Assembly (NCBI RefSeq): GCF_000344685.1
Contig: NW_006920414.1
Coordinates: 1,989,577-2,053,576 of the forward strand
DNA length: 64,000 bases
Direction of reading: 5' to 3'
From: Gloeophyllum trabeum ATCC 11539
Taxonomy: Eukaryota > Basidiomycota > Agaricomycetes > Gloeophyllales > Gloeophyllaceae
This document shows positions 1 through 64,000 of the stretch, one piece after another (positions within the stretch are counted from its first letter, which is position 1; every line of letters starts with the position of its first letter). A program made the translations under genes and the position numbers. The notes beneath the pieces are model-generated. The model saw only the letters and a list, made by a program, of their open reading frames with translations. It did not search any database and was not told the origin of the DNA.

Positions 1-752
1 GGGCCCATCACTCGGATTCTTATCCTACGCCGAGCCAGTCGCCCAAGGAAGAATCGCACAAAGGGAAGGGCAAGGAGAAAGTTTTGGATCCGAAGGGAAA
101 GGGCAAAGAGAAACAGAGCTCGAAGGACCGGAAGAAGAGAGAAAAGATGGAAAAGGAAGAGAAGGAACGAGAAAAGAAAGAGCAGGAGGACAAGGACAAG
201 AGGGAGAAAGAGGAGAGAGAACGAGAAAGGAAGGAGCGGGAGAGGCGAGAGAAAGAGAGCCCGAAGCAGAAAGCCAAGCGAGAAAAGAAGGAGCGAGAGC
301 AGGAGGTGAAGGACAGGGAGAGAGAGGAAAGGGAACGCCGGGAGAGAGGTAAGTAATTGTATACGCAGTTGCTTTGCAACTTCGCTGAACGCTCTTCTTT
401 TACAGAGCGCAGCAGACTGTCTAAGCGTCGTGCATCTTCCTCCGGAAACCTCCACGTTCCTTCGAACCAAATGCATCCCTCGCAACCTTCGCCATCTCCT
501 GCGCAACTGAACAACCCCGGTATATACATGGCACCGCCACCTCCGCGAAGTCCCAGACCTGCCGCATTGCCTGGACTGCCGCGTTTGCGGATACCCTTAC
601 CAGAACCGCAGACCTGTCCAAGACCCCTCACGTCGTACGCTCATGCTAGGTTCTCGTCCTGGACCGGTGGGGATCGACCGGATGGGCGGAGGTTGTCCAC
701 TGCGGCCCTGGCGACAGATTTGTACGACTTATTTAACTACAGGAGGACTTAG
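1..752 (+). CDS. Lys/Glu-rich charged protein, 3' part only
   Basis: The reading frame is open to the left edge of the window, so the 5' end is missing. The first visible exon (to 348) encodes a long run of alternating Lys, Glu and Arg that should form a charged single helix or coiled coil. A canonical intron follows, with donor GTAAGT at 349 and acceptor TTACAG ending at 405. Splicing keeps the frame and joins it to a Ser/Pro-rich tail with a PPPPRSPRP stretch, stopping at 750-752. I do not recognise the family. Low-complexity composition of this kind is common in RNA-processing and scaffold proteins, but that is not enough to assign a function. The last ~40 residues look less protein-like, so a further intron near the end is possible. 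Confidence 0.55.
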
Positions 753-1189
753 CGTTATGCCTTGAAGGTATATTGCGCCATTTTCAGCCTGTTCTTTGTA
801 TACTCTCTTTTCATCGATCTCTGCCGTGACCTTATTTATAGATGCTCGTCTCCTTTACATGGATATATGGACATACATTTGGGCTTGTACGATGCCACAG
901 GAAAATACTACGCTCTTTGCTATCGCATGCCTGAGCAGCTGTCGATCCGGCCGTTATTCTTCAAAAGAGGTCCTGATCATTTTGTGATAACTGACGACTC
1001 TGACCAGAAGGTCTTCTCGTTGGAAGAAGTCCCCTCAGTGTGGTGCGCTAATATTATTATTCACTTGTACGACGAGAGCTCACCCAATGTCATACTAACA
1101 GTGGAATATATTCCTCCCATGCTGTGTACGAACCGTGCCATCACCTCTGTCGAATCCATGTCTCCCACCCTCGACGCTCAGAACACCCG
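753..1189. other. Intergenic, between convergent genes
   Basis: This stretch holds the presumed 3' flanks of the charged-protein gene and of the alcohol dehydrogenase. A plus-strand frame from 762 runs 145 codons and overlaps the end of the dehydrogenase gene. It has no recognisable domain and no splice-supported extension, so I read it as chance or UTR. Confidence 0.4.
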
Positions 1190-2260
1190 TTACTGCTGAT
1201 CTGGGACCAACGCAACCCTTCCTTTGAGCTTCCCGGCCATCATCTCTTTCAGGACCGTGCCACAGTCAGACAGAGGTCTCGTTTCCACGTGGGGTCGAAC
1301 GAGCCCCCCCCTAACGGCTTCGAGGACCTCCTTCAACTCCCCCTTACAGCCCCAGAAGGACGATTTGACGGTAACCTCCTTCAGCGCCGAAGGTAAGATG
1401 GGCAGCGCCATCGTGCTTGACCCCATGCCTACCACCACAATCGTCCCCCAAAATGCCACTGCAGAAACTGCAGTTTGGAAGCTGGCATCCGTCCCGACTA
1501 CGTCCACCACTACGTCGATGCTAAGCCTGTGCTCCTGGATCAGGGCTGCAAGTCTGTCCGGTTCGACCGCGTAGTCCGCTCCCACCTCCACGGCGGCTCG
1601 CAGACTCGTATCTCGGACGTCTGAGGCAACCACGCATCCCGCCCCGCAGCAGTTCTTTGCTATCTGGACAGCATTGTACCCTAGTCCTCCGCATCCTAGT
1701 ATGAGGACTGTCTGTCCTGATTGAATGCGAGCGATGGTGCGCATGGCGTGGTATGGGGTGAGGACAGCGTCCGTGCTTACGGCGACCACTTCAGCTGCTA
1801 TGTCCGAAGGACTCCCTGGTACAGCGACTATGGTCGAGGCCGGTACGACACAGTACTCTGCCCAGGACCCGTCTACTCCCAACCCGACCATATGCAGGGT
1901 GTAGCAAAGGTTATCTCGACCCATGGAGCACAGGACGCACGCTTCCTGGAGGCACGGGTTTACCCCAAGAATCGCCACGTACGTCCCGAGGCTGAACTCA
2001 GGATACGTCGCTTCCACTGACGACCCAAGTGCGTCGATAATACCTGCTCCTTCATGACCCGCAGTGAAGGTGTCTACGCGCGGCTGCAAGGTGCCCTTGA
2101 AGATGCTGACGTCGCTGCCACAGACACCTCCCGCAAGGATCTTGATGCGAACTTCGTTTGCTTCTGGTGCGGGTATAGGCATCGTCTCTCGTACAGGCTC
2201 GTGCAGACCCCGGTGATAGCGGTAGGTGACCATCGTCTCAGCGGCGCTAGTAGTGCCCAT
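1190..2260 (-). CDS. Zinc-dependent alcohol dehydrogenase (MDR family)
   Basis: An intronless gene for a protein of about 356 residues, the usual size for medium-chain dehydrogenases. The N-terminal GroES-like domain has the catalytic-zinc cysteine in GGVCGSD and the GHEGAG motif. A four-cysteine structural-zinc lobe follows, spaced C-x4-C-x2-C-x7-C, slightly wider in the first gap than the usual C-x2-C. The Rossmann domain shows GCGGLGYNAVQIAK for NAD(P) binding. The enzyme should interconvert an alcohol and an aldehyde or ketone in the cytosol; the substrate cannot be told from sequence. I chose the ATG at 2258-2260 because homology-like sequence begins soon after it. An in-frame ATG at 2327-2329 would add 23 residues of unlikely composition. 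Confidence 0.88.
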   Translation of the reverse strand: MGTTSAAETMVTYRYHRGLHEPVRETMPIPAPEANEVRIKILAGGVCGSDVSIFKGTLQPRVDTFTAGHEGAGIIDALGSSVEATYPEFSLGTYVAILGVNPCLQEACVLCSMGRDNLCYTLHMVGLGVDGSWAEYCVVPASTIVAVPGSPSDIAAEVVAVSTDAVLTPYHAMRTIARIQSGQTVLILGCGGLGYNAVQIAKNCCGAGCVVASDVRDTSLRAAVEVGADYAVEPDRLAALIQEHRLSIDVVVDVVGTDASFQTAVSAVAFWGTIVVVGMGSSTMALPILPSALKEVTVKSSFWGCKGELKEVLEAVRGGLVRPHVETRPLSDCGTVLKEMMAGKLKGRVALVPDQQ

Positions 2261-2802
2261 GATTGCTGTTGACTCTGGGCGTCTTACAAGCCCCCTCATG
2301 TTACAGTCCATATTTAAGGTGTCCGGCAATTGTTTAGATGCTCAACAGCAGGTGCCTTAATTCTTGCAAATGAGTAATACATGTAGGATTCTGACATCGA
2401 GAATGGGACTATACATATGTCAGATGCTCGGAAGGGAAGCCTTCGTTGAACCTCGTTGGCATTCAATACTCTGTTACACTCCAAATATACAACGCACATC
2501 TGCCCAATGCTTCGGGATCAAGTACTTATCTGTTTGACGTGAGAAAGAACATAGCGGTATTCGCTGACCTGATTTTGAAACAAGGTTACCGACGCTGCTC
2601 TCGTAAAGCAGTCGCAGCAAATAGCTCCATAGTACTGCCACTAGGAGTCAGGGCTCCGCGAGTTCAGCTTTATCTCCCGGAAGCCTAAACATCGACTTCC
2701 TAGGCTGATATGAACTGCCCTGGCCAGGCGCTATACCTGTCTCTTTCTGCGATCATATCACCCCTGAGCGATCACGCTCGCTGGACAGGGCATTTCCGGT
2801 AG
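2261..2802. other. Intergenic region
   Basis: Presumed promoter of the alcohol dehydrogenase plus the 3' flank of the F-box gene. Only short frames occur and none shows a domain. Confidence 0.4.
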
Positions 2803-4522
2803 TCAAGCGGTCTCCAGACGCGAGTACATCTCTTCTGGACTCTCTCGCCCGTAGGAGTTGAGGATCACAGAAAGACTCGGTGTCATCTCGGACGGTCGAA
2901 AGAGCCCTGCGAGGCACCCGTCCTCGTCCACCACCTTCGTCCCCACGAGATCGTGTAGCTTGCCCCCTTCGAGGTGCCACGCCATGACCATCAGCCGTCG
3001 CCGGGCCAGATCCCGAGAAATGACGAACGGCCGCCAGACCCATGCCTCATCGCTGGTGCGTCGCCATTCGACGTAGCCGCCAGCGAGCTGGATTCGCAGG
3101 GTACGAGGGAAGGTCTCTTTGAAGTCGTTTAGGAGCTCTCGCTGCATCTTGAGATCGAGGCTGTAGTTCTGGACGTTGAAACGGGCGAACCTCGATGCAG
3201 TCGCTGGGTAGAAGCGGACGTTACGGACGGCGAGTCGCTCTTTCTTGACATCGAGGCGCGTCTAACGTATGTCAGATCAGAACTTATCAACATACGGTGA
3301 CGAGTCACAGTTGCTCACCTTCTCGATGGCATAGATAGTGAGGGTACGAAGATCTGGAAAATGCTCGTTTATATCCAACTCTTGGTACGCGCGGTCAGTG
3401 ATACCGAGCTCTTCGACAGCCGCACTGGAGCGTTTTATCGGGGTGACGTTGATGGGCCTACCGTCCAGCTTCTTGAAGGGGTTCAGCTGTATGACAGTCA
3501 CAGCGCGGACAGGGCGGCCGGGAATCAAGATCGGTAGGAACTCTCCTGGACATTGCACCTCTCGAAGGTGCGGCAGTGCGGACAGGTCCAAGTTGAACGC
3601 TGGAGCATCCATGAACTGAGTAGGCGGGATGAAGGTGGAGATTCTGAGGGCTTGAATGGATGGCGTGCGACAGAGGTATTGAGAGAATTGATCGAGGCTC
3701 GAGCTGCGAATCATAAGGTCCAAGTCTTCTACGGGGCAGCTGTTCCCAGAGTGCGTGATGAATGAGTGCGTCAAGTCCCAGTCGCATAACTTGAGCACAC
3801 GGAGGGTAGGGGTCGACATCAGTTTGACTATCACAGCGAAATACGGATCGGCAGTGTGATCCAAAGGCCTCGAGATAGTACCATAGTGCTCATATCGTCG
3901 CAGGCGAGCGATGGGGCCTGGCAGGACCACGTCCTTGACGTTTGGATAGAACTTGACGTCTTCGAGCGCAAATGTCTCGAGGTTAGGCAGCTGCTGGATC
4001 ACCTGCAGCATCCATGCATCGATAGCAACAGCATTCAGGCGCAAACTTTGCAAGTGAGGCAAGGACGCGAGGGTGCGCAGGTGTGTCTCGAAGACCTGAC
4101 TTAGAGCGATCGGTCCTCTCGATGGCCAGTCGGCGAGTGTGTACGACTTTATATACGACCTGATTGGCGATTCCTCCTTGATCAAGTCCCACCACTCACA
4201 ATTTGTTTCCCGGTGCCGGGGACACTTTGTAGGATCTCCGCGACCGGAGAACGTGAGGTCGCTGAACAAAATGGGCCGCGCAAGTGCGCAGAAGAATCGG
4301 GACACCAGCGTAAGGTTCGCTATGTCCCATTTCAGCTCTTGCAGGCACTGGTCTTCGGAAGGCCGCAGGGTATCGATAATTTCACACCAGATATCGTGTG
4401 GTATCCGCGCAATCAAGCCTTCCCCGCTGGGGGAGTGCATAGCTATCCGACTACGGTCAGCTCAGGACGTCGACGACCAGCGGCTGCGTGTACTTACGCG
4501 CTTGCAGGGGTCCAATAGTCAT
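2803..4522 (-). CDS. F-box domain protein
   Basis: Three exons fit by splice signals and frame: 4522-4498, 4442-3319 and 3261-2803. The tiny first exon encodes only MTIGPLQA. It uses a GTAAGT donor and a CTGAC branch point, and joins in frame to the long exon. The second intron has a GTGAGC donor. The product is about 536 residues. Near the N-terminus RIPHDIWCEIIDTL followed by LTLVSRFFCALARPILF is a typical agaricomycete F-box; degenerate leucine-rich segments follow. Such proteins bind Skp1 in SCF ubiquitin ligases, with the C-terminal part choosing the substrate. These families are large and fast-evolving in mushrooms, so the target is unknown. If the short first exon is wrong, the start is the ATG at 4438-4440. 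Confidence 0.8.
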
Positions 4523-5386
4523 AATCGTTCAACAGGTTGATCCAGCGTATATTTATTGCTCAGTAAATTCGTCGAACCATTCGTGAGGAAGAGCAACACG
4601 GCACTGCACAGCCGTCATGGCCCAGCGGCCGCGGGTTGTGCAGCACTCTTCATCATCTGCCGCAGCGTCGCCGACTCCAAAGCATAGCCTGGCATCTGCG
4701 TATATATAGGAGCGTCAAGATGGGGAGATGGCAACTGTCTCACGCGCAATCCAGTGTCAATGCGGGGATCAAATACATCGAGAGTTAACCAGGACCTATC
4801 ATAATGTGAAGGTTTGAATTTTCCGAGTCTACAGTATCCCTTTCAGCCACGAGTCTGGCTAGTATATGTACGTCTTCAAGCTGCAAGATTTAACTGCATG
4901 ATGCTGCCACTACAATTTGGTGCGGAGACTTGCTCGTCTACTAAGTCTTATCTAGGAGGCGCGGTATCAAGTCTACGGATATTATTGTATTTGGAACACA
5001 GCCGACCGCTGTCCTCCATCGCCCAGTACCAGTCCGGATTCCGAAAGCAGGTGTACTTTTGATCTTACCCGTGGTCGTGTCCCTCTCCAGTCGAGTGACT
5101 CGAGTCGTGGCCTGTCGTGGCCTGTCGTGGCCTGTCGTGGCCTGTCGTGGCCCGTCGTGGCCCGTCGTGGCATAAGCAGGAGAGCGCACGATGGGCGTCT
5201 ATCTATTACGGGAGCGTCTGTTCTGAACCTCTCTGGGTCAAGTTCGAGTGAGTTTGCATCAGTATCATCAGCTGCTCGCCATGGCAATATAAACCGCGCC
5301 ATCACTCTGGGGCTCAGAATTCGATTAAGTATGCTTGCCAACCAGTAGAGCGTACTTTATCATCACCCTGTTAGTCCTCCTTCCCC
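4523..5386. other. Intergenic region with a short tandem repeat
   Basis: A region between divergent genes, so it should hold both promoters. Apart from the 10-bp tandem repeat described separately I see no gene; the frames here are short and one is produced by the repeat itself. Confidence 0.4.
5105..5171. repeat. 10-bp tandem repeat, about 6.5 copies
   Basis: Unit CCTGTCGTGG occurs four times in perfect tandem at 5111-5150. Two copies with one T-to-C change (CCCGTCGTGG) follow, and a partial unit precedes. The array lies about 220 bp upstream of the ATG of the membrane-protein gene. Because 10 is not a multiple of 3, it creates a false repetitive peptide on the minus strand. Confidence 0.95.
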
Positions 5387-6736
5387 ATGTCTACCGACGG
5401 TCCTAAGCAGGCGGTGGCGCCAGGTGCGCCTAGCGGAACGACGATACAGATAAGGTGCGTCTTCCCTTCCTCCACGAATGTGAAGTTTAATCAGCGTCTC
5501 CTATAGGCTTCCCAGATTTGAAGATGCGATGAATCGCCTCCAGAGACCTGCTTCATATTTTATGTTCTACGTTATCCTATGGGCCCTGTCCATCCCGGTT
5601 GTGGTAACAGCATTTGTTGATTCCTGGTGGAGAATACCTGCGGGGTTTTGGCTTCTCCACTTTATGATCGATACGCTCACCGTCGCTGAGATGGGCCTGC
5701 GAGCTTCCTCGAAGGGCACGGTGAGGTCGCGTTCATTGGTCACCCTGTGGTTCGCGACTTACGTGTGACCTCAGAAATTCTGGATTTCCTGGTCAAGCGT
5801 GCCCGAAGCAGCGTTATGCACATACACTCTCATTTCCTGGTCTTTCGTGATTGTATCGGACAGACGCGTACGAAAAATAGTCGTCTGTATCGGTGCCGTG
5901 GTAGTCCTCGTCCGCAGCGTCTTTGAGAGTTTAAGGATAATTCTCGTCGTGCTCAAGTAAGTACATCCTACATCGCTCTTTGGGCCTCGCTGTTTCTGAA
6001 CCACTTGGGATGGGATGGTCAGTGTGACGATTTTAGGCAAGCGAGTACAGGATGGCAGCATCTCTTCTCAGCCGGATAGGGACGTCGACGACTTCGACAT
6101 CCGGAACGTCTTCCGACCCGTGCATCATGTGCAGAGTATTGATGATGTGCTGACGACCTCGTTCAGACGCGCAGCGGTGGGAACCCTGCGTATCGCCCAG
6201 TTGGTCCTCGCTATCATCGCTGTAATCACGGCCTTTGACGAGGAAGTTGTGGTGATGTACATAACAAATGTGATCGTGGTGCTTGAGATCATAACCTGTT
6301 TCACGAGCCATGTGAGCAACAAGTCGAGTATCCTGAGCAGGTTTCTCAAACTGATTGCACCCTTGTAGTTTCGAGGTCCTATCTTCCTGAAGCTCGCCTT
6401 AGGCCTTGCAGATCTCGCTATATGCCTACTGGGACCAGCAGTCTTGGGCTTGCGAATCTCGGGGGACTGGCGTACGCGTGCCTGGCGCATCGCCTCTATC
6501 CTGGGCATCGTCGACAGCTTCGTCGTTCTTGCTCGTAGCATTGTACAGTTAAGCTATTTTGCCTTCACGATTGTGCAGTAAGTTGCAAGTACCTATGTAA
6601 AGGCAGCATGGCTCAACGTCGTGACTACAGGTCTGCTCAGGTCGCGTTCACGGAGGGTGGCGGAGATATCCGTCTTACGGAGGAGCCTGAAGTCAACCTA
6701 TTGGATGCTGAATTCGGATCGAATGTTGCTGCCTAA
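5387..6736 (+). CDS. Multi-pass membrane protein, unknown function
   Basis: Six exons fit precisely: 5387-5454, 5507-5720, 5775-5956, 6023-6311, 6369-6577 and 6631-6736. All five introns are 52-66 nt with GT..AG ends, and the frame is kept throughout, giving 355 residues. The N-terminus is short and polar. About eight hydrophobic segments follow, for example around FMFYVILWALSIPVVV, LISWSFVIVS, IAQLVLAIIAVITAF and KLALGLADLAICLLG. The hydrophilic C-terminal tail of ~35 residues is acidic. There is no signal peptide beyond the first membrane segment and no motif I can link to a transporter or enzyme family. It resembles the many uncharacterised membrane proteins of agaricomycetes. Confidence 0.75.
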
Positions 6737-7358
6737 CATGGTGTATAGATAGCATGCGTAGCATTAGGTGTTGTGACTTGTCGTTCCCGCTAGGCCCAGG
6801 TATGGATGTCATTATTAGGAAACAAAGTGTAAATCCGTGGGACTCCCTTTCTGCAGCTGGCACTGCGTCAGTAGGCATTGCCTTCGCTTCGTAAAGACTC
6901 TCGTAGCGCATCCAGAATCCTGAAATAGAAGTAGTTCATGACTATTGTAGAATGAGCCCACCAACGCTCGCCTATTCAGAAGCGCTGGCACTCGCATGCC
7001 ACAATATATACGACCACTATCACGTGACTATTTGGCGGGGAAAGCACGAAATCGGTCTTATAGGTTTGGGCACAGGTAGGAAGTCACAGATGTCTTTTAT
7101 AGGAATCAGAGGTACAGTACATACATACAAACAGTTCCTATAAAAAACATTCGAGGATTTCGACCCATGGAGCTTATAATAACCTCGACAGTGGTGATTT
7201 CTATCGATGCTTAACTGTGGCGACGCTGGTGCTCACCACGGCGCAAGGGGGCACCTAGCCCAGTGCCAAGTGCTTCTGAAGTCCGGGTACGCCCGATTAG
7301 ATACACATCTAATGCTAGTCCTACAAGTAATACAAGTCATGATTAAACTGATAATAAA
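6737..7358. other. Intergenic, between convergent genes
   Basis: This is the 3' flank of both the membrane-protein gene and DNA2. Short frames on both strands show no domain and no splice-supported extension. Confidence 0.4.
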
Positions 7359-10300
7359 TCAACGAGATCCGTTCACAAGGTCCTTGAGAAGCGGTCTGCT
7401 TCTGAGGAGACCCTCCTCAGCTACGCGCTTGACTTTCTTTGTTGGCCGATCCAATTTATTCTCCTTCAGGGGAGTTACCGCGACACCCGTGACCTCTAGG
7501 CTGCGTTTCGTGACGGTTTGCGACGCAGCAAATGTATGAAGGGTGTCTGCTTTAGCGGGGAGAGGCACAATCCAGCCCTGCTTCTGCATCAAGTCGAAAA
7601 ACTCAGAGAGGAGCGGCGCTGTCTGCAGTGTCTTCCGAGAACCGAAGATAATGAGTTTGGAACGGGCTCTCGTAAAGGACACATTCATGCGCCGCCAGTC
7701 TCTGACTAGCTCTCCGATCTGCAAAGGTATCGGTCATTTAAGAACCGTTCAGTGGACAAAATCGAGCGACGTACCTGTCCACTGTCGTTCGATCGTACCA
7801 TGGAGATAATAATGCATTCTTTGTCTCGTCCCTGACTTCTATCCGCCGTTAGGATCTCAATCCCCTTTCTCGCAAGGAGCAGGTGGGATAACAGCTTGAT
7901 CTGTTGGCGGTACAGCGATATAATGCCAATTTGCTCTTCGGAGACTCCGGCAACAAGTAGTGCTTCGGCCATCTGCTGCACTAATCTTGCCTCCACTTCA
8001 TTCTGCACTAGGTCGCCTACACGTGAATCGCAGGCAGGGACGCCGTCGGTGTCGACGAATACCGCTTTACAGCTATATTGAGACACTCATTAGTGGCAGT
8101 TCATACTCGCTGGCGGCCGTAGTGATCTCACCTTTCCGCCATTAGCTTATGCAGCCAGCAAGTTTCCACGGGATAACAAATTGGTCGATGTATGGCTTTC
8201 ACGGCCTTCGGGTTGGGTAAGCACAAACTCCTCTTCGCAACAGTCTCGGAACCGCAACGCAGACGATCTCCATATATAAGCTTGTTGGATAGAATCATGA
8301 TGTCTTCATTCATGCGGTATTGTAGCGCCAAGTCCACAACAGCGTGAGGATGAGCGTCCGAGAGCCGACGGAAGAGGGATACATCCAGACCGCCCTTCCT
8401 GGCTGAGACGCTTCGAACCTTAAGACGACTTAGAAGTACAGAGGAGGAGTATGTGATGCCTGACGTACCAAAGGAGGAAGCTGGAAATGATCACCGACGA
8501 GGACGAACTTGTCAGCGAAGCGCAGGGGACCCAGACATGTGGGCAAGGTAATCTGCGATGCCTCATCAACGATGCAGTAGTCGAACTTCCTCCGCAGGAA
8601 GAGAGGGCTAGGCTCTATTGTGAGGCAATCTATTCCGGAGGAAGCGGACCTTCAACTCACTTATCGATAGACAGGCAAGTTGTCGCTACGACCGGCGGGG
8701 TTATCAGCTGGTGTTCCAATTGCTCAACCGTGCTAGCTCGCTGTCTAGCAGCGGGAGTGAACTCCTGGACATGTGGATGAATCTTCAAATCCAACGCAAT
8801 ACACGTGAGAATGTGAGAAGACACACCAACGAGGAAATGAACATTACCTTGTCTACATTACCCAGCCTCAGTATACCGAAGTCGACATTCCCCTTGAGCT
8901 TCAGCAGGATATTATCAACAGCTGAATGTGTATATGAGGTCAAGAGGACCGTCTTTCCCATAGATACCAGAGCCTTTATTATGGTTGCGATGACAGTGGT
9001 CTTGCCAGTACCAGGCATGCCAAGTATCAACGCATAATCATGAGCGGTCATGACTTTCTTCATTGCTTCCTTCTGATGCTCATTTAGATGAGTGGCAGCG
9101 GAAACCTGCTCGGTAGCGTCATCATCCATGTTATCCTCGAACTCTGGCGGCATTAGGTCAACCACAAGTTGAAGTCTTCGTGTGTCGCCATCGACATAGA
9201 ACAATTGCGCGAGGTTCTCGCGGATACGCGCCATGCCACTGAAGAGCTCGTCCCTGTCAATCCTGAATACTACCCGATTGTCCTGGCTTGAAGAGGAGGA
9301 AAAGGGATCGTGAGAGAGTGTAGCAGGAACATTGCATAGTGACAGGATATTGTTGATGTTGAGCTCGTGGTCGACACCGACTACCACTTCAGTAGGTGTC
9401 AGTTCCGTTATAAACCCACGAGTCAAGGCAAGAAGGTCAGGTTCCACTGAGATGGTGACGGCGTCGCCACAGCTCATGTGCCCGTTCAGCAGTGAGGTGC
9501 CTTCTTCTGTCACCTTCCGGATGAATTTGTACGTGTGCTGATGTATCTTTCCCTCCTTCTGACTGGCAGCAATGGGCGCTGGTGGACAGTAAGACGTGTC
9601 TATGACCATGCACGCGAAACAACGACCCTTCGTCTCGCGCTCCTTGGCAGCCATAGTCCACAGCTCTTTCTTGAACCGCATGAGGTCCTGCTCCTCAAGG
9701 GAGATCAGGGCTTCCCACGTCTTGAAGAAGTCCAACTGCGTCGGGGTGAGATGAGCTGTCTTTAGAGCGTAAATGTCTGCTATGGGCGAGGAATGATCTT
9801 CGACGCGCTCGACGGCCTGAAAGGTACATTAGTAACGACCGCATAGAACAGGCGGACAAAGAACCTTTCTGTAAAGCATGCAGGTATCCAGGGCATAGCA
9901 ACGTTTACAAGTTCTCTCATCGTCGATAGTAGGCGGCAAGAAGGATTCAGAATCCAGATCGTCTCCAGCCTGGTGTCCTGTATTTTGTGCTCTTTTCACG
10001 CCTACGACTCGATGCCGTCGCACCATATAGCCTGCGATTTCGTTCCTCGCCAGTATCAAGCCCTTCAACTCGAGCCTTGCAGCAGGAACCTTGACGACCT
10101 CCTCCGTGTGGGTATAGAACAGCAGCCCAGATGGCACGTCCGCCTTGTACCGCTCGGCCATGAGCAGCGTGTAAAGCATCGTCTGCGCGCGGTGTTCCAT
10201 CCCGGCAACAACGCGGCCCGTCTTCAACTCCAGAGGCATCGGGTAGCTTCTCGTGATGGGCGTCGCGAAGGGATACTCGCGCTCTTCGATGATCGCTTGT

Positions 10301-11760
10301 ACAGACGCGTCGAGTTTCCCTTTGAGACCCCAGCTGGGAGACCATATGTCTTCCTCCACGTCGTGTAGCTTGGAAATAGCGAGCAAGGACTGCTGCTTCT
10401 CCGAGGCCCTGGTGTTTGTCAGAACCGCGTCCGCCTAGACCCGTTGTTAGCTCGAGCAATCATCGGCGCCGTCCCTCCAGGCCTACCTTGGGGACTTGTG
10501 CGATGTATCGACTAGCGAACGTCTGCAGCCCTTTCGCGCGGACCTTGACTTCCCGCTTCGCCTCGTCAACGCTCACGCCTATCTTGACGAGCTCTCCGAG
10601 GCCGTTCCTCACCACCTCATCGATCCTCTCCTCGATCCACCGCTCTTCCCACCGATTATGGCTTAAGCAAGCTTGCATCACTTCGTGCAGCATGTTACCC
10701 CAGACCAAGGCGGGAGTAACGTCCGACGTCGAGCGGACTAAGCTGGATAAAATGGGTTTGCGTCGACATTGGGGTGCGTTGGCTATCGCCGTTGCTGTGA
10801 GCAGGATGTCTGGGTGATGGATGAAGTAGTTGGCTTTTGAGGTGATTGATATTGTGGCTTCAGGAGAGGTGGACGAGGATTCTGCAAATGTCTCAAATGA
10901 ACCCATGACGTTGACAGTATCGCCTACGGAGGGTATCACTATAGTCACCAATCAATATAGATAGGAGAGTTCACGTACCAATGCGGACTTCGGACTGGGA
11001 CCATTCATCGCACAGAATGACAGAGCAGCGGCGCTTGGCAGGCTCTGTGATGACAATTAAGTTCTGAGAAAGACGTGAGCAAACATTCGTTTTTTGAATA
11101 GCTGGACTGTTTGCCCTGTCGTTAGCTTGCCAAGATCGTAGCTACGACCCCTCGTGATGCACTAGATAGGAATACGTCGCAAGCAAACTGGCCAGACAGG
11201 CTGAGACCAAGGGACGCGTAGCGAGGTTCCGTGCTGACCAATCTCCTACGGGACTTCCAGTCCAGCTTTCCTACAGATTGGACATACCTTACAATATCTT
11301 CCGTTTATCGATGATTCTTGGACCTGCTCCACGATGCATCGCGTACATGGATACGGGGTGTAGTGTGGCACGAGTGACGCGGACTCGGACTCCTGTAATA
11401 AAAATGGTAATCACTGCTGCCGAATCCACTAAGTCCAGAAAGACGTGCCTGTTTAATGGGTCTCGCTTTCTTAGGCGTCATGAAATCACATTCCATGTCG
11501 TCCCAATCCCAGTTGTCCGCGCCATCGATGAGGGTATCCATGCTTAAATCGCCTGCCGTCTCTAAACAGCTGTCCGGGTGCTGGCTTAATTCTATCTTGA
11601 CGATATCCCTGGATTTCGTAGGCGTTCTTGGGGGAGAGGTGCGCTTCGGATTTTCCTTCACCGGCGACGAGCTCATGGTGAACACCGACGCGTCGAGTCC
11701 ACCGAGCAACTCGTGCATGAACGCGGCTTCCTCATCCTCGGTCGGTTTCTTTGGGGGCAT
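7359..11760 (-). CDS. DNA2: DNA2, DNA replication ATP-dependent nuclease/helicase
   Basis: A large multi-exon gene. The product cleaves 5' flaps during Okazaki-fragment maturation and resects double-strand breaks in the nucleus. The disordered N-terminus begins [11 protein letters not shown]. The nuclease domain has GKLDA and LELKTGR, the D and ExK of a PD-(D/E)XK site. The four iron-sulfur cysteines are seen as QCRRK plus [10 protein letters not shown]. The superfamily 1 helicase has Walker [10 protein letters not shown], Walker [11 protein letters not shown] followed by [34 protein letters not shown] and [15 protein letters not shown]. Most introns are short and canonical. The joints between about 11060 and 11290 are unclear to me, and the first intron looks like a GC-AG intron. 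Start chosen at 11758-11760. A 280-bp region with CACGTG boxes lies upstream. Confidence 0.93.
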
Positions 11761-12118
11761 CGCTGTCCTAGTCGAGTTTAGCAAAGGTATCGTGTACCAT
11801 TGAAATCGCGGTTCGCGACTTTTAATTGACGTACACGACGCGCTGCTGCACGTGGATAATGCACGTGATCGCGTCGCGCCTTAAATGGGACCCATAATTA
11901 GCACGCAGCGCAGTGTCTTCGCTATTGTCCGCACACTGGTGGTATGGGTCCCGCAGGCGTATAATACTTTTATTCTTCTCATTATCGACTATTGCAACCC
12001 TCTTTATCTCCTGACCGCGTTTTTCTCATCTTTCGGCTCGCCTACCAGGTCGTTACTGTCCGCCTCTGTCCGCCTGGCACCAGGCAGTGTACCAATCGCA
12101 GATCACCGTTGCCAGCAC
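11761..12118. promoter_or_regulatory. Shared upstream region of DNA2 and a small divergent gene
   Basis: The DNA2 start and the candidate gene at 12119 are divergent across this stretch. Two E-box palindromes CACGTG lie 13 bp apart at 11849-11854 and 11862-11867. They are flanked by GACGCG and GCGTCGCG, which resemble the cell-cycle MluI-box core used by S-phase genes in yeasts. Whether these are used here is inference. Confidence 0.4.
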
Positions 12119-12516
12119 ATGACGATGCCGATGTCGATCCCTCTCTCATTCCTCTTTCTTACTCCGAAACGAGTCCCAATTGCCGTCGCCGAGCACCCGT
12201 ATGTGCTCTCGGAACCCGAAGTAGAGGAAGAAGTGGACGCCCTCGGGCGGGAGTGGGAGTGGGGAGGCGCAGGACCCGATGACACCGGCAGACGCAAGGC
12301 GAAGATGAGGCTCACCTGGGGAGGGTTGCGGCTGAAGAGGTTTGTCTGCTTTCTGACCATCGCTATTAGCTTCACATGAATCATATGCACAACAGACCTC
12401 CGTCCCCACCGCTGCCCACGGATCCAGATCCAAAGTGGCGGAAACGCCTACCTCGCTTGTCCTTGAAGAGGACCCGTACGAGGGACAAGACCGCCCGAAG
12501 ATCATTCCTCGATTAA
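12119..12516 (+). CDS. Small hypothetical protein
   Basis: Two exons, 12119-12339 and 12396-12516, joined by a 56-nt GT..AG intron, give 113 residues. The protein starts MTMPMSIPLSFLF and has an acidic segment EPEVEEEVDALGREWEW. It ends in a basic, Arg/Lys-rich tail after splicing. The frame is kept across the intron and the composition is protein-like. I find no family, and an extra 5' exon upstream is possible. The antisense strand also has a long frame here, which lowers confidence. Confidence 0.35.
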
Positions 12517-12838
12517 CCTTTCGCCTCATATAAGGGGACGCACCGTCTCCTCCTAGTTCTGACCCGCTCACTTTCTTGGTTATAAGGTTTTAATCCACCG
12601 CTGTTTAATGCGGGGGTGCTATATTGCAGTATACGACTTCCACGATCCTTCTTTATGTCTAATATCTTTCACATCTACTTGTGTCTATGCTCTTCTTGCT
12701 TTATGTTGCTCTCTTGCTGCTCGAATTTGCTGTCGATTGCCTTGTATCACAGATATCTCAATTTTGTCAATAGGCATGTGATGTATTTTGTAGTGCTGAA
12801 TGGACTGGTTTCTATACGGGTCGTACCCAAGGATGATG
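12517..12838. other. Intergenic, between convergent genes
   Basis: T-rich sequence likely to be 3' UTR of the flanking genes. Nothing recognisable. Confidence 0.35.
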
Positions 12839-13838
12839 CTAATGGCACTCCAGCTTAACGCTCTTGACAGTCGCTCCGATCCTCCTCGGAACCGTCTTCC
12901 AATCAATCGGCCCACGCGCCCACGCAGCGGTACCTGCGGGACTCGATGCGTCCCATATCCCAAGCTGTATGCGCGTAGGGTGACTGGGGAAATGTTGCGT
13001 GCCGTGGTACATGGTCTGGTCTGCCCCACGGAAATATATCATGTGAGCAGGTTGGTATCGACGGGTCGCAACTAATGCGAGAGGCAGCCTACCTTTCTTG
13101 AGCGTCCGGATGTCTTCACCGTCTACGCTCCATATTATGCGTTCGGCATTCCAGTCTATGCTGTAGGTATGTACGTCCTATCAACCGCCCATTCATTAGC
13201 GACACGTCAACGTGCAAGGTGTTTGCGTAAATCGTACCTCGGTGCTACCTCTAGGGATGCTGTCTACACTGCTGAAGACCCCGTATAGCGGTCCGTCATC
13301 ATGAGGCCGGGGCGCAAAGATGTTCGACTGGAAGTGCGACGAATCACTGCCGAGAAGTTCGACGTCCATCTCGTCTCCTTCGTCCGCTGTCGGAAGTATC
13401 AGATATCATGAAAGCATATAGTGATCCTGCGCACCGATCAAGATAGCGGCGGTAACGACCCCGGGATGCGTCGGCGCGCTCAGTTCGTACGTGACCTTCC
13501 CATACCTTCCGAAACGCGGTCAGCCTTGTATCCAGTGAAAGGTGAATGCACGCATACATGAAGGAGAAGGTCGAGTTGAACGTGGCCCCATCGGCGATCT
13601 TGTCGTTCTCACCGCCTTTCGTGCGGATCTCTCCTTCGGGACGGTCCAGGTACATCTGCAACCCGCCCGAGCTAACCTCGTACGTGTTTCCATGGCCGAC
13701 TGCGACCATACCTTTGGGGAGAGTCGAGCCTGAGAAGGCTGCGTAGAACGACTCGCAATCGGGAGAACGGGCAACAGGGAGATGTAGTCCGTGGGCTAGG
13801 AGACCTGAGAGTAGACTGAGGAAGACGACAGGGAACAT
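12839..13838 (-). CDS. Secreted GH16 glycosidase, CRH-like
   Basis: Five exons fit exactly: 13838-13558, 13505-13435, 13386-13238, 13177-13093 and 13020-12839. They give 255 residues. The N-terminus MFPVVFLSLLSGLLAHG is a signal peptide. The catalytic motif is DEMDVELLG, with the nucleophile and acid/base glutamates flanking an aspartate as in GH16. The segments FMYGKVTYELSAP, IDWNAERIIWSVDG and RIQLGIWDASSPAG are typical of the CRH branch, which links chitin to beta-glucan in the cell wall. The protein ends ...VKLECH with no Ser/Thr-rich tail or GPI signal, so it is shorter than yeast Crh1 and should be freely secreted. Start and stop are both well supported. Confidence 0.88.
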
Positions 13839-16151
13839 GCTTGGGCGAGCGATTATAGGGATATAGGTGAGTATTATTTGTGAGGGTAAGTTAGTCGGAT
13901 AGGCGGCGCTGGTCAACAGGCTGGGTGCTTGGTGAGGGGTACAGAGAAGGTTCCAAACAAGATGCAAAGTCGAACCTGTTCAGACGCGACTTCACGTGAA
14001 GAGGTGAACCGATCAAGGTGCGGTATGGGTGAAGGGTCGGGCAGTACCCCACTACGAACTCGAACAGTTCGTGCAGTCATCATAAGTACTTACCGCTGAA
14101 CAACAGGCAGGTGGTGTAGGATCCCAGGACCAGGACGCCGAGGAATACGGTCGGTATACAGACAGAGGACAGGAGCCGAGGAATCGAGTCACAAATGCAC
14201 TCCAGAATTGTCTGCCGGTGCAAGGAGACTCCATATATTGTGCGCCCAAGCGAGTGGTTATTGTGCTTGGAAGCTTCGCCAGCGCTGGCCGATTCGGAGT
14301 GGCGCGACGGAGTTACGACCTGAGCATCAATTTACCCAGATTTTACTGGGTATTGTTGAAGAAACCGAGGTTATACGACGGATGGAAGTTCTAGAGTTGC
14401 TATAGCCTCGAGTGCTGAGCAATTTACCCAGTGCTCGAGTCATCAGCAACTGTGAGTTTAAAAAGCACTCGTAGTCTGCGCTAGCGAATTGCCACAGTGG
14501 CGTGAGTGCGTCCACTGGCATGCCTTAATCGTCTCTTTGAAGTACCTTCGATCTTTATTTGTCCCATCCTTCTCCGCGATGGCACCCACGAAACGAAAAA
14601 ATGATATCGACGGCGATAAAGAGAAAAGCTTCATCTGCACGCTCACCGCATCTCCCAGACCATCGACGACGCGCACTAAATCTCACGAGCGATTAACTAC
14701 ACGCCGGGCAGCACGGCCTCGTCCGGGATCGTGAACTGCGACAAGCCCTCGACGAAAGCAGCAGGAACGCTAGGAGCCAGTCCCGAACTATGAATCTTGA
14801 ATACGTGCGGCTCGCCGATGACACATCTGAGGGTTAAAATACCTCTCCCGTGCGCACCTACACTTCATCTGACAGAGCCAACAGGCACCTATGTGTATTA
14901 TGCATATCATTCTGTAGATAACGAGGCTACTTGCTGCGCCCGCCAAAGAAGGTCTTTGCGTGGTTTTTGAGGGCACTTCGCCACCAGAGTTTTGCATTCT
15001 GTCCTGCATATGTTTAACTGTGATAGTCGGCAACTAACTTAGAATCAACAGTCAATTGACTGATGCGAGCATAAGTAACAGAAAGCATAGACATGAAAGC
15101 TACATATCTTGTGATAGAGGTTGCTCAGGTCTGCACCATCCATAGAAAGTCAAATGACAGGATGCGGGCTTCATATAGAAACCACAAGATCCGGTGTATG
15201 ACTCGCAATACATGAGGGGTGCTCCATCTCAACTGAACCATCCCCTGTCAGAAATGTAGTCATTATGAAACATGAGGAATGGAGCAGGCGAGAGTACGTA
15301 TAATTGGCTGTGGATGAATAAGGGGAAGGGACGAATCGGCAGCAGTGGCATCTCGGCATGCCGAACTAGGATTGGGAGCATCCCGTAATAGAATGAATAC
15401 GGCCGTTCGATAGCTCTGGGAGGCTATAGCCCAGCCATAGGTTCATTCCTCGCGCCGATCGCGTGAACTGGACCCAGCCGCCATTTCGTGCAAATACCGG
15501 ACGCGTCGACCGGAATCGCTGGCGATTCGCGAATGCAGCGCAGGGACGTAACGAACGACGGAACAGACGACGTTGAGGTTAGGGTTCCGTCATGTGAGGC
15601 CGGCACCCCGACATGGTCCGGGAGTGACGTATTTGGGGGGCGACTTTTGGCAAGTAATGGGGCTCCGTGGGAATAGAGAGCACCGGAGGCGGCGGTTGTA
15701 GTGACGCGAAGTGGCTTATTGGTTACGCCGCAGCTAGGACCTTTGTTCAAAGGGAAGTCACTTTGAATTTGCATGCATAAATTCTACAGTAGGGGGGTTT
15801 AGGCTGAGTTCATAAGCTCCACTGGACAGCAGTGACTCGCTCATACTGCTTGTAATGGCTTTACTGCCACAAATAGGTAGGAACTCTGTTGCACTACGTA
15901 GCACCCTGGCTCACCACGCTTCGCGGCCAAAGGGACCAGTGACAGTCAGCCACAGTCGGAGTGCCCGTCGTTGATGCAGCGTGATTGGTCGGGAGCACAG
16001 GCAGCGGCAAAAGTTTCTTTATAGCATCGGTCTGTTTCGGTCGTGTACCAAGTGAGCCCGCCGCTCTCGCATTCGGCATTGCATCTCGTCGCGACTGACT
16101 CATCGCTGCTGCCAGCCGCTCGTGCACCGACCCGTACGTTCTCGGGGCTTC
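13839..16151. other. 2.3-kb intergenic region
   Basis: Between divergent genes. A 10-bp palindrome TTCACGTGAA lies at 13991-14000, about 155 bp upstream of the GH16 start. The words TACCCAG and CTGGGTA form a small inverted repeat near 14335. An ATG at 14580 opens a 51-codon basic frame starting MAPTKRKNDIDGDKE, which could be a small gene or relic. Longer frames at 15424-15774 (minus) and 15488-15676 (plus) overlap each other and show no domain. Confidence 0.35.
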
Positions 16152-18006
16152 ATGTCAGCTGCCATGAAGAGCTGTCTCAAGCACTCCCCGCCCTCCTCGC
16201 CCTTGTCACGCGACGGCGGCGACGCCGCGTCCCACTCCGACCCCTGCTCGCCGCGGCCGACGCCATCTCGCCCTTCCTACAAACGCAAGTCCGTCTCCTT
16301 CTGCGACCAGGGTCAAGAAGAGGTATTCATTGCCGATGAATGGGACCGGACGCCAGCCGAGGTGACGCAGAAACTCTCGTATCAGTGAGTACCCGTTCGG
16401 TTCGTCTATCTGCCTTGGCCTTGTTCTCTTGCGATTCCACGCCGTTCATCGCCGTCTCCATCCATCCCATGTCCTATGTATAACTGTAGCGTGTCGGCAG
16501 AGCGGATTGGAGACGATTGGCGTTGGTGGCTGGATCGGCGTGCTGTCGGGTGATCTCTGCCCCGAGCCTCCTACATATACGCCTCTGGCCACAGCTGCCA
16601 TGCAGATTCATCTAGACGAGCGTAATTCCCCTCTTATTCACCAAACTATTATGTCTACTACATTACTTCATCTACACTCCTCACCCATCCCCATTCCGTC
16701 CGCATCGTCCACTTCATACTTCCCCTCCTCCTCATGTTCCACAACGCACAATCCCTTCCCTACTTCCCCTTCATCCTTCTCACCCTCCTACTCCTCTTCC
16801 GTCCTCTCCCCCACATCGCGCACGCCACTAACCATTGAAACCCTCAGGGACGTCCTCGAGCTCAAGCAGCTCCAGCTCTCCCTCCCTCACGCACCCCAGC
16901 CGCCAGATCCCTTCAGCCCGCGCCCTCACACGCACGTCGAGTACCTGCGTCGCGTGCCCATACGTCTCATGCCGTTGCTCCCGGAAACCGAGAGCTCGCC
17001 CGCGCGTACGCCTCCCGCGGAGGAGCCCAAGCCCGCGTCCCCTTCACCACCTGCTCAGTCACCACCGACGACCACGCATTGGATGCAGCTAACATCACCC
17101 ATCACTCATTCCGCTATCGCCCCCGCCCCGCGCTTCTCCCCTCACCCATCACCCCGATCATCTCCGGCTCCGTCACGCACGTCATCACCCATCCCATCGA
17201 ATCTCCCACCGCGTGCGCCCTTAAGGCCGCGCCCGCATTTTGCATTCTTGCCTCTCTTGCCGACGGAGGAACCGACGAAGGGACCAGAGGCGGAACCTGG
17301 AGAAATGGTTTTCAGCTGGAACGACGATGAGGAGACGTCACCCATGAAGGAGAAGGAGGAAGTAGAAGAGAAGAAGGCAGCGGAAGAAGAGGATGTCGCT
17401 CGGACCCCACATGCCGAGAGCGTCCTCGAGGGCGAGATGCTCGACCGCGTATACGGCGCCGAACCCGCCAGCGTTGGCTCGAGCGTGAGCAGCTCCGCGC
17501 CCGCGGCTTTCCTCGCTTCCGAGCACGACTTCGACCAGGACTCCGTCCCGAGCTCGTCTGCGTCCGTATCCGACGGGGAGCTGACCGCGGACGAGTCGAC
17601 GCCGTCCATGACGACCTGTTCTCTGAGCCCCACGCCTTCGCCCAGCCCGTCGCCGCCGATCCTCAGCGAAGTGGCGGATACGCCGAGCGCGGAGGAGCAC
17701 CATCCGCCTGCGTCGAAGGCGGAGACGTATGGGTACTTCCAGATCCCGACGGCGCGGGCGGAGAACCTTCCGTACCAGCTGAAGAAGCTGCGGCTGCAGG
17801 CGCTTCCGAGTCCGTCGCTGATGCCCCCCAGCCCGTTCGAGCTTGAGCTTTCTGCCCCGGGTGGGGAGGGCGAGCAGCGGGGGGAAGAGGGGAAGTTGGA
17901 GGAGGTGCATGCGTTTGAACGGAGGAAGGGTATGGGGAGGCGGGTGGGGAGTGTCCTTGCGCTGGGGCTCAGTGTGAAGGGGGAGGGGGAGGAGCGGAGA
18001 GACTAG
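16152..18006 (+). CDS. Disordered protein with PP1-docking motif
   Basis: Two exons, 16152-16384 and 16848-18006, are joined in frame by an unusually long 463-nt intron (donor GTGAGT, branch CACTAAC, acceptor CTCAG). The product is about 463 residues. The N-terminus has SCLKHSPPSSP and then KRKSVSF at residues 44-50. This fits the RVxF consensus by which regulatory subunits dock on protein phosphatase 1, and is followed by DEWDRTPAEV. The joint reconstitutes SYQDVLELKQLQLSL, a continuous helix-like segment, which supports the splice. The rest is Pro/Ser/Glu-rich and disordered, with a conserved-looking YGYFQIPTA and PYQLKKLRLQ near the C-terminus. PP1 binding is inferred from the motif only. 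The intron is also open in the downstream frame, so an alternative 5' start inside it cannot be excluded. Confidence 0.65.
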
Positions 18007-18531
18007 ACTTTGCTCAGTCTGTGTATAGAGTATAGATCCGAGGAGAGGGAGACGAGGGAGAGTAATATCGCACTTAGTTCTCGCATACCACGCGCTATTA
18101 TCCTACATCGTAACATATATTAGTCTGGTTTTTGTCATATGTATACACGCTTGAAGCACTTGCAACAAATACCTCTGTTGGACTCGCAAGTGCAGAAATG
18201 CATAGCCACGAAAAACGGAGTGTAATAACGTGTCGTCATAAATGGCATTTTCATTTGAAATTCAATCCGCTTGTTCCGCCACCAGCGTGTTGAGGCGCAA
18301 GCAATTGACAGCTCTACCGTATCCCTTCGACTTTGCATAAGACATCTCAAAATATAGAGTATTACTATTAGGCACAAGGCATAGGTACGTCGACCGTGGG
18401 TCTCAATCATAGCGTTATCCCGACGTTGTACGAGAAATCAAGCTTCGGGCACTCACCTGTCTCGCATAATCTGGGAACCTCCTGGAAGCTCCCGCCTGCA
18501 TCTTCCTGTACTCCCCATATCCTCGGCTCAT
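18007..18531. other. Intergenic region
   Basis: Contains the 3' flank of the preceding gene and the promoter of the next. Frames on the minus strand are antisense chance frames; no domain seen. Confidence 0.35.
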
Positions 18532-21500
18532 ATGTCTCGGCGGCCCTTTCCTCCCTTCCGTGGCGGTAAATACCCCAGCAATAAGTCTGGCGGCCCATCC
18601 CACTCCGAAGACACCCAGCCGAATGAAGCACTTGCCAGTCGGGGAGGCGTGCCACAGATAATATCAAAGGTGCCTGCTAGGCAGAGGGATAATGGATGGG
18701 CATGGAGGGGCGCGAGGGGGAGAGGCGGAAGCAGGGGAGGGATGCCCGTTGCAAGCCCTGGGCCCTCCACAAACAGGGCCGCTGGGACAGTACCCAGCAA
18801 GGTCGGTGGGAGTCAACACGCGTCTTCTAGTACGCAGGCCAGCATGGATAGCAGTAGCGGTGAGAGGATCATGACGATCGGCGAGGTATGGTTAATGCGG
18901 AACAGCATATCCCAATCTCCTTCTAGTCAGGGCGGGGGCTCCCAAAAAGCAAGTGGGAACACAAACACACGAACTGCACCAAGTCAAAGCCCAGTTCGCG
19001 ACATTCAGACCGCTAGCCCGAGATTTACATCGTCAACAGAACCTCCAATTGCATTTCCCAGCGCGACTGCTTGGAACGCGTCTCCCAAGTTGCCCTCTCC
19101 ACCTGTTACGCCAGACACAACTCCCGCCTTCCACGCCATGTCGCCGCCGGGGACAGATACCGATGCTGAAAGGGCGGCCAAGCGGAAGGCCACGTTTGAA
19201 CTCATCAGGGCCAAGAGACAAAGGTTAAGTTTACAGGAGGAAAATAGTCCTCTCCGAGACTCATCCTCTCCCCTGGCTCGATTACCGACACCTTCGTCCC
19301 GAATCAAGGAGGAGCCGGTGGTACCCATCCTCCCCCCTGCACTGTCCCCGACGTCACTGAAGGAAGAGCCGGACTTGGCCACCGTCCCTCCACCTTTACA
19401 CCATTCTCCTTCGCGAACATCTCCGACGCGGACACTCCAGACACTTAAGCCCGAGCCCGAATCACCGTCTGTACAGTCTTCAGCGCAAGACTCCCCATCA
19501 TCATGCAGGAGGTTAGTTACCTCTGGATCATTACGTGTGCACCCCGTCCCCGCCAACTGCCTAAAGTCTGATCCGAACTGGAAGAGAAATAGGGAGAAGT
19601 GGGCCGAGGAGCAGCGGGCGGAGTTGAGGAAGAAGGGAGTGATACTGGGGAGGTCGTTCATCAGGTGAGTGGATGTCTGATCAGTGTGACGGGCCTAACC
19701 TGAAGCGAGAAGAGAGGACGGGTTGGTTATAGACTGGTGAGTATCGCTTTTTTTTGAGTCCCCGTGCGGGAGAACATGAATATGGTTGGGAATTTTTCAT
19801 CTGGATACCACATACTAATCGTTACAATAGGACAAGTCGCATGCCCGTGTACTCCGACACTCTTTGCCCACCCACCCCACCCCCATCCCAACCACCACTG
19901 TCTCATGAGTCACCTCCTCCCCCTATAGCCGTGTCTTCCTCTCCTCGTCAGCCTTCATTCTCACCCCCACCACAGCATGCGCCGCACCGGCTGCATCTGC
20001 CTCGGCAGTCCCTCCCCTCTCCGTCTCAAGCCGTCCAATCTTCCGCGGCGAGTCCCTTCACGCTATCTCAGTCGCCATCTTTCAGTAGCCAAAGTAACCA
20101 TGAAGGTCCTGCTCCGCCGCGGACACGATCCGGGCCGTCGTTGAACGAGCTTAGAGCCGCCATGAGGGCGAAGCAGGCGGTAGAAAAGAGTAAGAATAAG
20201 GGTAAGCAAAGGGCGGAGGAGATCATCGTCATTGACTCCAGCTCGGATTGCGAGGATGTAACTGCGCAGGAGGTGAGGATTGTCCGTGGCGCATCGTACT
20301 TGCGATGACTCATGTCTCGCTCCCCCAGAATCCTCCTGAAATCAGGCAAGTTGAGTTTCGTGCTCCGTCTGGCACGCCACAGGAGCCTGTCACAAGTCCA
20401 ACGAGGGAAGCACCGACACGGGTGCCACTTTCTCCTCCCGCAAGTAATTCAATGCAATCCTGCTCTTCGACTTTCGATCCTACTGCGGTGCAGCGTACGC
20501 CGCAGCCCACGCATATATCTCCCGATCCCATGCGCCACATATCCTCATCACCGCCGCCATTGCAACCTCAGTCCCCGAGGGTACAGGCTGCATCTCTTGT
20601 CAATTCAGCTGGGGATCGCCAGCCGCAAAATGCTACTTCCGACGGATCAATAGAGGAGGTAATGCAAATCGAGGACGACCTGATGTATGTGGCGGGTCCA
20701 TCGTCACCATCGGCAGTGTTCGTTCCTCTAGTTAAGGAGGAATTTGAGGACATGGTGAATAGCCACCATTCCTTGCGAGATGGAGGAGCAGGTCTGGAGC
20801 TAAGCGAAGTTGGCCCAGCTGCCTCAGGTAGTTCACTGTCACAAGTCAGCTCGTTGTCGAATAACGAAGATCAAGCGGATGTCCCATTGGTCGAGCCCCC
20901 CGCCACGCCCGAACACGAGCCACTACTCCTTTCTCACTCAGACGGTGTTCACCCGCATCCTTATGCACAAGGAGAAAGTCGAGATATTGTGGTCGATGAG
21001 CAAGCTCTGTCGGAGCAGTTATCCACGAATCCATCATCACCCGACCCTGTACCTCCTCGTGCTGAGGCTACAGACGCAATCGGCGACCTTCCTCCTGAGA
21101 TTACATCCTTAGCTGAGGAGTTCATTCGCCGGTACGCTCTGGTAATCGGGTTTCCTTTGCTCCCCCTTTCTGATGTAACATACAATTTTGCATTGGTTGC
21201 GCTAGGTATGTCCAGCTGTTCGATTCTGACCGACCAGCACTTGCCAGCGCGTACGCAAGCAACGCCACCTTTTCGTATCGTGTACTTGCTTCTTCGGCGC
21301 GCTCAAGTACCGAATACTCTTCGTTCGCGCCTGTGGAGGGATCAAGGGATGTTTCTGGTGCGAACTACGCTCTTCCCGAACGTGACACGTGCATTGAAAA
21401 CTCTCACAGGCGCTAACTCATTAGCTACTATACACACCTCGCGTCTTTCCATAATGAGTACCCTCCTCTCATTCAGTGATTCGTACAAATTGATATCGGA

Positions 21501-21837
21501 CGGCGAGCCGGTGGATATGCCGTGCGACCTCACGTACGTCAAAATGGGGAGTGAAGCCGGACCTGGGGTATGCGAGGTGATCCTCTTGGTATGCTACTGC
21601 AAATTGCGATGGTGCGCAGAGCAGGCAAGGTCCGCGGACGAACGTGATATAGGCATGGAGATGAGTTTCGTCTTGCGGAGGAAGGAGGCTGATGCTGCCG
21701 ACCGGTATGTCGTTCGCAGATGCGGTGCTTGAACTGTACTGATGACTGGTCATAGCGAGACGGAGGGACTATGGTCATTGTTGGTCGTTGCCCACCAGAT
21801 GGTTATCAGGGTCAATCATGTCCCAGATCCAGTGTAG
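18532..21837 (+). CDS. Large, mostly disordered protein with a C-terminal domain
   Basis: Four exons fit precisely by frame: 18532-19664, 19831-20272, 20329-21704 and 21756-21837. They give about 1,010 residues. The N-terminus has an RGG-like stretch (RGARGRGGSRGG). About 800 residues of Ser/Pro-rich low-complexity sequence follow, with repeated KEEP-type acidic motifs (IKEEPVVP, LKEEPDL, VKEEFED). These resemble sumoylation-type psi-KxE sites. The last ~230 residues look folded, from DLPPEITSLAEEFIRRYAL through SYKLISDGEPVDMPCDLTYV to WSLLVVAHQMVIRV. I do not recognise the family. Composition suggests a nuclear regulatory or RNA-associated protein, which is a guess. The first intron is 166 nt, longer than its neighbours, so a further small exon there is possible. 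Confidence 0.7.
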
Positions 21838-22229
21838 TGGTCCTTTCTTGGACTGGCTTACCGCCTGTTTGTCGGAAATTGGGAGCTTTGCGGATGACGT
21901 CGAGGACGCTATCCATGTCGGTGATTCCGACATCTGGAAGGCGATAAGATGTATGTGTCCCATATTTTGGCGATTTAGGCAGCACAATTTGGCACGCGGT
22001 CTTCTGTAAGAATAAGCAACATCGCTGTAAAGATACATCGTGAGTGCGTAGGGACTCGGGAACCCGGACGATGAACTTTGAAGTACCAATCTTTTGGTGG
22101 GAAGCTTCATGTACGTGAAAGAGCACACGATGATCACACGTTGTAAGAAATCCTCGCTTGTTCGTTGCCGCTTGCTACTGTAATATATAATCTGACACTC
22201 GTATGTTGGCCGGACAGAAGTGCAAAAAG
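21838..22229. other. Intergenic, 3' flank
   Basis: Between the 3' end of the disordered-protein gene and the tRNA. A run of A at 22225-22229 is the Pol III terminator (TTTTT on the minus strand) of the tRNA. Confidence 0.5.
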
Positions 22230-22314
22230 TGAACCGACCCAGACTCGAACTGAGGACCGCCTGTGACCACACAATGTGTTAGACAGGCGTGATAACCAAC
22301 TACACCATCGGTCC
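22230..22314 (-). tRNA. tRNA-Val (anticodon AAC) with an 11-nt intron
   Basis: A full cloverleaf can be drawn on the minus strand. The 7-bp acceptor stem is GGACCGA/TCGGTTC, with discriminator A. The D arm contains GTAGTTGGTTATCAC, matching the A box. The anticodon stem is CCTGT/ACAGG and the T arm CTCAG-TTCGAGT-CTGGG, matching the B box. The anticodon AAC is at 22280-22278. An 11-nt intron (22276-22266) sits one base 3' of the anticodon, the canonical position. A T-run terminator follows directly. After modification to IAC it would read GTT, GTC and GTA valine codons. Confidence 0.93.
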
Positions 22315-22679
22315 TTGCTCGTAAGCTTCCCTAATCTTTTATTATACCAATACGCCATTCAGGATGTCGCTGATCCGTCGCTCCCTGATTAGGACATTGT
22401 ACTTCTGCTTTCGATGTCCAGGGCAGCTGAACTGCCAAAAGCACCATCGCTGACGAAGCTATCCGCTGCCAGTCGTCAACGCGGAAATGCCACCCTACCC
22501 TTATAGTATCACTCGCCGCTGTCAGCGTCCACGCTGTGATACGCCCCATTTCTTGTGCACCAGTCTTGCCTCCCGCTGACAATCCTCACTACCACCCTTA
22601 AGTCTACTCGGACTTCACCCATCATTCATTTATCGGCCCATCTTTCTCTGGCACCGGAAAGGCCTAGAAATTCTGAACG
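22315..22679. other. Intergenic region
   Basis: Upstream of both the tRNA and the divergent MFS gene. No gene seen. Confidence 0.4.
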
Positions 22680-24941
22680 ATGAGTCGGACACCCGATCGC
22701 GAGGACGACGACAAGAATGTCGCGGGGGAAGATCCAGCGCTCCAGCCACTCCTCCCAGCCACCGAGAATGACCATGATACCCATACTGCACATGCGTATG
22801 TTACCCAGTCCGGGTTTAAGAGGCTTTCAGCCACGGACAAGAAGACGTTATTATTGACGACTACCATGGACAAGATGGGCATGGGACGATACTCAGTCAG
22901 TCGAAATGGTCTTCACACACGGTCTATCCACTGGCGAGAATAATTGTGCTGATTTTTTTCTCTACAGTGGTACATCTTCTTCGTAAGCTTTACTGCAATG
23001 TCTACCACATCGTAGTCGGACTGAACAGGAATCCAGTTATGCGGCTACGGTTACGCCCTCGATTTAATGTGGGCGCAAGCCTTCGGCCTCATTGTCAGCT
23101 CCGCGCAGCAAGAGTTCGGCATCCCAGGTGACTATATGCGCACATCAGATTGTGAATACAGACCCGATAGCTTGGCATAGATTCACAGTTTGGTACTCTT
23201 CTAACTGCCTTCAACGTTGGCCTCACCATAGGCGCCTTTACATGGGGAATCATTGGAGATATGGTATGAGTGCTACGCAATCTGCGCCTATAATCTCCAG
23301 ATATTTTATTTACGTGTCCGTGGTCGACCACTAGTTCGGGCGGAAATGGGCATTCAACCTGACAGTCCTCATTACCGGATTTTGGGGTATGCTACTTGGC
23401 TCTGCCCCCAGCTGGCCCTGGCTCTGCTTCCTTTCTGTCTTCACTGGTTTTGGGATCGGAGGCAACATACCGACGGACGCTAGCATTGTTCACGAGTTTC
23501 TGCCACACGTTCGTACCTGCTCATTCTCTTGTCCATATTTCCAACTCAACCTGAACGTCTATAGGACAGCAAATACCTCCTCGCAGCTCTATCGCTCTTC
23601 CAACCTCTTGGCGTAGTTGTATGCTCCGTCATCGCTTGGGGGTTCATCCCATCCAATAGTTGCGAGACCGGGCTAAGGTCCTGCTATATCGCTGATCCCG
23701 GGGAACAGTGCTGTGCGAGGGAGGACAATGTAGGCTGGAGGTTCACTACGTGAGCTATTCGGAATCGCTATGCACGAAGGCGTACGCTCATTTGAGTCGT
23801 TAGAAACGCGATCGGTGCTATCACATTGTTCTGTTTCTTCCTCAGATTCGTCGTGTTCAATTTTCAGGTTGGAATAAACCACACTGGAGCTCCTCACAAG
23901 AATAGCTGATTATCATTTCCTTGCGTAGGAGAGCCCGAAGTTCCTGCTACTCCAGGGTCGCGAGCAGGAAGCCGTCGATGTCATCCAGCACATAGCCAAG
24001 GTGAATCGGAAGCCGTGCTCGCTGACTGTCGAAGATATCTACGCTCTGGATGGTGATGATATATCGGAATCTTCTTCTACAAGGTCTGGCGAGCCGAAGA
24101 CTCTGGGAGAGATGGCCAGCCAGTTCAAAGTGTTCTTCTCGACGCCCTATATGGCACGACTGTCACTTGCGATATGGGCTACGTTCATTTTTGATTATGC
24201 CGCATTTTCCATTGGTGAGTGTCCGCGTCCTACGGCCACCCACAGTGGCTCACTCTTCCGCAGCCGGTGGATTCCTACCGGATATCCTTAGGAGGAAGGG
24301 CGTGGCTGCTGGCCAGTCAGTAGACATCACATATCGAAACTAGTGAGCAATCCCCTCTTGGTTTCTGGGGCTGGAGAGTATCATTGACGGGGCCATAGTA
24401 TAATCATATACGCTCCAGGCATCGTCGGTGTCGTGCTCGGGGCGTTTGTGATACAGACCAAGATGCTTGGCAAGACATGGTCAATGACGATTTCTGCTAG
24501 CCTGATGGCCGCTTCGTTGTTCGCTTTCGTATACATTGTGAGTGACAGACCTGACCGCTGTGGATCTTAGTGAGGTCTTGCTAAACTAAATCAGGATTCC
24601 CCGGCGGCTAATGTGGGCTTCAACGCCATGGAGTATTTTTTCCAATCCATGTGAGTGCCCAGCATGCTAATTCGTTTTGGAATATTAAACTGACCTGCAC
24701 GAGGTTTAACGCCATTCTGTATGGCTACACACCGGAAGCGTTCCCGGCTGCGGTGCGCGGTTCCGCTTGCGGCATCGCTAGTACCTGGGGTAGACTTTCA
24801 TCTATCGTTGCACCGCTGGTGGCAACCCGGCTACTTGCGACCAGTGTGGACGGCGTTCTATACCTTGCTGGTGGTGCAGCAGTCCTGTCCGCTATCGTGA
24901 CCCTTTTCTTGCCGGAGAAGCTCAAGAATGAAGGCTTTTGA
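22680..24941 (+). CDS. MFS transporter
   Basis: A multi-exon gene with about ten short introns. The cytosolic N-terminus has PALQPLLPATEND. The transporter core shows LCGYGYALDLMWAQAFGL, DSQFGTLLTAFNVGL, the loop 2-3 motif after GIIGDMFGRKWAFN, and GFGIGGNIPTDASI. The C-terminal half has YGYTPEAFPAAVRG and GIASTWGRLSSI. This pattern fits the sugar-porter/SV2-like branch of major facilitator proteins with 12 membrane helices, driven by a proton gradient at the plasma membrane or an organelle. The substrate cannot be read. An exon around 23640-23760 is uncertain. The gene points toward the mycosporine genes, 1 kb from the aldo/keto reductase, so an export role for that pathway is conceivable but unsupported. 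Confidence 0.82.
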
Positions 24942-25994
24942 CGTGGGGCGAGGCAGTGTCAGTCTGTATGAATCCGAGTCGGGACGGTTGTTGTAAGGTT
25001 TCGTACTCATCAACTGAGCGGTAACTCTCGAAGATCTGCTAGTGCGTTTATGTACTCTATGTTTCCTTGTTCCCGTGTAGAGCCTGTTTTACCTCGGAGG
25101 CCACTGTTGTATATGCCTTGGTATTGCACGTCATCAGCCGTACCGCGTAGTGATTCCTGTTTTATAATCGTAATCCGTAGCCCTCCATGTACCATATGCA
25201 TAGCGTCGTCACTGTATGTAGAAGCCTCGTATCGGCCGTTCCATCTATTCCCCCTGCCACACTGACAGAGTTAGGGTTAGGGGGAGCTGTCCGCCTGGGT
25301 ATCTTGCCCATGTCTGTGGTAAGGTAGCGATCGAGCTCCGATGTCTGGTTCCGTTCGCTGGGCATGTGCGGTACCGCAAATAATGCCTAGGCCACGAACA
25401 GGTGCGCAAGCCCAACGCCTTCTTCCGGACGTCAATAAATCCCATGAAAGAGAATGCCCGACTGGTAGGACCCGTGTCGTAATTGGAAATGCTGCCCTCC
25501 GCCCGTTCCATCATCCGCGTCACATCTCGTCCGCCCCCTATTCACGTACGAACACGAGTGGCAGCGCAACCTCCCGCTGCCACCTTGCTGAGGAACCAAG
25601 GCACACATGACAGAAACGATATTACGCCCAGGTTACCCCTCTAGCTGTGTAGGCTACTATTCAATACCCTAGAAGAGCTTGATCGGCTGCCTCCGTGGTG
25701 CCCAATCAGACTATGGACGCCCAAAAGAAACGTGGAACCTTCCACAGGAACGAAGGGACAGCGGAACAGCATACGATCAAGACAACCTATTAACCCTTTG
25801 CAGTCTTGTACGTGCGGCTTGCGCTCAATGTATCGAGAGCAGCAGTCGGCGTGATTCCCGGTACTTTCTCTTTCGAAGGGATAGGGGACTTGCCGGGGTG
25901 TTCAAGAGAGGACGACGGGGACAAGAGCAATTGTCCCCACCGTTCTACCTATCCCTTCCAGCAACCCCCTCTCCCACCAAAGAGCCGACCCACC
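24942..25994. other. 1-kb intergenic region
   Basis: No gene found. A short TTAGGGTTAGGGG word at 25271-25283 matches two telomeric units but is too short to mean anything alone. Confidence 0.4.
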
Positions 25995-27157
25995 ATGGCC
26001 TTAACGCTGCAATCAATGATCGAAATTGCGCCTGGCGTAGATATGCCTCGGCTGGGGTTCGGTGTCTACGCGTCTGCGAAGTCTATCTGCAAGAGAAGCG
26101 TGACATGTGCCCTGCATGCCGGCTACAGGTGAGCACGACACCAGTTACGGACTCCCTTGTTAGTACTCACGCAGACCCTTCGCCCCTCCCAGGCACATCG
26201 ATTCCGCGATGTACTATGAAAACGAGAAGGAAGTCGGGTTAGCGATTCAAGCTTCGGTTATACCACGCCACGACGTTTTCGTGACGACGAAGATATTGGC
26301 GCCACCACCTGATGATCCTACCGGTGGAAAGCTTTGGGCAATGCTGAACGAAGCTGTAGACCGCTTCGGTCTAGGTTAGTCAATGAACTTATTGCCCCAT
26401 GCTCGCCCTGTACTGAGACAAGCGATCGCCAGATTATGTGGACCTGTTCCTCATCCATACGCCGACAAGTGGCCCAGAAGGACGAATCAAACTGTGGAAA
26501 GCGCTGGAGAAGTTGAAGCAGAGTGGCAGGGCGAGAAGCATCGGCGTATCTAATTTGTGGGTAATCCGTCTGCGCTTAGCTGGTCCCTTCACCTACTTTC
26601 TTGTAGCGGTATCAACCACCTCCAAGAGCTTGCAGCATCGTCATCGACGAGGCCTGCTGTCAATCAGATTGAGGTGCGAAGCGGTCGCCACGAATTGCAT
26701 ACCTCTACTCACCTCCGCTAAGTTGCATCCCTGGTGTCAGCAGAGAGATATAGTCAATTATTGCCAGAATCATGGAATCACAGTCCAGGTAAGTTCCCAG
26801 CCCATTGTGGGGACTCAACTAAGCGGTATGCAGGCATATTGTCCGCTTGTCCGAGGACAAAAGTTCGAAGATCCTACGCTTAATCAGCTGGTGTATGTGC
26901 ACCTCAAAGACCCCGCACAAATTCTTCTTCGATGGAGTCTGCAAAAAGGGTAAGCACGAGATTCGAGCTCATTGAGCATGGTAATCAAATATAAGCGTAG
27001 ATTCGTTCCGCTACCAAAATCGGATACACCATCTCGGATAGAGGCAAACGCGGCCTTGTATGACTTCGAGCTATCGGCCGAGCAGATGGCTTTACTGGAC
27101 AGTCTGGACCGGGGAGCAAAAGGCGCCATAGATATCAACCCGGTCAACTGTCCATAG
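25995..27157 (+). CDS. Aldo/keto reductase, next to the mycosporine genes
   Basis: A multi-exon gene (first exons 25995-26128, 26193-26374 and from 26433). The AKR fold is clear: MPRLGFGVYAS opens the barrel. The catalytic tetrad is visible as Asp and Tyr in HIDSAMYYENEKEVG, Lys in VFVTTKI and His in DLFLIHTPT. SIGVSNFGINHLQEL, LHPWCQQRDIVNYC, DPAQILLRWSLQKG and the NADP-binding FVPLPKSDTPSRI follow in family order. The loop before DPAQ is shorter than usual. It reduces aldehydes or ketones with NADPH. Its stop lies 84 bp from the stop of the convergent NRPS-like reductase. That neighbourhood makes it a candidate to reduce an aldehyde released by that enzyme; this is inference. Confidence 0.85.
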
Positions 27158-27241
27158 GCCAAAATGTTCACGACCGAGATACGACACTGAAAAACCAAGA
27201 TAGACGGCCGATAGAGATCGTTGAGATCGTCCTCGTAGTGA

Positions 27242-30200
27242 CTAGGTGGACCAAGCAGGAGGCAAGAAACCTGTCTCCCTCCAAGACGCCACGAATTTGC
27301 CAACGAGGGTGGAAGAGATAGCCGGTGGCTCTTTCATGGACTTCGATATTGTGGCAATGACCGAGGTGTCGTAGCGGACATCCATAATGTTTTTCTCTTT
27401 ACTGGTGTACTGTTACGCTTTATAGCCAAAATGTATATTAGGGCATATGAGTTATGACCACTCACGTTTGCATGCCACAACGGCAATAAGGCACCTGTGG
27501 GACTATCCGGCTTTGACGATAGAGCGCAGTCTAACCGTTCGAGCCATCGATCCGGGGGTACAGTCTTGAATTCCAAACCCATAGAGGAAAGATAGGACAA
27601 AATGTCCTCCCACGACGTCGCTGTATTCGGATTCACAACGTGATAGACTGGGATAACGCTCGTGGCTTGTATAGAATCAGAGCCGTCGATAATATCCATG
27701 ATAGCCCGGGCAGCGATATCAATGGGTAACCAGGAGGGCCGCTGGATGCATTAAGTTTAGAGTGAATGTGAAGGGGCGGCCGGAAGTGCACACCTCTTGT
27801 AGAGCTGGAAGACAGCCAGTATACTTGACGCTGGCGATCAGAAGAGGCCAGGCCTCTGTTTCATTCCATACGCCATTTCGAGTATCGCCACATAGCTGGC
27901 CAACCCTAGCTATACTGATCCGTCCCTTGAGGGGGCCGGCATACGCACGAGCGCAAATGTGCTCGGCGACCCACTTGGAGCGAGAATATCCGAGGGGTGA
28001 GGGACTGGAGTCGGATTTGGGCAGGGATTCCGGTATAGCGGAGGATTCGTTTACTACAGCAGCGGTCGAAGAGCAGAAGATCATCGATGCTCTCCGTGGA
28101 CTAGCGATACAGAGGTCGATTAAATTCCGAGTGCCTGGACAAAGCATACGTTGAGGTTCTTCGACAAACATCAGACTGCTCGTGTTTACCTGCCAAATGA
28201 ATGGCGGCGAATGATTCAAGGCCCGCAACGAAATTGACATCCCAGGCAGCCTGAGGCAAAATTAGGCAAGGGTATCCTCCAGTAGCGGTCGTTAACGTAC
28301 GTGAATTATCCAGGTTACAAGATCAGCGATCATGCGATACTCGTCCCGTTTCAGGCCCAGACAAGGATCACCCAGTTGTATCGCAAAACATTTGACTTTC
28401 GCCCATACTGATCCGGTGTCGAAACCGCTAAAGCCTCTGGTCTTCAAGCTCTGGACGACACGGGTTTCAGCTTCAGCGTCGTCCCGAGCCCTGACCAAAA
28501 CTATGACTTCAGAATCACATTCGTGCAAGATCCTAGCTAAGATATGGGCACCAAGTGCACCAGTGGCGCCAGTGAGTACCTATTGTCTGCGTCAGTGCTG
28601 CACGGTGCATTCAAAACAAGTTACATACTACAGCGTGCCCTTGGGAACAGTCAGTTGGACCACCTGGCTCAGACGCTTGATCTGTGGTGAATGTGCCATA
28701 CTTGGCTACCAGCTCATGCATCAATAATGAGGCATTTGCAGTAGTCCCTGCGGAACGCCCGGATCGCCCGGACCGCACGTCCTCCATCAATTTCACTAGC
28801 CTATAGCGTGCCACAGTCAGTGTCTCAAGATAGCGAGAAAAATCATCAAACCGACCTATTTACAGTAGAATACTCGTAAACCACGTTCAAAGGTATCGGG
28901 TCATCGACTAGCTGAACTCGAAAATCCTGTTGGTTACAGGCGGGCGACTGCACACCGTACCACGCACCTTCTGTAATTTACTGCGCAACGCCATGGCCTT
29001 GACGGAGGTTATACCTAGGGCGAATAAATCCTCATCGTTGTCCCATTCGCCGATGCTGCCAGAAAGAGCAGATTGCACGCAATGTCGCACATAAGAAACT
29101 AGGGCCTCCCCGTGTAAAGCTTGTAAATACGTGTAGGAGCCGCCGCCCGAGTTGAACGTCCGATACGCCAGCTCTATCACGTCCGCATACTGTGCATACG
29201 CCAGAGGACGAAGAAGGGTCCCTTTGCTAGCCTTCGGGATAGTTGAGCCAGACGGAAGTATGACAACCATTTCGTCGACGATGTGGGAATATGACGGTCC
29301 CCTCTGGTTCAGCGTATGAACAATGTCCAAAATGGATTCCCTGGCGGCATCCCCGTCGGCGGGCAAAATGAGAACACCAAGCAGTGGTCGTGAGGCACCG
29401 AAGACGAGCGCCTCGGAAATAGCAGGTGATGCCCTAAGACTGTTCTCAATAATACTCGCAGAAGTCTTCTTGCCGTTCGTCTAGAGCGGAGTTAGGCAGC
29501 ATACGTATAGCTGACCAAAGGGACCAACCAGGACTATAATATCGTCTGCTCTGCCTGCGTACTTCCATGTATGAGGCTTTACAGGATGTTTGGCGTATAG
29601 ATCAGCAGTAGCAAAGCTACCGTCAGGTAGATTAGATACGTTCTGGTCGTGGAGGGATGAGAACAGGCAGCATATAAATAAAACATGAGGCAACATACCA
29701 ATGTCGGGAATTCTTTGTCCACTATTAGCTCGTAGGTCCCTGTGTCCCCGGAAGGTACAAATCGAAGCAGATCTAGAGAATGACTGTAATCTCGCAGCCA
29801 GCTCCATTCTTTATCAGTGGTGTAGTCCCTTGCCGAGCTCATCAAGACTGCGGTTAAGGTAAGCCATAAACTGTTCTACTGACAAGGATAGTCACGATTA
29901 CCTACATCCACATTCGCTGGAGCCAAGACGGCTCACGAGCTTTATCCCGCGGGTCACCATGTAGTCGCCCGTTTCGTCCGGGAGGGGAGCACCGCCAGTG
30001 CTGACGAGACGCATGCGCTGAAGCATGCACATCCCTGCATCCGACTCAGAGAGCATTTTCAGGATGTAAGGCACAGAGAGGAATGCCCGAACGTCCCGGC
30101 AGGACGAGAGCGCCTCTACGACGTTAGTTGCGTTGATGGGATACAAAGAGGAGTACAGATATAAGGGAGTACGAGACATCATGGAGCGAAGGAAATCAGG

Positions 30201-31245
30201 CATCCCGCCCTGAACAGGTAAATCAGCGCGTGAAGCCTTACGACTACCGTGCATATACTCACATGATATAACGGTGTCGTGGTGAACGCCGCGAGTCCGG
30301 GAAGACAAGGCAGTCCTTGCGTCCATACTCGATGAGTCTGGTATATGGGCTACACGACAAAGATGAGTTGTACTATTGACCAGACTCGAAACGTCAGAAT
30401 CGTACTTTGGGCATACCGGTGGATCCACTGGTATGGAAGACAAAAGCGATGGTGTCTTTCTCTTCGTAGGGACTCAAGACGGGATTTGGCAAGGCCACAT
30501 CGGTACATGTCCAGATCGACCTCGATGGCATAGGTACAATCTTTACGTCTTCTTGAATACTTTGCTGATCGACGTCACGGTTTGCCATAGCATTGCACCC
30601 TTCCTGAATGAGAGTAGGGTGGCATATGAGATGTGTAGATTCAGTCGTGCGACAAAGGTGGCGTATCGCATCTGGACTATTCTGTGGACTATAAGCGGAG
30701 GATGTCAGTAAAGAAGGACTTAAACATTCGTTGCATCTCCAGTTCTGTAATGTCTGCCTACTCACGCTATTAGTAGAACTCCATAGCCAAGTCTCAGGGC
30801 TGCAAAGACGACCACCAAGAAATCCGCACAGCTTGGCGAAAACAAAGCGATTATCCTACTCTGTCGCCCATCTGCCGCCTGTCGAGCATGTAGAGTGCCC
30901 CCACGAAAGTAGTGCGAAGCCACCGCATTCGAAGCCTCGAGTAAGGAAGCGAAAGCTGTAAAGAGTCCGAAGGTAAGCGCCTTCCGGTCCACTGTGATGA
31001 CATGCGAACTATTACTCACTGAACGACACCACCCTCCACTGCCTCTCGGTTTTGCCCTGGCTACTTTCGAGGATATGCGAAGGCTGGTAGAGCTCCGGAA
31101 AGCCTGCTATCAGCGTATCTGGATCGCTCTTCCCTCCTTCCTGGAGGACCTGATTCAAGGATACGAATCCATGGGGATCTTCATCAACTAACTGTTTGGC
31201 CTGACCACCGGTGCAGGTGAGGTATGATTCCTGTAAGGATATCAT
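27242..31245 (-). CDS. NRPS-like enzyme: adenylation-thiolation-reductase
   Basis: A heavily intron-split gene of about 1,000 codons. Adenylation domain: GYGVLLIA, core motif FVFHTSGSTGMPK, then GLPCLPGLAAFTTTPLYH, RLGSSECG and KYAGRADDIIVLV. Carrier domain: DLFALGITSVKAM, with Ser as the phosphopantetheine site. Terminal reductase: NAD(P) motif VLTGATGALGAH, then FCSSTAAVV and YSRSKWVAEH, giving the Ser-Tyr-Lys triad of extended short-chain reductases. The C-terminus ends ETGFLPPAWST. No condensation or thioesterase domain is present. Such enzymes activate a carboxylic acid, bind it as a thioester and release it by reduction to an aldehyde or alcohol. It is divergent to the ATP-grasp gene over 397 bp. 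Start at 31243-31245 and the first intron joint are less certain. Confidence 0.88.
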
Positions 31246-31642
31246 GGTCTAGGATTCGATAAGCCATCGCCGACGAGTGCTTATATGTGTCTCTATGTAA
31301 TGGTTCCGGCAAGAACCTATCCTTTCTAGAGGCGATGACGCTGAGCATACTCGAGCACCCCTCGTAAAGGGAATGAGTGAACCTTAGGTCCTTTCTCGTT
31401 CTGAATTGCTCTCGTTGACTCCGAGTTTAGTGCTGCTCTGCCGTTATGGAGGTGCCTCATGGTGTTAACTCTGATATCTGCGAATCCTATGGTACGGCCC
31501 CGAACCTCATGGACCGGGAGGACCGAAATCAGGGTCTTTCTGAACCCTTACTTATACCGTATTTGCCCCGTACGCTGAACGCTCCCATCTTCACGTCCTT
31601 TTTATGCACAGAGGCGACCCGAGGAGTCCGTCCGTCGCCTCG
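31246..31642. promoter_or_regulatory. Divergent promoter of the NRPS-like and ATP-grasp genes
   Basis: The two start codons face away from each other across 397 bp, so the genes likely share regulatory input. One CCCCT word (yeast-type stress element core) is at 31358-31362. I see no repeated motif that would name a regulator. Confidence 0.45.
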
Positions 31643-33381
31643 ATGAATGCGCCGCAGTGTCAGAAGATTAGCAACCCTACACGCCGGCAGACAGTTATCA
31701 CATCGCTTCTGCTCATAGTTCTCTCCCTCCTCACCGCACCGGCTACTTCGATCGTTGTCCTGTTTTTCCTAATTCATTCTCAGCTGAAAGGAACAGCTCT
31801 TCATCTGCAGAAATGCCGGGTAGGCCGTAAGACGGTCTTGGTCACGGGCGGGCGTACGAACAAGTGTCTCGTGCTTCTTCGCGCATTCAAGCGCGAAGGT
31901 TACCGTGTTCTCGTGGCGGAAGAGGGTTCTTGGGGTGCAATAGCTTGCACTAGGTTTTCCCGAGCAACAGACGGATATTACGCGCTTCCTGAGCCAAGTA
32001 ATGAGACCGACCGCCTCGCCTACAAAAGGGCGATCGCAGATATTGTGGCTCGCGAACGCGTAGACGTCTGGGTCCCTTGTTCCAGCATATTTGCCACAGT
32101 GGAGGACGCGGAAGCTGCCCTGGAGATTTCCTCCGCCGCTCACCATCATTGCGATACGTTCATACAACATCCTGACTTGGTCGACAGTCTGCATTGGAAG
32201 GATCGCTTCATGCGTCTTTGCTTGGAGCTAGACTTTCAGGTACCAGAGAGCCAGCTCATCACGTCTTCTGCAGAGGGCGTCGAGTTTCTCTTCTCCGCGG
32301 CGACTCGCAAGAAGGGTTACTCTTATATCCTTAAATGCGTCGAACTAGACGATGCTGGTCGGAGCGACCTGACGCTGTTGCCGTTGGAGACTAAGGAGGC
32401 GACCATTGCGCACTTCGCGAGGATGCCTGTACCACCCAGCGACAAGATCCCCTTTGTATTGCAGCGTTTCATCCGTGGACCCGAGTACTGCACTCATGGA
32501 GTTGTCAGGAACGGACAACTGCGCGCATTCGTTGCCTCCAGAAGCAGTGATATGGTATTGCGATACCTCGACCTCGAGTCATACGCCAAGTCCATCACCG
32601 CTCTTCCTAGACCCTTCATAATGGATGGTCTCAAAGATGCAGCCCTCGACCGCGCGACCACAGGAATTCGTCGCGAGCGCGAAGTAGGCAAGCAAGCGGA
32701 GCATTGGACAGTCCAGTTTTTGGAGCGCTGGTCAAAGCTCCTGCGTGAGCAGGGCAAGACCGGCAAACAAGCCGAATTGACAGGTCACTTCAGCTTCGAC
32801 TTCCTGCTTGAAGAGTCGGAAGGGCAACTCTACCCGATAGAGTGTAATCCGGTACGTGGCTGCACTCTTTGGAACGTAGCGCCCGATATTTATGCAAACG
32901 TTGCTACATATAGCGTACTCATACTGCTGTAGCACTGCTCTCGGAGACTCCCCGTCTCGCGTCCGCTTATGTGGAAAATGAGGGCCTTGATGCTGGTCCC
33001 GTGCGCCCGGCAGATGGTGTTCCACGTTCATGGCTTTCCCATTCGCTTCCCTTGTCCATAGCTAACGTCATCCCGGATTCAATCGCGTCAATGGTGTTTC
33101 CCATCATCCATCCTCGCCTTCGACGGTCAGTTGCTACGTCCGCTAACCGAGCGGACCCGGTCCACGCCACATCATCGCCTTTCCCCGGAGATGGACCGTT
33201 AACTATGGTTTCCCGTCATATTGCAGGTTTAGAGAAGGACGTTTCATTCGATGCTTCTGATCCATTACCCTTCTTTATCCTTGCCCACGTCCAGATTCCT
33301 TGGATTATTGTGAGGCTGTTATGGAAGGGGAAAGGGTGGAGTCGGATCAATACGAGTACGGCGAGGGTGTATGAATGTTAG
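31643..33381 (+). CDS. mysC: ATP-grasp ligase, MysC type (mycosporine synthesis)
   Basis: Two exons, 31643-32851 and 32914-33381, encode about 558 residues. The 62-nt intron is fixed by frame and rebuilds IECNPRTHTA, the metal-binding ExNPR motif of ATP-grasp ligases. Other MysC-like stretches are KTVLVTGGRTNKCLVL, YRVLVAEEGSWG, VDVWVPCSSIFATVEDAE and FVLQRFIRGPEYCTHGV. In cyanobacteria MysC joins glycine to 4-deoxygadusol to give mycosporine-glycine using ATP; the amino acid used here is unknown. Before the catalytic part a hydrophobic segment TSLLLIVLSLLTAPAT then VVLFFLI suggests a membrane anchor. The symbol is borrowed from cyanobacteria. An in-frame upstream ATG at 31604 would add 13 residues. 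Confidence 0.87.
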
Positions 33382-33735
33382 ATGGGTTTGTTATCGGCTT
33401 TGTTGGACTCCTCGTATTGTATCGTCTTGGCCTTCTTGCTTGCAAGTGCCCGCCGTCCAAGTTGCTCTTTTTCGGGTCTTCCCTTCGCACCGTTGCAAGT
33501 CTCATGTTCGACTATTGCGCCGCAGACGCATCTTGTGTCTGTGTGGTCTTACACGCACCTGGGTATGGCGTATTCTGGCAATGGCGAAGTGCTGAAGTGA
33601 CACCGTAGGGTTTCTCAAAGAGGCGCATATGCCATTCGCAAGCAACACTCTTCCAGTCTCATACACAAGACGTTTCAAATCACTGTACATTTCGCAAACT
33701 CGCGTAACAAGAACCCTGTAATGGAGTCTACGGCA
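33382..33735. other. Intergenic, between convergent genes
   Basis: Shared 3' flank of the ATP-grasp and cyclase genes. Overlapping short frames in all plus-strand phases, no domain. Confidence 0.4.
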
Positions 33736-35710
33736 TCAGGCATCGACGGCAATGATCTCCACGACGGCGTGGCCGTTGACACCCGCCTCGTTCGCTTTGG
33801 TGCTCGATAGGACGTTCTTCTTCTCTGCGGCAATTGCTGCCTTGGGAGTACTAGTATCTTTGGCTGCCACAACGTTTGCTCGCTTGCACAAGACCTCGGG
33901 GTCCATACCAAGGTCTCCAATGTCGCAGAGCGCCTATGAGGGGACAGATGAGCCTCGAACTTCACGTCAAGCGAGTTTTGGAAACCATACATCACGACCA
34001 TGTCCTCCTCCGTACTTCTGCTTAACGAGTTCCTTGTGGATCTTCAATGCCTTGAAGAGCTCGTCGTAGGAGGCGTCGTTGATGAAGATGCAAGTGCCGT
34101 ACGGGTTCGGAATTGCGAACCTTTGCTTGTTGTCGCGGGTTTTCCTAGAGCCCAAACCGAGTCCGCGGTGAGGAGGTCTGAGTCGAAGAATGCGCAAGCA
34201 TCGGACGTACAAGATGGCCTTAGTCCCGCTGATGATCATCTCCTCGGTAAACAGCTCGTGATCCATGGACAAGCCCACGGAATGGGAGAGCACATGGTAT
34301 TCGTCTCTCTCGCTTTCGCTGAGCAAGCCACGGTACCAAGCAAAGGTCCTTGATTGGAAACTCACGTCATCGACCGTTTCCCAGAGGTGAGGCTATTGAA
34401 CTACTCACACAAAGAACGCCATATCGATATTGATCTACCGCCGCATCCACATGCGTCAATCATGGAAACCGTTATCTTCCGTTGAATTACTCACAGCATG
34501 CCCATGACGAAGAGGTACGACGGGGGCAAGTTCCAAAGTCGGGGAAAGAGTGTGGCCGAAGGCAATGACCCTAAATAGCGGGGCGTCAGTCGTGATGATG
34601 ACGAATCACTTAGATATCACCTATCCAGGCCCAACTCATGGAGGTTCGGTGACTCTAGCTGCAGAGTGAAGACGGTTAGAAAGATGGCCTACGAAAGGTG
34701 GGTAATACTTACGTCGAGCATGACCTTGATTCCCCTCCAGCATATTTCGTCGGCGATTACTTTCATAGCAGGGTCGGAACCTTCAAGACGGCCAAATCGA
34801 GTCTCGATCAAAGCAGGACCGTTCTGAACCAGGAGTTCCCAAATCCTCTTGTCGGCGCAGGACGAGATCTTCATTAACTCTATCGTATGCATGCGGTCAG
34901 CGCCTCGGCTCCGGGGCATTAGCCTGCGAAGTCAAGATAGGCTCACCAGCGAAGCCATTCCGGACCTGGCCCTCCGGGAGCGTCTTCAGCAGATTAAAAT
35001 CTAGGAAGGTAATCAAGGGCGCGTGGTAGGCCCCGAGACCTGAAGAGATGGGACACCGCCACTCAGGACCGGATCAGCAGTAAGAATCGAGAGAGAGCGT
35101 ACGGTTCTTGAGATTACCGTGGTTGACAGCAACTGTCATCTCCGGCTATCAGGACCATACGGCAGACAAGTCCGATGAACAGAATACCTTTAATGCTGAC
35201 GCTTGCATCAATCAGCCCGATGAGCGTAGTCGGCACGCGGATGAAGTTGGAGTTACGTCTGTAAGAAGCACAGGCGTATCCGGCGACGTCGGTGCATAAT
35301 CCACCTCCGACGACCAAGACTGGCTCCTTGCGGACGAGCCCAAATGCGTCCATAGCATCGACTATAGAGAGCATCGTTGCCATGGTCTTGTTCTTCTCGC
35401 CACCCGACATCACGAAGGTGGTAAGGGGAATGCCATGATGCTCGAAGTAAGCTGACCACTGCGCAGAGTAAAGATGGTTGACATTCTCGTCGGTGACAAG
35501 GAGAACTCTCTTCCAGTCCGCGTATATCTTCGCAAGGTGATTGTGTTTGAGATCGAAAATGTTGTCGACAAATTGGAAAGCTGACGCGACTCTAGCTCAG
35601 TCTCTCAAACAACGCAATGTCTGAGAATACTCACAGTACTTGATTTCTTCATTGCCAGTGACGGCAAAACCGTTCTCGGTAGTGTTGACGGTGGCTTTCA
35701 GGTCACTCAT
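33736..35710 (-). CDS. mysA: Desmethyl-4-deoxygadusol synthase-type sugar-phosphate cyclase
   Basis: Eleven exons sum to exactly 462 residues: 35710-35635, 35580-35188, 35132-35103, 35039-34947, 34879-34713, 34658-34621, 34570-34495, 34434-34409, 34348-34211, 34144-33991 and 33933-33736. The fold is that of 3-dehydroquinate synthase. NAD is bound by [19 protein letters not shown]; zinc ligands are Glu in GFAELMK, His in [11 protein letters not shown] and His in [48 protein letters not shown] and [11 protein letters not shown] are hallmarks of the desmethyl-4-deoxygadusol/valiolone synthase branch, not of the AROM enzyme. It cyclises sedoheptulose 7-phosphate to the mycosporine core. Neighbours decide for the deoxygadusol branch. 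The symbol is borrowed from cyanobacteria. Exons of 26, 30 and 38 nt are unusually small. Confidence 0.92.
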
Positions 35711-36890
35711 TGTGGATAGCTAGTCAGGTGCGTACAAGACTACTGAATCAGAACGATCGTTCGGAAGGACGGGATGCACGATAACGGCGGTCGGTGGACG
35801 GGTCCAGTATGAGGTCCACTGACAAACAAGTCTGCTTTATGAACAAACAGTGGACCATCGTGGAAAACGCCGGCTATGTTGGAAGAGGATGTTGAATTAA
35901 CAGCAGTTACAGCAAGGAGCACTCATGACCAGCCTAACCAAGCAAAGCGTCAACGCGATGTATGCAGGTGTGACCATGGAGATCAAACCAGCCGCCTGAG
36001 ACAGATATTCGCCGGCGGATTCTCAAGAGTATCAGAAACAGTGGATGAGCAATAATTCCATCGAGATTCGTGGAAGTCGCGCAGAGCAAATTGGTGGCCA
36101 GTATTTCCTTCACCATGTCGAACGGGAGATCCTTCGGATGTACGGATAGCGAAAGACGTATGCGAAAGACCCACAACCAGAGAGATGCCGTAGCATTTGA
36201 AATATCCTCGTATCGAATTAACACTGATGGTGATTGTGAATCCTAGACAGAGCACAAAGGCAACGACCGAGACGATTGAAAGTGGAATCGGGCGTCCATA
36301 GAAAGATGGTGCGGATCCTGGAGCAAACGAACATGTAAAGGGTACATATACTTCGGGCTGGGAAGTGTTGCGGATGATCGACACGAGACTAGGGCTCTGC
36401 AGCATGTGCCTTCATGTGTGGAGACATCAACGCAAGAGCGGCATACTTCCGAGAAAGTCTTCCGTGGTAGAACGCCACACTCTCGGACCATCCTGCCGGA
36501 AGCAACACTTCGCCGTAGCACTTGGGTATCGAGGTGCTAAACCAGAATCTTGAATGTGCAGGTCGAGAGAGGGATGACGCACAGCAAGGGTAGTCGCCGA
36601 CAGGCGTGTTGGAAGCGTAGTCCTGAAGTGCAAGATGAAACGGTTATGATACAATAATGGATAGGGATGCCCACATATGTCTCTAACGCTCTTCATACGA
36701 GTTTTGTAGGGAACGAAACTAGTCATAGGCACCCTGAAAAGGGTTACGCGTTTCCATCGCGTTCATGAAATGTCCTCGCGGAATCCACGTCCTGGTATCG
36801 ACTGCTGTTATAGTTCCCTAGCCGGGCCAGCTCTTGAGGTCTGCACCCACCCAACCTTGAAGTTTTGAGGAGCATCCTTCAGGAAGCACG
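35711..36890. other. Divergent region between cyclase and O-methyltransferase
   Basis: The cyclase and methyltransferase starts are divergent across 1.2 kb. On the minus strand, frames at 36427-36732, 35983-36405 and 35934-36224 are longer than expected and one has a hydrophobic stretch (PLSIVSVVAFVLCLGF). I could not splice them into a coherent protein, so a degraded or unrecognised membrane-protein gene is possible. Confidence 0.3.
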
Positions 36891-37901
36891 ATGCTCAGCG
36901 CTGAGAAGGTTCCAGAGGGCTTCGTCCAAGCTCACGACACACCCCTGGGTCGCCTTGCATACGTTATCAATGACTTGCAGGCCAACATATCTTCGTCAGA
37001 CTCTTCGCTCTCTCCCGCGGCGCGCTCCTTGATCGACGAAGCTACTCGCATCGTCAATGGCTTGGACCCATACCTAACGTGCATGACTTCACCGCACCCG
37101 CCCATCCTAGACAAGATGATTAAAGCTGGCAATGAGACTGACTGGAAGCAGTTGCATAAACAGGGAAAGACAATATACGAATTAATACCCGAGATGACGG
37201 CCGGATCGTATGAGGCCGTGGTGCTCCAGCAGCTGGCAAAGACCGCAAAGGCGAGTGCCGTTGTTTCCCAACGTTGCTACACTCATACGGACTTGCTCCG
37301 AAAGGCAAAAAACATCCTGGAGATAGGCATGTTCACCGGGACGACCACCGTCGCCTTGGCTCTGTTACCCTCGGTCACCAAAGTTGTTACGCTCGAACTA
37401 GAGGGCTTCCTGGCAGACTTCAGTATTCCGTACTTCGCGGAAGCTGGTGTCGCGGAGAAAATAGAGGTCAAGATTGGCGATGCCCGTGAATCCCTGGATA
37501 AGTTGGCAGCTGAAGGTGTCTCGTTCGATATGGTAAGTTCTGGCAGGACTAATACAGATACGATACGAGACTGACCTTCAGCCGGTATCCAAAGGTCTTC
37601 ATTGACGCCGATAAAGCCGGCTATTCTACTTACCTCCGCAAGGTGCTTGACCATAATCTTCTCGCAGCGGAGGGAGTTATTGTGGTCGATAATACGGCAT
37701 ACAAGGGTACACCTTGGGCGCCCGACCCGTCCTATCACCTTGGCGCCGCAATACACGCTTTCAATCAAGACGTTAGGTCGGTCTAGCGGCCTAGTGCTGT
37801 AAACTGCGAATACTGACAATTCCCAGGAACGATCCCACAGTCGAAGTCGTCATGCTCCCTATCAGGGACGGCATAAGCTTAATCCGAAGAAAGGAGGAAT
37901 A
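36891..37901 (+). CDS. mysB: O-methyltransferase, MysB type (4-deoxygadusol synthesis)
   Basis: Exons are 36891-37532 (probably interrupted, see below), 37595-37776 and 37826-37901. The protein has LDPYLTCMTSPHPPILDKM, YELIPEMTAGSYEAV, the SAM motif LEIGMFTGTTTVALALLP, DMVFIDADKAGYSTYLRK and VIVVDNTAYKGTPWAPD, typical of MysB-like class I methyltransferases. The enzyme methylates desmethyl-4-deoxygadusol to 4-deoxygadusol. Within the first exon, 37251-37304 starts GCGAGT after AAAG and ends AAAG. Its removal gives LAKTAKAKNILEIG, which reads better than the 18 inserted residues, so I infer a 54-nt GC-AG intron. Without splicing it would be a harmless in-frame insertion. The symbol is borrowed from cyanobacteria. 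Confidence 0.9.
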
Positions 37902-39204
37902 GGCTCTGACATGTAAACGTGTGGCATACATACCGTAGCTTAGCTGCTCCGAGGTACCAGCACAGAGTTCGGGAAATAATTGGAGACTTCTTGCGTGATT
38001 AGGAATGGTCCAAAAGTCAAACAGCAGGATGGCCATCAATCGAGCCAGACGTAAACTCTGTGACAGGCAATCGATAAGTTCTTCTAAACTACGGCTCGGT
38101 CCGCGTAGCAAAATGTCTTGTTTCGTTAGTCTGTCGCCGTGCAAGGGAGGGCCGAGTATTTGGATCAGCACCCGCTTCATTTCAGGCCGTGCAGATGTTG
38201 ATACCAGGTCTCCCGGCCATTGACGCTTCGAGTTCATATCCGAGGAGCATGGCAATCCACGGTCAACTAATGGTCAATGCACAACACATGAATCAGAACC
38301 GATGGCTACCTTGGTGGTACCGCTTGTCAATAACCGTGAATCCAGTAAACGTGCGTGATGGGAGCCATGGCGGAGATAAGCAGCAGAATCTGGAGACCAA
38401 GATGAGGATGGCCTTGACCACAAGACGGATGGGGTATCGAAGATCCCGGAGGTGTGAGTCGGAAGGGATACCTGAAGAGCACATAGACCCACGGAATTCC
38501 AGACCTGTCTATAGCTCCGAGTGTTCCGAACGCACAAAGGGGAGCGTATGAGACCTGAAGTGCTCTTCAGGGGGTTAAAGCGTCGACCGGTGTTCCAGCC
38601 CCCGAGCATAAACTAGCATCCGTACCAAAAAAGTAAGCCCCAGAGCACCAAGGACATCCCATCGGTGCCTGCACCGTCCGCTCTGCATCTTGGATGACCA
38701 TTGACTGTGCCACGTAGAAGGATGCATCCACCTCATATATGTCAGATTCGCTCGCAGGGATGGATTCTGCGGCAGAATCCATATGACCTGGATCCATCAA
38801 AAATTTCGCAGGAGCAGCACTTCATTCCCTCCGATCCTTGACTTGGAAGGCAGTGCATGTCCTCTCTGCGGTCACATTTCTCTGAGTACAAGTGGAAAGT
38901 CGCCGGGTGCGCGTTGGCTGAATATCAGGCAAGGAAATAAATGCCCCTAGCCTGAAGTCGCCAGTCATCACATTCTTCGTGGTATATCAGAGGTGCAATT
39001 TGAAGGTATGCCGGAGTCAATGCTGTCGACAAAGGAAGAAGTACAGCAATAACACTTTGGCCAGTGTGGCATGTGGCAAGCGCCGTGGAAAGACCCAAGA
39101 AAGACCGTCTTTTTTTGGACGCGACTACATGACGTACAGTCTTGAGTGTCGTGATCGTACACAACTTCGAGTCCCTGCTACCTTACACCGATCTGCGACG
39201 AGAG
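37902..39204. other. 1.3-kb intergenic region
   Basis: Frames on the minus strand (37791-38255, 38274-38609, 38567-38800) have no recognisable domain and no convincing splice joints. I see no supported gene. Confidence 0.35.
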
Positions 39205-41216
39205 ATGGCCTTACCCACTAGAGGCCGCGTTATTCTCGAGACTACGGTGGGAGAGATAGACATCGAGCTCTGGTCAAGAGTACGTGCACATATTCTCAAT
39301 GGAACGAACGTTCAACATTGATTCATCCTAGGAAGCACCGAAAGCATGTCGCAACTTTATAGCTTTGGCTATGGAAGGTAAGTATATTTTTCTCACTCGA
39401 CGGCGTGCGCTATCTCTTACCACGTGTAAAGGGTACTACGATGGTGTCATATTCCATAGGTACGAACCTTGCCATCTACGAGAGGACGCCACCAACAACC
39501 ATGTTACAGAGTCGTACCGGATTTCTTAGTCCAAACCGGAGATCGTACAGGGACAGGAGGTGGAGGGGAGTCATTCTATGGCGGTAAGCCCTGTTGGCTG
39601 GCTGCAGCTGTTGGCCTCCAATGATATGGTAGTCTCACTCAGAACCTTTCGAGGACGAGATCCACCCGCGCTTGAAGTTCGTGCACAGAGGTCTGGTGGG
39701 CTGCGCAAATAATGGCACTAAGAACTCGAATGATTCGCAATTCTTCATCACACTAAGTCAGTAAGTCCGGACTGTGCACTGGAGCGCAACCTGACACTAG
39801 TGGCAGGCCGCGCTGATGAGTTGAATGGGAAGCATACGCTGTGGGGCCGGTGTGTTGGCGATACTATCTTCAGTACGTTGAGATGCTCCTTCAGATGAGG
39901 GAGTCGCCGTAATTAACGTATCTTAGACGTTCTGAAGATTGGTGCTCTCGGTACGTTGCTGGTCGTTCTCCTCCAATCCCCTTCTTGACATGCTCCTCGG
40001 GCATAGAGCTTGACGAAAATGAGAAACCATTATAGTCCGTGCTTCACTCGAAGATTCACGTTTGTATCTAACGTCTGCGCTGCAGTCCCCCGAAGATCAA
40101 TCGTGTACGAATCGTGGACAATCCCTTCGATGACATTATCCCCCGAATAACTGCAGAAGAGAAACGTGCTCAGCAGCGTGCTCGCGAAGAAGCTCAGCGA
40201 GAGCGGGAGGAGCAACAGCGGCGAAAAGGGGCGAAAAAGTAGGAATCTCCTGCTCCTAGATGATGTGCTGATGCTAACTTCTTTGCCTGTGCAGGGATGT
40301 CAAGTTATTGAGCTTCGGCGCTGATGAAGATCAGGGAGAAGAAGAGCCCATGGTGGTCAAGAAGAAACCTATCGTTCGCCCCGACCGTGAGGCCTCTCCT
40401 TGCCTTATCTTATTCCTCTCTTGGCTGAACGAAGGTCCTAAGTGGTCGAAAATCCGGAATTACCTAATATAATCTCAGGAATAGTTCAGCCACCGAAGCC
40501 CAGCAGTTCAAAGGCCCAGGAATCAGTGGACAGATCGAAACAGGAACCAAAGCTCGAAAAGACGTCCAAAAAGGACGACGACGTCACAAAAATCCGAGAA
40601 AAGCATGAGAAGGAGAAAGCCGCCAAGGGGTATGCTGGATGATTGTACCTGTTGTCTACCGGAATTCTGATGAGTGTACAGCGATTCTCGACAGGCCGAG
40701 ATAGAGAGGATGGAGGCTGAGATCCGGAAATTGGCTCGGCGGCGTAATGGTGAAGAGGATAGCGACGAGGAGCGGGCTAAGAAGAAAGCGAAGAGCAAGT
40801 CGTACCTCGAGGAGGAGTTGTCCAAGTATGCCAAAGGGCGCGGTCTCCATAAGAAGAGTGACAAGAAGAAGGACGAGGGCGACGTCCTAGCTGCGCTAAA
40901 CAGCTTCCGCAGCAAGCTCAAGGGGACGGCTGCTGACAACGAGCCAGATGAAGCAGCCAATTCCAGAGAACATGACGCAGAAGGTGACAAGGAGAAGCCC
41001 ACAGAGGACGAGGGGATGGAGGTCGACAACGACTTCGGGTTCCTCGCGCACAAGCTTCACTTCCCGAAAGATAACTCGGAGGAGGTGAATAAGGCTGAAA
41101 GAGATTACGAAGTCATTGATCCGCGACAGCGAGGGGCGCGGGCGAAGGAGGAGGAGAGAGAAAAGCGGCGCGCGCAGAAAGCAAAAGGGGGCGGTGGAAG
41201 GAGCTATAGGAGATAG
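39205..41216 (+). CDS. CWC27: Cwc27, spliceosome-associated cyclophilin
   Basis: A multi-exon gene. The cyclophilin domain is spread over several short exons: GRVILETTVGEIDIELWS, EAPKACRNFIALAMEG, YYDGVIFHR, FLVQTGDRTGTGGGGESFYG, FEDEIHPRLKFVHRGLVG, NSNDSQFFITL and ADELNGKHTLWGR. Then come NVLKIGALELDENEKP and RIVDNPFDDIIPR, which are specific to Cwc27. A long charged tail follows (AEEKRAQQRAREEAQRERE and later LARRRNGEEDSDEERAKKK), ending in GGGGRSYRR. Members sit in activated spliceosomes; their isomerase activity is weak or absent. The start at 39205 gives an N-terminus a few residues shorter than usual, so a missing 5' exon is possible. Confidence 0.9.
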
Positions 41217-41825
41217 CGCGAGTATTGTGTCTTGCCATCTACATATTGCTGTCTGGAACCACTGCTCACTAGACGAGCCTACATTTAGTGCTCTTCTAAC
41301 TGTTCGGCTTGTCGGATTTTTGACCTGGTATACACTGGAGTTGCGTGGATCTGTTTCCCAGCCGGTCGCGAACGACATCGGTCACATACTAACTTATGGA
41401 TGCGATTTCCCGGAAGAAGGAGATAAGCTGAGCCAGAATTGGTGCTACCAGTTCAACTTCAAGGACAGCCGGGGCTACCGGTCTCATCTTGGATCCCGTA
41501 GAGCAGATCGCAGTTGATCAACACTAGAAGTGGCGCGCCAAATGTTGACGGCGACTTACTTAGAGGCCTATGTTCCTTGAGTTTGTCCGCGGTTGCTAGC
41601 AACAACAGGCATAAGTTAGGTACCTGGTTGCAGTCGGTAGCATCGTAACGCAGAGGATACTTGTAACTTTGAGTACTTGAGAGCAGGCACATCCCACAAT
41701 TGCAAGAGGCGCGTAGCAATCACGTGGTCAGCTCCTCTCGATCACGTTACGGCCGAGCCTCCAGCGGGACGGTCCCAGCACTCCGTCGCAGAGCGCCATT
41801 ACTGTACCCTTCACACTCCTCCACC
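41217..41825. other. Intergenic region
   Basis: 3' flank of CWC27 and promoter of UBC6. Short chance frames only. Confidence 0.4.
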
Positions 41826-43120
41826 ATGGCCAGTAAAGCCGCCTACAAACGTGTAAGTATGTCGGCTTATGTAGCGGACAGACTACTGATGTCCGTGTAG
41901 TTGACGAAAGAGTATGTGAACATGCAGAAGGAACCTCCGCCATTTGTATGGGCAATACCAGACGAGAAGAACATCTTGACATGTGAGTGCAGATTGATAG
42001 TGCGATTGGTCTGTCTATTTACTTTGGAATAGGGAACTATATTATTGTGAGTGATCAGCGACAGCCACTTTCGAATGAATCCTCAGACTTCTGTGCCACA
42101 TTAGCGCGGACCCCCGGATTCTCCTTTCGCTGGCGGAGAGTATCATGGAGTCCTCATGTTCCCGTCAGAATACCCCTTCAAACCGCCTGGGATAAAGGTG
42201 AGACGACCAACGGTGGCGGTCATCGTGTGGTTGGGTCTCATTCTGCTCTAGATGTATACGCCATCAGGACGCTTCCAACCAGATAAGAAGATCTGTTTCT
42301 CCATGTCCGATTTCCATCCCGGCAGCGTACGTTCTCTGTGATTCTGATTCTGAGCTTAGCTTATGGCGCGTTCAGTGGAATCCTGCCTGGAGTGTCGCGA
42401 CAATGTAAGAAAGCATGATCCTTGCACTCCTCTATGTGGCGCTGCTTCAGCGATCACACTAACGCCGATCTTTACTTCAGCCTGACAGGTCTCCTCTCCT
42501 TCATGCTATCCGACGAGCTTACAACGGGATCGGTAACATCGTCAGACTCGGATAAGCGTGCCTATGCCGCTCGGAGCCATGCATGGAATTTGAGCCAGCG
42601 CAAGTTCAGGGAGGCTTTTCCGGAGGTGAGTATCTTCCCCACATATCCCTCCCGGCGCGCGGTGATCTACCCCAGGCGTCATCGACTCTGCATCACCGAT
42701 CTGCCCTTAGGCGGCGTTTCACCTCCGCCTCCTAGCGTCCTGTGCTGATGTCGTGATTACTGATCGCCTTCGTGATAGTTTTGTACACCGAACCCCCGGG
42801 ATTTACCAAACATGGGGGAGAAGGAGCGGGGCAAACCTCCTGCGCCGGAAACCACGAATACCTCTCCATCTGTGTCTGCTTCACCTGCTCCCACCGGATC
42901 CCAGGTGTCACACCGCACCAACGCTGTCCTGCTGGATGCGACGGCGTCCCAATCCGGTCGGGCGTCCTCCGCCGTGCAGCCTTCGCAGGGTGGCGATAAA
43001 CCGAAAGGTACGGGGGCTGGGTGGGCAGACGCCTGGCGCCAGATTATCTGGGAGAAGTGGCGATGGGGTTTGCTCATCGCTCTTGCAGTCATCGTTTCCA
43101 GGGTGTCCTCGAGCAACTAA
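41826..43120 (+). CDS. UBC6: Ubc6, ER-anchored ubiquitin-conjugating enzyme E2
   Basis: The gene has about seven exons. MASKAAYKR joins LTKEYVNMQKEPPPFVWA. RGPPDSPFAGGEYHGVLMF and YPFKPPGIK give the E2 core. The active-site cysteine is in KKICFSMSDFHPGSWNPAWS, the Ubc6/UBE2J2 signature that lacks the usual HPN context. After the E2 fold, FREAFPEFCTPNPRDLPNM and a Ser/Pro-rich linker lead to a C-terminal hydrophobic helix GLLIALAVIVS that anchors the protein in the ER membrane with the active site in the cytosol. It acts in ER-associated degradation. A 14-nt exon (42033-42046) encodes the conserved WNYII and is needed to keep the frame. Confidence 0.93.
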
Positions 43121-43360
43121 CCCGGGGACAGGCCCTGGGCTCGCGGATGGACTGCTGGTTTTTTGGAGTATGTTTGTCAGCACACCTGTGCGATGATTGT
43201 TCCCACTAAGTATTATTACCACTGTCCTTAATTTTCAAGTCTTCTCTATTCATCCCTGGTATAAGTGTTACATCACTCTTTTCTTTGTCCGAGGACTTGT
43301 TGGATACCACGATTGTGTATGTTAGGTGTAGTAGTTCACGGGGTAACAGTTTACCGATGG

Positions 43361-44164
43361 TTATGAAGGAATAATAGACGTGTTACTTCCTGTCTCCCAC
43401 AATCGTGTTACAGGACCGAGGACCCCACTCACGAGGGGTTCCACTATTCTCCAGATGTCCTCCGTGACGAGGTCTATGTCCTGCCCTGCGTCCACGACGA
43501 CCCACCTTTGCTCTCTGCTTGTTTCGCTACCAATCCTCTGAAATACCTCCCGCACCATTCTTTGCATCTCCTCCTTCTCGTACCGCTCTTCGCCGTACCC
43601 GCCGCGCTGCTTCGCCTTCTCCGGCGTGATGTCCAGGAATATCGTAACATCAGGAGCAGGGAGCGAGATATCGGGTGCACGGCACCATTCATATGGGAGG
43701 CCTTTGGCCGCGGAGAAAGCTATGCCAGAGAACGCGTAGCGATCGCAGAGTACGGTGGACCCCGCCCGCAGTGATTCCTCAATCGACGACCTGTTCCGAG
43801 CACCCAGTGCATAAGTCTAGCCAGCATAGTCCCAGTAAAACAAGTCTGGCCGGCGACGTACGCGAGCTCCCATCGATTCGCAGAGAAGAGCAGGTGGATG
43901 GCTCGGTCGTCCAGCTCTGATTCAGAGCGAAGGTAGGAGTCGATTGTTATTCCGATCCCAGTCGTGCGGTCTGTGGGATCATCACGAATGCGTCGGGTTC
44001 TGCGGGCAGCGCCTTGAGCGAGACTGACCAGGAAACTTGAGCAGTTTGACGCGGGCGTCTGCCCTCTGTAATCGCTCCAGGAGACGGGCGGCTTGGGTGC
44101 TCTTTCCGGATCGGTCCAGACCTTCCATGACAATGAAAGCGCCCCTCTTGTTTCCCGCCGACAT
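43361..44164 (-). CDS. CDC8: Thymidylate kinase
   Basis: The protein starts MSAGNKRGAFIVMEGLDRSG. The P-loop is GLDRSGKSTQ. An intron splits FP|DRTTGIG, and splicing rebuilds the FPDRTTGIG motif. SELDDRAIHLLFSANRWE, VLCDRYAFSGIAFSAAKGL and FLDITPEKAKQRGGYGEERYE (the lid region) follow in family order. It phosphorylates dTMP to dTDP in dTTP synthesis. The encoded length after splicing is a little over 200 residues, normal for the family. The start is the only ATG before the P-loop. The C-terminal ~20 residues are poorly conserved, as expected. Confidence 0.92.
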
Positions 44165-44370
44165 TGTTCAGTTTGAGAAGCGATGCTGAACGGCTGCTGA
44201 AGAGCACTGTCACGCACATTGGGAAGCAATGTCACGCATCACGCGTACAGGCCTGCAAGTGGGGAGGCGCAATTCCGGGTCGCGCGGCGAGTTGTTTGCA
44301 TCTGTTTGGACTCTGCAAGAAAGTGGTCGCAAATCCCCCGCCTTCATAGAGCCTTCCGCATGTCGAAATC

Positions 44371-44933
44371 ACGCATATAAAATGTACCAGCAGGGATGTC
44401 ATGATACAGAAGATGCAACGTTGGTTTTGAATTTCTGATTTTCCCAATATCAAGTTCATTCGATAGAGGTAACGAGACCGCAAGTACATTTAACAAAAAT
44501 GTACAACCAACGTTGCATCCGCTCGTTGATATAGATTAACTTTTATGAATCAAGTGACGCGTGAATGTGAACGTAGCACGCTGTAGGTTTTCTGGCAGTA
44601 AAGAGCAATTAACGACGCGTCCGAACGCGTCGCGGACGTGACAAGCTGTGACACCATCGCAAAAAGTGTCACACCAAATATCCTGGTCACTGTCCGGGCT
44701 CTCCTGCCGCAGCAGAAGCAGGTCCCTTCCCCTATGTTAGAACTGTAAAATCAACATAGTACATGAGATATATATTCAGCCTTTTACAGCTGTGATCCAG
44801 TACTTGCTTTGTCCATTAAATTACACAGATTTGTGCTTCCTGGAAATCAAGCTCATCTATATCAAGGATAGGGAATACAACCACTGGTGTGCACATAGAT
44901 ATGTTCCAAGTGTTTCTAAAGACAATACATAAC
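44371..44933 (+). repeat. Direct repeat, copy 1 (ends exactly at N gap)
   Basis: This 563-bp block is repeated at 45329-45890 with a single A indel (TTAAATTACA here near 44817, TTAATTACA in the other copy). It runs precisely to the first N. The identity and the placement point to contig ends that overlap. Confidence 0.95.
44412..44519. repeat. 15-bp inverted repeat pair
   Basis: GATGCAACGTTGGTT at 44412-44426 is mirrored by its reverse complement AACCAACGTTGCATC at 44505-44519, enclosing about 78 bp. Next to the right arm, GTACATTT and AAATGTAC form a second inverted pair. The same structure is in copy 2 of the direct repeat. It could be a small non-autonomous element or a hairpin; no target-site duplication is obvious. 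Confidence 0.7.
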
Positions 44934-45328
44934 NNNNNNNNNNNNNNNNNNNNNNNNNNNNNNNNNNNNNNNNNNNNNNNNNNNNNNNNNNNNNNNNNNN
45001 NNNNNNNNNNNNNNNNNNNNNNNNNNNNNNNNNNNNNNNNNNNNNNNNNNNNNNNNNNNNNNNNNNNNNNNNNNNNNNNNNNNNNNNNNNNNNNNNNNNN
45101 NNNNNNNNNNNNNNNNNNNNNNNNNNNNNNNNNNNNNNNNNNNNNNNNNNNNNNNNNNNNNNNNNNNNNNNNNNNNNNNNNNNNNNNNNNNNNNNNNNNN
45201 NNNNNNNNNNNNNNNNNNNNNNNNNNNNNNNNNNNNNNNNNNNNNNNNNNNNNNNNNNNNNNNNNNNNNNNNNNNNNNNNNNNNNNNNNNNNNNNNNNNN
45301 NNNNNNNNNNNNNNNNNNNNNNNNNNNN
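44934..45328. other. Assembly gap (395 N)
   Basis: An unbroken run of N. Frames that cross it are meaningless. Confidence 1.
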
Positions 45329-45890
45329 ACGCATATAAAATGTACCAGCAGGGATGTCATGATACAGAAGATGCAACGTTGGTTTTGAATTTCTGATTTT
45401 CCCAATATCAAGTTCATTCGATAGAGGTAACGAGACCGCAAGTACATTTAACAAAAATGTACAACCAACGTTGCATCCGCTCGTTGATATAGATTAACTT
45501 TTATGAATCAAGTGACGCGTGAATGTGAACGTAGCACGCTGTAGGTTTTCTGGCAGTAAAGAGCAATTAACGACGCGTCCGAACGCGTCGCGGACGTGAC
45601 AAGCTGTGACACCATCGCAAAAAGTGTCACACCAAATATCCTGGTCACTGTCCGGGCTCTCCTGCCGCAGCAGAAGCAGGTCCCTTCCCCTATGTTAGAA
45701 CTGTAAAATCAACATAGTACATGAGATATATATTCAGCCTTTTACAGCTGTGATCCAGTACTTGCTTTGTCCATTAATTACACAGATTTGTGCTTCCTGG
45801 AAATCAAGCTCATCTATATCAAGGATAGGGAATACAACCACTGGTGTGCACATAGATATGTTCCAAGTGTTTCTAAAGACAATACATAAC
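45329..45890 (+). repeat. Direct repeat, copy 2 (starts exactly after N gap)
   Basis: Same sequence as 44371-44933, starting at the first base after the gap and continuing past 45890 into unique sequence. Confidence 0.95.
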
Positions 45891-46889
45891 TTCCCTAAGC
45901 ACTCCTTTGCCGACCTCGGTGAAATTGACCATCATTTCATCCCGATGGTGGTCAGCTCAGGAATAAGAAGAGACAGACATGTTTATGTCTACTACAGTCT
46001 GTAATGGTAGAATACCCTTCTTTCTGGTTTACAATAGTGATATACATTGCTGATGCATGCATAAGGTGAGAATGGAGCAGAGGAATGCACAAGAATACGA
46101 GGGGATACTTGCGACCACCTTTCAGCCACAATCTGCTGACAAATCAACTCGCACCGGAACCGGGCGTTGCGCCTCCCCACTGCAAGCATCAATCATCCTC
46201 ACTGCGTTCATGATATCGATGAGGCCGCCAGGTTCTCCGTCCCACCATTCTTGTTCGGCCTTGCGCCTCAAAGCGGCTCGTGCATACTGCATACCCTACG
46301 ATGCCACAAATACGCAGAGTCATGCGGTCCTGACTTGCAATTGGCACCGACGAGTTTCCATAACAGCTCAGAGAAGCGAGCTGTATAGGCGAACGTTGCA
46401 GAACGTCGCGTACTTCGGCGACTCTGCAAAGCTTATCCGTCTTCGCGTCGTATGGCCCATCTCGAAGAATTAGAGTCTGGATCACATGCTGGCTGGATTC
46501 CGTGCGTGTTACAGAGGATGACTAGTAGCTTCCACACCAGTCATTGAGCGGCGGGAGTGTCCCATGATCACTCGTCATCCGTCTGTTACGCTGGTGGTCG
46601 GCAAGGTCTTCGGCATGCTTGTAACTGCTATGTCCTATGGCGTGCGCAATAGCCCTTCTATGGGATGCCCGCACAGCTCGACCACCTGCTTCAAGGGTCA
46701 GCTCAGTTTCTTGGTGCTTCTGATTTCAACTGGGGTCGTCATCCCTGCTTCCCAGTGCTGCGTTTGATGCATGATGATCGTTGTTGGGAGATGGATGCGC
46801 AAGCACATGCGCTGGCATTAACTACGTTCATAAAAGCACTTGACCGTTCATCGAGCCTCTTGCGCTTTCGCACTCCAGCTGCTGTACGA

Positions 46890-49003
46890 TGGTGATGCTC
46901 CGTCGTTCTCTCTTCTTCCTAGGCCTCTGCGGGCTTTCATTGGCCCAAGACTTGAGTGTTCCCTCGTCTTGGAGAGTGCGTGCGATCGTCAGTGCTTCAG
47001 ACGATGTTTTAACTCAACGCGATGCAGGAGCCTACAAATAGTCGTTCTTCGTCGGACCGCGTTACCATCGCGCAGAATGCCATCAACGTCATTTTGGGCC
47101 AGCTTGACTCCTCCGATGCCCAGTTCAATGGTTAGTCAGCTCGCAGCGAAGATTAATACATTCGTTAACTTCGGTGATGCTCTATGTCTTCGCGAAATGT
47201 AGGTATCGGTTGGTGGCAGTCTGGGAACGTATGGTCCGTTTTAGCGAACCAGGATCATATCACGAGTACCACGACCAACAAAAACAATGTTGTGAACGCT
47301 CTGAACACTGGCTGGAGTCTGTTCGCGAATTATGACCAATATCAGTGAGGGCTCTACCTAGACTTGCCTCGACAGACCGCTAAAATTGGGCATGTCAGGG
47401 TATGTTCGTTGTTGTAGATGAGAGTTCATATATCCTTATCAAGTGATGCTCTCTTTCTATGAAGTACAACGACGACGCACTGTGCGTACTTTTCCTCGAT
47501 TCTCCCTACACGCGCTGACCTTCCCACTCCAGGTGGTGGGCCACAGCCGCGTACTACGCGTACAGGGCTTACGGAGACACCAATCTGTTGCAACATGCTA
47601 TTGATACGTGGAACCACGTCTCAGTATTGTGAGCTATATCGAACAAGTTTCCCTTAAGCTTGGGAAACTGAGACACCGACGATGTGGGAAATAGCCAGAT
47701 CACGGATGCCGAGGCTTCCAGCGGCAGCATCCCTGGTAAGAGCTTCAGCATCGAGGGCTCGTGCAACGGAGGTCCGCAGTCTTAATGTCGGATCAACGAA
47801 CAAGTGAGAACTGACGAGAATGCGATCCTTTTCATCTATCCAGCGACCATGTCAGGCGGTGTATTTTGGGTAAGGCTGCAGGACCAGTTCACATGCGAAG
47901 ACAGCAATTTGACCTCCCGCATCTGCAGCGACCCACCTCGGACGACCAGGGCATCAACTCCATTACAACAGGGTAATGTCATGTTGTGTTTTCACCGAGA
48001 CATGCCAGAGGGACTGACGTGGATGCGATTTCCAGGTTATTCTTGACGTATGTCGCCGGAGTAAGAGACACAGCTTGCGCCCTGACGATCCCGCCATATA
48101 TAGCCTGGGAGCCTATCTCGCGGATGCCACGGGCGACAGCAAGTACGCGAATGCCGCCTCGGCCGCGGCGACCTGGATCCGCTCGCACAACATCAACTCT
48201 GATAACATCGTTCTCGACACCGTCAACGGCCACGACTGCTCGTAAGATACACCGATATTGCTGCGCGCTTGTGAACGCGCTCACGCTGTACTAGGACGTC
48301 GCCCTCTTCGTGGCTCTTCACGTACAACAGCGGCAAATATATCGAGGGGTTGAGCGTACTGGCCGACGTCACCGGTGATTCATCTTGGAGGGACCTGTGA
48401 GATCGCCTTGTCTTCATGTGAATGGGGATGAACGCTGAGCATTATGCTCGGACCTTCATTCCTTAGGGCGGTCAATATCATCGCTGCTGCTACGCACACG
48501 AGTGCATGGCAAGGAAGTAACGGCGTCATCACCGAGGGCGCAAGCCCGGACAGCAACAATGACGGCGTCGGATTCAAGGGTGAGTGAAGTCCTTCCGAAG
48601 TCCGTCCATAATTAACGCAGATCAATGATCGTTGAACGTCTACCTTCACGCATTTTTGCACTGGTCGCATGTCGGACCGATAGCGGTGTTCATCCGTGGG
48701 TTGCACGAAGCGTGGACTCGAAGCGCATCGAACACGGATCTCCGCAACTTGATCAGGGCCTATATCGATGTTCAAGTACGTAGTATTTCTAGCACGTCTA
48801 CCGCGGCGTGTCGTATTTTTACGGACGAGATCGTATTGTTGACCTTCCTTGCGTTGCGTTTTTAGTACAACGCCCTTCTCGAACTCGCCGCGAACGGTGA
48901 CTCATACTCTTCGAGCTGGACGGGCCCTCCACAATCGTTCACGACGTGGGGACAGCTGGCCGCTTTGGATGTGTTGACCGCTGCCATCGATGTGAACAAC
49001 TGA
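46890..49003 (+). CDS. Secreted GH76 alpha-1,6-mannanase-type glycosidase
   Basis: A multi-exon gene. MVMLRRSLFFLGLCGLSLAQ is a signal peptide. Introns are short, and the first rebuilds SWREPTNSRSSSDRVTIAQ. GIGWWQSGNVWSVLANQD, then the catalytic Asp pair in YNDDALWW, AYYAYRAYGDTNLL, TMSGGVFW, YLADATGDSKYANAASAA, VNGHDCS, FTYNSGKYIEGLSVLAD and FKAVFIRGLHEAW follow in GH76 order. Family members cleave or transfer alpha-1,6-mannan; fungal Dfg5/Dcw1 relatives cross-link GPI-proteins into the wall. This protein ends ...TAAIDVNN with no GPI signal or membrane anchor, so it is probably freely secreted. The stop is at 49001-49003. Confidence 0.88.
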
Positions 49004-50364
49004 GAGTCCCACCAGCCGGCGATCAGGAAGACCCACGTAGCATCGTGTGCGGGAGCTCCACCAACGTCGTATAACTATACGGAGGATTTCGTATTTTTAC
49101 CTTTGGCCCGAGGCTCCCACTGGCAGGATTACCTGATGTCCTTGATCTTCGTGGAAGGCTTCTTGGGATTCAAGGCCGGGGTGTATTCTAAACTAATAAT
49201 GACGAAATCCGATGAAGTTCCCAGCGTGAGCGTGGAAGGAGAACACAGACAGAACAAGGCGTGCCGCCCGCCCCTGGCCTGCCGAGCGCTGTGGGCGTCC
49301 TTTGAGGAAGAAAGGGATAATTGAGGAAATGGGCCCGATCGTGTACCACCAGGGTCGGTACAGCCTGGCGGATCGGATGATCTCTGGGGACAATACGGAA
49401 GGTGTGTTCCGAGCGTGCGTGTGAGACATTTATTGGGCAGGAGGATTCAGAGACATCATTTATGTGATTATCAGATAACGCCACCGTCGCGGTGCACCGT
49501 GGAACGGCTCCTGAGTAGAGCGCTGCGCCTCCCGACTGTCCTGAATCGATATCGGGGCGCAGTGTCAGCTTGAAACGGCCGCCACGTAGAGTACGACGCC
49601 ATGCATGGGAACGTGGGCGCCTGGCCATGCCAAACTCAAAACGCTTGCTCCCAGCCTAACTTGATCCTGCCAGTGCCCAGCGCTACCTAGCTCAGGCCCA
49701 GAGAGATCAAACGTCCCGGCCCAAGTCAAAACACGGAATACGGTCGTCGGGCTTTGTAGCTGTACATCCGGAGCATACGCTGCCCACCCCTCCCGTCCAG
49801 TGGCCCATCCCATTTTTCGGCGACAGGCTCTCACGGCCCCGGGCGCCTCGCTGCGACGGAGGGCCAAACGTTGGTGTGAATATGGCTAGCGTGGTGTACC
49901 CTCCGTTCGAAAACGCATGCCGAGACATCATCAGCTAAGGTACTGCACCGCGGTGATGATGTCTTGCCCTGGCCCGCTGACCATGCTCGTTAGGGCACAA
50001 GCTCGCGCTCAGTGGGGTATCATCTCCGTGTAAGACCGCTTCGCAGCGTTCTCTCGACAGACAAGCCAATGCGCGTGGTGTTATTACAGTGCGTATGCGT
50101 TATGTGCTGCTACTGTACATGTATGAACAGGGGCGTGAAACCCACGCCGAGCAGTAGGAAGAGCCGGTAGGATAATTAATACATAATAAGCTTGTAATAG
50201 AAGGGCGATACTATGTACGATACAAGCGTGCATTGCGAAGAGCCAAGGCGGGTGTAGGGATGATGCAGGATATCAGATACGATAAGGTTAATGCGATGGG
50301 TCGGGGAGCGTATGGATGCTCGTGCAGATCGTGTGTGTTCAGGTTCCTTGCGAGGAAAGGCGGA
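49004..50364. other. 1.4-kb intergenic region
   Basis: Between convergent genes. Overlapping frames at 49188-49628 and 49565-49867 (minus) have no domain and biased but not protein-like composition. No gene supported. Confidence 0.35.
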
Positions 50365-51144
50365 TCACTCGAAATCGTATTCTACCGCTACGCGGCAGGC
50401 TTCACCGGCGAGGGGCCCGCGGCCATGGCGGCGCAGGCTCTGCGATGTGTCAAACGACGCATCACATGCCGGGCAGGAGTGCAGGCTCAGCGTCGACAGC
50501 CGCGAGCTCTGCGGGACACCCGCCGCCGCGTACACCCGCTGGGATCCCGCGTCCTCTTCCGCTTCCGAGCAAGACGTCTATTGAATGGTGCGGCGATGAA
50601 TACACATTTCAGGAAGGGGCCATGCTATTTGGGACTCACCGCTAGATCGCCGTCTGCGTCTCGATCCTCTCTGCGTGAAACTGGAGGTGACGATGCCATA
50701 GGTACAGCGCCTGGGAGCGCAGTCAGGGCTCGTGTTCCGGGAGCGAGATAGCGCGGTTGACGTACCGGGAGCCAGTGCGCCCACTTCCTTTGAGAAACTC
50801 TCTCGCCATGCGTGGATGCGGCTCATTCTGGCCGAGTACGTGTCCTCTGCGTACGCGGCGTCCTTTGTGCGCGGTTCGTCCTGCATCGAGTAGTCGGAGG
50901 AGCAGTACGAGGTGCAGTCAGAGTCCTCTTCTTCGTCGGACTCGTCGTCGTAGTAGGAAGACGACGACGACGATGCGGGGGACGCTGAGCTGGACGGTAT
51001 GGAATGTGGCGACGGCGGCGTGACCTCCTCGAGCTGGATGATCTCGACGGTGTAGGGCTGGCGGAGGTAGACGTGGCCGTCGTTGTGGGCGTGCTTGCGG
51101 GGGTCGTGGGTCATGAGCTGGTCGAGGAGGACGTCGTCGAGCAT
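50365..51144 (-). CDS. Small acidic/Ser-rich protein with C-terminal zinc-finger-like motif
   Basis: Three exons fit exactly: 51144-50766, 50710-50640 and 50577-50365, giving 220 residues. The N-terminus MLDDVLLDQLMTHDPRKHA leads to a VYLRQPYTVEIIQLEEV segment. A Ser/Asp/Glu-rich low-complexity stretch follows. The second intron ends at CAATAG and switches to a different frame. That exon encodes CPACDASFDTSQSLRRHG, which has the C-x2-C-x12-H spacing of a C2H2 finger. The second histidine is missing; the next candidate ligand is a Cys ten residues later. The protein ends VAVEYDFE. DNA or protein binding is only suggested by the motif. Confidence 0.68.
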
Positions 51145-51646
51145 GGCGGGCGGGGAGTGTCGATGGGGAGCAGGCAGCGGCCACGCTTAGAGCATGCATT
51201 CTTATAGGCAGGAGTGGATGAAAGGACTCGGTGGCTCAGATCCGCAGGAAATCTGAAGCTGGGCAGATCAAATCTGACGTTCTCGTCGCATCGGAGATTC
51301 CGCCCTCGCCTTTCACCTGATTCCGGCGCTGGCCCGATTAGGCAGTGCCCATCCTCGCGTTCCCACCAGTCTCTGTCCTTTCCCGCTCGTGTTCTCATCG
51401 TTTTTCCTTCCCCGTCACAACACGTTCGCGTTGCCAAAAATACGAGACGTGATACAATTCCAAGCTATACCAAGCGCGAGTACGTATGACATTACTCCCC
51501 CCGGCGTGCAGCCGCGGCCTGCCACGTTCAGCGATGGGAATATGCAAGAGCGAAACTGACAACCCCTTGGAATTTTGAGAGAACCACGTCGCCACATAAC
51601 ACCGACCAGTTCGGCTCAAGTCCACCCAAATGAACCCCGCCGTCTT
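51145..51646. other. Intergenic region
   Basis: Presumed promoter of the zinc-finger-like gene and 3' flank of MKT1. No gene seen. Confidence 0.4.
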
Positions 51647-54468
51647 CTACGGTCTCATGGGTGCCAGCCACGCTTCGGCCGCCTCGAACTGGTCAATCAG
51701 GTCGCGGATGACCGCGCCCTCAGAATGAAGCTGCCTCATGGCCGTCAGCGTCTACAAAGGAGAAGGCAGCGTATTATTAGCCACGAGCCCATCCGAATCA
51801 GCTTCACAGCAGTGCTCCAACTCACCACGTCCCAGAACCGGAAGCCCCGCTCGACCTCGCCCTTCGGATCCTTCACCCCGGGGAACGTCTCTTCGCATAT
51901 TTCGAGCGCCATTTGTTTGGCCTCTCTCACACCCTCCGCATTGGGATCCCGCACCCGTGTGCGGTTGTTTATATGTGTGAGCGCGTCCAAGTATACCTTC
52001 GCCAGGATACCGAACCCGGTGTTCACCTCCGACTGGAAAGGAAGCGAAAGAGTAATATCCAGAAGGTCGTCCCTTGCGCGCCGGGCATCATGGCGGAGAA
52101 GCATGTTCAGCGACGTAACCTCTAGTAAGGTCCGGAGTGCCCGTGTGAGCGAACGGACAAACGAGTTGAACACCAGCAGTTCTCGTGACAGCGGAGCCGA
52201 CCATGGTTGCGCCTGCAACGAGCAGATGGTGGTGAGCACATCACGCCCTTGATGGGGCACACAGCTTCGACGCCGGATGGAATAGAGTTATCTCACCTTA
52301 AAGTTCAACGGAACGATGCTAAGCACTCGCATAACCAAGAGCATGCAAGATTTCTCATCATCTTTGGGCCACGAACACGCACGCCACGGCCGAGTGAGCA
52401 CCATCATCGCTATTGGAAACGTGAGAAGATGGACCCACCGGTACCGAAACTGGGTCCACCACTAAACGCCCGTCCCGACCACAGATTACCATGCATGACG
52501 CCCGCCCGGACCAGTTCCAGGAACAGATACAGTGGATCCTGGAATTTGTCGTTGACACGCGCGTGTCTCAGAGCTGTATACATCGCTCGAGCCAACGGAG
52601 AGTGCGCATGGGTATTCAGTAGGAATCTTCTCAGTTCCGAAAGGCAGGTGATTGCAATCAACAAAGTTGAGACTTTGATACCGCGCTAGAGTGTGAAAGA
52701 GAACGCACCCTCGCAACTCCAAGAATCGCCAAATGACATTCGCCACTATCTCGTCCTTCTTGTCCAGCTGGGCAGAATTGGCACCGCTTTTGACTCTAGT
52801 CCGGGTGGCCAGTTTCTCAGAGGCTGTCGCGCCCAAACATAGCGCAAAGTCAATCGTGGAAGACTTCGACGATATATCAGTGCCAAGAACAGATATCAAG
52901 TCAGGAGGTCAACTCACGTTCTGCCTCCGCAACTCCTCTTCCACAATCAGGTAAGGGACGTTCCACCCCGCAACCCTTTCCGCCAACTGCGCTGTTTGTT
53001 GCGAGTTGTGCTGGATGTACTTTTGCTGGTTCTGCGGAACATTCGGCTCGAACCAGAAATGGGGAGTAACACGCCGGTTCGACCAGAAATTATGGGCAAC
53101 GCTGCTGATCAATGCCAGAGAGGTCGCTCGAGGCCCAGTCTGGCCATCGGTAATAACTTCCTTTACGAACCGTTTGTATTCCGTCGTCTCACCCGTGTCA
53201 AGGGGAGGGCTCTCGATAATCTGCCCGGTGGTCAGCCACACCAGAGCCTGAGGCCCCATGAGCCCACGAGACAGATAGAAATAGATTTCGTCAGGCAGTC
53301 TGTGGGTGAATATCTCGTGTAAGTCAGATGGAATATCGGCGGCAGTTGGGTGATGCGGGTGATGGTTTCCGTGGTTCTGGGCCGCGGAGGTGCTAGTCGC
53401 GAGAGGGAGCGGCATGACCGTTCCTTCAGACGAGAGTATCAGGGAGTACTTGATCATCGACCGCGTGCGAGCAAAGTTGTCCTGATACTGTGACGATTTT
53501 ACATTGGGCTGTTCCGCGAATGCGGAGACGCACGCGTGACCCGACTTGTAATACTTGAGCATGTCCACGGTGGCCTTGAGGGCCTGCTCGTGCGTGGTGG
53601 GAGGGAATGGTGCGGAGTATTCGCAGCCGACAAGAAGGCCGACGTCCAAGAACTGGTCCTCAGTCAGGCCTAGGTCGGACAAGATATTGCGCTTGGATAC
53701 GTAGGTGAACGAAGGGTTTGACGACGTCAGGTCCAGGGAGGTGATGAGCTTATCCACGCCAGGGTAGAGCAATGTATCCGTAGGTCCATAGATCGCATGG
53801 ATGTAGGACTTGGGGTGACGTTGGAGATAGATGAGCTGTATGGCTCTCGGGGTCAGAGGATAAAAGTGCCGTATATCCCGACATGCATACCTGGGCCCAA
53901 GAGACATAGGGAGCAACCATAAATTCCACATTTCTATGCTTGAAAATCCTCAGAACCATCCGCCATATATCCCACTGGTGAAGGGGGTTTCGGGATTCGA
54001 AGAGTTTAGTCGCGGCATCTTCCTGGCCGGCTTCGTACTTGGCCCAAGCTTCCTGCCTCTCCCGACATGCAGCATTTGCTTCGGTGTGTAGTTGATGATA
54101 CCTTCCACGTCTGTTTGGCAGAAGTCCAGGGAAAACAAATACAGGTTTGATTCGGTATTTTTCCAAAACGCGCAAGTCCGCCTCTACACGTGTTGTCAGA
54201 GCAAGCGGGAGGCCACCAGTCGCAGCAATAAGAGGCTCCCGTGTGGGCGGGTTCTCCATAAGATTCTGGAGATAGTTGGAGGCATCTATGCCTAGACGCG
54301 AGTCCGACAGAACCGACAGAGGAAAAGAGTGGTAGTGCTTGCGCTCATGGAGGTAGCCTGCGATGGATGTTCACAGTTTCGAGCGGTCAACGACTTTGCG
54401 CGTTTGTACCAAATGAGCGACCTCCACTAAGCAGGTACGGACTTACTGTCAAAATGCTTGATCGTCAT
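51647..54468 (-). CDS. MKT1: Mkt1-like post-transcriptional regulator
   Basis: A multi-exon gene starting with a tiny first exon (MTIKHFD) that splices in frame to SYLHERKHYH. The XPG/FEN-like N-terminal region is clear: RLGIDASNYLQNL, YRIKPVFVFPGLLPNRR, WAKYEAGQEDAA, VEFMVAPYVSWAQ, IYGPTDTLLYPGVDKLI and LGLTEDQFLDVGLLVGCEY. The C-terminal half contains TGFGILAKVYLDAL, RGFRFWDVVSWSTAVKLI and, after the last intron, VIRDLIDQFEAAEAWLAPMRP, the usual Mkt1 end. Yeast Mkt1 works with Pbp1 in translation control of mRNAs and lacks a complete nuclease active site. The exon boundaries between about 52260 and 52910 are only roughly placed. Confidence 0.87.
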
Positions 54469-57400
54469 CGTAGTCGTAGCTTGCTATCCTGTAGCACTGA
54501 GCTGTCAGTCGCCGTCGTCGTTGTACGCGCCTTGCTATAATGGAACGGCGACTTGCATAGGACTTACGTAAGCCAATAATGCGGGGTTGAAACTTGGACT
54601 ACTAGACTACTTTCGAGACTTCAAAGCTTCACCTACACCTCCTTTACACCTCGTCATCACTAGAGAAGTATACAAGCGCATCATTTTGGCCTATTCGACG
54701 GGCGTTCAGCTCTGCGTCAGGGGTTCAACGTCGTCCAGTATTACCCGTACCCGGATCAAGCATATAAATGTCTTCAAGTTCACCGGCAGAAGTTCATACT
54801 TCTATCACTTGCTGCGTCTATAGGCACTCCCGATACATTGAAAAAAAGGAAACCACATCTATTGACCCGCACTTGAGCAGGTCTCTCCAGCCTACTGTTC
54901 CGCCCGTCTTCCGTATTATACTATACTCGTTCTCCTGGGACCATCAACTGACTCGGTGGTGTTTGTGCTTTTCCGATCGCTTTTTGTTGCCTCACCATCC
55001 ACTTCTCCGGCATCATCGGGCTCCCTGACGATTATGCTTGGCCGAAATGCCTACGAAAGGTATCTTCAACAGAGGAGGTCCTCATTCAGGGGGCTAGTCA
55101 TGGGATCTCGGGGTTTTCTCACCTCGTTGGCTACTCCGTGCCCTTTCTATGTAGGCCGCCAAGAAGGCCGGTGGCGTCTTGGAGAAGGTCCGCGGCTGTC
55201 ATGTAGCCTCATATCGGCCCTCACATGTCTGGATAGCGCATATGCGGCAAGTGCGGTTCTTCCAACCAGGTTCTCCGTCTTGCTGTACCTCGACGTCGTT
55301 GACGACACAAATCCTAGCCCAGCCGAACCCAGAGTAACTGTGCGCTGCGCCGCTGCCAATAAATCGGACTCTGAGAAAGCTCCACTGTGCGACTGGCAGT
55401 TAGCGGCCCAGAATAGCAAGGTTCATCGCTCAATGAATTCAGTGTTGCGCGAGTGCTCGACTCTCGCCATTGCATTCATGAGCTTGGCCTTCGTATCCTG
55501 TGGCGGTATACTCTCACAGTCAGGGAATGCGGTGTGGTGGTATCCAGCGTCCCACGATGGTCCGATGCTCGATATCCGACGTCTGTGGATACTGTGGATC
55601 TGACTTCAATGAAAAATGCGGGTTTACTACCATGCGCCAAGGACAATCTGGAGCTGCATCGTCCCCCGGAGTGCTCGTGTCTGGCATTGCGACGCTATAG
55701 TGGAGGCGCAGCCAAGTGGTAAGCACTGAACAACGTTCAAGGTTTGATGCTGCCCATGTGTGAGATAGTTCGGGATCACGTACTACAGGTCGGAGAAAGG
55801 AAAGCGGCGCTTGTCCCTGTAAACTGTGTATGGAGTGCTTCGCTCTCACCGACTACGCCAGCTCTTGCACTGCCCCAATGTTTGATGCGCACTATGGACG
55901 AGCGTATCGATCCCCGCTGAGCATGGAGATATACCTATGATAAAGATTACTCCATATTAGGTACGTGATTCCCCGTCCAATAAAGTGGCCTAGAGTCGGA
56001 CGCTCAGGCTTCCTGAATGTTGTTTCTTCAGGCACCGGGCCAATTCGAGGACCTGGAGATGGCGGTCTCTTACTGGGACGCCTGCGGAATTGAATTTCCT
56101 CTCAGATACCCCATAGGAATCGAACATGGCCCTACAGCACGGGATCCACGACGCTGGCAGCTGCGCCTCGTGGGAGGGGTCTGGGCGGTTGTTGAGTATG
56201 GCTCAGGCGCACAGCAGTACCAAGACGGTGGCGGGGGCTTTCCCACAAGCAGCTCTTACTTTCGTCGACAGCTTGAGCACTAGCCTAGTTACGGATTATC
56301 TTTCCTGGCATCGCGCCTAACATTCGCGTCATTCAGACATGATCGAGCCTCTGGCTGACACAGGCCACATTCAGTGAATCAAGAGGCTGTCGGCTCCGAG
56401 TCCTGTAAAGGCATAACGGAGGACAAAAGTATCTAATCTGATACGTTGTATTCCTCAGTGCCTGGTGCGAGGACGCTTCTCTTGCTAGGGCTCACGGTAT
56501 TCAGAAACCGAAGAATTACCCCCGTTATCTGATTGCGTGGAATGCAGCAGGAGAACATGAAGGCGGGGCGTGTACGAAATCTAGCTGGAGTGGATCTCCC
56601 TCGTAGGTGCCTGAGCGAAAGGTCCCGATGTACATCGTCCGAGCGTCACCCGACTTCAATATGACCATGAGGGGTATAGTTCCTATGCAGGAAGCTGGAA
56701 GGCTGCACCGGAGCTGAGATTCTCCATAGCACTCAAAGTCCGCGAAGACTCAGACTCTAACTTCCTCGTAGGCAACACCGACGTAGGGGTGGCGCGTGGG
56801 ATCGTGGCCTCGCTCACATCCGCTATGGATAACTGCTGAATATCGCTGGTCCCCAGAACTGTTACAGCTGACGCAGTATCACACCTGTGCCTCTGTGCGG
56901 CGGCGGCGGACTGGGGTCATGAGGAGCGACACATGGACCAGCCATATTCCATACTCATGGTCCGTGCAGTCCTAATATTTCCAGGAACTTTCGGGACGGA
57001 TACTTATCCTCCTGGACCACCGAGGTAATATCTTATGCCACATCCGTCGCGAGGACATGCTTTACTCTGAATCCGCAGCTCTGATATCTGGAGAAACTAG
57101 GTTTTCCGGCGTAGATCCGTCAGAGCGAATAAGCATCAGCGCAATTGTCGTCTTGCGTCGTGCATAATGTGACGAACGTCCGATCTGCGCAAGAACTCGA
57201 CTTCATACTTAAAGCCTAATCTTGATATCAGCCTTGCATCCTCCAGTGGTCCACTTGGCGCACTTCAGCATGACACATACAGGGCTGGAACCAATCTCAC
57301 AAAGGTAAGCGGGAGACCCACAACCTAGGCATACGGTACTCGAAGGCAGGAGAGCAACAGCAACAAGAAGCGAGTGCTGAGGCTGGCAATCAGCTAAATG

Positions 57401-57539
57401 CGACTAGCTTAAGCTCGTCAAAGAAAGTCCAGAATGAAATTAATGATCATACACTTCATATAATACAACATGGATTGCAGGCAGTCTGCTGAGCACATTT
57501 CCGAGTAAACCCGTACTACCGAAGCACCCTCGTCATTTC
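54469..57539. other. 3-kb unresolved region
   Basis: A plus-strand frame at 54956-55603 (215 codons) and another at 56017-56283 are the longest. Neither shows a family motif, and I could not find splice joints that link them. The sequence lacks repeats or transposon ends I can see. It may hold a degraded gene or one too divergent or too intron-rich to read by eye. Confidence 0.3.
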
Positions 57540-59171
57540 TCACTCAACCGAAACGAGGTCGTTGATGGCTTCAGAATGCTCCTGGCAATGTCTTTTCTTC
57601 CCTATTTGAATGGGCCAGTGCAGCTCCGTGGTCTCCTCCTCTGCGGTACAGCAAAGATATACAGATCCGTCCCGAAGACGATCCCTTCCGCGATTCCCGC
57701 TGCATACAGTGGGGGAAGCTAGCATAGGTTGTAGGGTCTGCGCAAAGAGGTTGTAGTCCTCCATAGTCGAACAATTGATCTGCAACCGGAGTGCTTGCAG
57801 CTCTGACATGGAGAGGGAGGGATCACTTGAGCATGTCCCGTTCAAGAGGCAGTCGACAAGGTGCATTGCACCAGCACTGAAAGTATACGAAGCGGCGCAG
57901 ATACTTACGTCCTGTAAGGACTTAGCCACCTTGAGCAACTGCATTAAATCTTGCGGCTGAGGAAGGAAATCAGATGAAGTAGTGACGTTCAACTCCCGTA
58001 GGGGACAGCGCGAGCGGGCGAGCAGTTTCGTCCAAAGATCCGATGAACCCCACGCTTCAGTCAAGGCGAGGACTTCGAGTTCAGGAAGAATGAGGTTATG
58101 GACTAGGCGAGATAGAACAGATCCGCTCCGCGGGAGTGATGCCTCCGAGCTTATCGTCAGGAGTCTGAGCTTCGGAAGCGGAAAGGGACGTATTCCAGAG
58201 GGCCAAGTGAGTTCTACTTTGTCCTGGTAGTCGTTTAGGATGTCAAGCTTGAGGGCTTCCAGCTGTCGACACTGCGCAATAACCTGAGGAACGTGAGGGA
58301 CGCAATGTGGCCCTCGAATGCCAATATGCAGACTGGCCAGCTGCGCCCAAGGCAAAACGAGAAAATCATATTGATTAGGGTGTGACCAGAAGTAAACGAG
58401 ATCTTTCAGCCGTGGAAGCCTCGTAGTATGTTGTTCGCCTGCGCAGGTACAGGGTCGTTTCTTGTAGTGGACCAGACAGAGCTTTTCCAGCAGCGGCAGT
58501 TCATCGGCAATGAAATAGCGGGCGAAGTCACCTTGCACAAGGCCCAAGTCGAGAACTTTGCAATGTTCAATGTATCTCTTTATCAGTTCTGGGCCCACTG
58601 TATTGACCGTGATCCTATCCCAGAGGGTGAGGGATTCCCGCCATGCCAAGTGAAGTGGAAGGACTCCCGCTCGGGAAAGCCACTTTTCCATAGACTCCAT
58701 ATGCTTCGCGCCATGGGACTTGCTTGGTATTCCCAAGCCACTCCATAAGAAGGGAGTCGCCAACGCCACTTCCCTCCAGTAACGGCACACTCGAGTTAGA
58801 ACCAAAGGTGCTTCACGAACATTGGCAATTTCAAGGTCTTCAGGAAGGCAGTGAACGAAAATCTCGGACAAAGTTTCTGAGGGCAGCCCGAGACTTCCTC
58901 CCTGTTCAGCCGACAGAGATTTGCAGCATTGAACGCGACCCTGTAGGCGCGCACGATCCTTCGATAGCGTGACGCGATCGAGCGGGACGACATTAATGGC
59001 GTCCAGCGCCCTAGTGGCAGCGACGAGTCCTTCCAGGAGGGTAGAACCAGCCGGGTCTGAGGAGGAGTTACTCAATGGATGTTCTCCGCCGGCTGTGGGA
59101 GATAGGGGTGCCGATGTGAGCTCATGTGGCGCAAACACAAGGGGGCGACATACCGGAAATAGTGTGACCAC
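57540..59171 (-). CDS. F-box/leucine-rich-repeat protein
   Basis: An intronless gene of 543 codons. The F-box lies around residues 95-140: LGLPSETLSEIFVHCLP, then LVLTRVCRYWREVALATPFLW, the common agaricomycete F-box-like pattern. A short coiled segment (LDRVTLSKDRARLQGR) precedes it. The remainder is a series of irregular leucine-rich segments (LPLLEKLCLVHY, LPKLRLLTISSEA, LPELEVLALTEAW). It is likely a substrate adaptor of SCF ubiquitin ligases. Mushrooms carry many such genes and the target is not predictable. The first ~90 residues are weakly conserved, so a later start is possible. Confidence 0.82.
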   Translation of the reverse strand: MVTLFPVCRPLVFAPHELTSAPLSPTAGGEHPLSNSSSDPAGSTLLEGLVAATRALDAINVVPLDRVTLSKDRARLQGRVQCCKSLSAEQGGSLGLPSETLSEIFVHCLPEDLEIANVREAPLVLTRVCRYWREVALATPFLWSGLGIPSKSHGAKHMESMEKWLSRAGVLPLHLAWRESLTLWDRITVNTVGPELIKRYIEHCKVLDLGLVQGDFARYFIADELPLLEKLCLVHYKKRPCTCAGEQHTTRLPRLKDLVYFWSHPNQYDFLVLPWAQLASLHIGIRGPHCVPHVPQVIAQCRQLEALKLDILNDYQDKVELTWPSGIRPFPLPKLRLLTISSEASLPRSGSVLSRLVHNLILPELEVLALTEAWGSSDLWTKLLARSRCPLRELNVTTSSDFLPQPQDLMQLLKVAKSLQDVSICAASYTFSAGAMHLVDCLLNGTCSSDPSLSMSELQALRLQINCSTMEDYNLFAQTLQPMLASPTVCSGNRGRDRLRDGSVYLCCTAEEETTELHWPIQIGKKRHCQEHSEAINDLVSVE

Positions 59172-61471
59172 GGTGGAAGTAGGTCATGTTTACTCCGGCA
59201 AATGGACTGACAATTGGGTGTACTCAGGCGGGGAGAGGATGAAAGGAACGAAAGAGATAACGTTTACGGTTCAGCAGGCTTTGTTTATATCCGAGCACGC
59301 AGGGGACCCACAGTCTCACGCCTTGTACTCCTGCACAAGAGCACCACATGAGCGAACGGGAGCAGCAGAGGTGAAACATACTGAATCTTGTAATAGAGGC
59401 GAATAACGCGAGTGAGAGATGGTTCTAGCCTTAGAATCCATCAAAACCTCTGCACTGAATCATGACAACAATACCTTTCTTGGAATAAAGCTAGCTTCAT
59501 ACTCGTAGCTATGCACTGAGTAGTTGTAGAAGCCTTGACAAGACATCAAACAACACAATAGAACCGATTCATGCCTGAAACGAATCTTTTTCCAGGCGTA
59601 TGTATCTCGTTAGCAGATACATAGCCAAGTTGCTCGGTACTACGACCGAAGACTTCGGTCAGGCTAAGGAAGGACCCGTATCCTGAAAGATGAAGACTGT
59701 TTAACTAATGAATCCTTGGGATCTGTTTAGGGGTAGACGCCCGAGCGTCACTGGGTTATTGTCTTAGATGAGCCAGAATCAGTAAGGCCGAACTAAGAAC
59801 AGAAAAAAAAACATAGAGAGCAACCGCCGTCGGTATCGTGAGGAACAGATGCCAATGACTTGTTATTGCACTGCGCCGAGAATGGCGCCGCCGGATACAA
59901 AGAATAGAGCCCTGCGGCTCGAACAGAGATGGTTCTGAGGGGAAACAGGTTGAGGTATCATGACCCGCTCGTACATCTCCCATCAGCTGGGCGAGTTCAG
60001 GCTCCCAAAGTAGCTTTGGGTATCCTCCCAGTATTCGGGAAGCCAATCTGTCATTTCCCGGTCGATGGCAGCGAGCGACCGTCCTTCCAGAGAATGTTAT
60101 GAGGCCCGGGCTCTCCATGGTATACGCAGTCCAGTATTCGCGCGCAGAAGTCTTCGCAAGAGGTTCAGATTAATCCAATCGATTCTCGCGTTCATAGTCT
60201 TGGTCGCAAAAACGGTGCAAACCTCGGCTGTGTCAAATGGGCCCCACGGCTCGCTCGTTGTCAATGCAAGGCCCGCCGGGTTCAGGAGGTTCAAGAGTGC
60301 ATATTTGGTCAAAGCAGCCCTTCAGCTAAAGTATGGGCATGAGTCTCTCTTCTTTCCTAAATTTGTGCCACTCGTTAGCATCGACGCATTCCATGACAAG
60401 CCAAGCGGATTTGCGCAAGTTGGTGGGATCTGGAACGCGTCAGTTTCGCACTGGCACGCCGTATTTTCATGGCAATGGTACACCAGGTACCCGGACGTGG
60501 AATCAATGCAGAGTACTTCAAAAAAGGCTGCATGGTCGAAGCTGGTTGAAGACAAGAGAGTGATGCATATGCAGTGACACATTCGGCATTTCCCGGGGGC
60601 GTCTGAACCTTGAACCGGGAACCAATAATCTCCGAGTCAGTCGTGCAACTTGTGCAAGAAGGTCTGCCGGCTACTGGTTCTACAGATGTCTTATGGATAG
60701 GATATATATTCCATGTACCCGTGTGTCCACTGGTAACAAAATAACCAGCCGTTTCCAGCATCAGGGAGACCTGTTTGGGGTCGTTAATTTCCCTACTTGG
60801 CATACCGGTGGCGATATTCTGTAAGCTGACATGTACACCCTCTTGAGGCCCGCCCTGTCATAGGTGTATCACATCGTAAACTCTCGTAAGAGATGCGTGA
60901 AGGTCCCAGGTCCTCGTGTCGAGTACTTGACCCCATTCATGAATCACTAGCACAGTGGGATGTGTAGGTGTAAAATGTACTGATGCCATGGTATTTCCAT
61001 TACCCGCGAATGTCCACTACTTAGTGAAAGGTCGAAGCAGCACATACACACTAAAGTCTCAACTTCGGAGTCGCAACACAGTGATCGACAAGCACTTGAC
61101 AGGTTCTTGAGCTCGTTGAGTATCTGATAAGATGGCGCGCCACCCCTACATAGTGTCCCTGATCATGATCGACCGCCAACAGAAACACTGAGCATCAGCC
61201 AATTTATCAGATAATCCTCGGCCACAATCAGCCCAGCACGATCCTGGTCCATCCACGCTCTCAAGGTCAACACGCGACATATCGCTCGAGCCCTCGATAC
61301 CAGGCACCGAGAAGCAAGGACATTAGATTTCGTCAATCTCATGAAAATAAAACAACAACAACAACAACAGGGATTAATCCGCACGGGCGGAAGCTCTAGT
61401 AACTCTAGATTTTTTATCTCCTCCCACCTATACCCATACCCACCACCTAAAACCAAGAAAATACGAATAAA
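59172..61471. other. 2.3-kb region, no supported gene; two GATA sites at its right end
   Basis: Frames at 59756-60118 and 60375-60803 (minus) and 60065-60577 (plus) overlap each other. A minus-strand ATG near 60988 opens MASVHFTPTHPTVLVIHEWG and might be the first exon of an unrecognised gene, but I could not extend it. A (CAA)n run lies at about 61352-61369, in the 3' flank of the transporter. Confidence 0.3.
61122..61214. promoter_or_regulatory. Pair of ATCWGATAA GATA elements
   Basis: ATCTGATAA at 61122-61130 and ATCAGATAA (inside the palindrome TTATCAGATAA) at 61206-61214 match the consensus bound by fungal iron-responsive GATA factors (Urbs1/SreA type). They sit downstream of the siderophore transporter, so they may serve a gene to the left. 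Confidence 0.5.
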
Positions 61472-63605
61472 TCAAGAGTTTTCAGGAACCTTCGCGTCCG
61501 GATCGTGCACGCTCTGCTCCTGGACGTTAACATCCTGCGTCTTCCCTACAATCCACCATCAGCACCCATCCACATCCACATCCGACGCGCACACCACTCA
61601 CCTTTCGCCCCCGCGCGCTCCGCCTCGGGCAGCGCCTGCAGATCGCCGAGGCGCGGGTTGCGCAGGCACAGCGCCGCGACGAAGAGCGGCACCGCGAGGC
61701 ACACGCCCGTCACCGCGAGATAGCGCTGCGTCTCGTTGTACGCGCGCACGACCGCGCCGCGCTCGGGCGTGCCCACCGGGTACGCCAGGATGAACGTCAG
61801 CGGCGCGTCGTACGCCGCGGCCGCGAGCGTGCCGTTGATCGGCGCGAGGTACGTCGCGAGCTTGCCGGGCAGCGTGTTCGACCAGATCGCGCCGGAGATG
61901 GTGTCTGCGTGAGGAGGGGGGGGTGAGTGAGTGAGTGAGTGAGAGCGCGGGCAGGATGGGGGGGATGGCTTACTCCCGAAGGCGCTGCCGATCTGGTACA
62001 TCGTGAGGTACAGCGCGGTGATCACCGCGACGTGCTCGTGCTTCGTCGCCGCCTGCACGAGCGCCTGCACGGGGTACGGGAAGAACCCGCCCGCGATGCC
62101 GAGCGTCACCTGCGCGCCGATGAGGCCCGCGAGCCCGCCGTGGCTCCCGTCGCGGTAGCGCACCATCAGGCCGAGCGCCATGATGAAGAGCAGCGTGCCC
62201 GCGACCGCGAACCACTTGATGTAGCGCACGACGCGGAAGACGCCGCCGAGCGCGATGCCCGCGACGACGGAGCAGAAGGAGTAGAGCGACGTGACGCGCG
62301 TGGCGGTGCTGACGCTCGCGTCGAAGGAGACGAGGAGGAGCGTGTAGAGGTACGCGCCCTGGAGGTACCAGCACAGGTTCAGGCTCAGCGCGACCCACAG
62401 GCCCGCGAGGATGCTGCGGTCTTTGAGCAGGTGGAACGGCACGATGGGGTGCTTGGCGTATTTGAGCTCCCACACGACGAACGCGGGGATGAGCGCGAAG
62501 CCGACGGCGAGCATCGCGATGACGTCCGCGTGCGCCCAGCGCGAGGACGTGCCGCCCGCGATGGTGAGCGGGATGAGGATGAGCGAGAGCAGCAAGGCGA
62601 GGAGGAGCGTGCCCGGCGCGTCGAGCGTGTGGAAGAGCGCGGCGAGGGTCTGCAAGCGCGAGGAGGGTGTCGTGGGGAGGATGCGCGAGAGCTTGCCGGC
62701 GCGGCGCGCGCGGCGCTGACCGAGATAGAGGGAGAGGATGATCGGGATGGAGGTGGCGGGGACGATGATGGTCCACATGCCCACACCTGGTATACAGTTA
62801 AGTGAGAGGTAGGGTTGGAATGGCAGCAAACTCACCCCATTGCCAGGTAGAATTTGCGATGACGGCCGACGTGACATTACCGGATATCCAGGTGTTGATG
62901 ATGAACGGACTCGCGGGGATGTAAGAGAAGAAGACACGGTTGCGGAGGGAGGTCACATCCGCGATGAGGACTTCGACGAGCAACTGGATCCCGGTCAAGC
63001 CGATCTGGTAGAGCACCTGGTGCGCAGAGCAACTGTGAGAAAGGCGCAATATGACTGGAGATAAGCCGAACGCACCTGGCCGCCGGCGTAGGTCTGAACG
63101 TTGTCAGAGGCGGCCTCTATGATCGTCCCGAGGACGTAGAAGAGGACGGAAAACGTGATGAGCTCGAGGCGGCCAAAAATGTCAGCGACCTTGGACATGG
63201 GTGGCTGGGCGGCGGCGGCAATGACGGCCTTGACGACATTGAGGGTGGAGAGGAGGGAGTGCGTCGAGTACGAGTTTGTCGCGTAGGTCTGGTAGACGGA
63301 GCGAGTCTGCCCGTCTGCGCGGTCGCGTGAGCGGAGTGGCGGTGGGTGGGTGTGTACGTACCGAGGCCGTATGCATAGGCGATGAGGAAGATACCGAGGA
63401 AGAGGACGACGAGGTCGAACGTGGTGAAGCAGGAGACGATGGCCTCGACCCGCTTGACACCGGGACTCTTGTCGTCGAGCAGCTTCGCGTCGGCGACGAT
63501 GTCCCCGCGCTGGGACTCTGGTTCTGCGTCGTAGAGGTGGAACGAGCCCGCGGACGACGCGGAGTCGTTGGCTGAGTCCTTCTTGGAGAGGATCGGGATG
63601 GCCAT
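61472..63605 (-). CDS. Siderophore-iron transporter (MFS, SIT/ARN family)
   Basis: About six exons. The cytosolic N-terminus [14 protein letters not shown] leads to [19 protein letters not shown]. Then come [36 protein letters not shown] (loop 2-3 motif), [67 protein letters not shown] and [17 protein letters not shown], all typical of 14-helix fungal SIT proteins that import ferric siderophores. The last intron (GTGAGT...TGTAG) removes an in-frame stop region and gives a soluble tail ending VPENS; without it the protein ends at 61546. Codon use is strongly C/G-ending. An intron at ~61910-61975 contains a GAGT microsatellite. GATA elements upstream suggest iron control. Confidence 0.92.
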
Positions 63606-64000
63606 TGCGAGCGGGAGAGGCGGGAGAAGCGTCTGAGGGCTAAAATTAATCGAGTGTGTTATATAGTGCGGATGGGTGCCGCCAAGGAGCCGGTACGTAC
63701 CTCGTAGGTGGGCTGATGATGGGTCGGCTGTCTGGCGTGCCTCAGGTTCTGCTCGCCCGCTGTGGCTGTCGGCTCCCGCCAGGTCGCTGACAGCTACGCA
63801 GCGCAAGCTGTCAATATATATTCTAGTCAGTCGCTGAGGCGTCGTACGCCACCTTTGCTTCGAAGCGCCCGAGCAGGTGGGAGTGCCGTCTCCGAGTGCA
63901 GGCCTAGAATTATCTGATAAAATTTTGATTGGCGATCGGGCTGCCCGCAGTTATCTGATAGTCGCGTCATCTTATCTCTTCATCTGATTTCCCTCCCATC
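63606..64000. promoter_or_regulatory. Siderophore transporter promoter with GATA elements
   Basis: Upstream of the ATG at 63605. ATCTGATAA lies at 63912-63920 inside the palindrome TTATCTGATAA, and ATCTGATAG at 63953-63961. A further TTATCT (AGATAA on the minus strand) and an ATCTGAT follow at about 63974-63988. A TTATATAG TATA-like word is near 63660. Tandem ATCWGATAA sites are known from iron-repressed fungal genes. Confidence 0.65.

Follow-up and report, generated by a model that had tools for sequence, protein, structure and literature searches.

A mycosporine-type gene cluster in Gloeophyllum trabeum whose fourth gene encodes an adenylation-carrier-reductase enzyme

The window analysed here, a stretch of 64,000 nucleotides of G. 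trabeum DNA, contains counterparts of the bacterial mycosporine genes next to an NRPS-like gene, and the question that it raises is what the fourth enzyme contributes to the pathway: whether it adds a second amino acid, as in the route to shinorine, or acts on the product in some other way. The features on which the argument depends are the following, where A-T-R stands for the domain order adenylation, carrier, reductase.

25995..27157, plus strand: aldo-keto reductase, possible fifth member, 7 exons, 281 aa
27242..31245, minus strand: A-T-R enzyme (NRPS-like, fourth gene), 15 exons, 1077 aa, hand-assembled model
31246..31642, 397 bp: shared upstream region of the divergent A-T-R and ATP-grasp genes, putative promoter
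31643..33381, plus strand: ATP-grasp ligase, MysC-like, 2 exons, 558 aa, hand-assembled, predicted N-terminal helix 14-49
33736..35710, minus strand: sugar-phosphate cyclase, desmethyl-4-deoxygadusol synthase (DDGS) type, 11 exons, 462 aa, from the gene finder
35711..36890, 1180 bp: shared upstream region of the divergent cyclase and methyltransferase genes
36891..37902, plus strand: O-methyltransferase, MysB-like (Methyltransf_3), 3 exons, 299 aa, from the gene finder

The gene finder was written for this analysis and run without homologous proteins as input; nine open reading frames of the window, six of them from the cluster itself, served to train its first codon table. By itself it gave a single exon of 429 aa for the ATP-grasp gene and broke the NRPS-like gene into two fragments, and the models of these two genes were put together by hand from splice sites. 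Every translated model has one terminal stop, and the GT..AG introns follow by construction, while independent support for the A-T-R, ATP-grasp and cyclase models comes from homology. G. trabeum database entries are identical to these models over 875/875, 502/503 and 399/404 aligned residues respectively, and are either spliced differently or truncated. The A-T-R protein matches that of Heliocybe sulcata at 63% over 1066 aa, the N-terminal region included, the ATP-grasp protein matches a Heliocybe protein at 72% over 556 aa, and the cyclase matches one of Cristinia at 72% over 448 aa; comparison of the methyltransferase model was limited to Pfam, the PDB and bacterial homologues. The places and strands that a preliminary description had given for the four genes are confirmed by the models, with the homologues behind them, and the cyclase emerged from the gene finder with the 462 residues and 11 exons proposed there.

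The identity of the cyclase is central, since the same description had named a cyclase in the AROM or valiolone clade as the outcome that would speak against a mycosporine cluster. This case did not occur, because the protein is closest to 5tpr (424 bits), which is labelled 3-dehydroquinate synthase in the PDB and which we take to be the Anabaena variabilis desmethyl-4-deoxygadusol synthase, and because a 33-tip tree separates 30 DDGS-type sequences, the window cyclase and 5tpr among them, from ValA and two dehydroquinate synthases (DHQS) with a split support of 0.997. The scores against 4p53 (227 bits; labelled cyclase, presumably the valiolone-type ValA), the best DHQS (3zok, 122) and the best AROM structure (6hqv, 105) are far lower, and that against the NCBIfam aroB equivalog lies below the cut-off (190.6 versus 305). 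An AROM or valiolone origin is ruled out by the bit scores and the tree, and the protein can be assigned by sequence to the MysA/DDGS type.

The methyltransferase carries Pfam domain PF01596 (54.6 bits, from the first-exon open reading frame), and a homologue is found in 76/80 bacterial DDGS loci, so that on domain and position it fits the MysB O-methyltransferase. The ATP-grasp protein is more divergent: it has no Pfam match at E 1, no significant match in a PDB sequence search, nothing in a PADLOC scan, and 202.7 bits against NCBIfam PRK06849, under the cut-off of 406. Its AlphaFold2 model (pLDDT 89), when searched with Foldseek, gives E values of about 1e-11 to 1e-10 and TM scores by query of 0.34-0.42 among the 50 matches listed, which are biotin, acyl-CoA and pyruvate carboxylases, carbamoyl phosphate synthetases, phosphoribosylaminoimidazole carboxylase and L-amino acid ligase, all of them families that we take to be ATP-grasp. 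A homologue occurs in 74/80 of the bacterial loci, and homologues of all three proteins occur together in 72/80; the predicted fold and the neighbouring mysA and mysB homologues thus fit MysC. With the DDGS, methyltransferase and ATP-grasp genes adjacent at 31643-37902 in the gene models, the window holds a fungal mycosporine-type cluster, as had been proposed for this basidiomycete and as the cyclase scores and tree bear out.

The three-gene part of the cluster is of a known kind: a fungal core of three genes appears in earlier work (PMC5103461), and in Phaffia rhodozyma it has been reported as functional (PMC10057719). The Phaffia MYC cluster (DDGS-OMT-ATPG) has the same three core enzymes as the window, its cyclase and methyltransferase genes are likewise reported as divergent (PMC10057719), and the window cyclase matches entry P0215, labelled Phaffia brasiliana, at 54%. 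The gene order differs, and in the window an A-T-R gene diverges from the ligase gene, whereas fungal clusters as portrayed in the Phaffia report consist of the three core genes with no further peptide-type gene (PMC10057719).

The label “NRPS-like” given to the fourth gene stands as regards the adenylation and carrier domains, but it had missed a C-terminal reductase domain. The domain order is adenylation, carrier, NAD(P)-binding thioester reductase, with Pfam scores that all exceed the cut-offs (AMP-binding 93.9 bits, AMP-binding_C_3 100.8, PP-binding 32.4, NAD_binding_4 132.0) and an NCBIfam Thioester-redct score of 205.4 bits, slightly below the cut-off of 213.35. The carrier serine, Ser610, is present in 66/66 aligned A-T-R sequences, and the reductase residues Y866 and K870 in 65/66, the remaining sequence having a gap. 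Judged by its domains, with the carrier serine and the SDR-type Y..K pair, the protein is assigned to the fungal A-T-R adenylate-forming reductases. The best PDB matches of the reductase domain are 8aep (120 bits) and then 4u7w (116 bits), the latter from MxaA, which performs amino-alcohol release. The former is a domain of a Neurospora carboxylic acid reductase, an enzyme with the same A-T-R architecture, and is reported to be capable of reducing aldehydes further to alcohols (PMC10168641).

The comparison with MysA to MysE therefore divides. The cyclase, methyltransferase and ATP-grasp ligase match those of the cyanobacterial and actinobacterial mysA-mysB-mysC(-mysE) loci, but the fourth protein is not MysE, an identity ruled out by the terminal reductase, the lack of a thioesterase and an A4 motif that reads PLYHGG in place of FDVS. 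An adenylation-domain reading frame was found in 13/80 bacterial loci, 9 of these 13 with carrier and thioesterase motifs, and a reductase-domain HMM matched 0/80 loci; against one bacterial A-T-thioesterase protein the window enzyme aligned in short weak pieces, the best blastp piece being 35 aa. The claim of a full cyanobacterial-type route, with shinorine as the comparison, fails because the bacterial A-T neighbours are A-T-thioesterases and the window enzyme is an A-T-reductase. The Asp of FDVSVWE, present in 8/9 of the bacterial A-T-thioesterase proteins, binds the free alpha-amino group in amino-acid-activating domains. An A4 motif without it would suit a substrate in which the amino group is blocked beforehand; the residue is absent from all 66 aligned A-T-R proteins (one of them gapped there), and its absence is therefore not specific to a mycosporine substrate.

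The reading that we prefer, at a probability of about 0.55, is that the A-T-R enzyme of this mycosporine (aminocyclohexenone sunscreen) cluster from a brown-rot basidiomycete reduces the carboxyl group of a mycosporine-amino acid to give an amino-alcohol mycosporine. By homology to the characterised Phaffia and bacterial enzymes, the cyclase would convert sedoheptulose 7-phosphate to desmethyl-4-deoxygadusol, the methyltransferase would produce 4-deoxygadusol, and the ligase would join an amino acid to it. The A-T-R enzyme would then activate the free carboxyl of the mycosporine-amino acid, load it on the carrier domain and, using NAD(P)H, set it free as either an aldehyde or an alcohol, leading to a serinol- or glutaminol-type mycosporine; the A-T-R substrate, the step order, the product and the role of the aldo-keto reductase are the parts of this scheme that we infer. 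The aldo-keto reductase (PF00248, 159.3 bits), whose gene lies tail-to-tail with the A-T-R gene at a distance of 84 bp and from this position possibly belongs to the cluster, may finish the conversion of aldehyde to alcohol. Fungal mycosporines are reported in acid/alcohol pairs, serine/serinol, glutamine/glutaminol and glutamate/glutamicol (PMC4665425). What counts against the A-T-R as the maker of the amino alcohol is the report of mycosporine-glutaminol, assigned from its retention time and its absorption spectrum, in S. cerevisiae carrying the three Phaffia genes without an A-T-R (PMC10057719). A search of the open-access literature for mycosporines in Gloeophyllum found no such report; a single paper that contains both words deals with endoperoxides.

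The same final product could arise in another order, in which the A-T-R enzyme first reduces free serine, glutamine or glutamate and the ligase then joins the resulting amino alcohol with 4-deoxygadusol. Reduction of free amino acids is known for A-T-R enzymes of the Lys2 type; the missing A4 Asp would argue the other way in so far as the rule on that residue holds, though its absence is common to all aligned A-T-R proteins. That the ligase takes up glutaminol according to the Phaffia report (PMC10057719) favours this order, whereas the report of mycosporine-amino acids themselves from fungi (PMC4665425) speaks against it, and on balance it is credible but unlikely. It is more doubtful still that the pathway ends in something other than an amino alcohol, such as a cyclised imine, a derivative bound to the cell wall or a mycosporine in the form of a reactive aldehyde: aldehyde release is reported as the task for which carboxylic acid reductases are made (PMC10168641), but an aldo-keto reductase gene lies next door and amino-alcohol chemistry is reported in fungi (PMC4665425).

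Whether the A-T-R gene belongs to the pathway at all depends on its linkage in other fungi, which was read from equally long contigs and from locus tags, not from their DNA, using the best 120 homologues of the cyclase and of the A-T-R protein (of 494 and 3420 matches), which depend on gene models. In basidiomycetes beyond G. trabeum, too, the A-T-R and cyclase genes occur in association. Among the matches listed, the two lie on equally long contigs in 9/10 basidiomycete species with both, G. trabeum itself and Mixia included, the exception being Hermanssonia, with contigs of 44.8 and 11.2 kb; and in 4/4 of the same-contig species with tags that seem to follow position, the two genes are two tags apart.

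Phlebia brevispora: g2610/g2612, with the ATP-grasp gene at g2613
Kwoniella shandongensis: 104455/104457
Kwoniella sp. B9012: 000705/000707
Cryptotrichosporon argae: 005422/005424

All ten species fall inside one 30-tip basidiomycete clade, in which the window protein is present twice, of a 66-tip A-T-R tree (support 0.972); the clade also holds Ustilaginomycetes and further Kwoniella species beyond those compared for linkage. The adenylation-domain residues L306, S332, L357 and S360, chosen after looking at the alignment, are invariant in the clade, while the 36 sequences outside it have them in 0, 3, 0 and 0 cases, a pattern that shared descent alone could explain. Clustering in Ascomycota was rejected: among the matches listed, cyclase and A-T-R genes lie on equally long contigs in 7/10 species, but these were not counted as clustering because in the two with positional-looking tags the gap spans about 25 genes in Neocucurbitaria and 263 in Parastagonospora, assuming tags that rise by ten. 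In the amoeba Planoprotostelium the two genes are on different contigs.

The association is far from universal. Among the matches listed, 5/10 named agaricomycetes with an A-T-R of the clade have no cyclase row (Heliocybe, Neolentinus, Irpex rosettiformis, Phanerochaete sordida and Pleurotus ostreatoroseus), and Heliocybe has an ATP-grasp gene on a contig as long as that of its A-T-R gene. Conversely, 13/18 named agaricomycetes of the cyclase listing have no A-T-R row among the matches listed, including Stereum hirsutum, a fungus with mycosporine-serinol. Mycosporine-serine has been reported from it as well (PMC4665425). Both sets of missing rows count against the preferred reading, that of carboxyl reduction by the A-T-R enzyme. 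Stereum and the other agaricomycetes without a listed A-T-R row would also suit a bystander gene of other function beside a three-gene mycosporine cluster, as would Peniophora sp. CONT and Hohenbuehelia (cyclase and ligase on equally long contigs, no A-T-R row among the matches listed), the sufficiency of three genes in Phaffia (PMC10057719) and the many other PF23562 loci of the G. trabeum genome (26 exon-level matches). In that genome no close paralogue of the A-T-R was seen, a point in favour of the preferred reading. The tag linkage in Phlebia and the three yeasts, the equally long contigs extending to Mixia and the clade-specific residues tell against a bystander, which we regard as improbable.

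Least probable of all is a second amino acid added by the NRPS-like enzyme to form an imino-mycosporine of the shinorine kind, with absorption near 334 nm, which has in its favour the core shared with bacteria and an adjoining adenylation-domain protein comparable to the A-T-thioesterases of 9/80 bacterial loci, but which is opposed by the reductase in place of the thioesterase and the other differences from MysE given above, by a review that sets marine imine compounds against fungal metabolites (PMC3083659) and by the Phaffia paper, according to which fungi make only aminocyclohexenones (PMC10057719).

Nine adenylate-forming reductases are predicted in Phlebia radiata (PMC6540522); the window enzyme differs from the fungal carboxylic acid reductases in that its basidiomycete clade shows linkage to mycosporine genes, with a substrate that is presumably a mycosporine-amino acid. 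Hypoxylaceae clusters with an NRPS-like gene have been assigned to unidentified mycosporine-like compounds (PMC8403587), a likeness that extends to the NRPS-like label and that concerns ascomycetes, whereas the window is from a basidiomycete. No description of a reductive branch was found in the open-access literature searched, which leaves most subscription papers outside, and among the matches listed there no enzyme is named for the fungal amino-alcohol mycosporines.

The wider proposal, which we advance tentatively and at somewhat less than even odds, is of a reductive sunscreen branch across Basidiomycota in which the A-T-R enzyme is dedicated to mycosporine-amino acids and takes their carboxyl group to the alcohol, with the aldo-keto reductase as partner in Gloeophyllum. 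If this is true, an enzyme for serinol- and glutaminol-type mycosporines would be identified, and fungal clusters would be of two forms, an “acid” one with three genes and an “alcohol” one with four. With its links to the pathway in several lineages of basidiomycetes, the A-T-R enzyme is a candidate that makes the question of the amino alcohols testable, and it may serve as a part for the production of amino-alcohol sunscreens in yeast.

Four adjacent genes, arranged as two divergent pairs whose partners are separated by 397 and 1180 bp, lie in this stretch of a 35.5 Mb, 34-contig genome.

27242-31245, minus strand: adenylation-carrier-reductase (A-T-R) gene, 15 exons, 1077 amino acids, assembled by hand
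31643-33381, plus strand: ATP-grasp ligase gene, 2 exons, 558 amino acids, assembled by hand
33736-35710, minus strand: cyclase gene, 11 exons, 462 amino acids, from the gene finder
36891-37902, plus strand: O-methyltransferase gene, 3 exons, 299 amino acids, from the gene finder

The four genes are observed as the preliminary description had them, each model translating to a single terminal stop, and in size and exon count the cyclase model matches what is claimed there; the GT..AG introns of the models are a product of construction. The gene finder, which was built for this analysis without homologous proteins and first trained on nine ORFs of the window (six from this cluster), returned the A-T-R gene in pieces and the ATP-grasp gene too short, and both were then assembled by hand. 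Database proteins of G. trabeum ATCC 11539 are identical at 875/875 (A-T-R), 502/503 (ATP-grasp) and 399/404 (cyclase) aligned residues, and are shorter than the present models where Heliocybe backs the latter.

The cyclase scores 424 bits against PDB entry 5tpr, which we take to be a cyanobacterial desmethyl-4-deoxygadusol synthase (DDGS), and 227 bits against 4p53, presumably the valiolone-type cyclase ValA, the best 3-dehydroquinate synthase (DHQS) and AROM entries reaching 122 and 105 bits. In a 33-tip tree (the window cyclase, 16 of 120 listed homologues, 12 of 80 bacterial cyclases and four PDB stretches), 30 DDGS-type sequences are split from ValA and two DHQS with a support of 0.997. 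Prokaryotic genomes scanned with the fungal cyclase alignment gave at least 429 confirmed relatives, of which the best 80 loci were used; these are mostly from cyanobacteria and actinobacteria, at 50-55% identity. In the 80 loci, some of which run into contig ends, phmmer at E 1e-4 finds a methyltransferase homologue in 76, an ATP-grasp homologue in 74, and both together with the cyclase in 72.

For the ATP-grasp protein, Pfam yields nothing at E 1, PDB sequences yield nothing significant, and the best NCBIfam match is below cut-off. Its AlphaFold2 model (pLDDT 89, pTM 0.91) has moderate structural matches (TM by query 0.34-0.42 among the best 50 listed), all 50 to what we take to be ATP-grasp families. 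In Aureobasidium melanogenum, two database protein entries, P0333 and P0336, each combine an ATP-grasp match with a PF01596 O-methyltransferase domain in a single model, and are either fused genes or merged gene models.

A three-gene cluster of this kind, first reported in PMC5103461, has been shown to make mycosporines in Phaffia rhodozyma (PMC10057719), and the core of the window cluster is therefore a further case of a known kind. Fungal clusters are presented in the Phaffia paper (PMC10057719) as the three core genes, whereas the window adds the A-T-R gene. The interpretation proposed earlier is right for the core genes and wrong for the fourth.

The fourth protein carries its catalytic motifs and, by its sequence, has the order adenylation, carrier, reductase (Pfam AMP-binding, AMP-binding_C_3, PP-binding and NAD_binding_4), with a score of 205.4 against the NCBIfam thioester-reductase domain model, just below the cut-off of 213.35. 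Among the best 80 bacterial cyclase loci, 13 have an ORF with the A3 motif, and in 9 of these (9/80) carrier and thioesterase motifs (GWSFGG) are seen, which gives an A-T-TE (thioesterase) enzyme where the window has A-T-R; a fungal reductase-domain HMM matched 0/80 at E 0.01. The A4 motif is FDVSVWE in 8/9 bacterial A-T-TE proteins, the ninth having no pattern match, but PLYHGG in the window protein, and blastp against one A-T-TE protein gives short weak pieces only. The reductase end, the absent FDVSVWE and the weak blastp similarity rule out MysE, and the earlier comparison with shinorine synthesis in Anabaena therefore fails at this enzyme. The PDB entries closest to the reductase domain are 8aep and 4u7w; according to PMC10168641, 8AEP is a Neurospora carboxylic acid reductase, able as a domain and as a whole enzyme to take aldehydes to alcohols.

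The A-T-R gene is associated with the cyclase gene. Linkage was judged from equal longest-contig sizes and locus tags, using named rows (32 A-T-R, 32 cyclase, 7 ATP-grasp). Among the matches listed, longest contigs are equal in 16 of 21 species with both genes: in 7/10 ascomycetes, and in 9/10 basidiomycetes (Gloeophyllum itself, Phlebia, Phanerochaete carnosa, Trametopsis, Mixia, Kockovaella, two Kwoniella and Cryptotrichosporon), the exception being Hermanssonia, whose contigs are short. Four of the same-contig basidiomycetes have tags that look positional (Phlebia brevispora, Kwoniella shandongensis, Kwoniella sp. B9012 and Cryptotrichosporon argae), and in each of them the tags of the A-T-R and cyclase genes differ by two; in Phlebia brevispora the ATP-grasp tag directly follows the cyclase tag. 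In the two ascomycetes where this can be judged, the A-T-R and cyclase genes are not adjacent. In Heliocybe, the contigs that carry A-T-R and ATP-grasp are equal in length. In a tree of 66 A-T-R proteins (the window protein and 65 of 120 listed), all ten basidiomycetes fall within a 30-tip clade (support 0.972) that includes the window protein twice and five metagenome proteins. Adenylation-domain residues L306, S332, L357 and S360, picked after looking at the alignment, are invariant in this clade and occur in 0, 3, 0 and 0 of the 36 proteins outside it. The genome has 26 exon-level PF23562 matches to other A-T-R-like genes, and no close copy of the cluster gene was seen elsewhere in it. A further A-T-R-type gene (G000:C13:44929-48557, on a contig of the same genome) is 42-45% identical in its reductase part.

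Against an A-T-R role stands the distribution of the genes among the matches listed (120 of 494 and 120 of 3420, in which gene models may be broken). No A-T-R is listed for 13 of 18 named agaricomycetes with a cyclase (Irpex lacteus, Abortiporus, Peniophora, Cristinia, Panus, Meripilus, Antrodiella, Hohenbuehelia, Steccherinum, Stereum, Exidia, Pterulicium and Auricularia), and no cyclase for 5 of 10 with a clade A-T-R (Heliocybe, Neolentinus, Irpex rosettiformis, Phanerochaete sordida and Pleurotus ostreatoroseus). These listings do not establish that the two genes always occur together. Stereum hirsutum yields mycosporine-serinol. Mycosporine-serine is also reported from it (PMC4665425). Yeast carrying the three Phaffia genes reportedly made mycosporine-glutaminol, identified by retention time and spectrum (PMC10057719).

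Other features of the window are as follows.

7359-11760, minus strand: Dna2 replication helicase/nuclease gene model (PF08696, 204 bits)
22229-22314, minus strand: tRNA-Val, anticodon AAC, 86 bases
22680-24941, plus strand: major-facilitator transporter gene model (MFS_1, Sugar_tr), adjoining the aldo-keto reductase gene
25995-27157, plus strand: aldo-keto reductase gene (PF00248, 159 bits)
39578-41299, plus strand: cyclophilin-type isomerase, partial model
44258-46181: AT-rich stretch between inverted repeats of 40 nt that are 80% complementary
47022-49324, plus strand: GH76 glycosidase
61472-63605, minus strand: MFS transporter (MFS_1 and TRI12 Pfam matches)

The aldo-keto reductase gene, a possible fifth cluster member, lies tail-to-tail with the A-T-R gene, 84 bp from its 3' end, and its best PDB matches are YvgN, prostaglandin F synthase and 2,5-diketogluconate reductase; the transporter adjoining it could be an exporter or unrelated. 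A 395-base N run (44934-45328) in the AT-rich stretch is flanked by direct repeats 300 and 115 nt long (100%, about 958 bp apart); the stretch is perhaps a small transposable element or a doubled assembly edge.

Among the papers listed in searches of open-access literature, none was seen to assign an A-T-R enzyme to a fungal mycosporine pathway; portions of PMC7826186, PMC11433233 and PMC12204325 name none. In Hypoxylaceae, NRPS-like clusters have been assigned to unidentified mycosporine-like compounds, with domains not given in part of PMC8403587. In the mechanism proposed here, the cyclase, methyltransferase and ligase would produce a mycosporine-amino acid, whose free carboxyl the A-T-R enzyme would adenylate, then holding it as a thioester and freeing it by hydride transfer. 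The outcome, directly or with the aid of the aldo-keto reductase, would be an amino-alcohol mycosporine; the substrate, product, step order and reductase partnership are those that we infer. An A4 motif lacking Asp would fit a substrate that is N-substituted, a point of small weight because the lack is common to all aligned A-T-R proteins. As a whole, an amino-alcohol mycosporine made by the A-T-R enzyme is the probable reading, and the fourth gene is the interesting part of the cluster.
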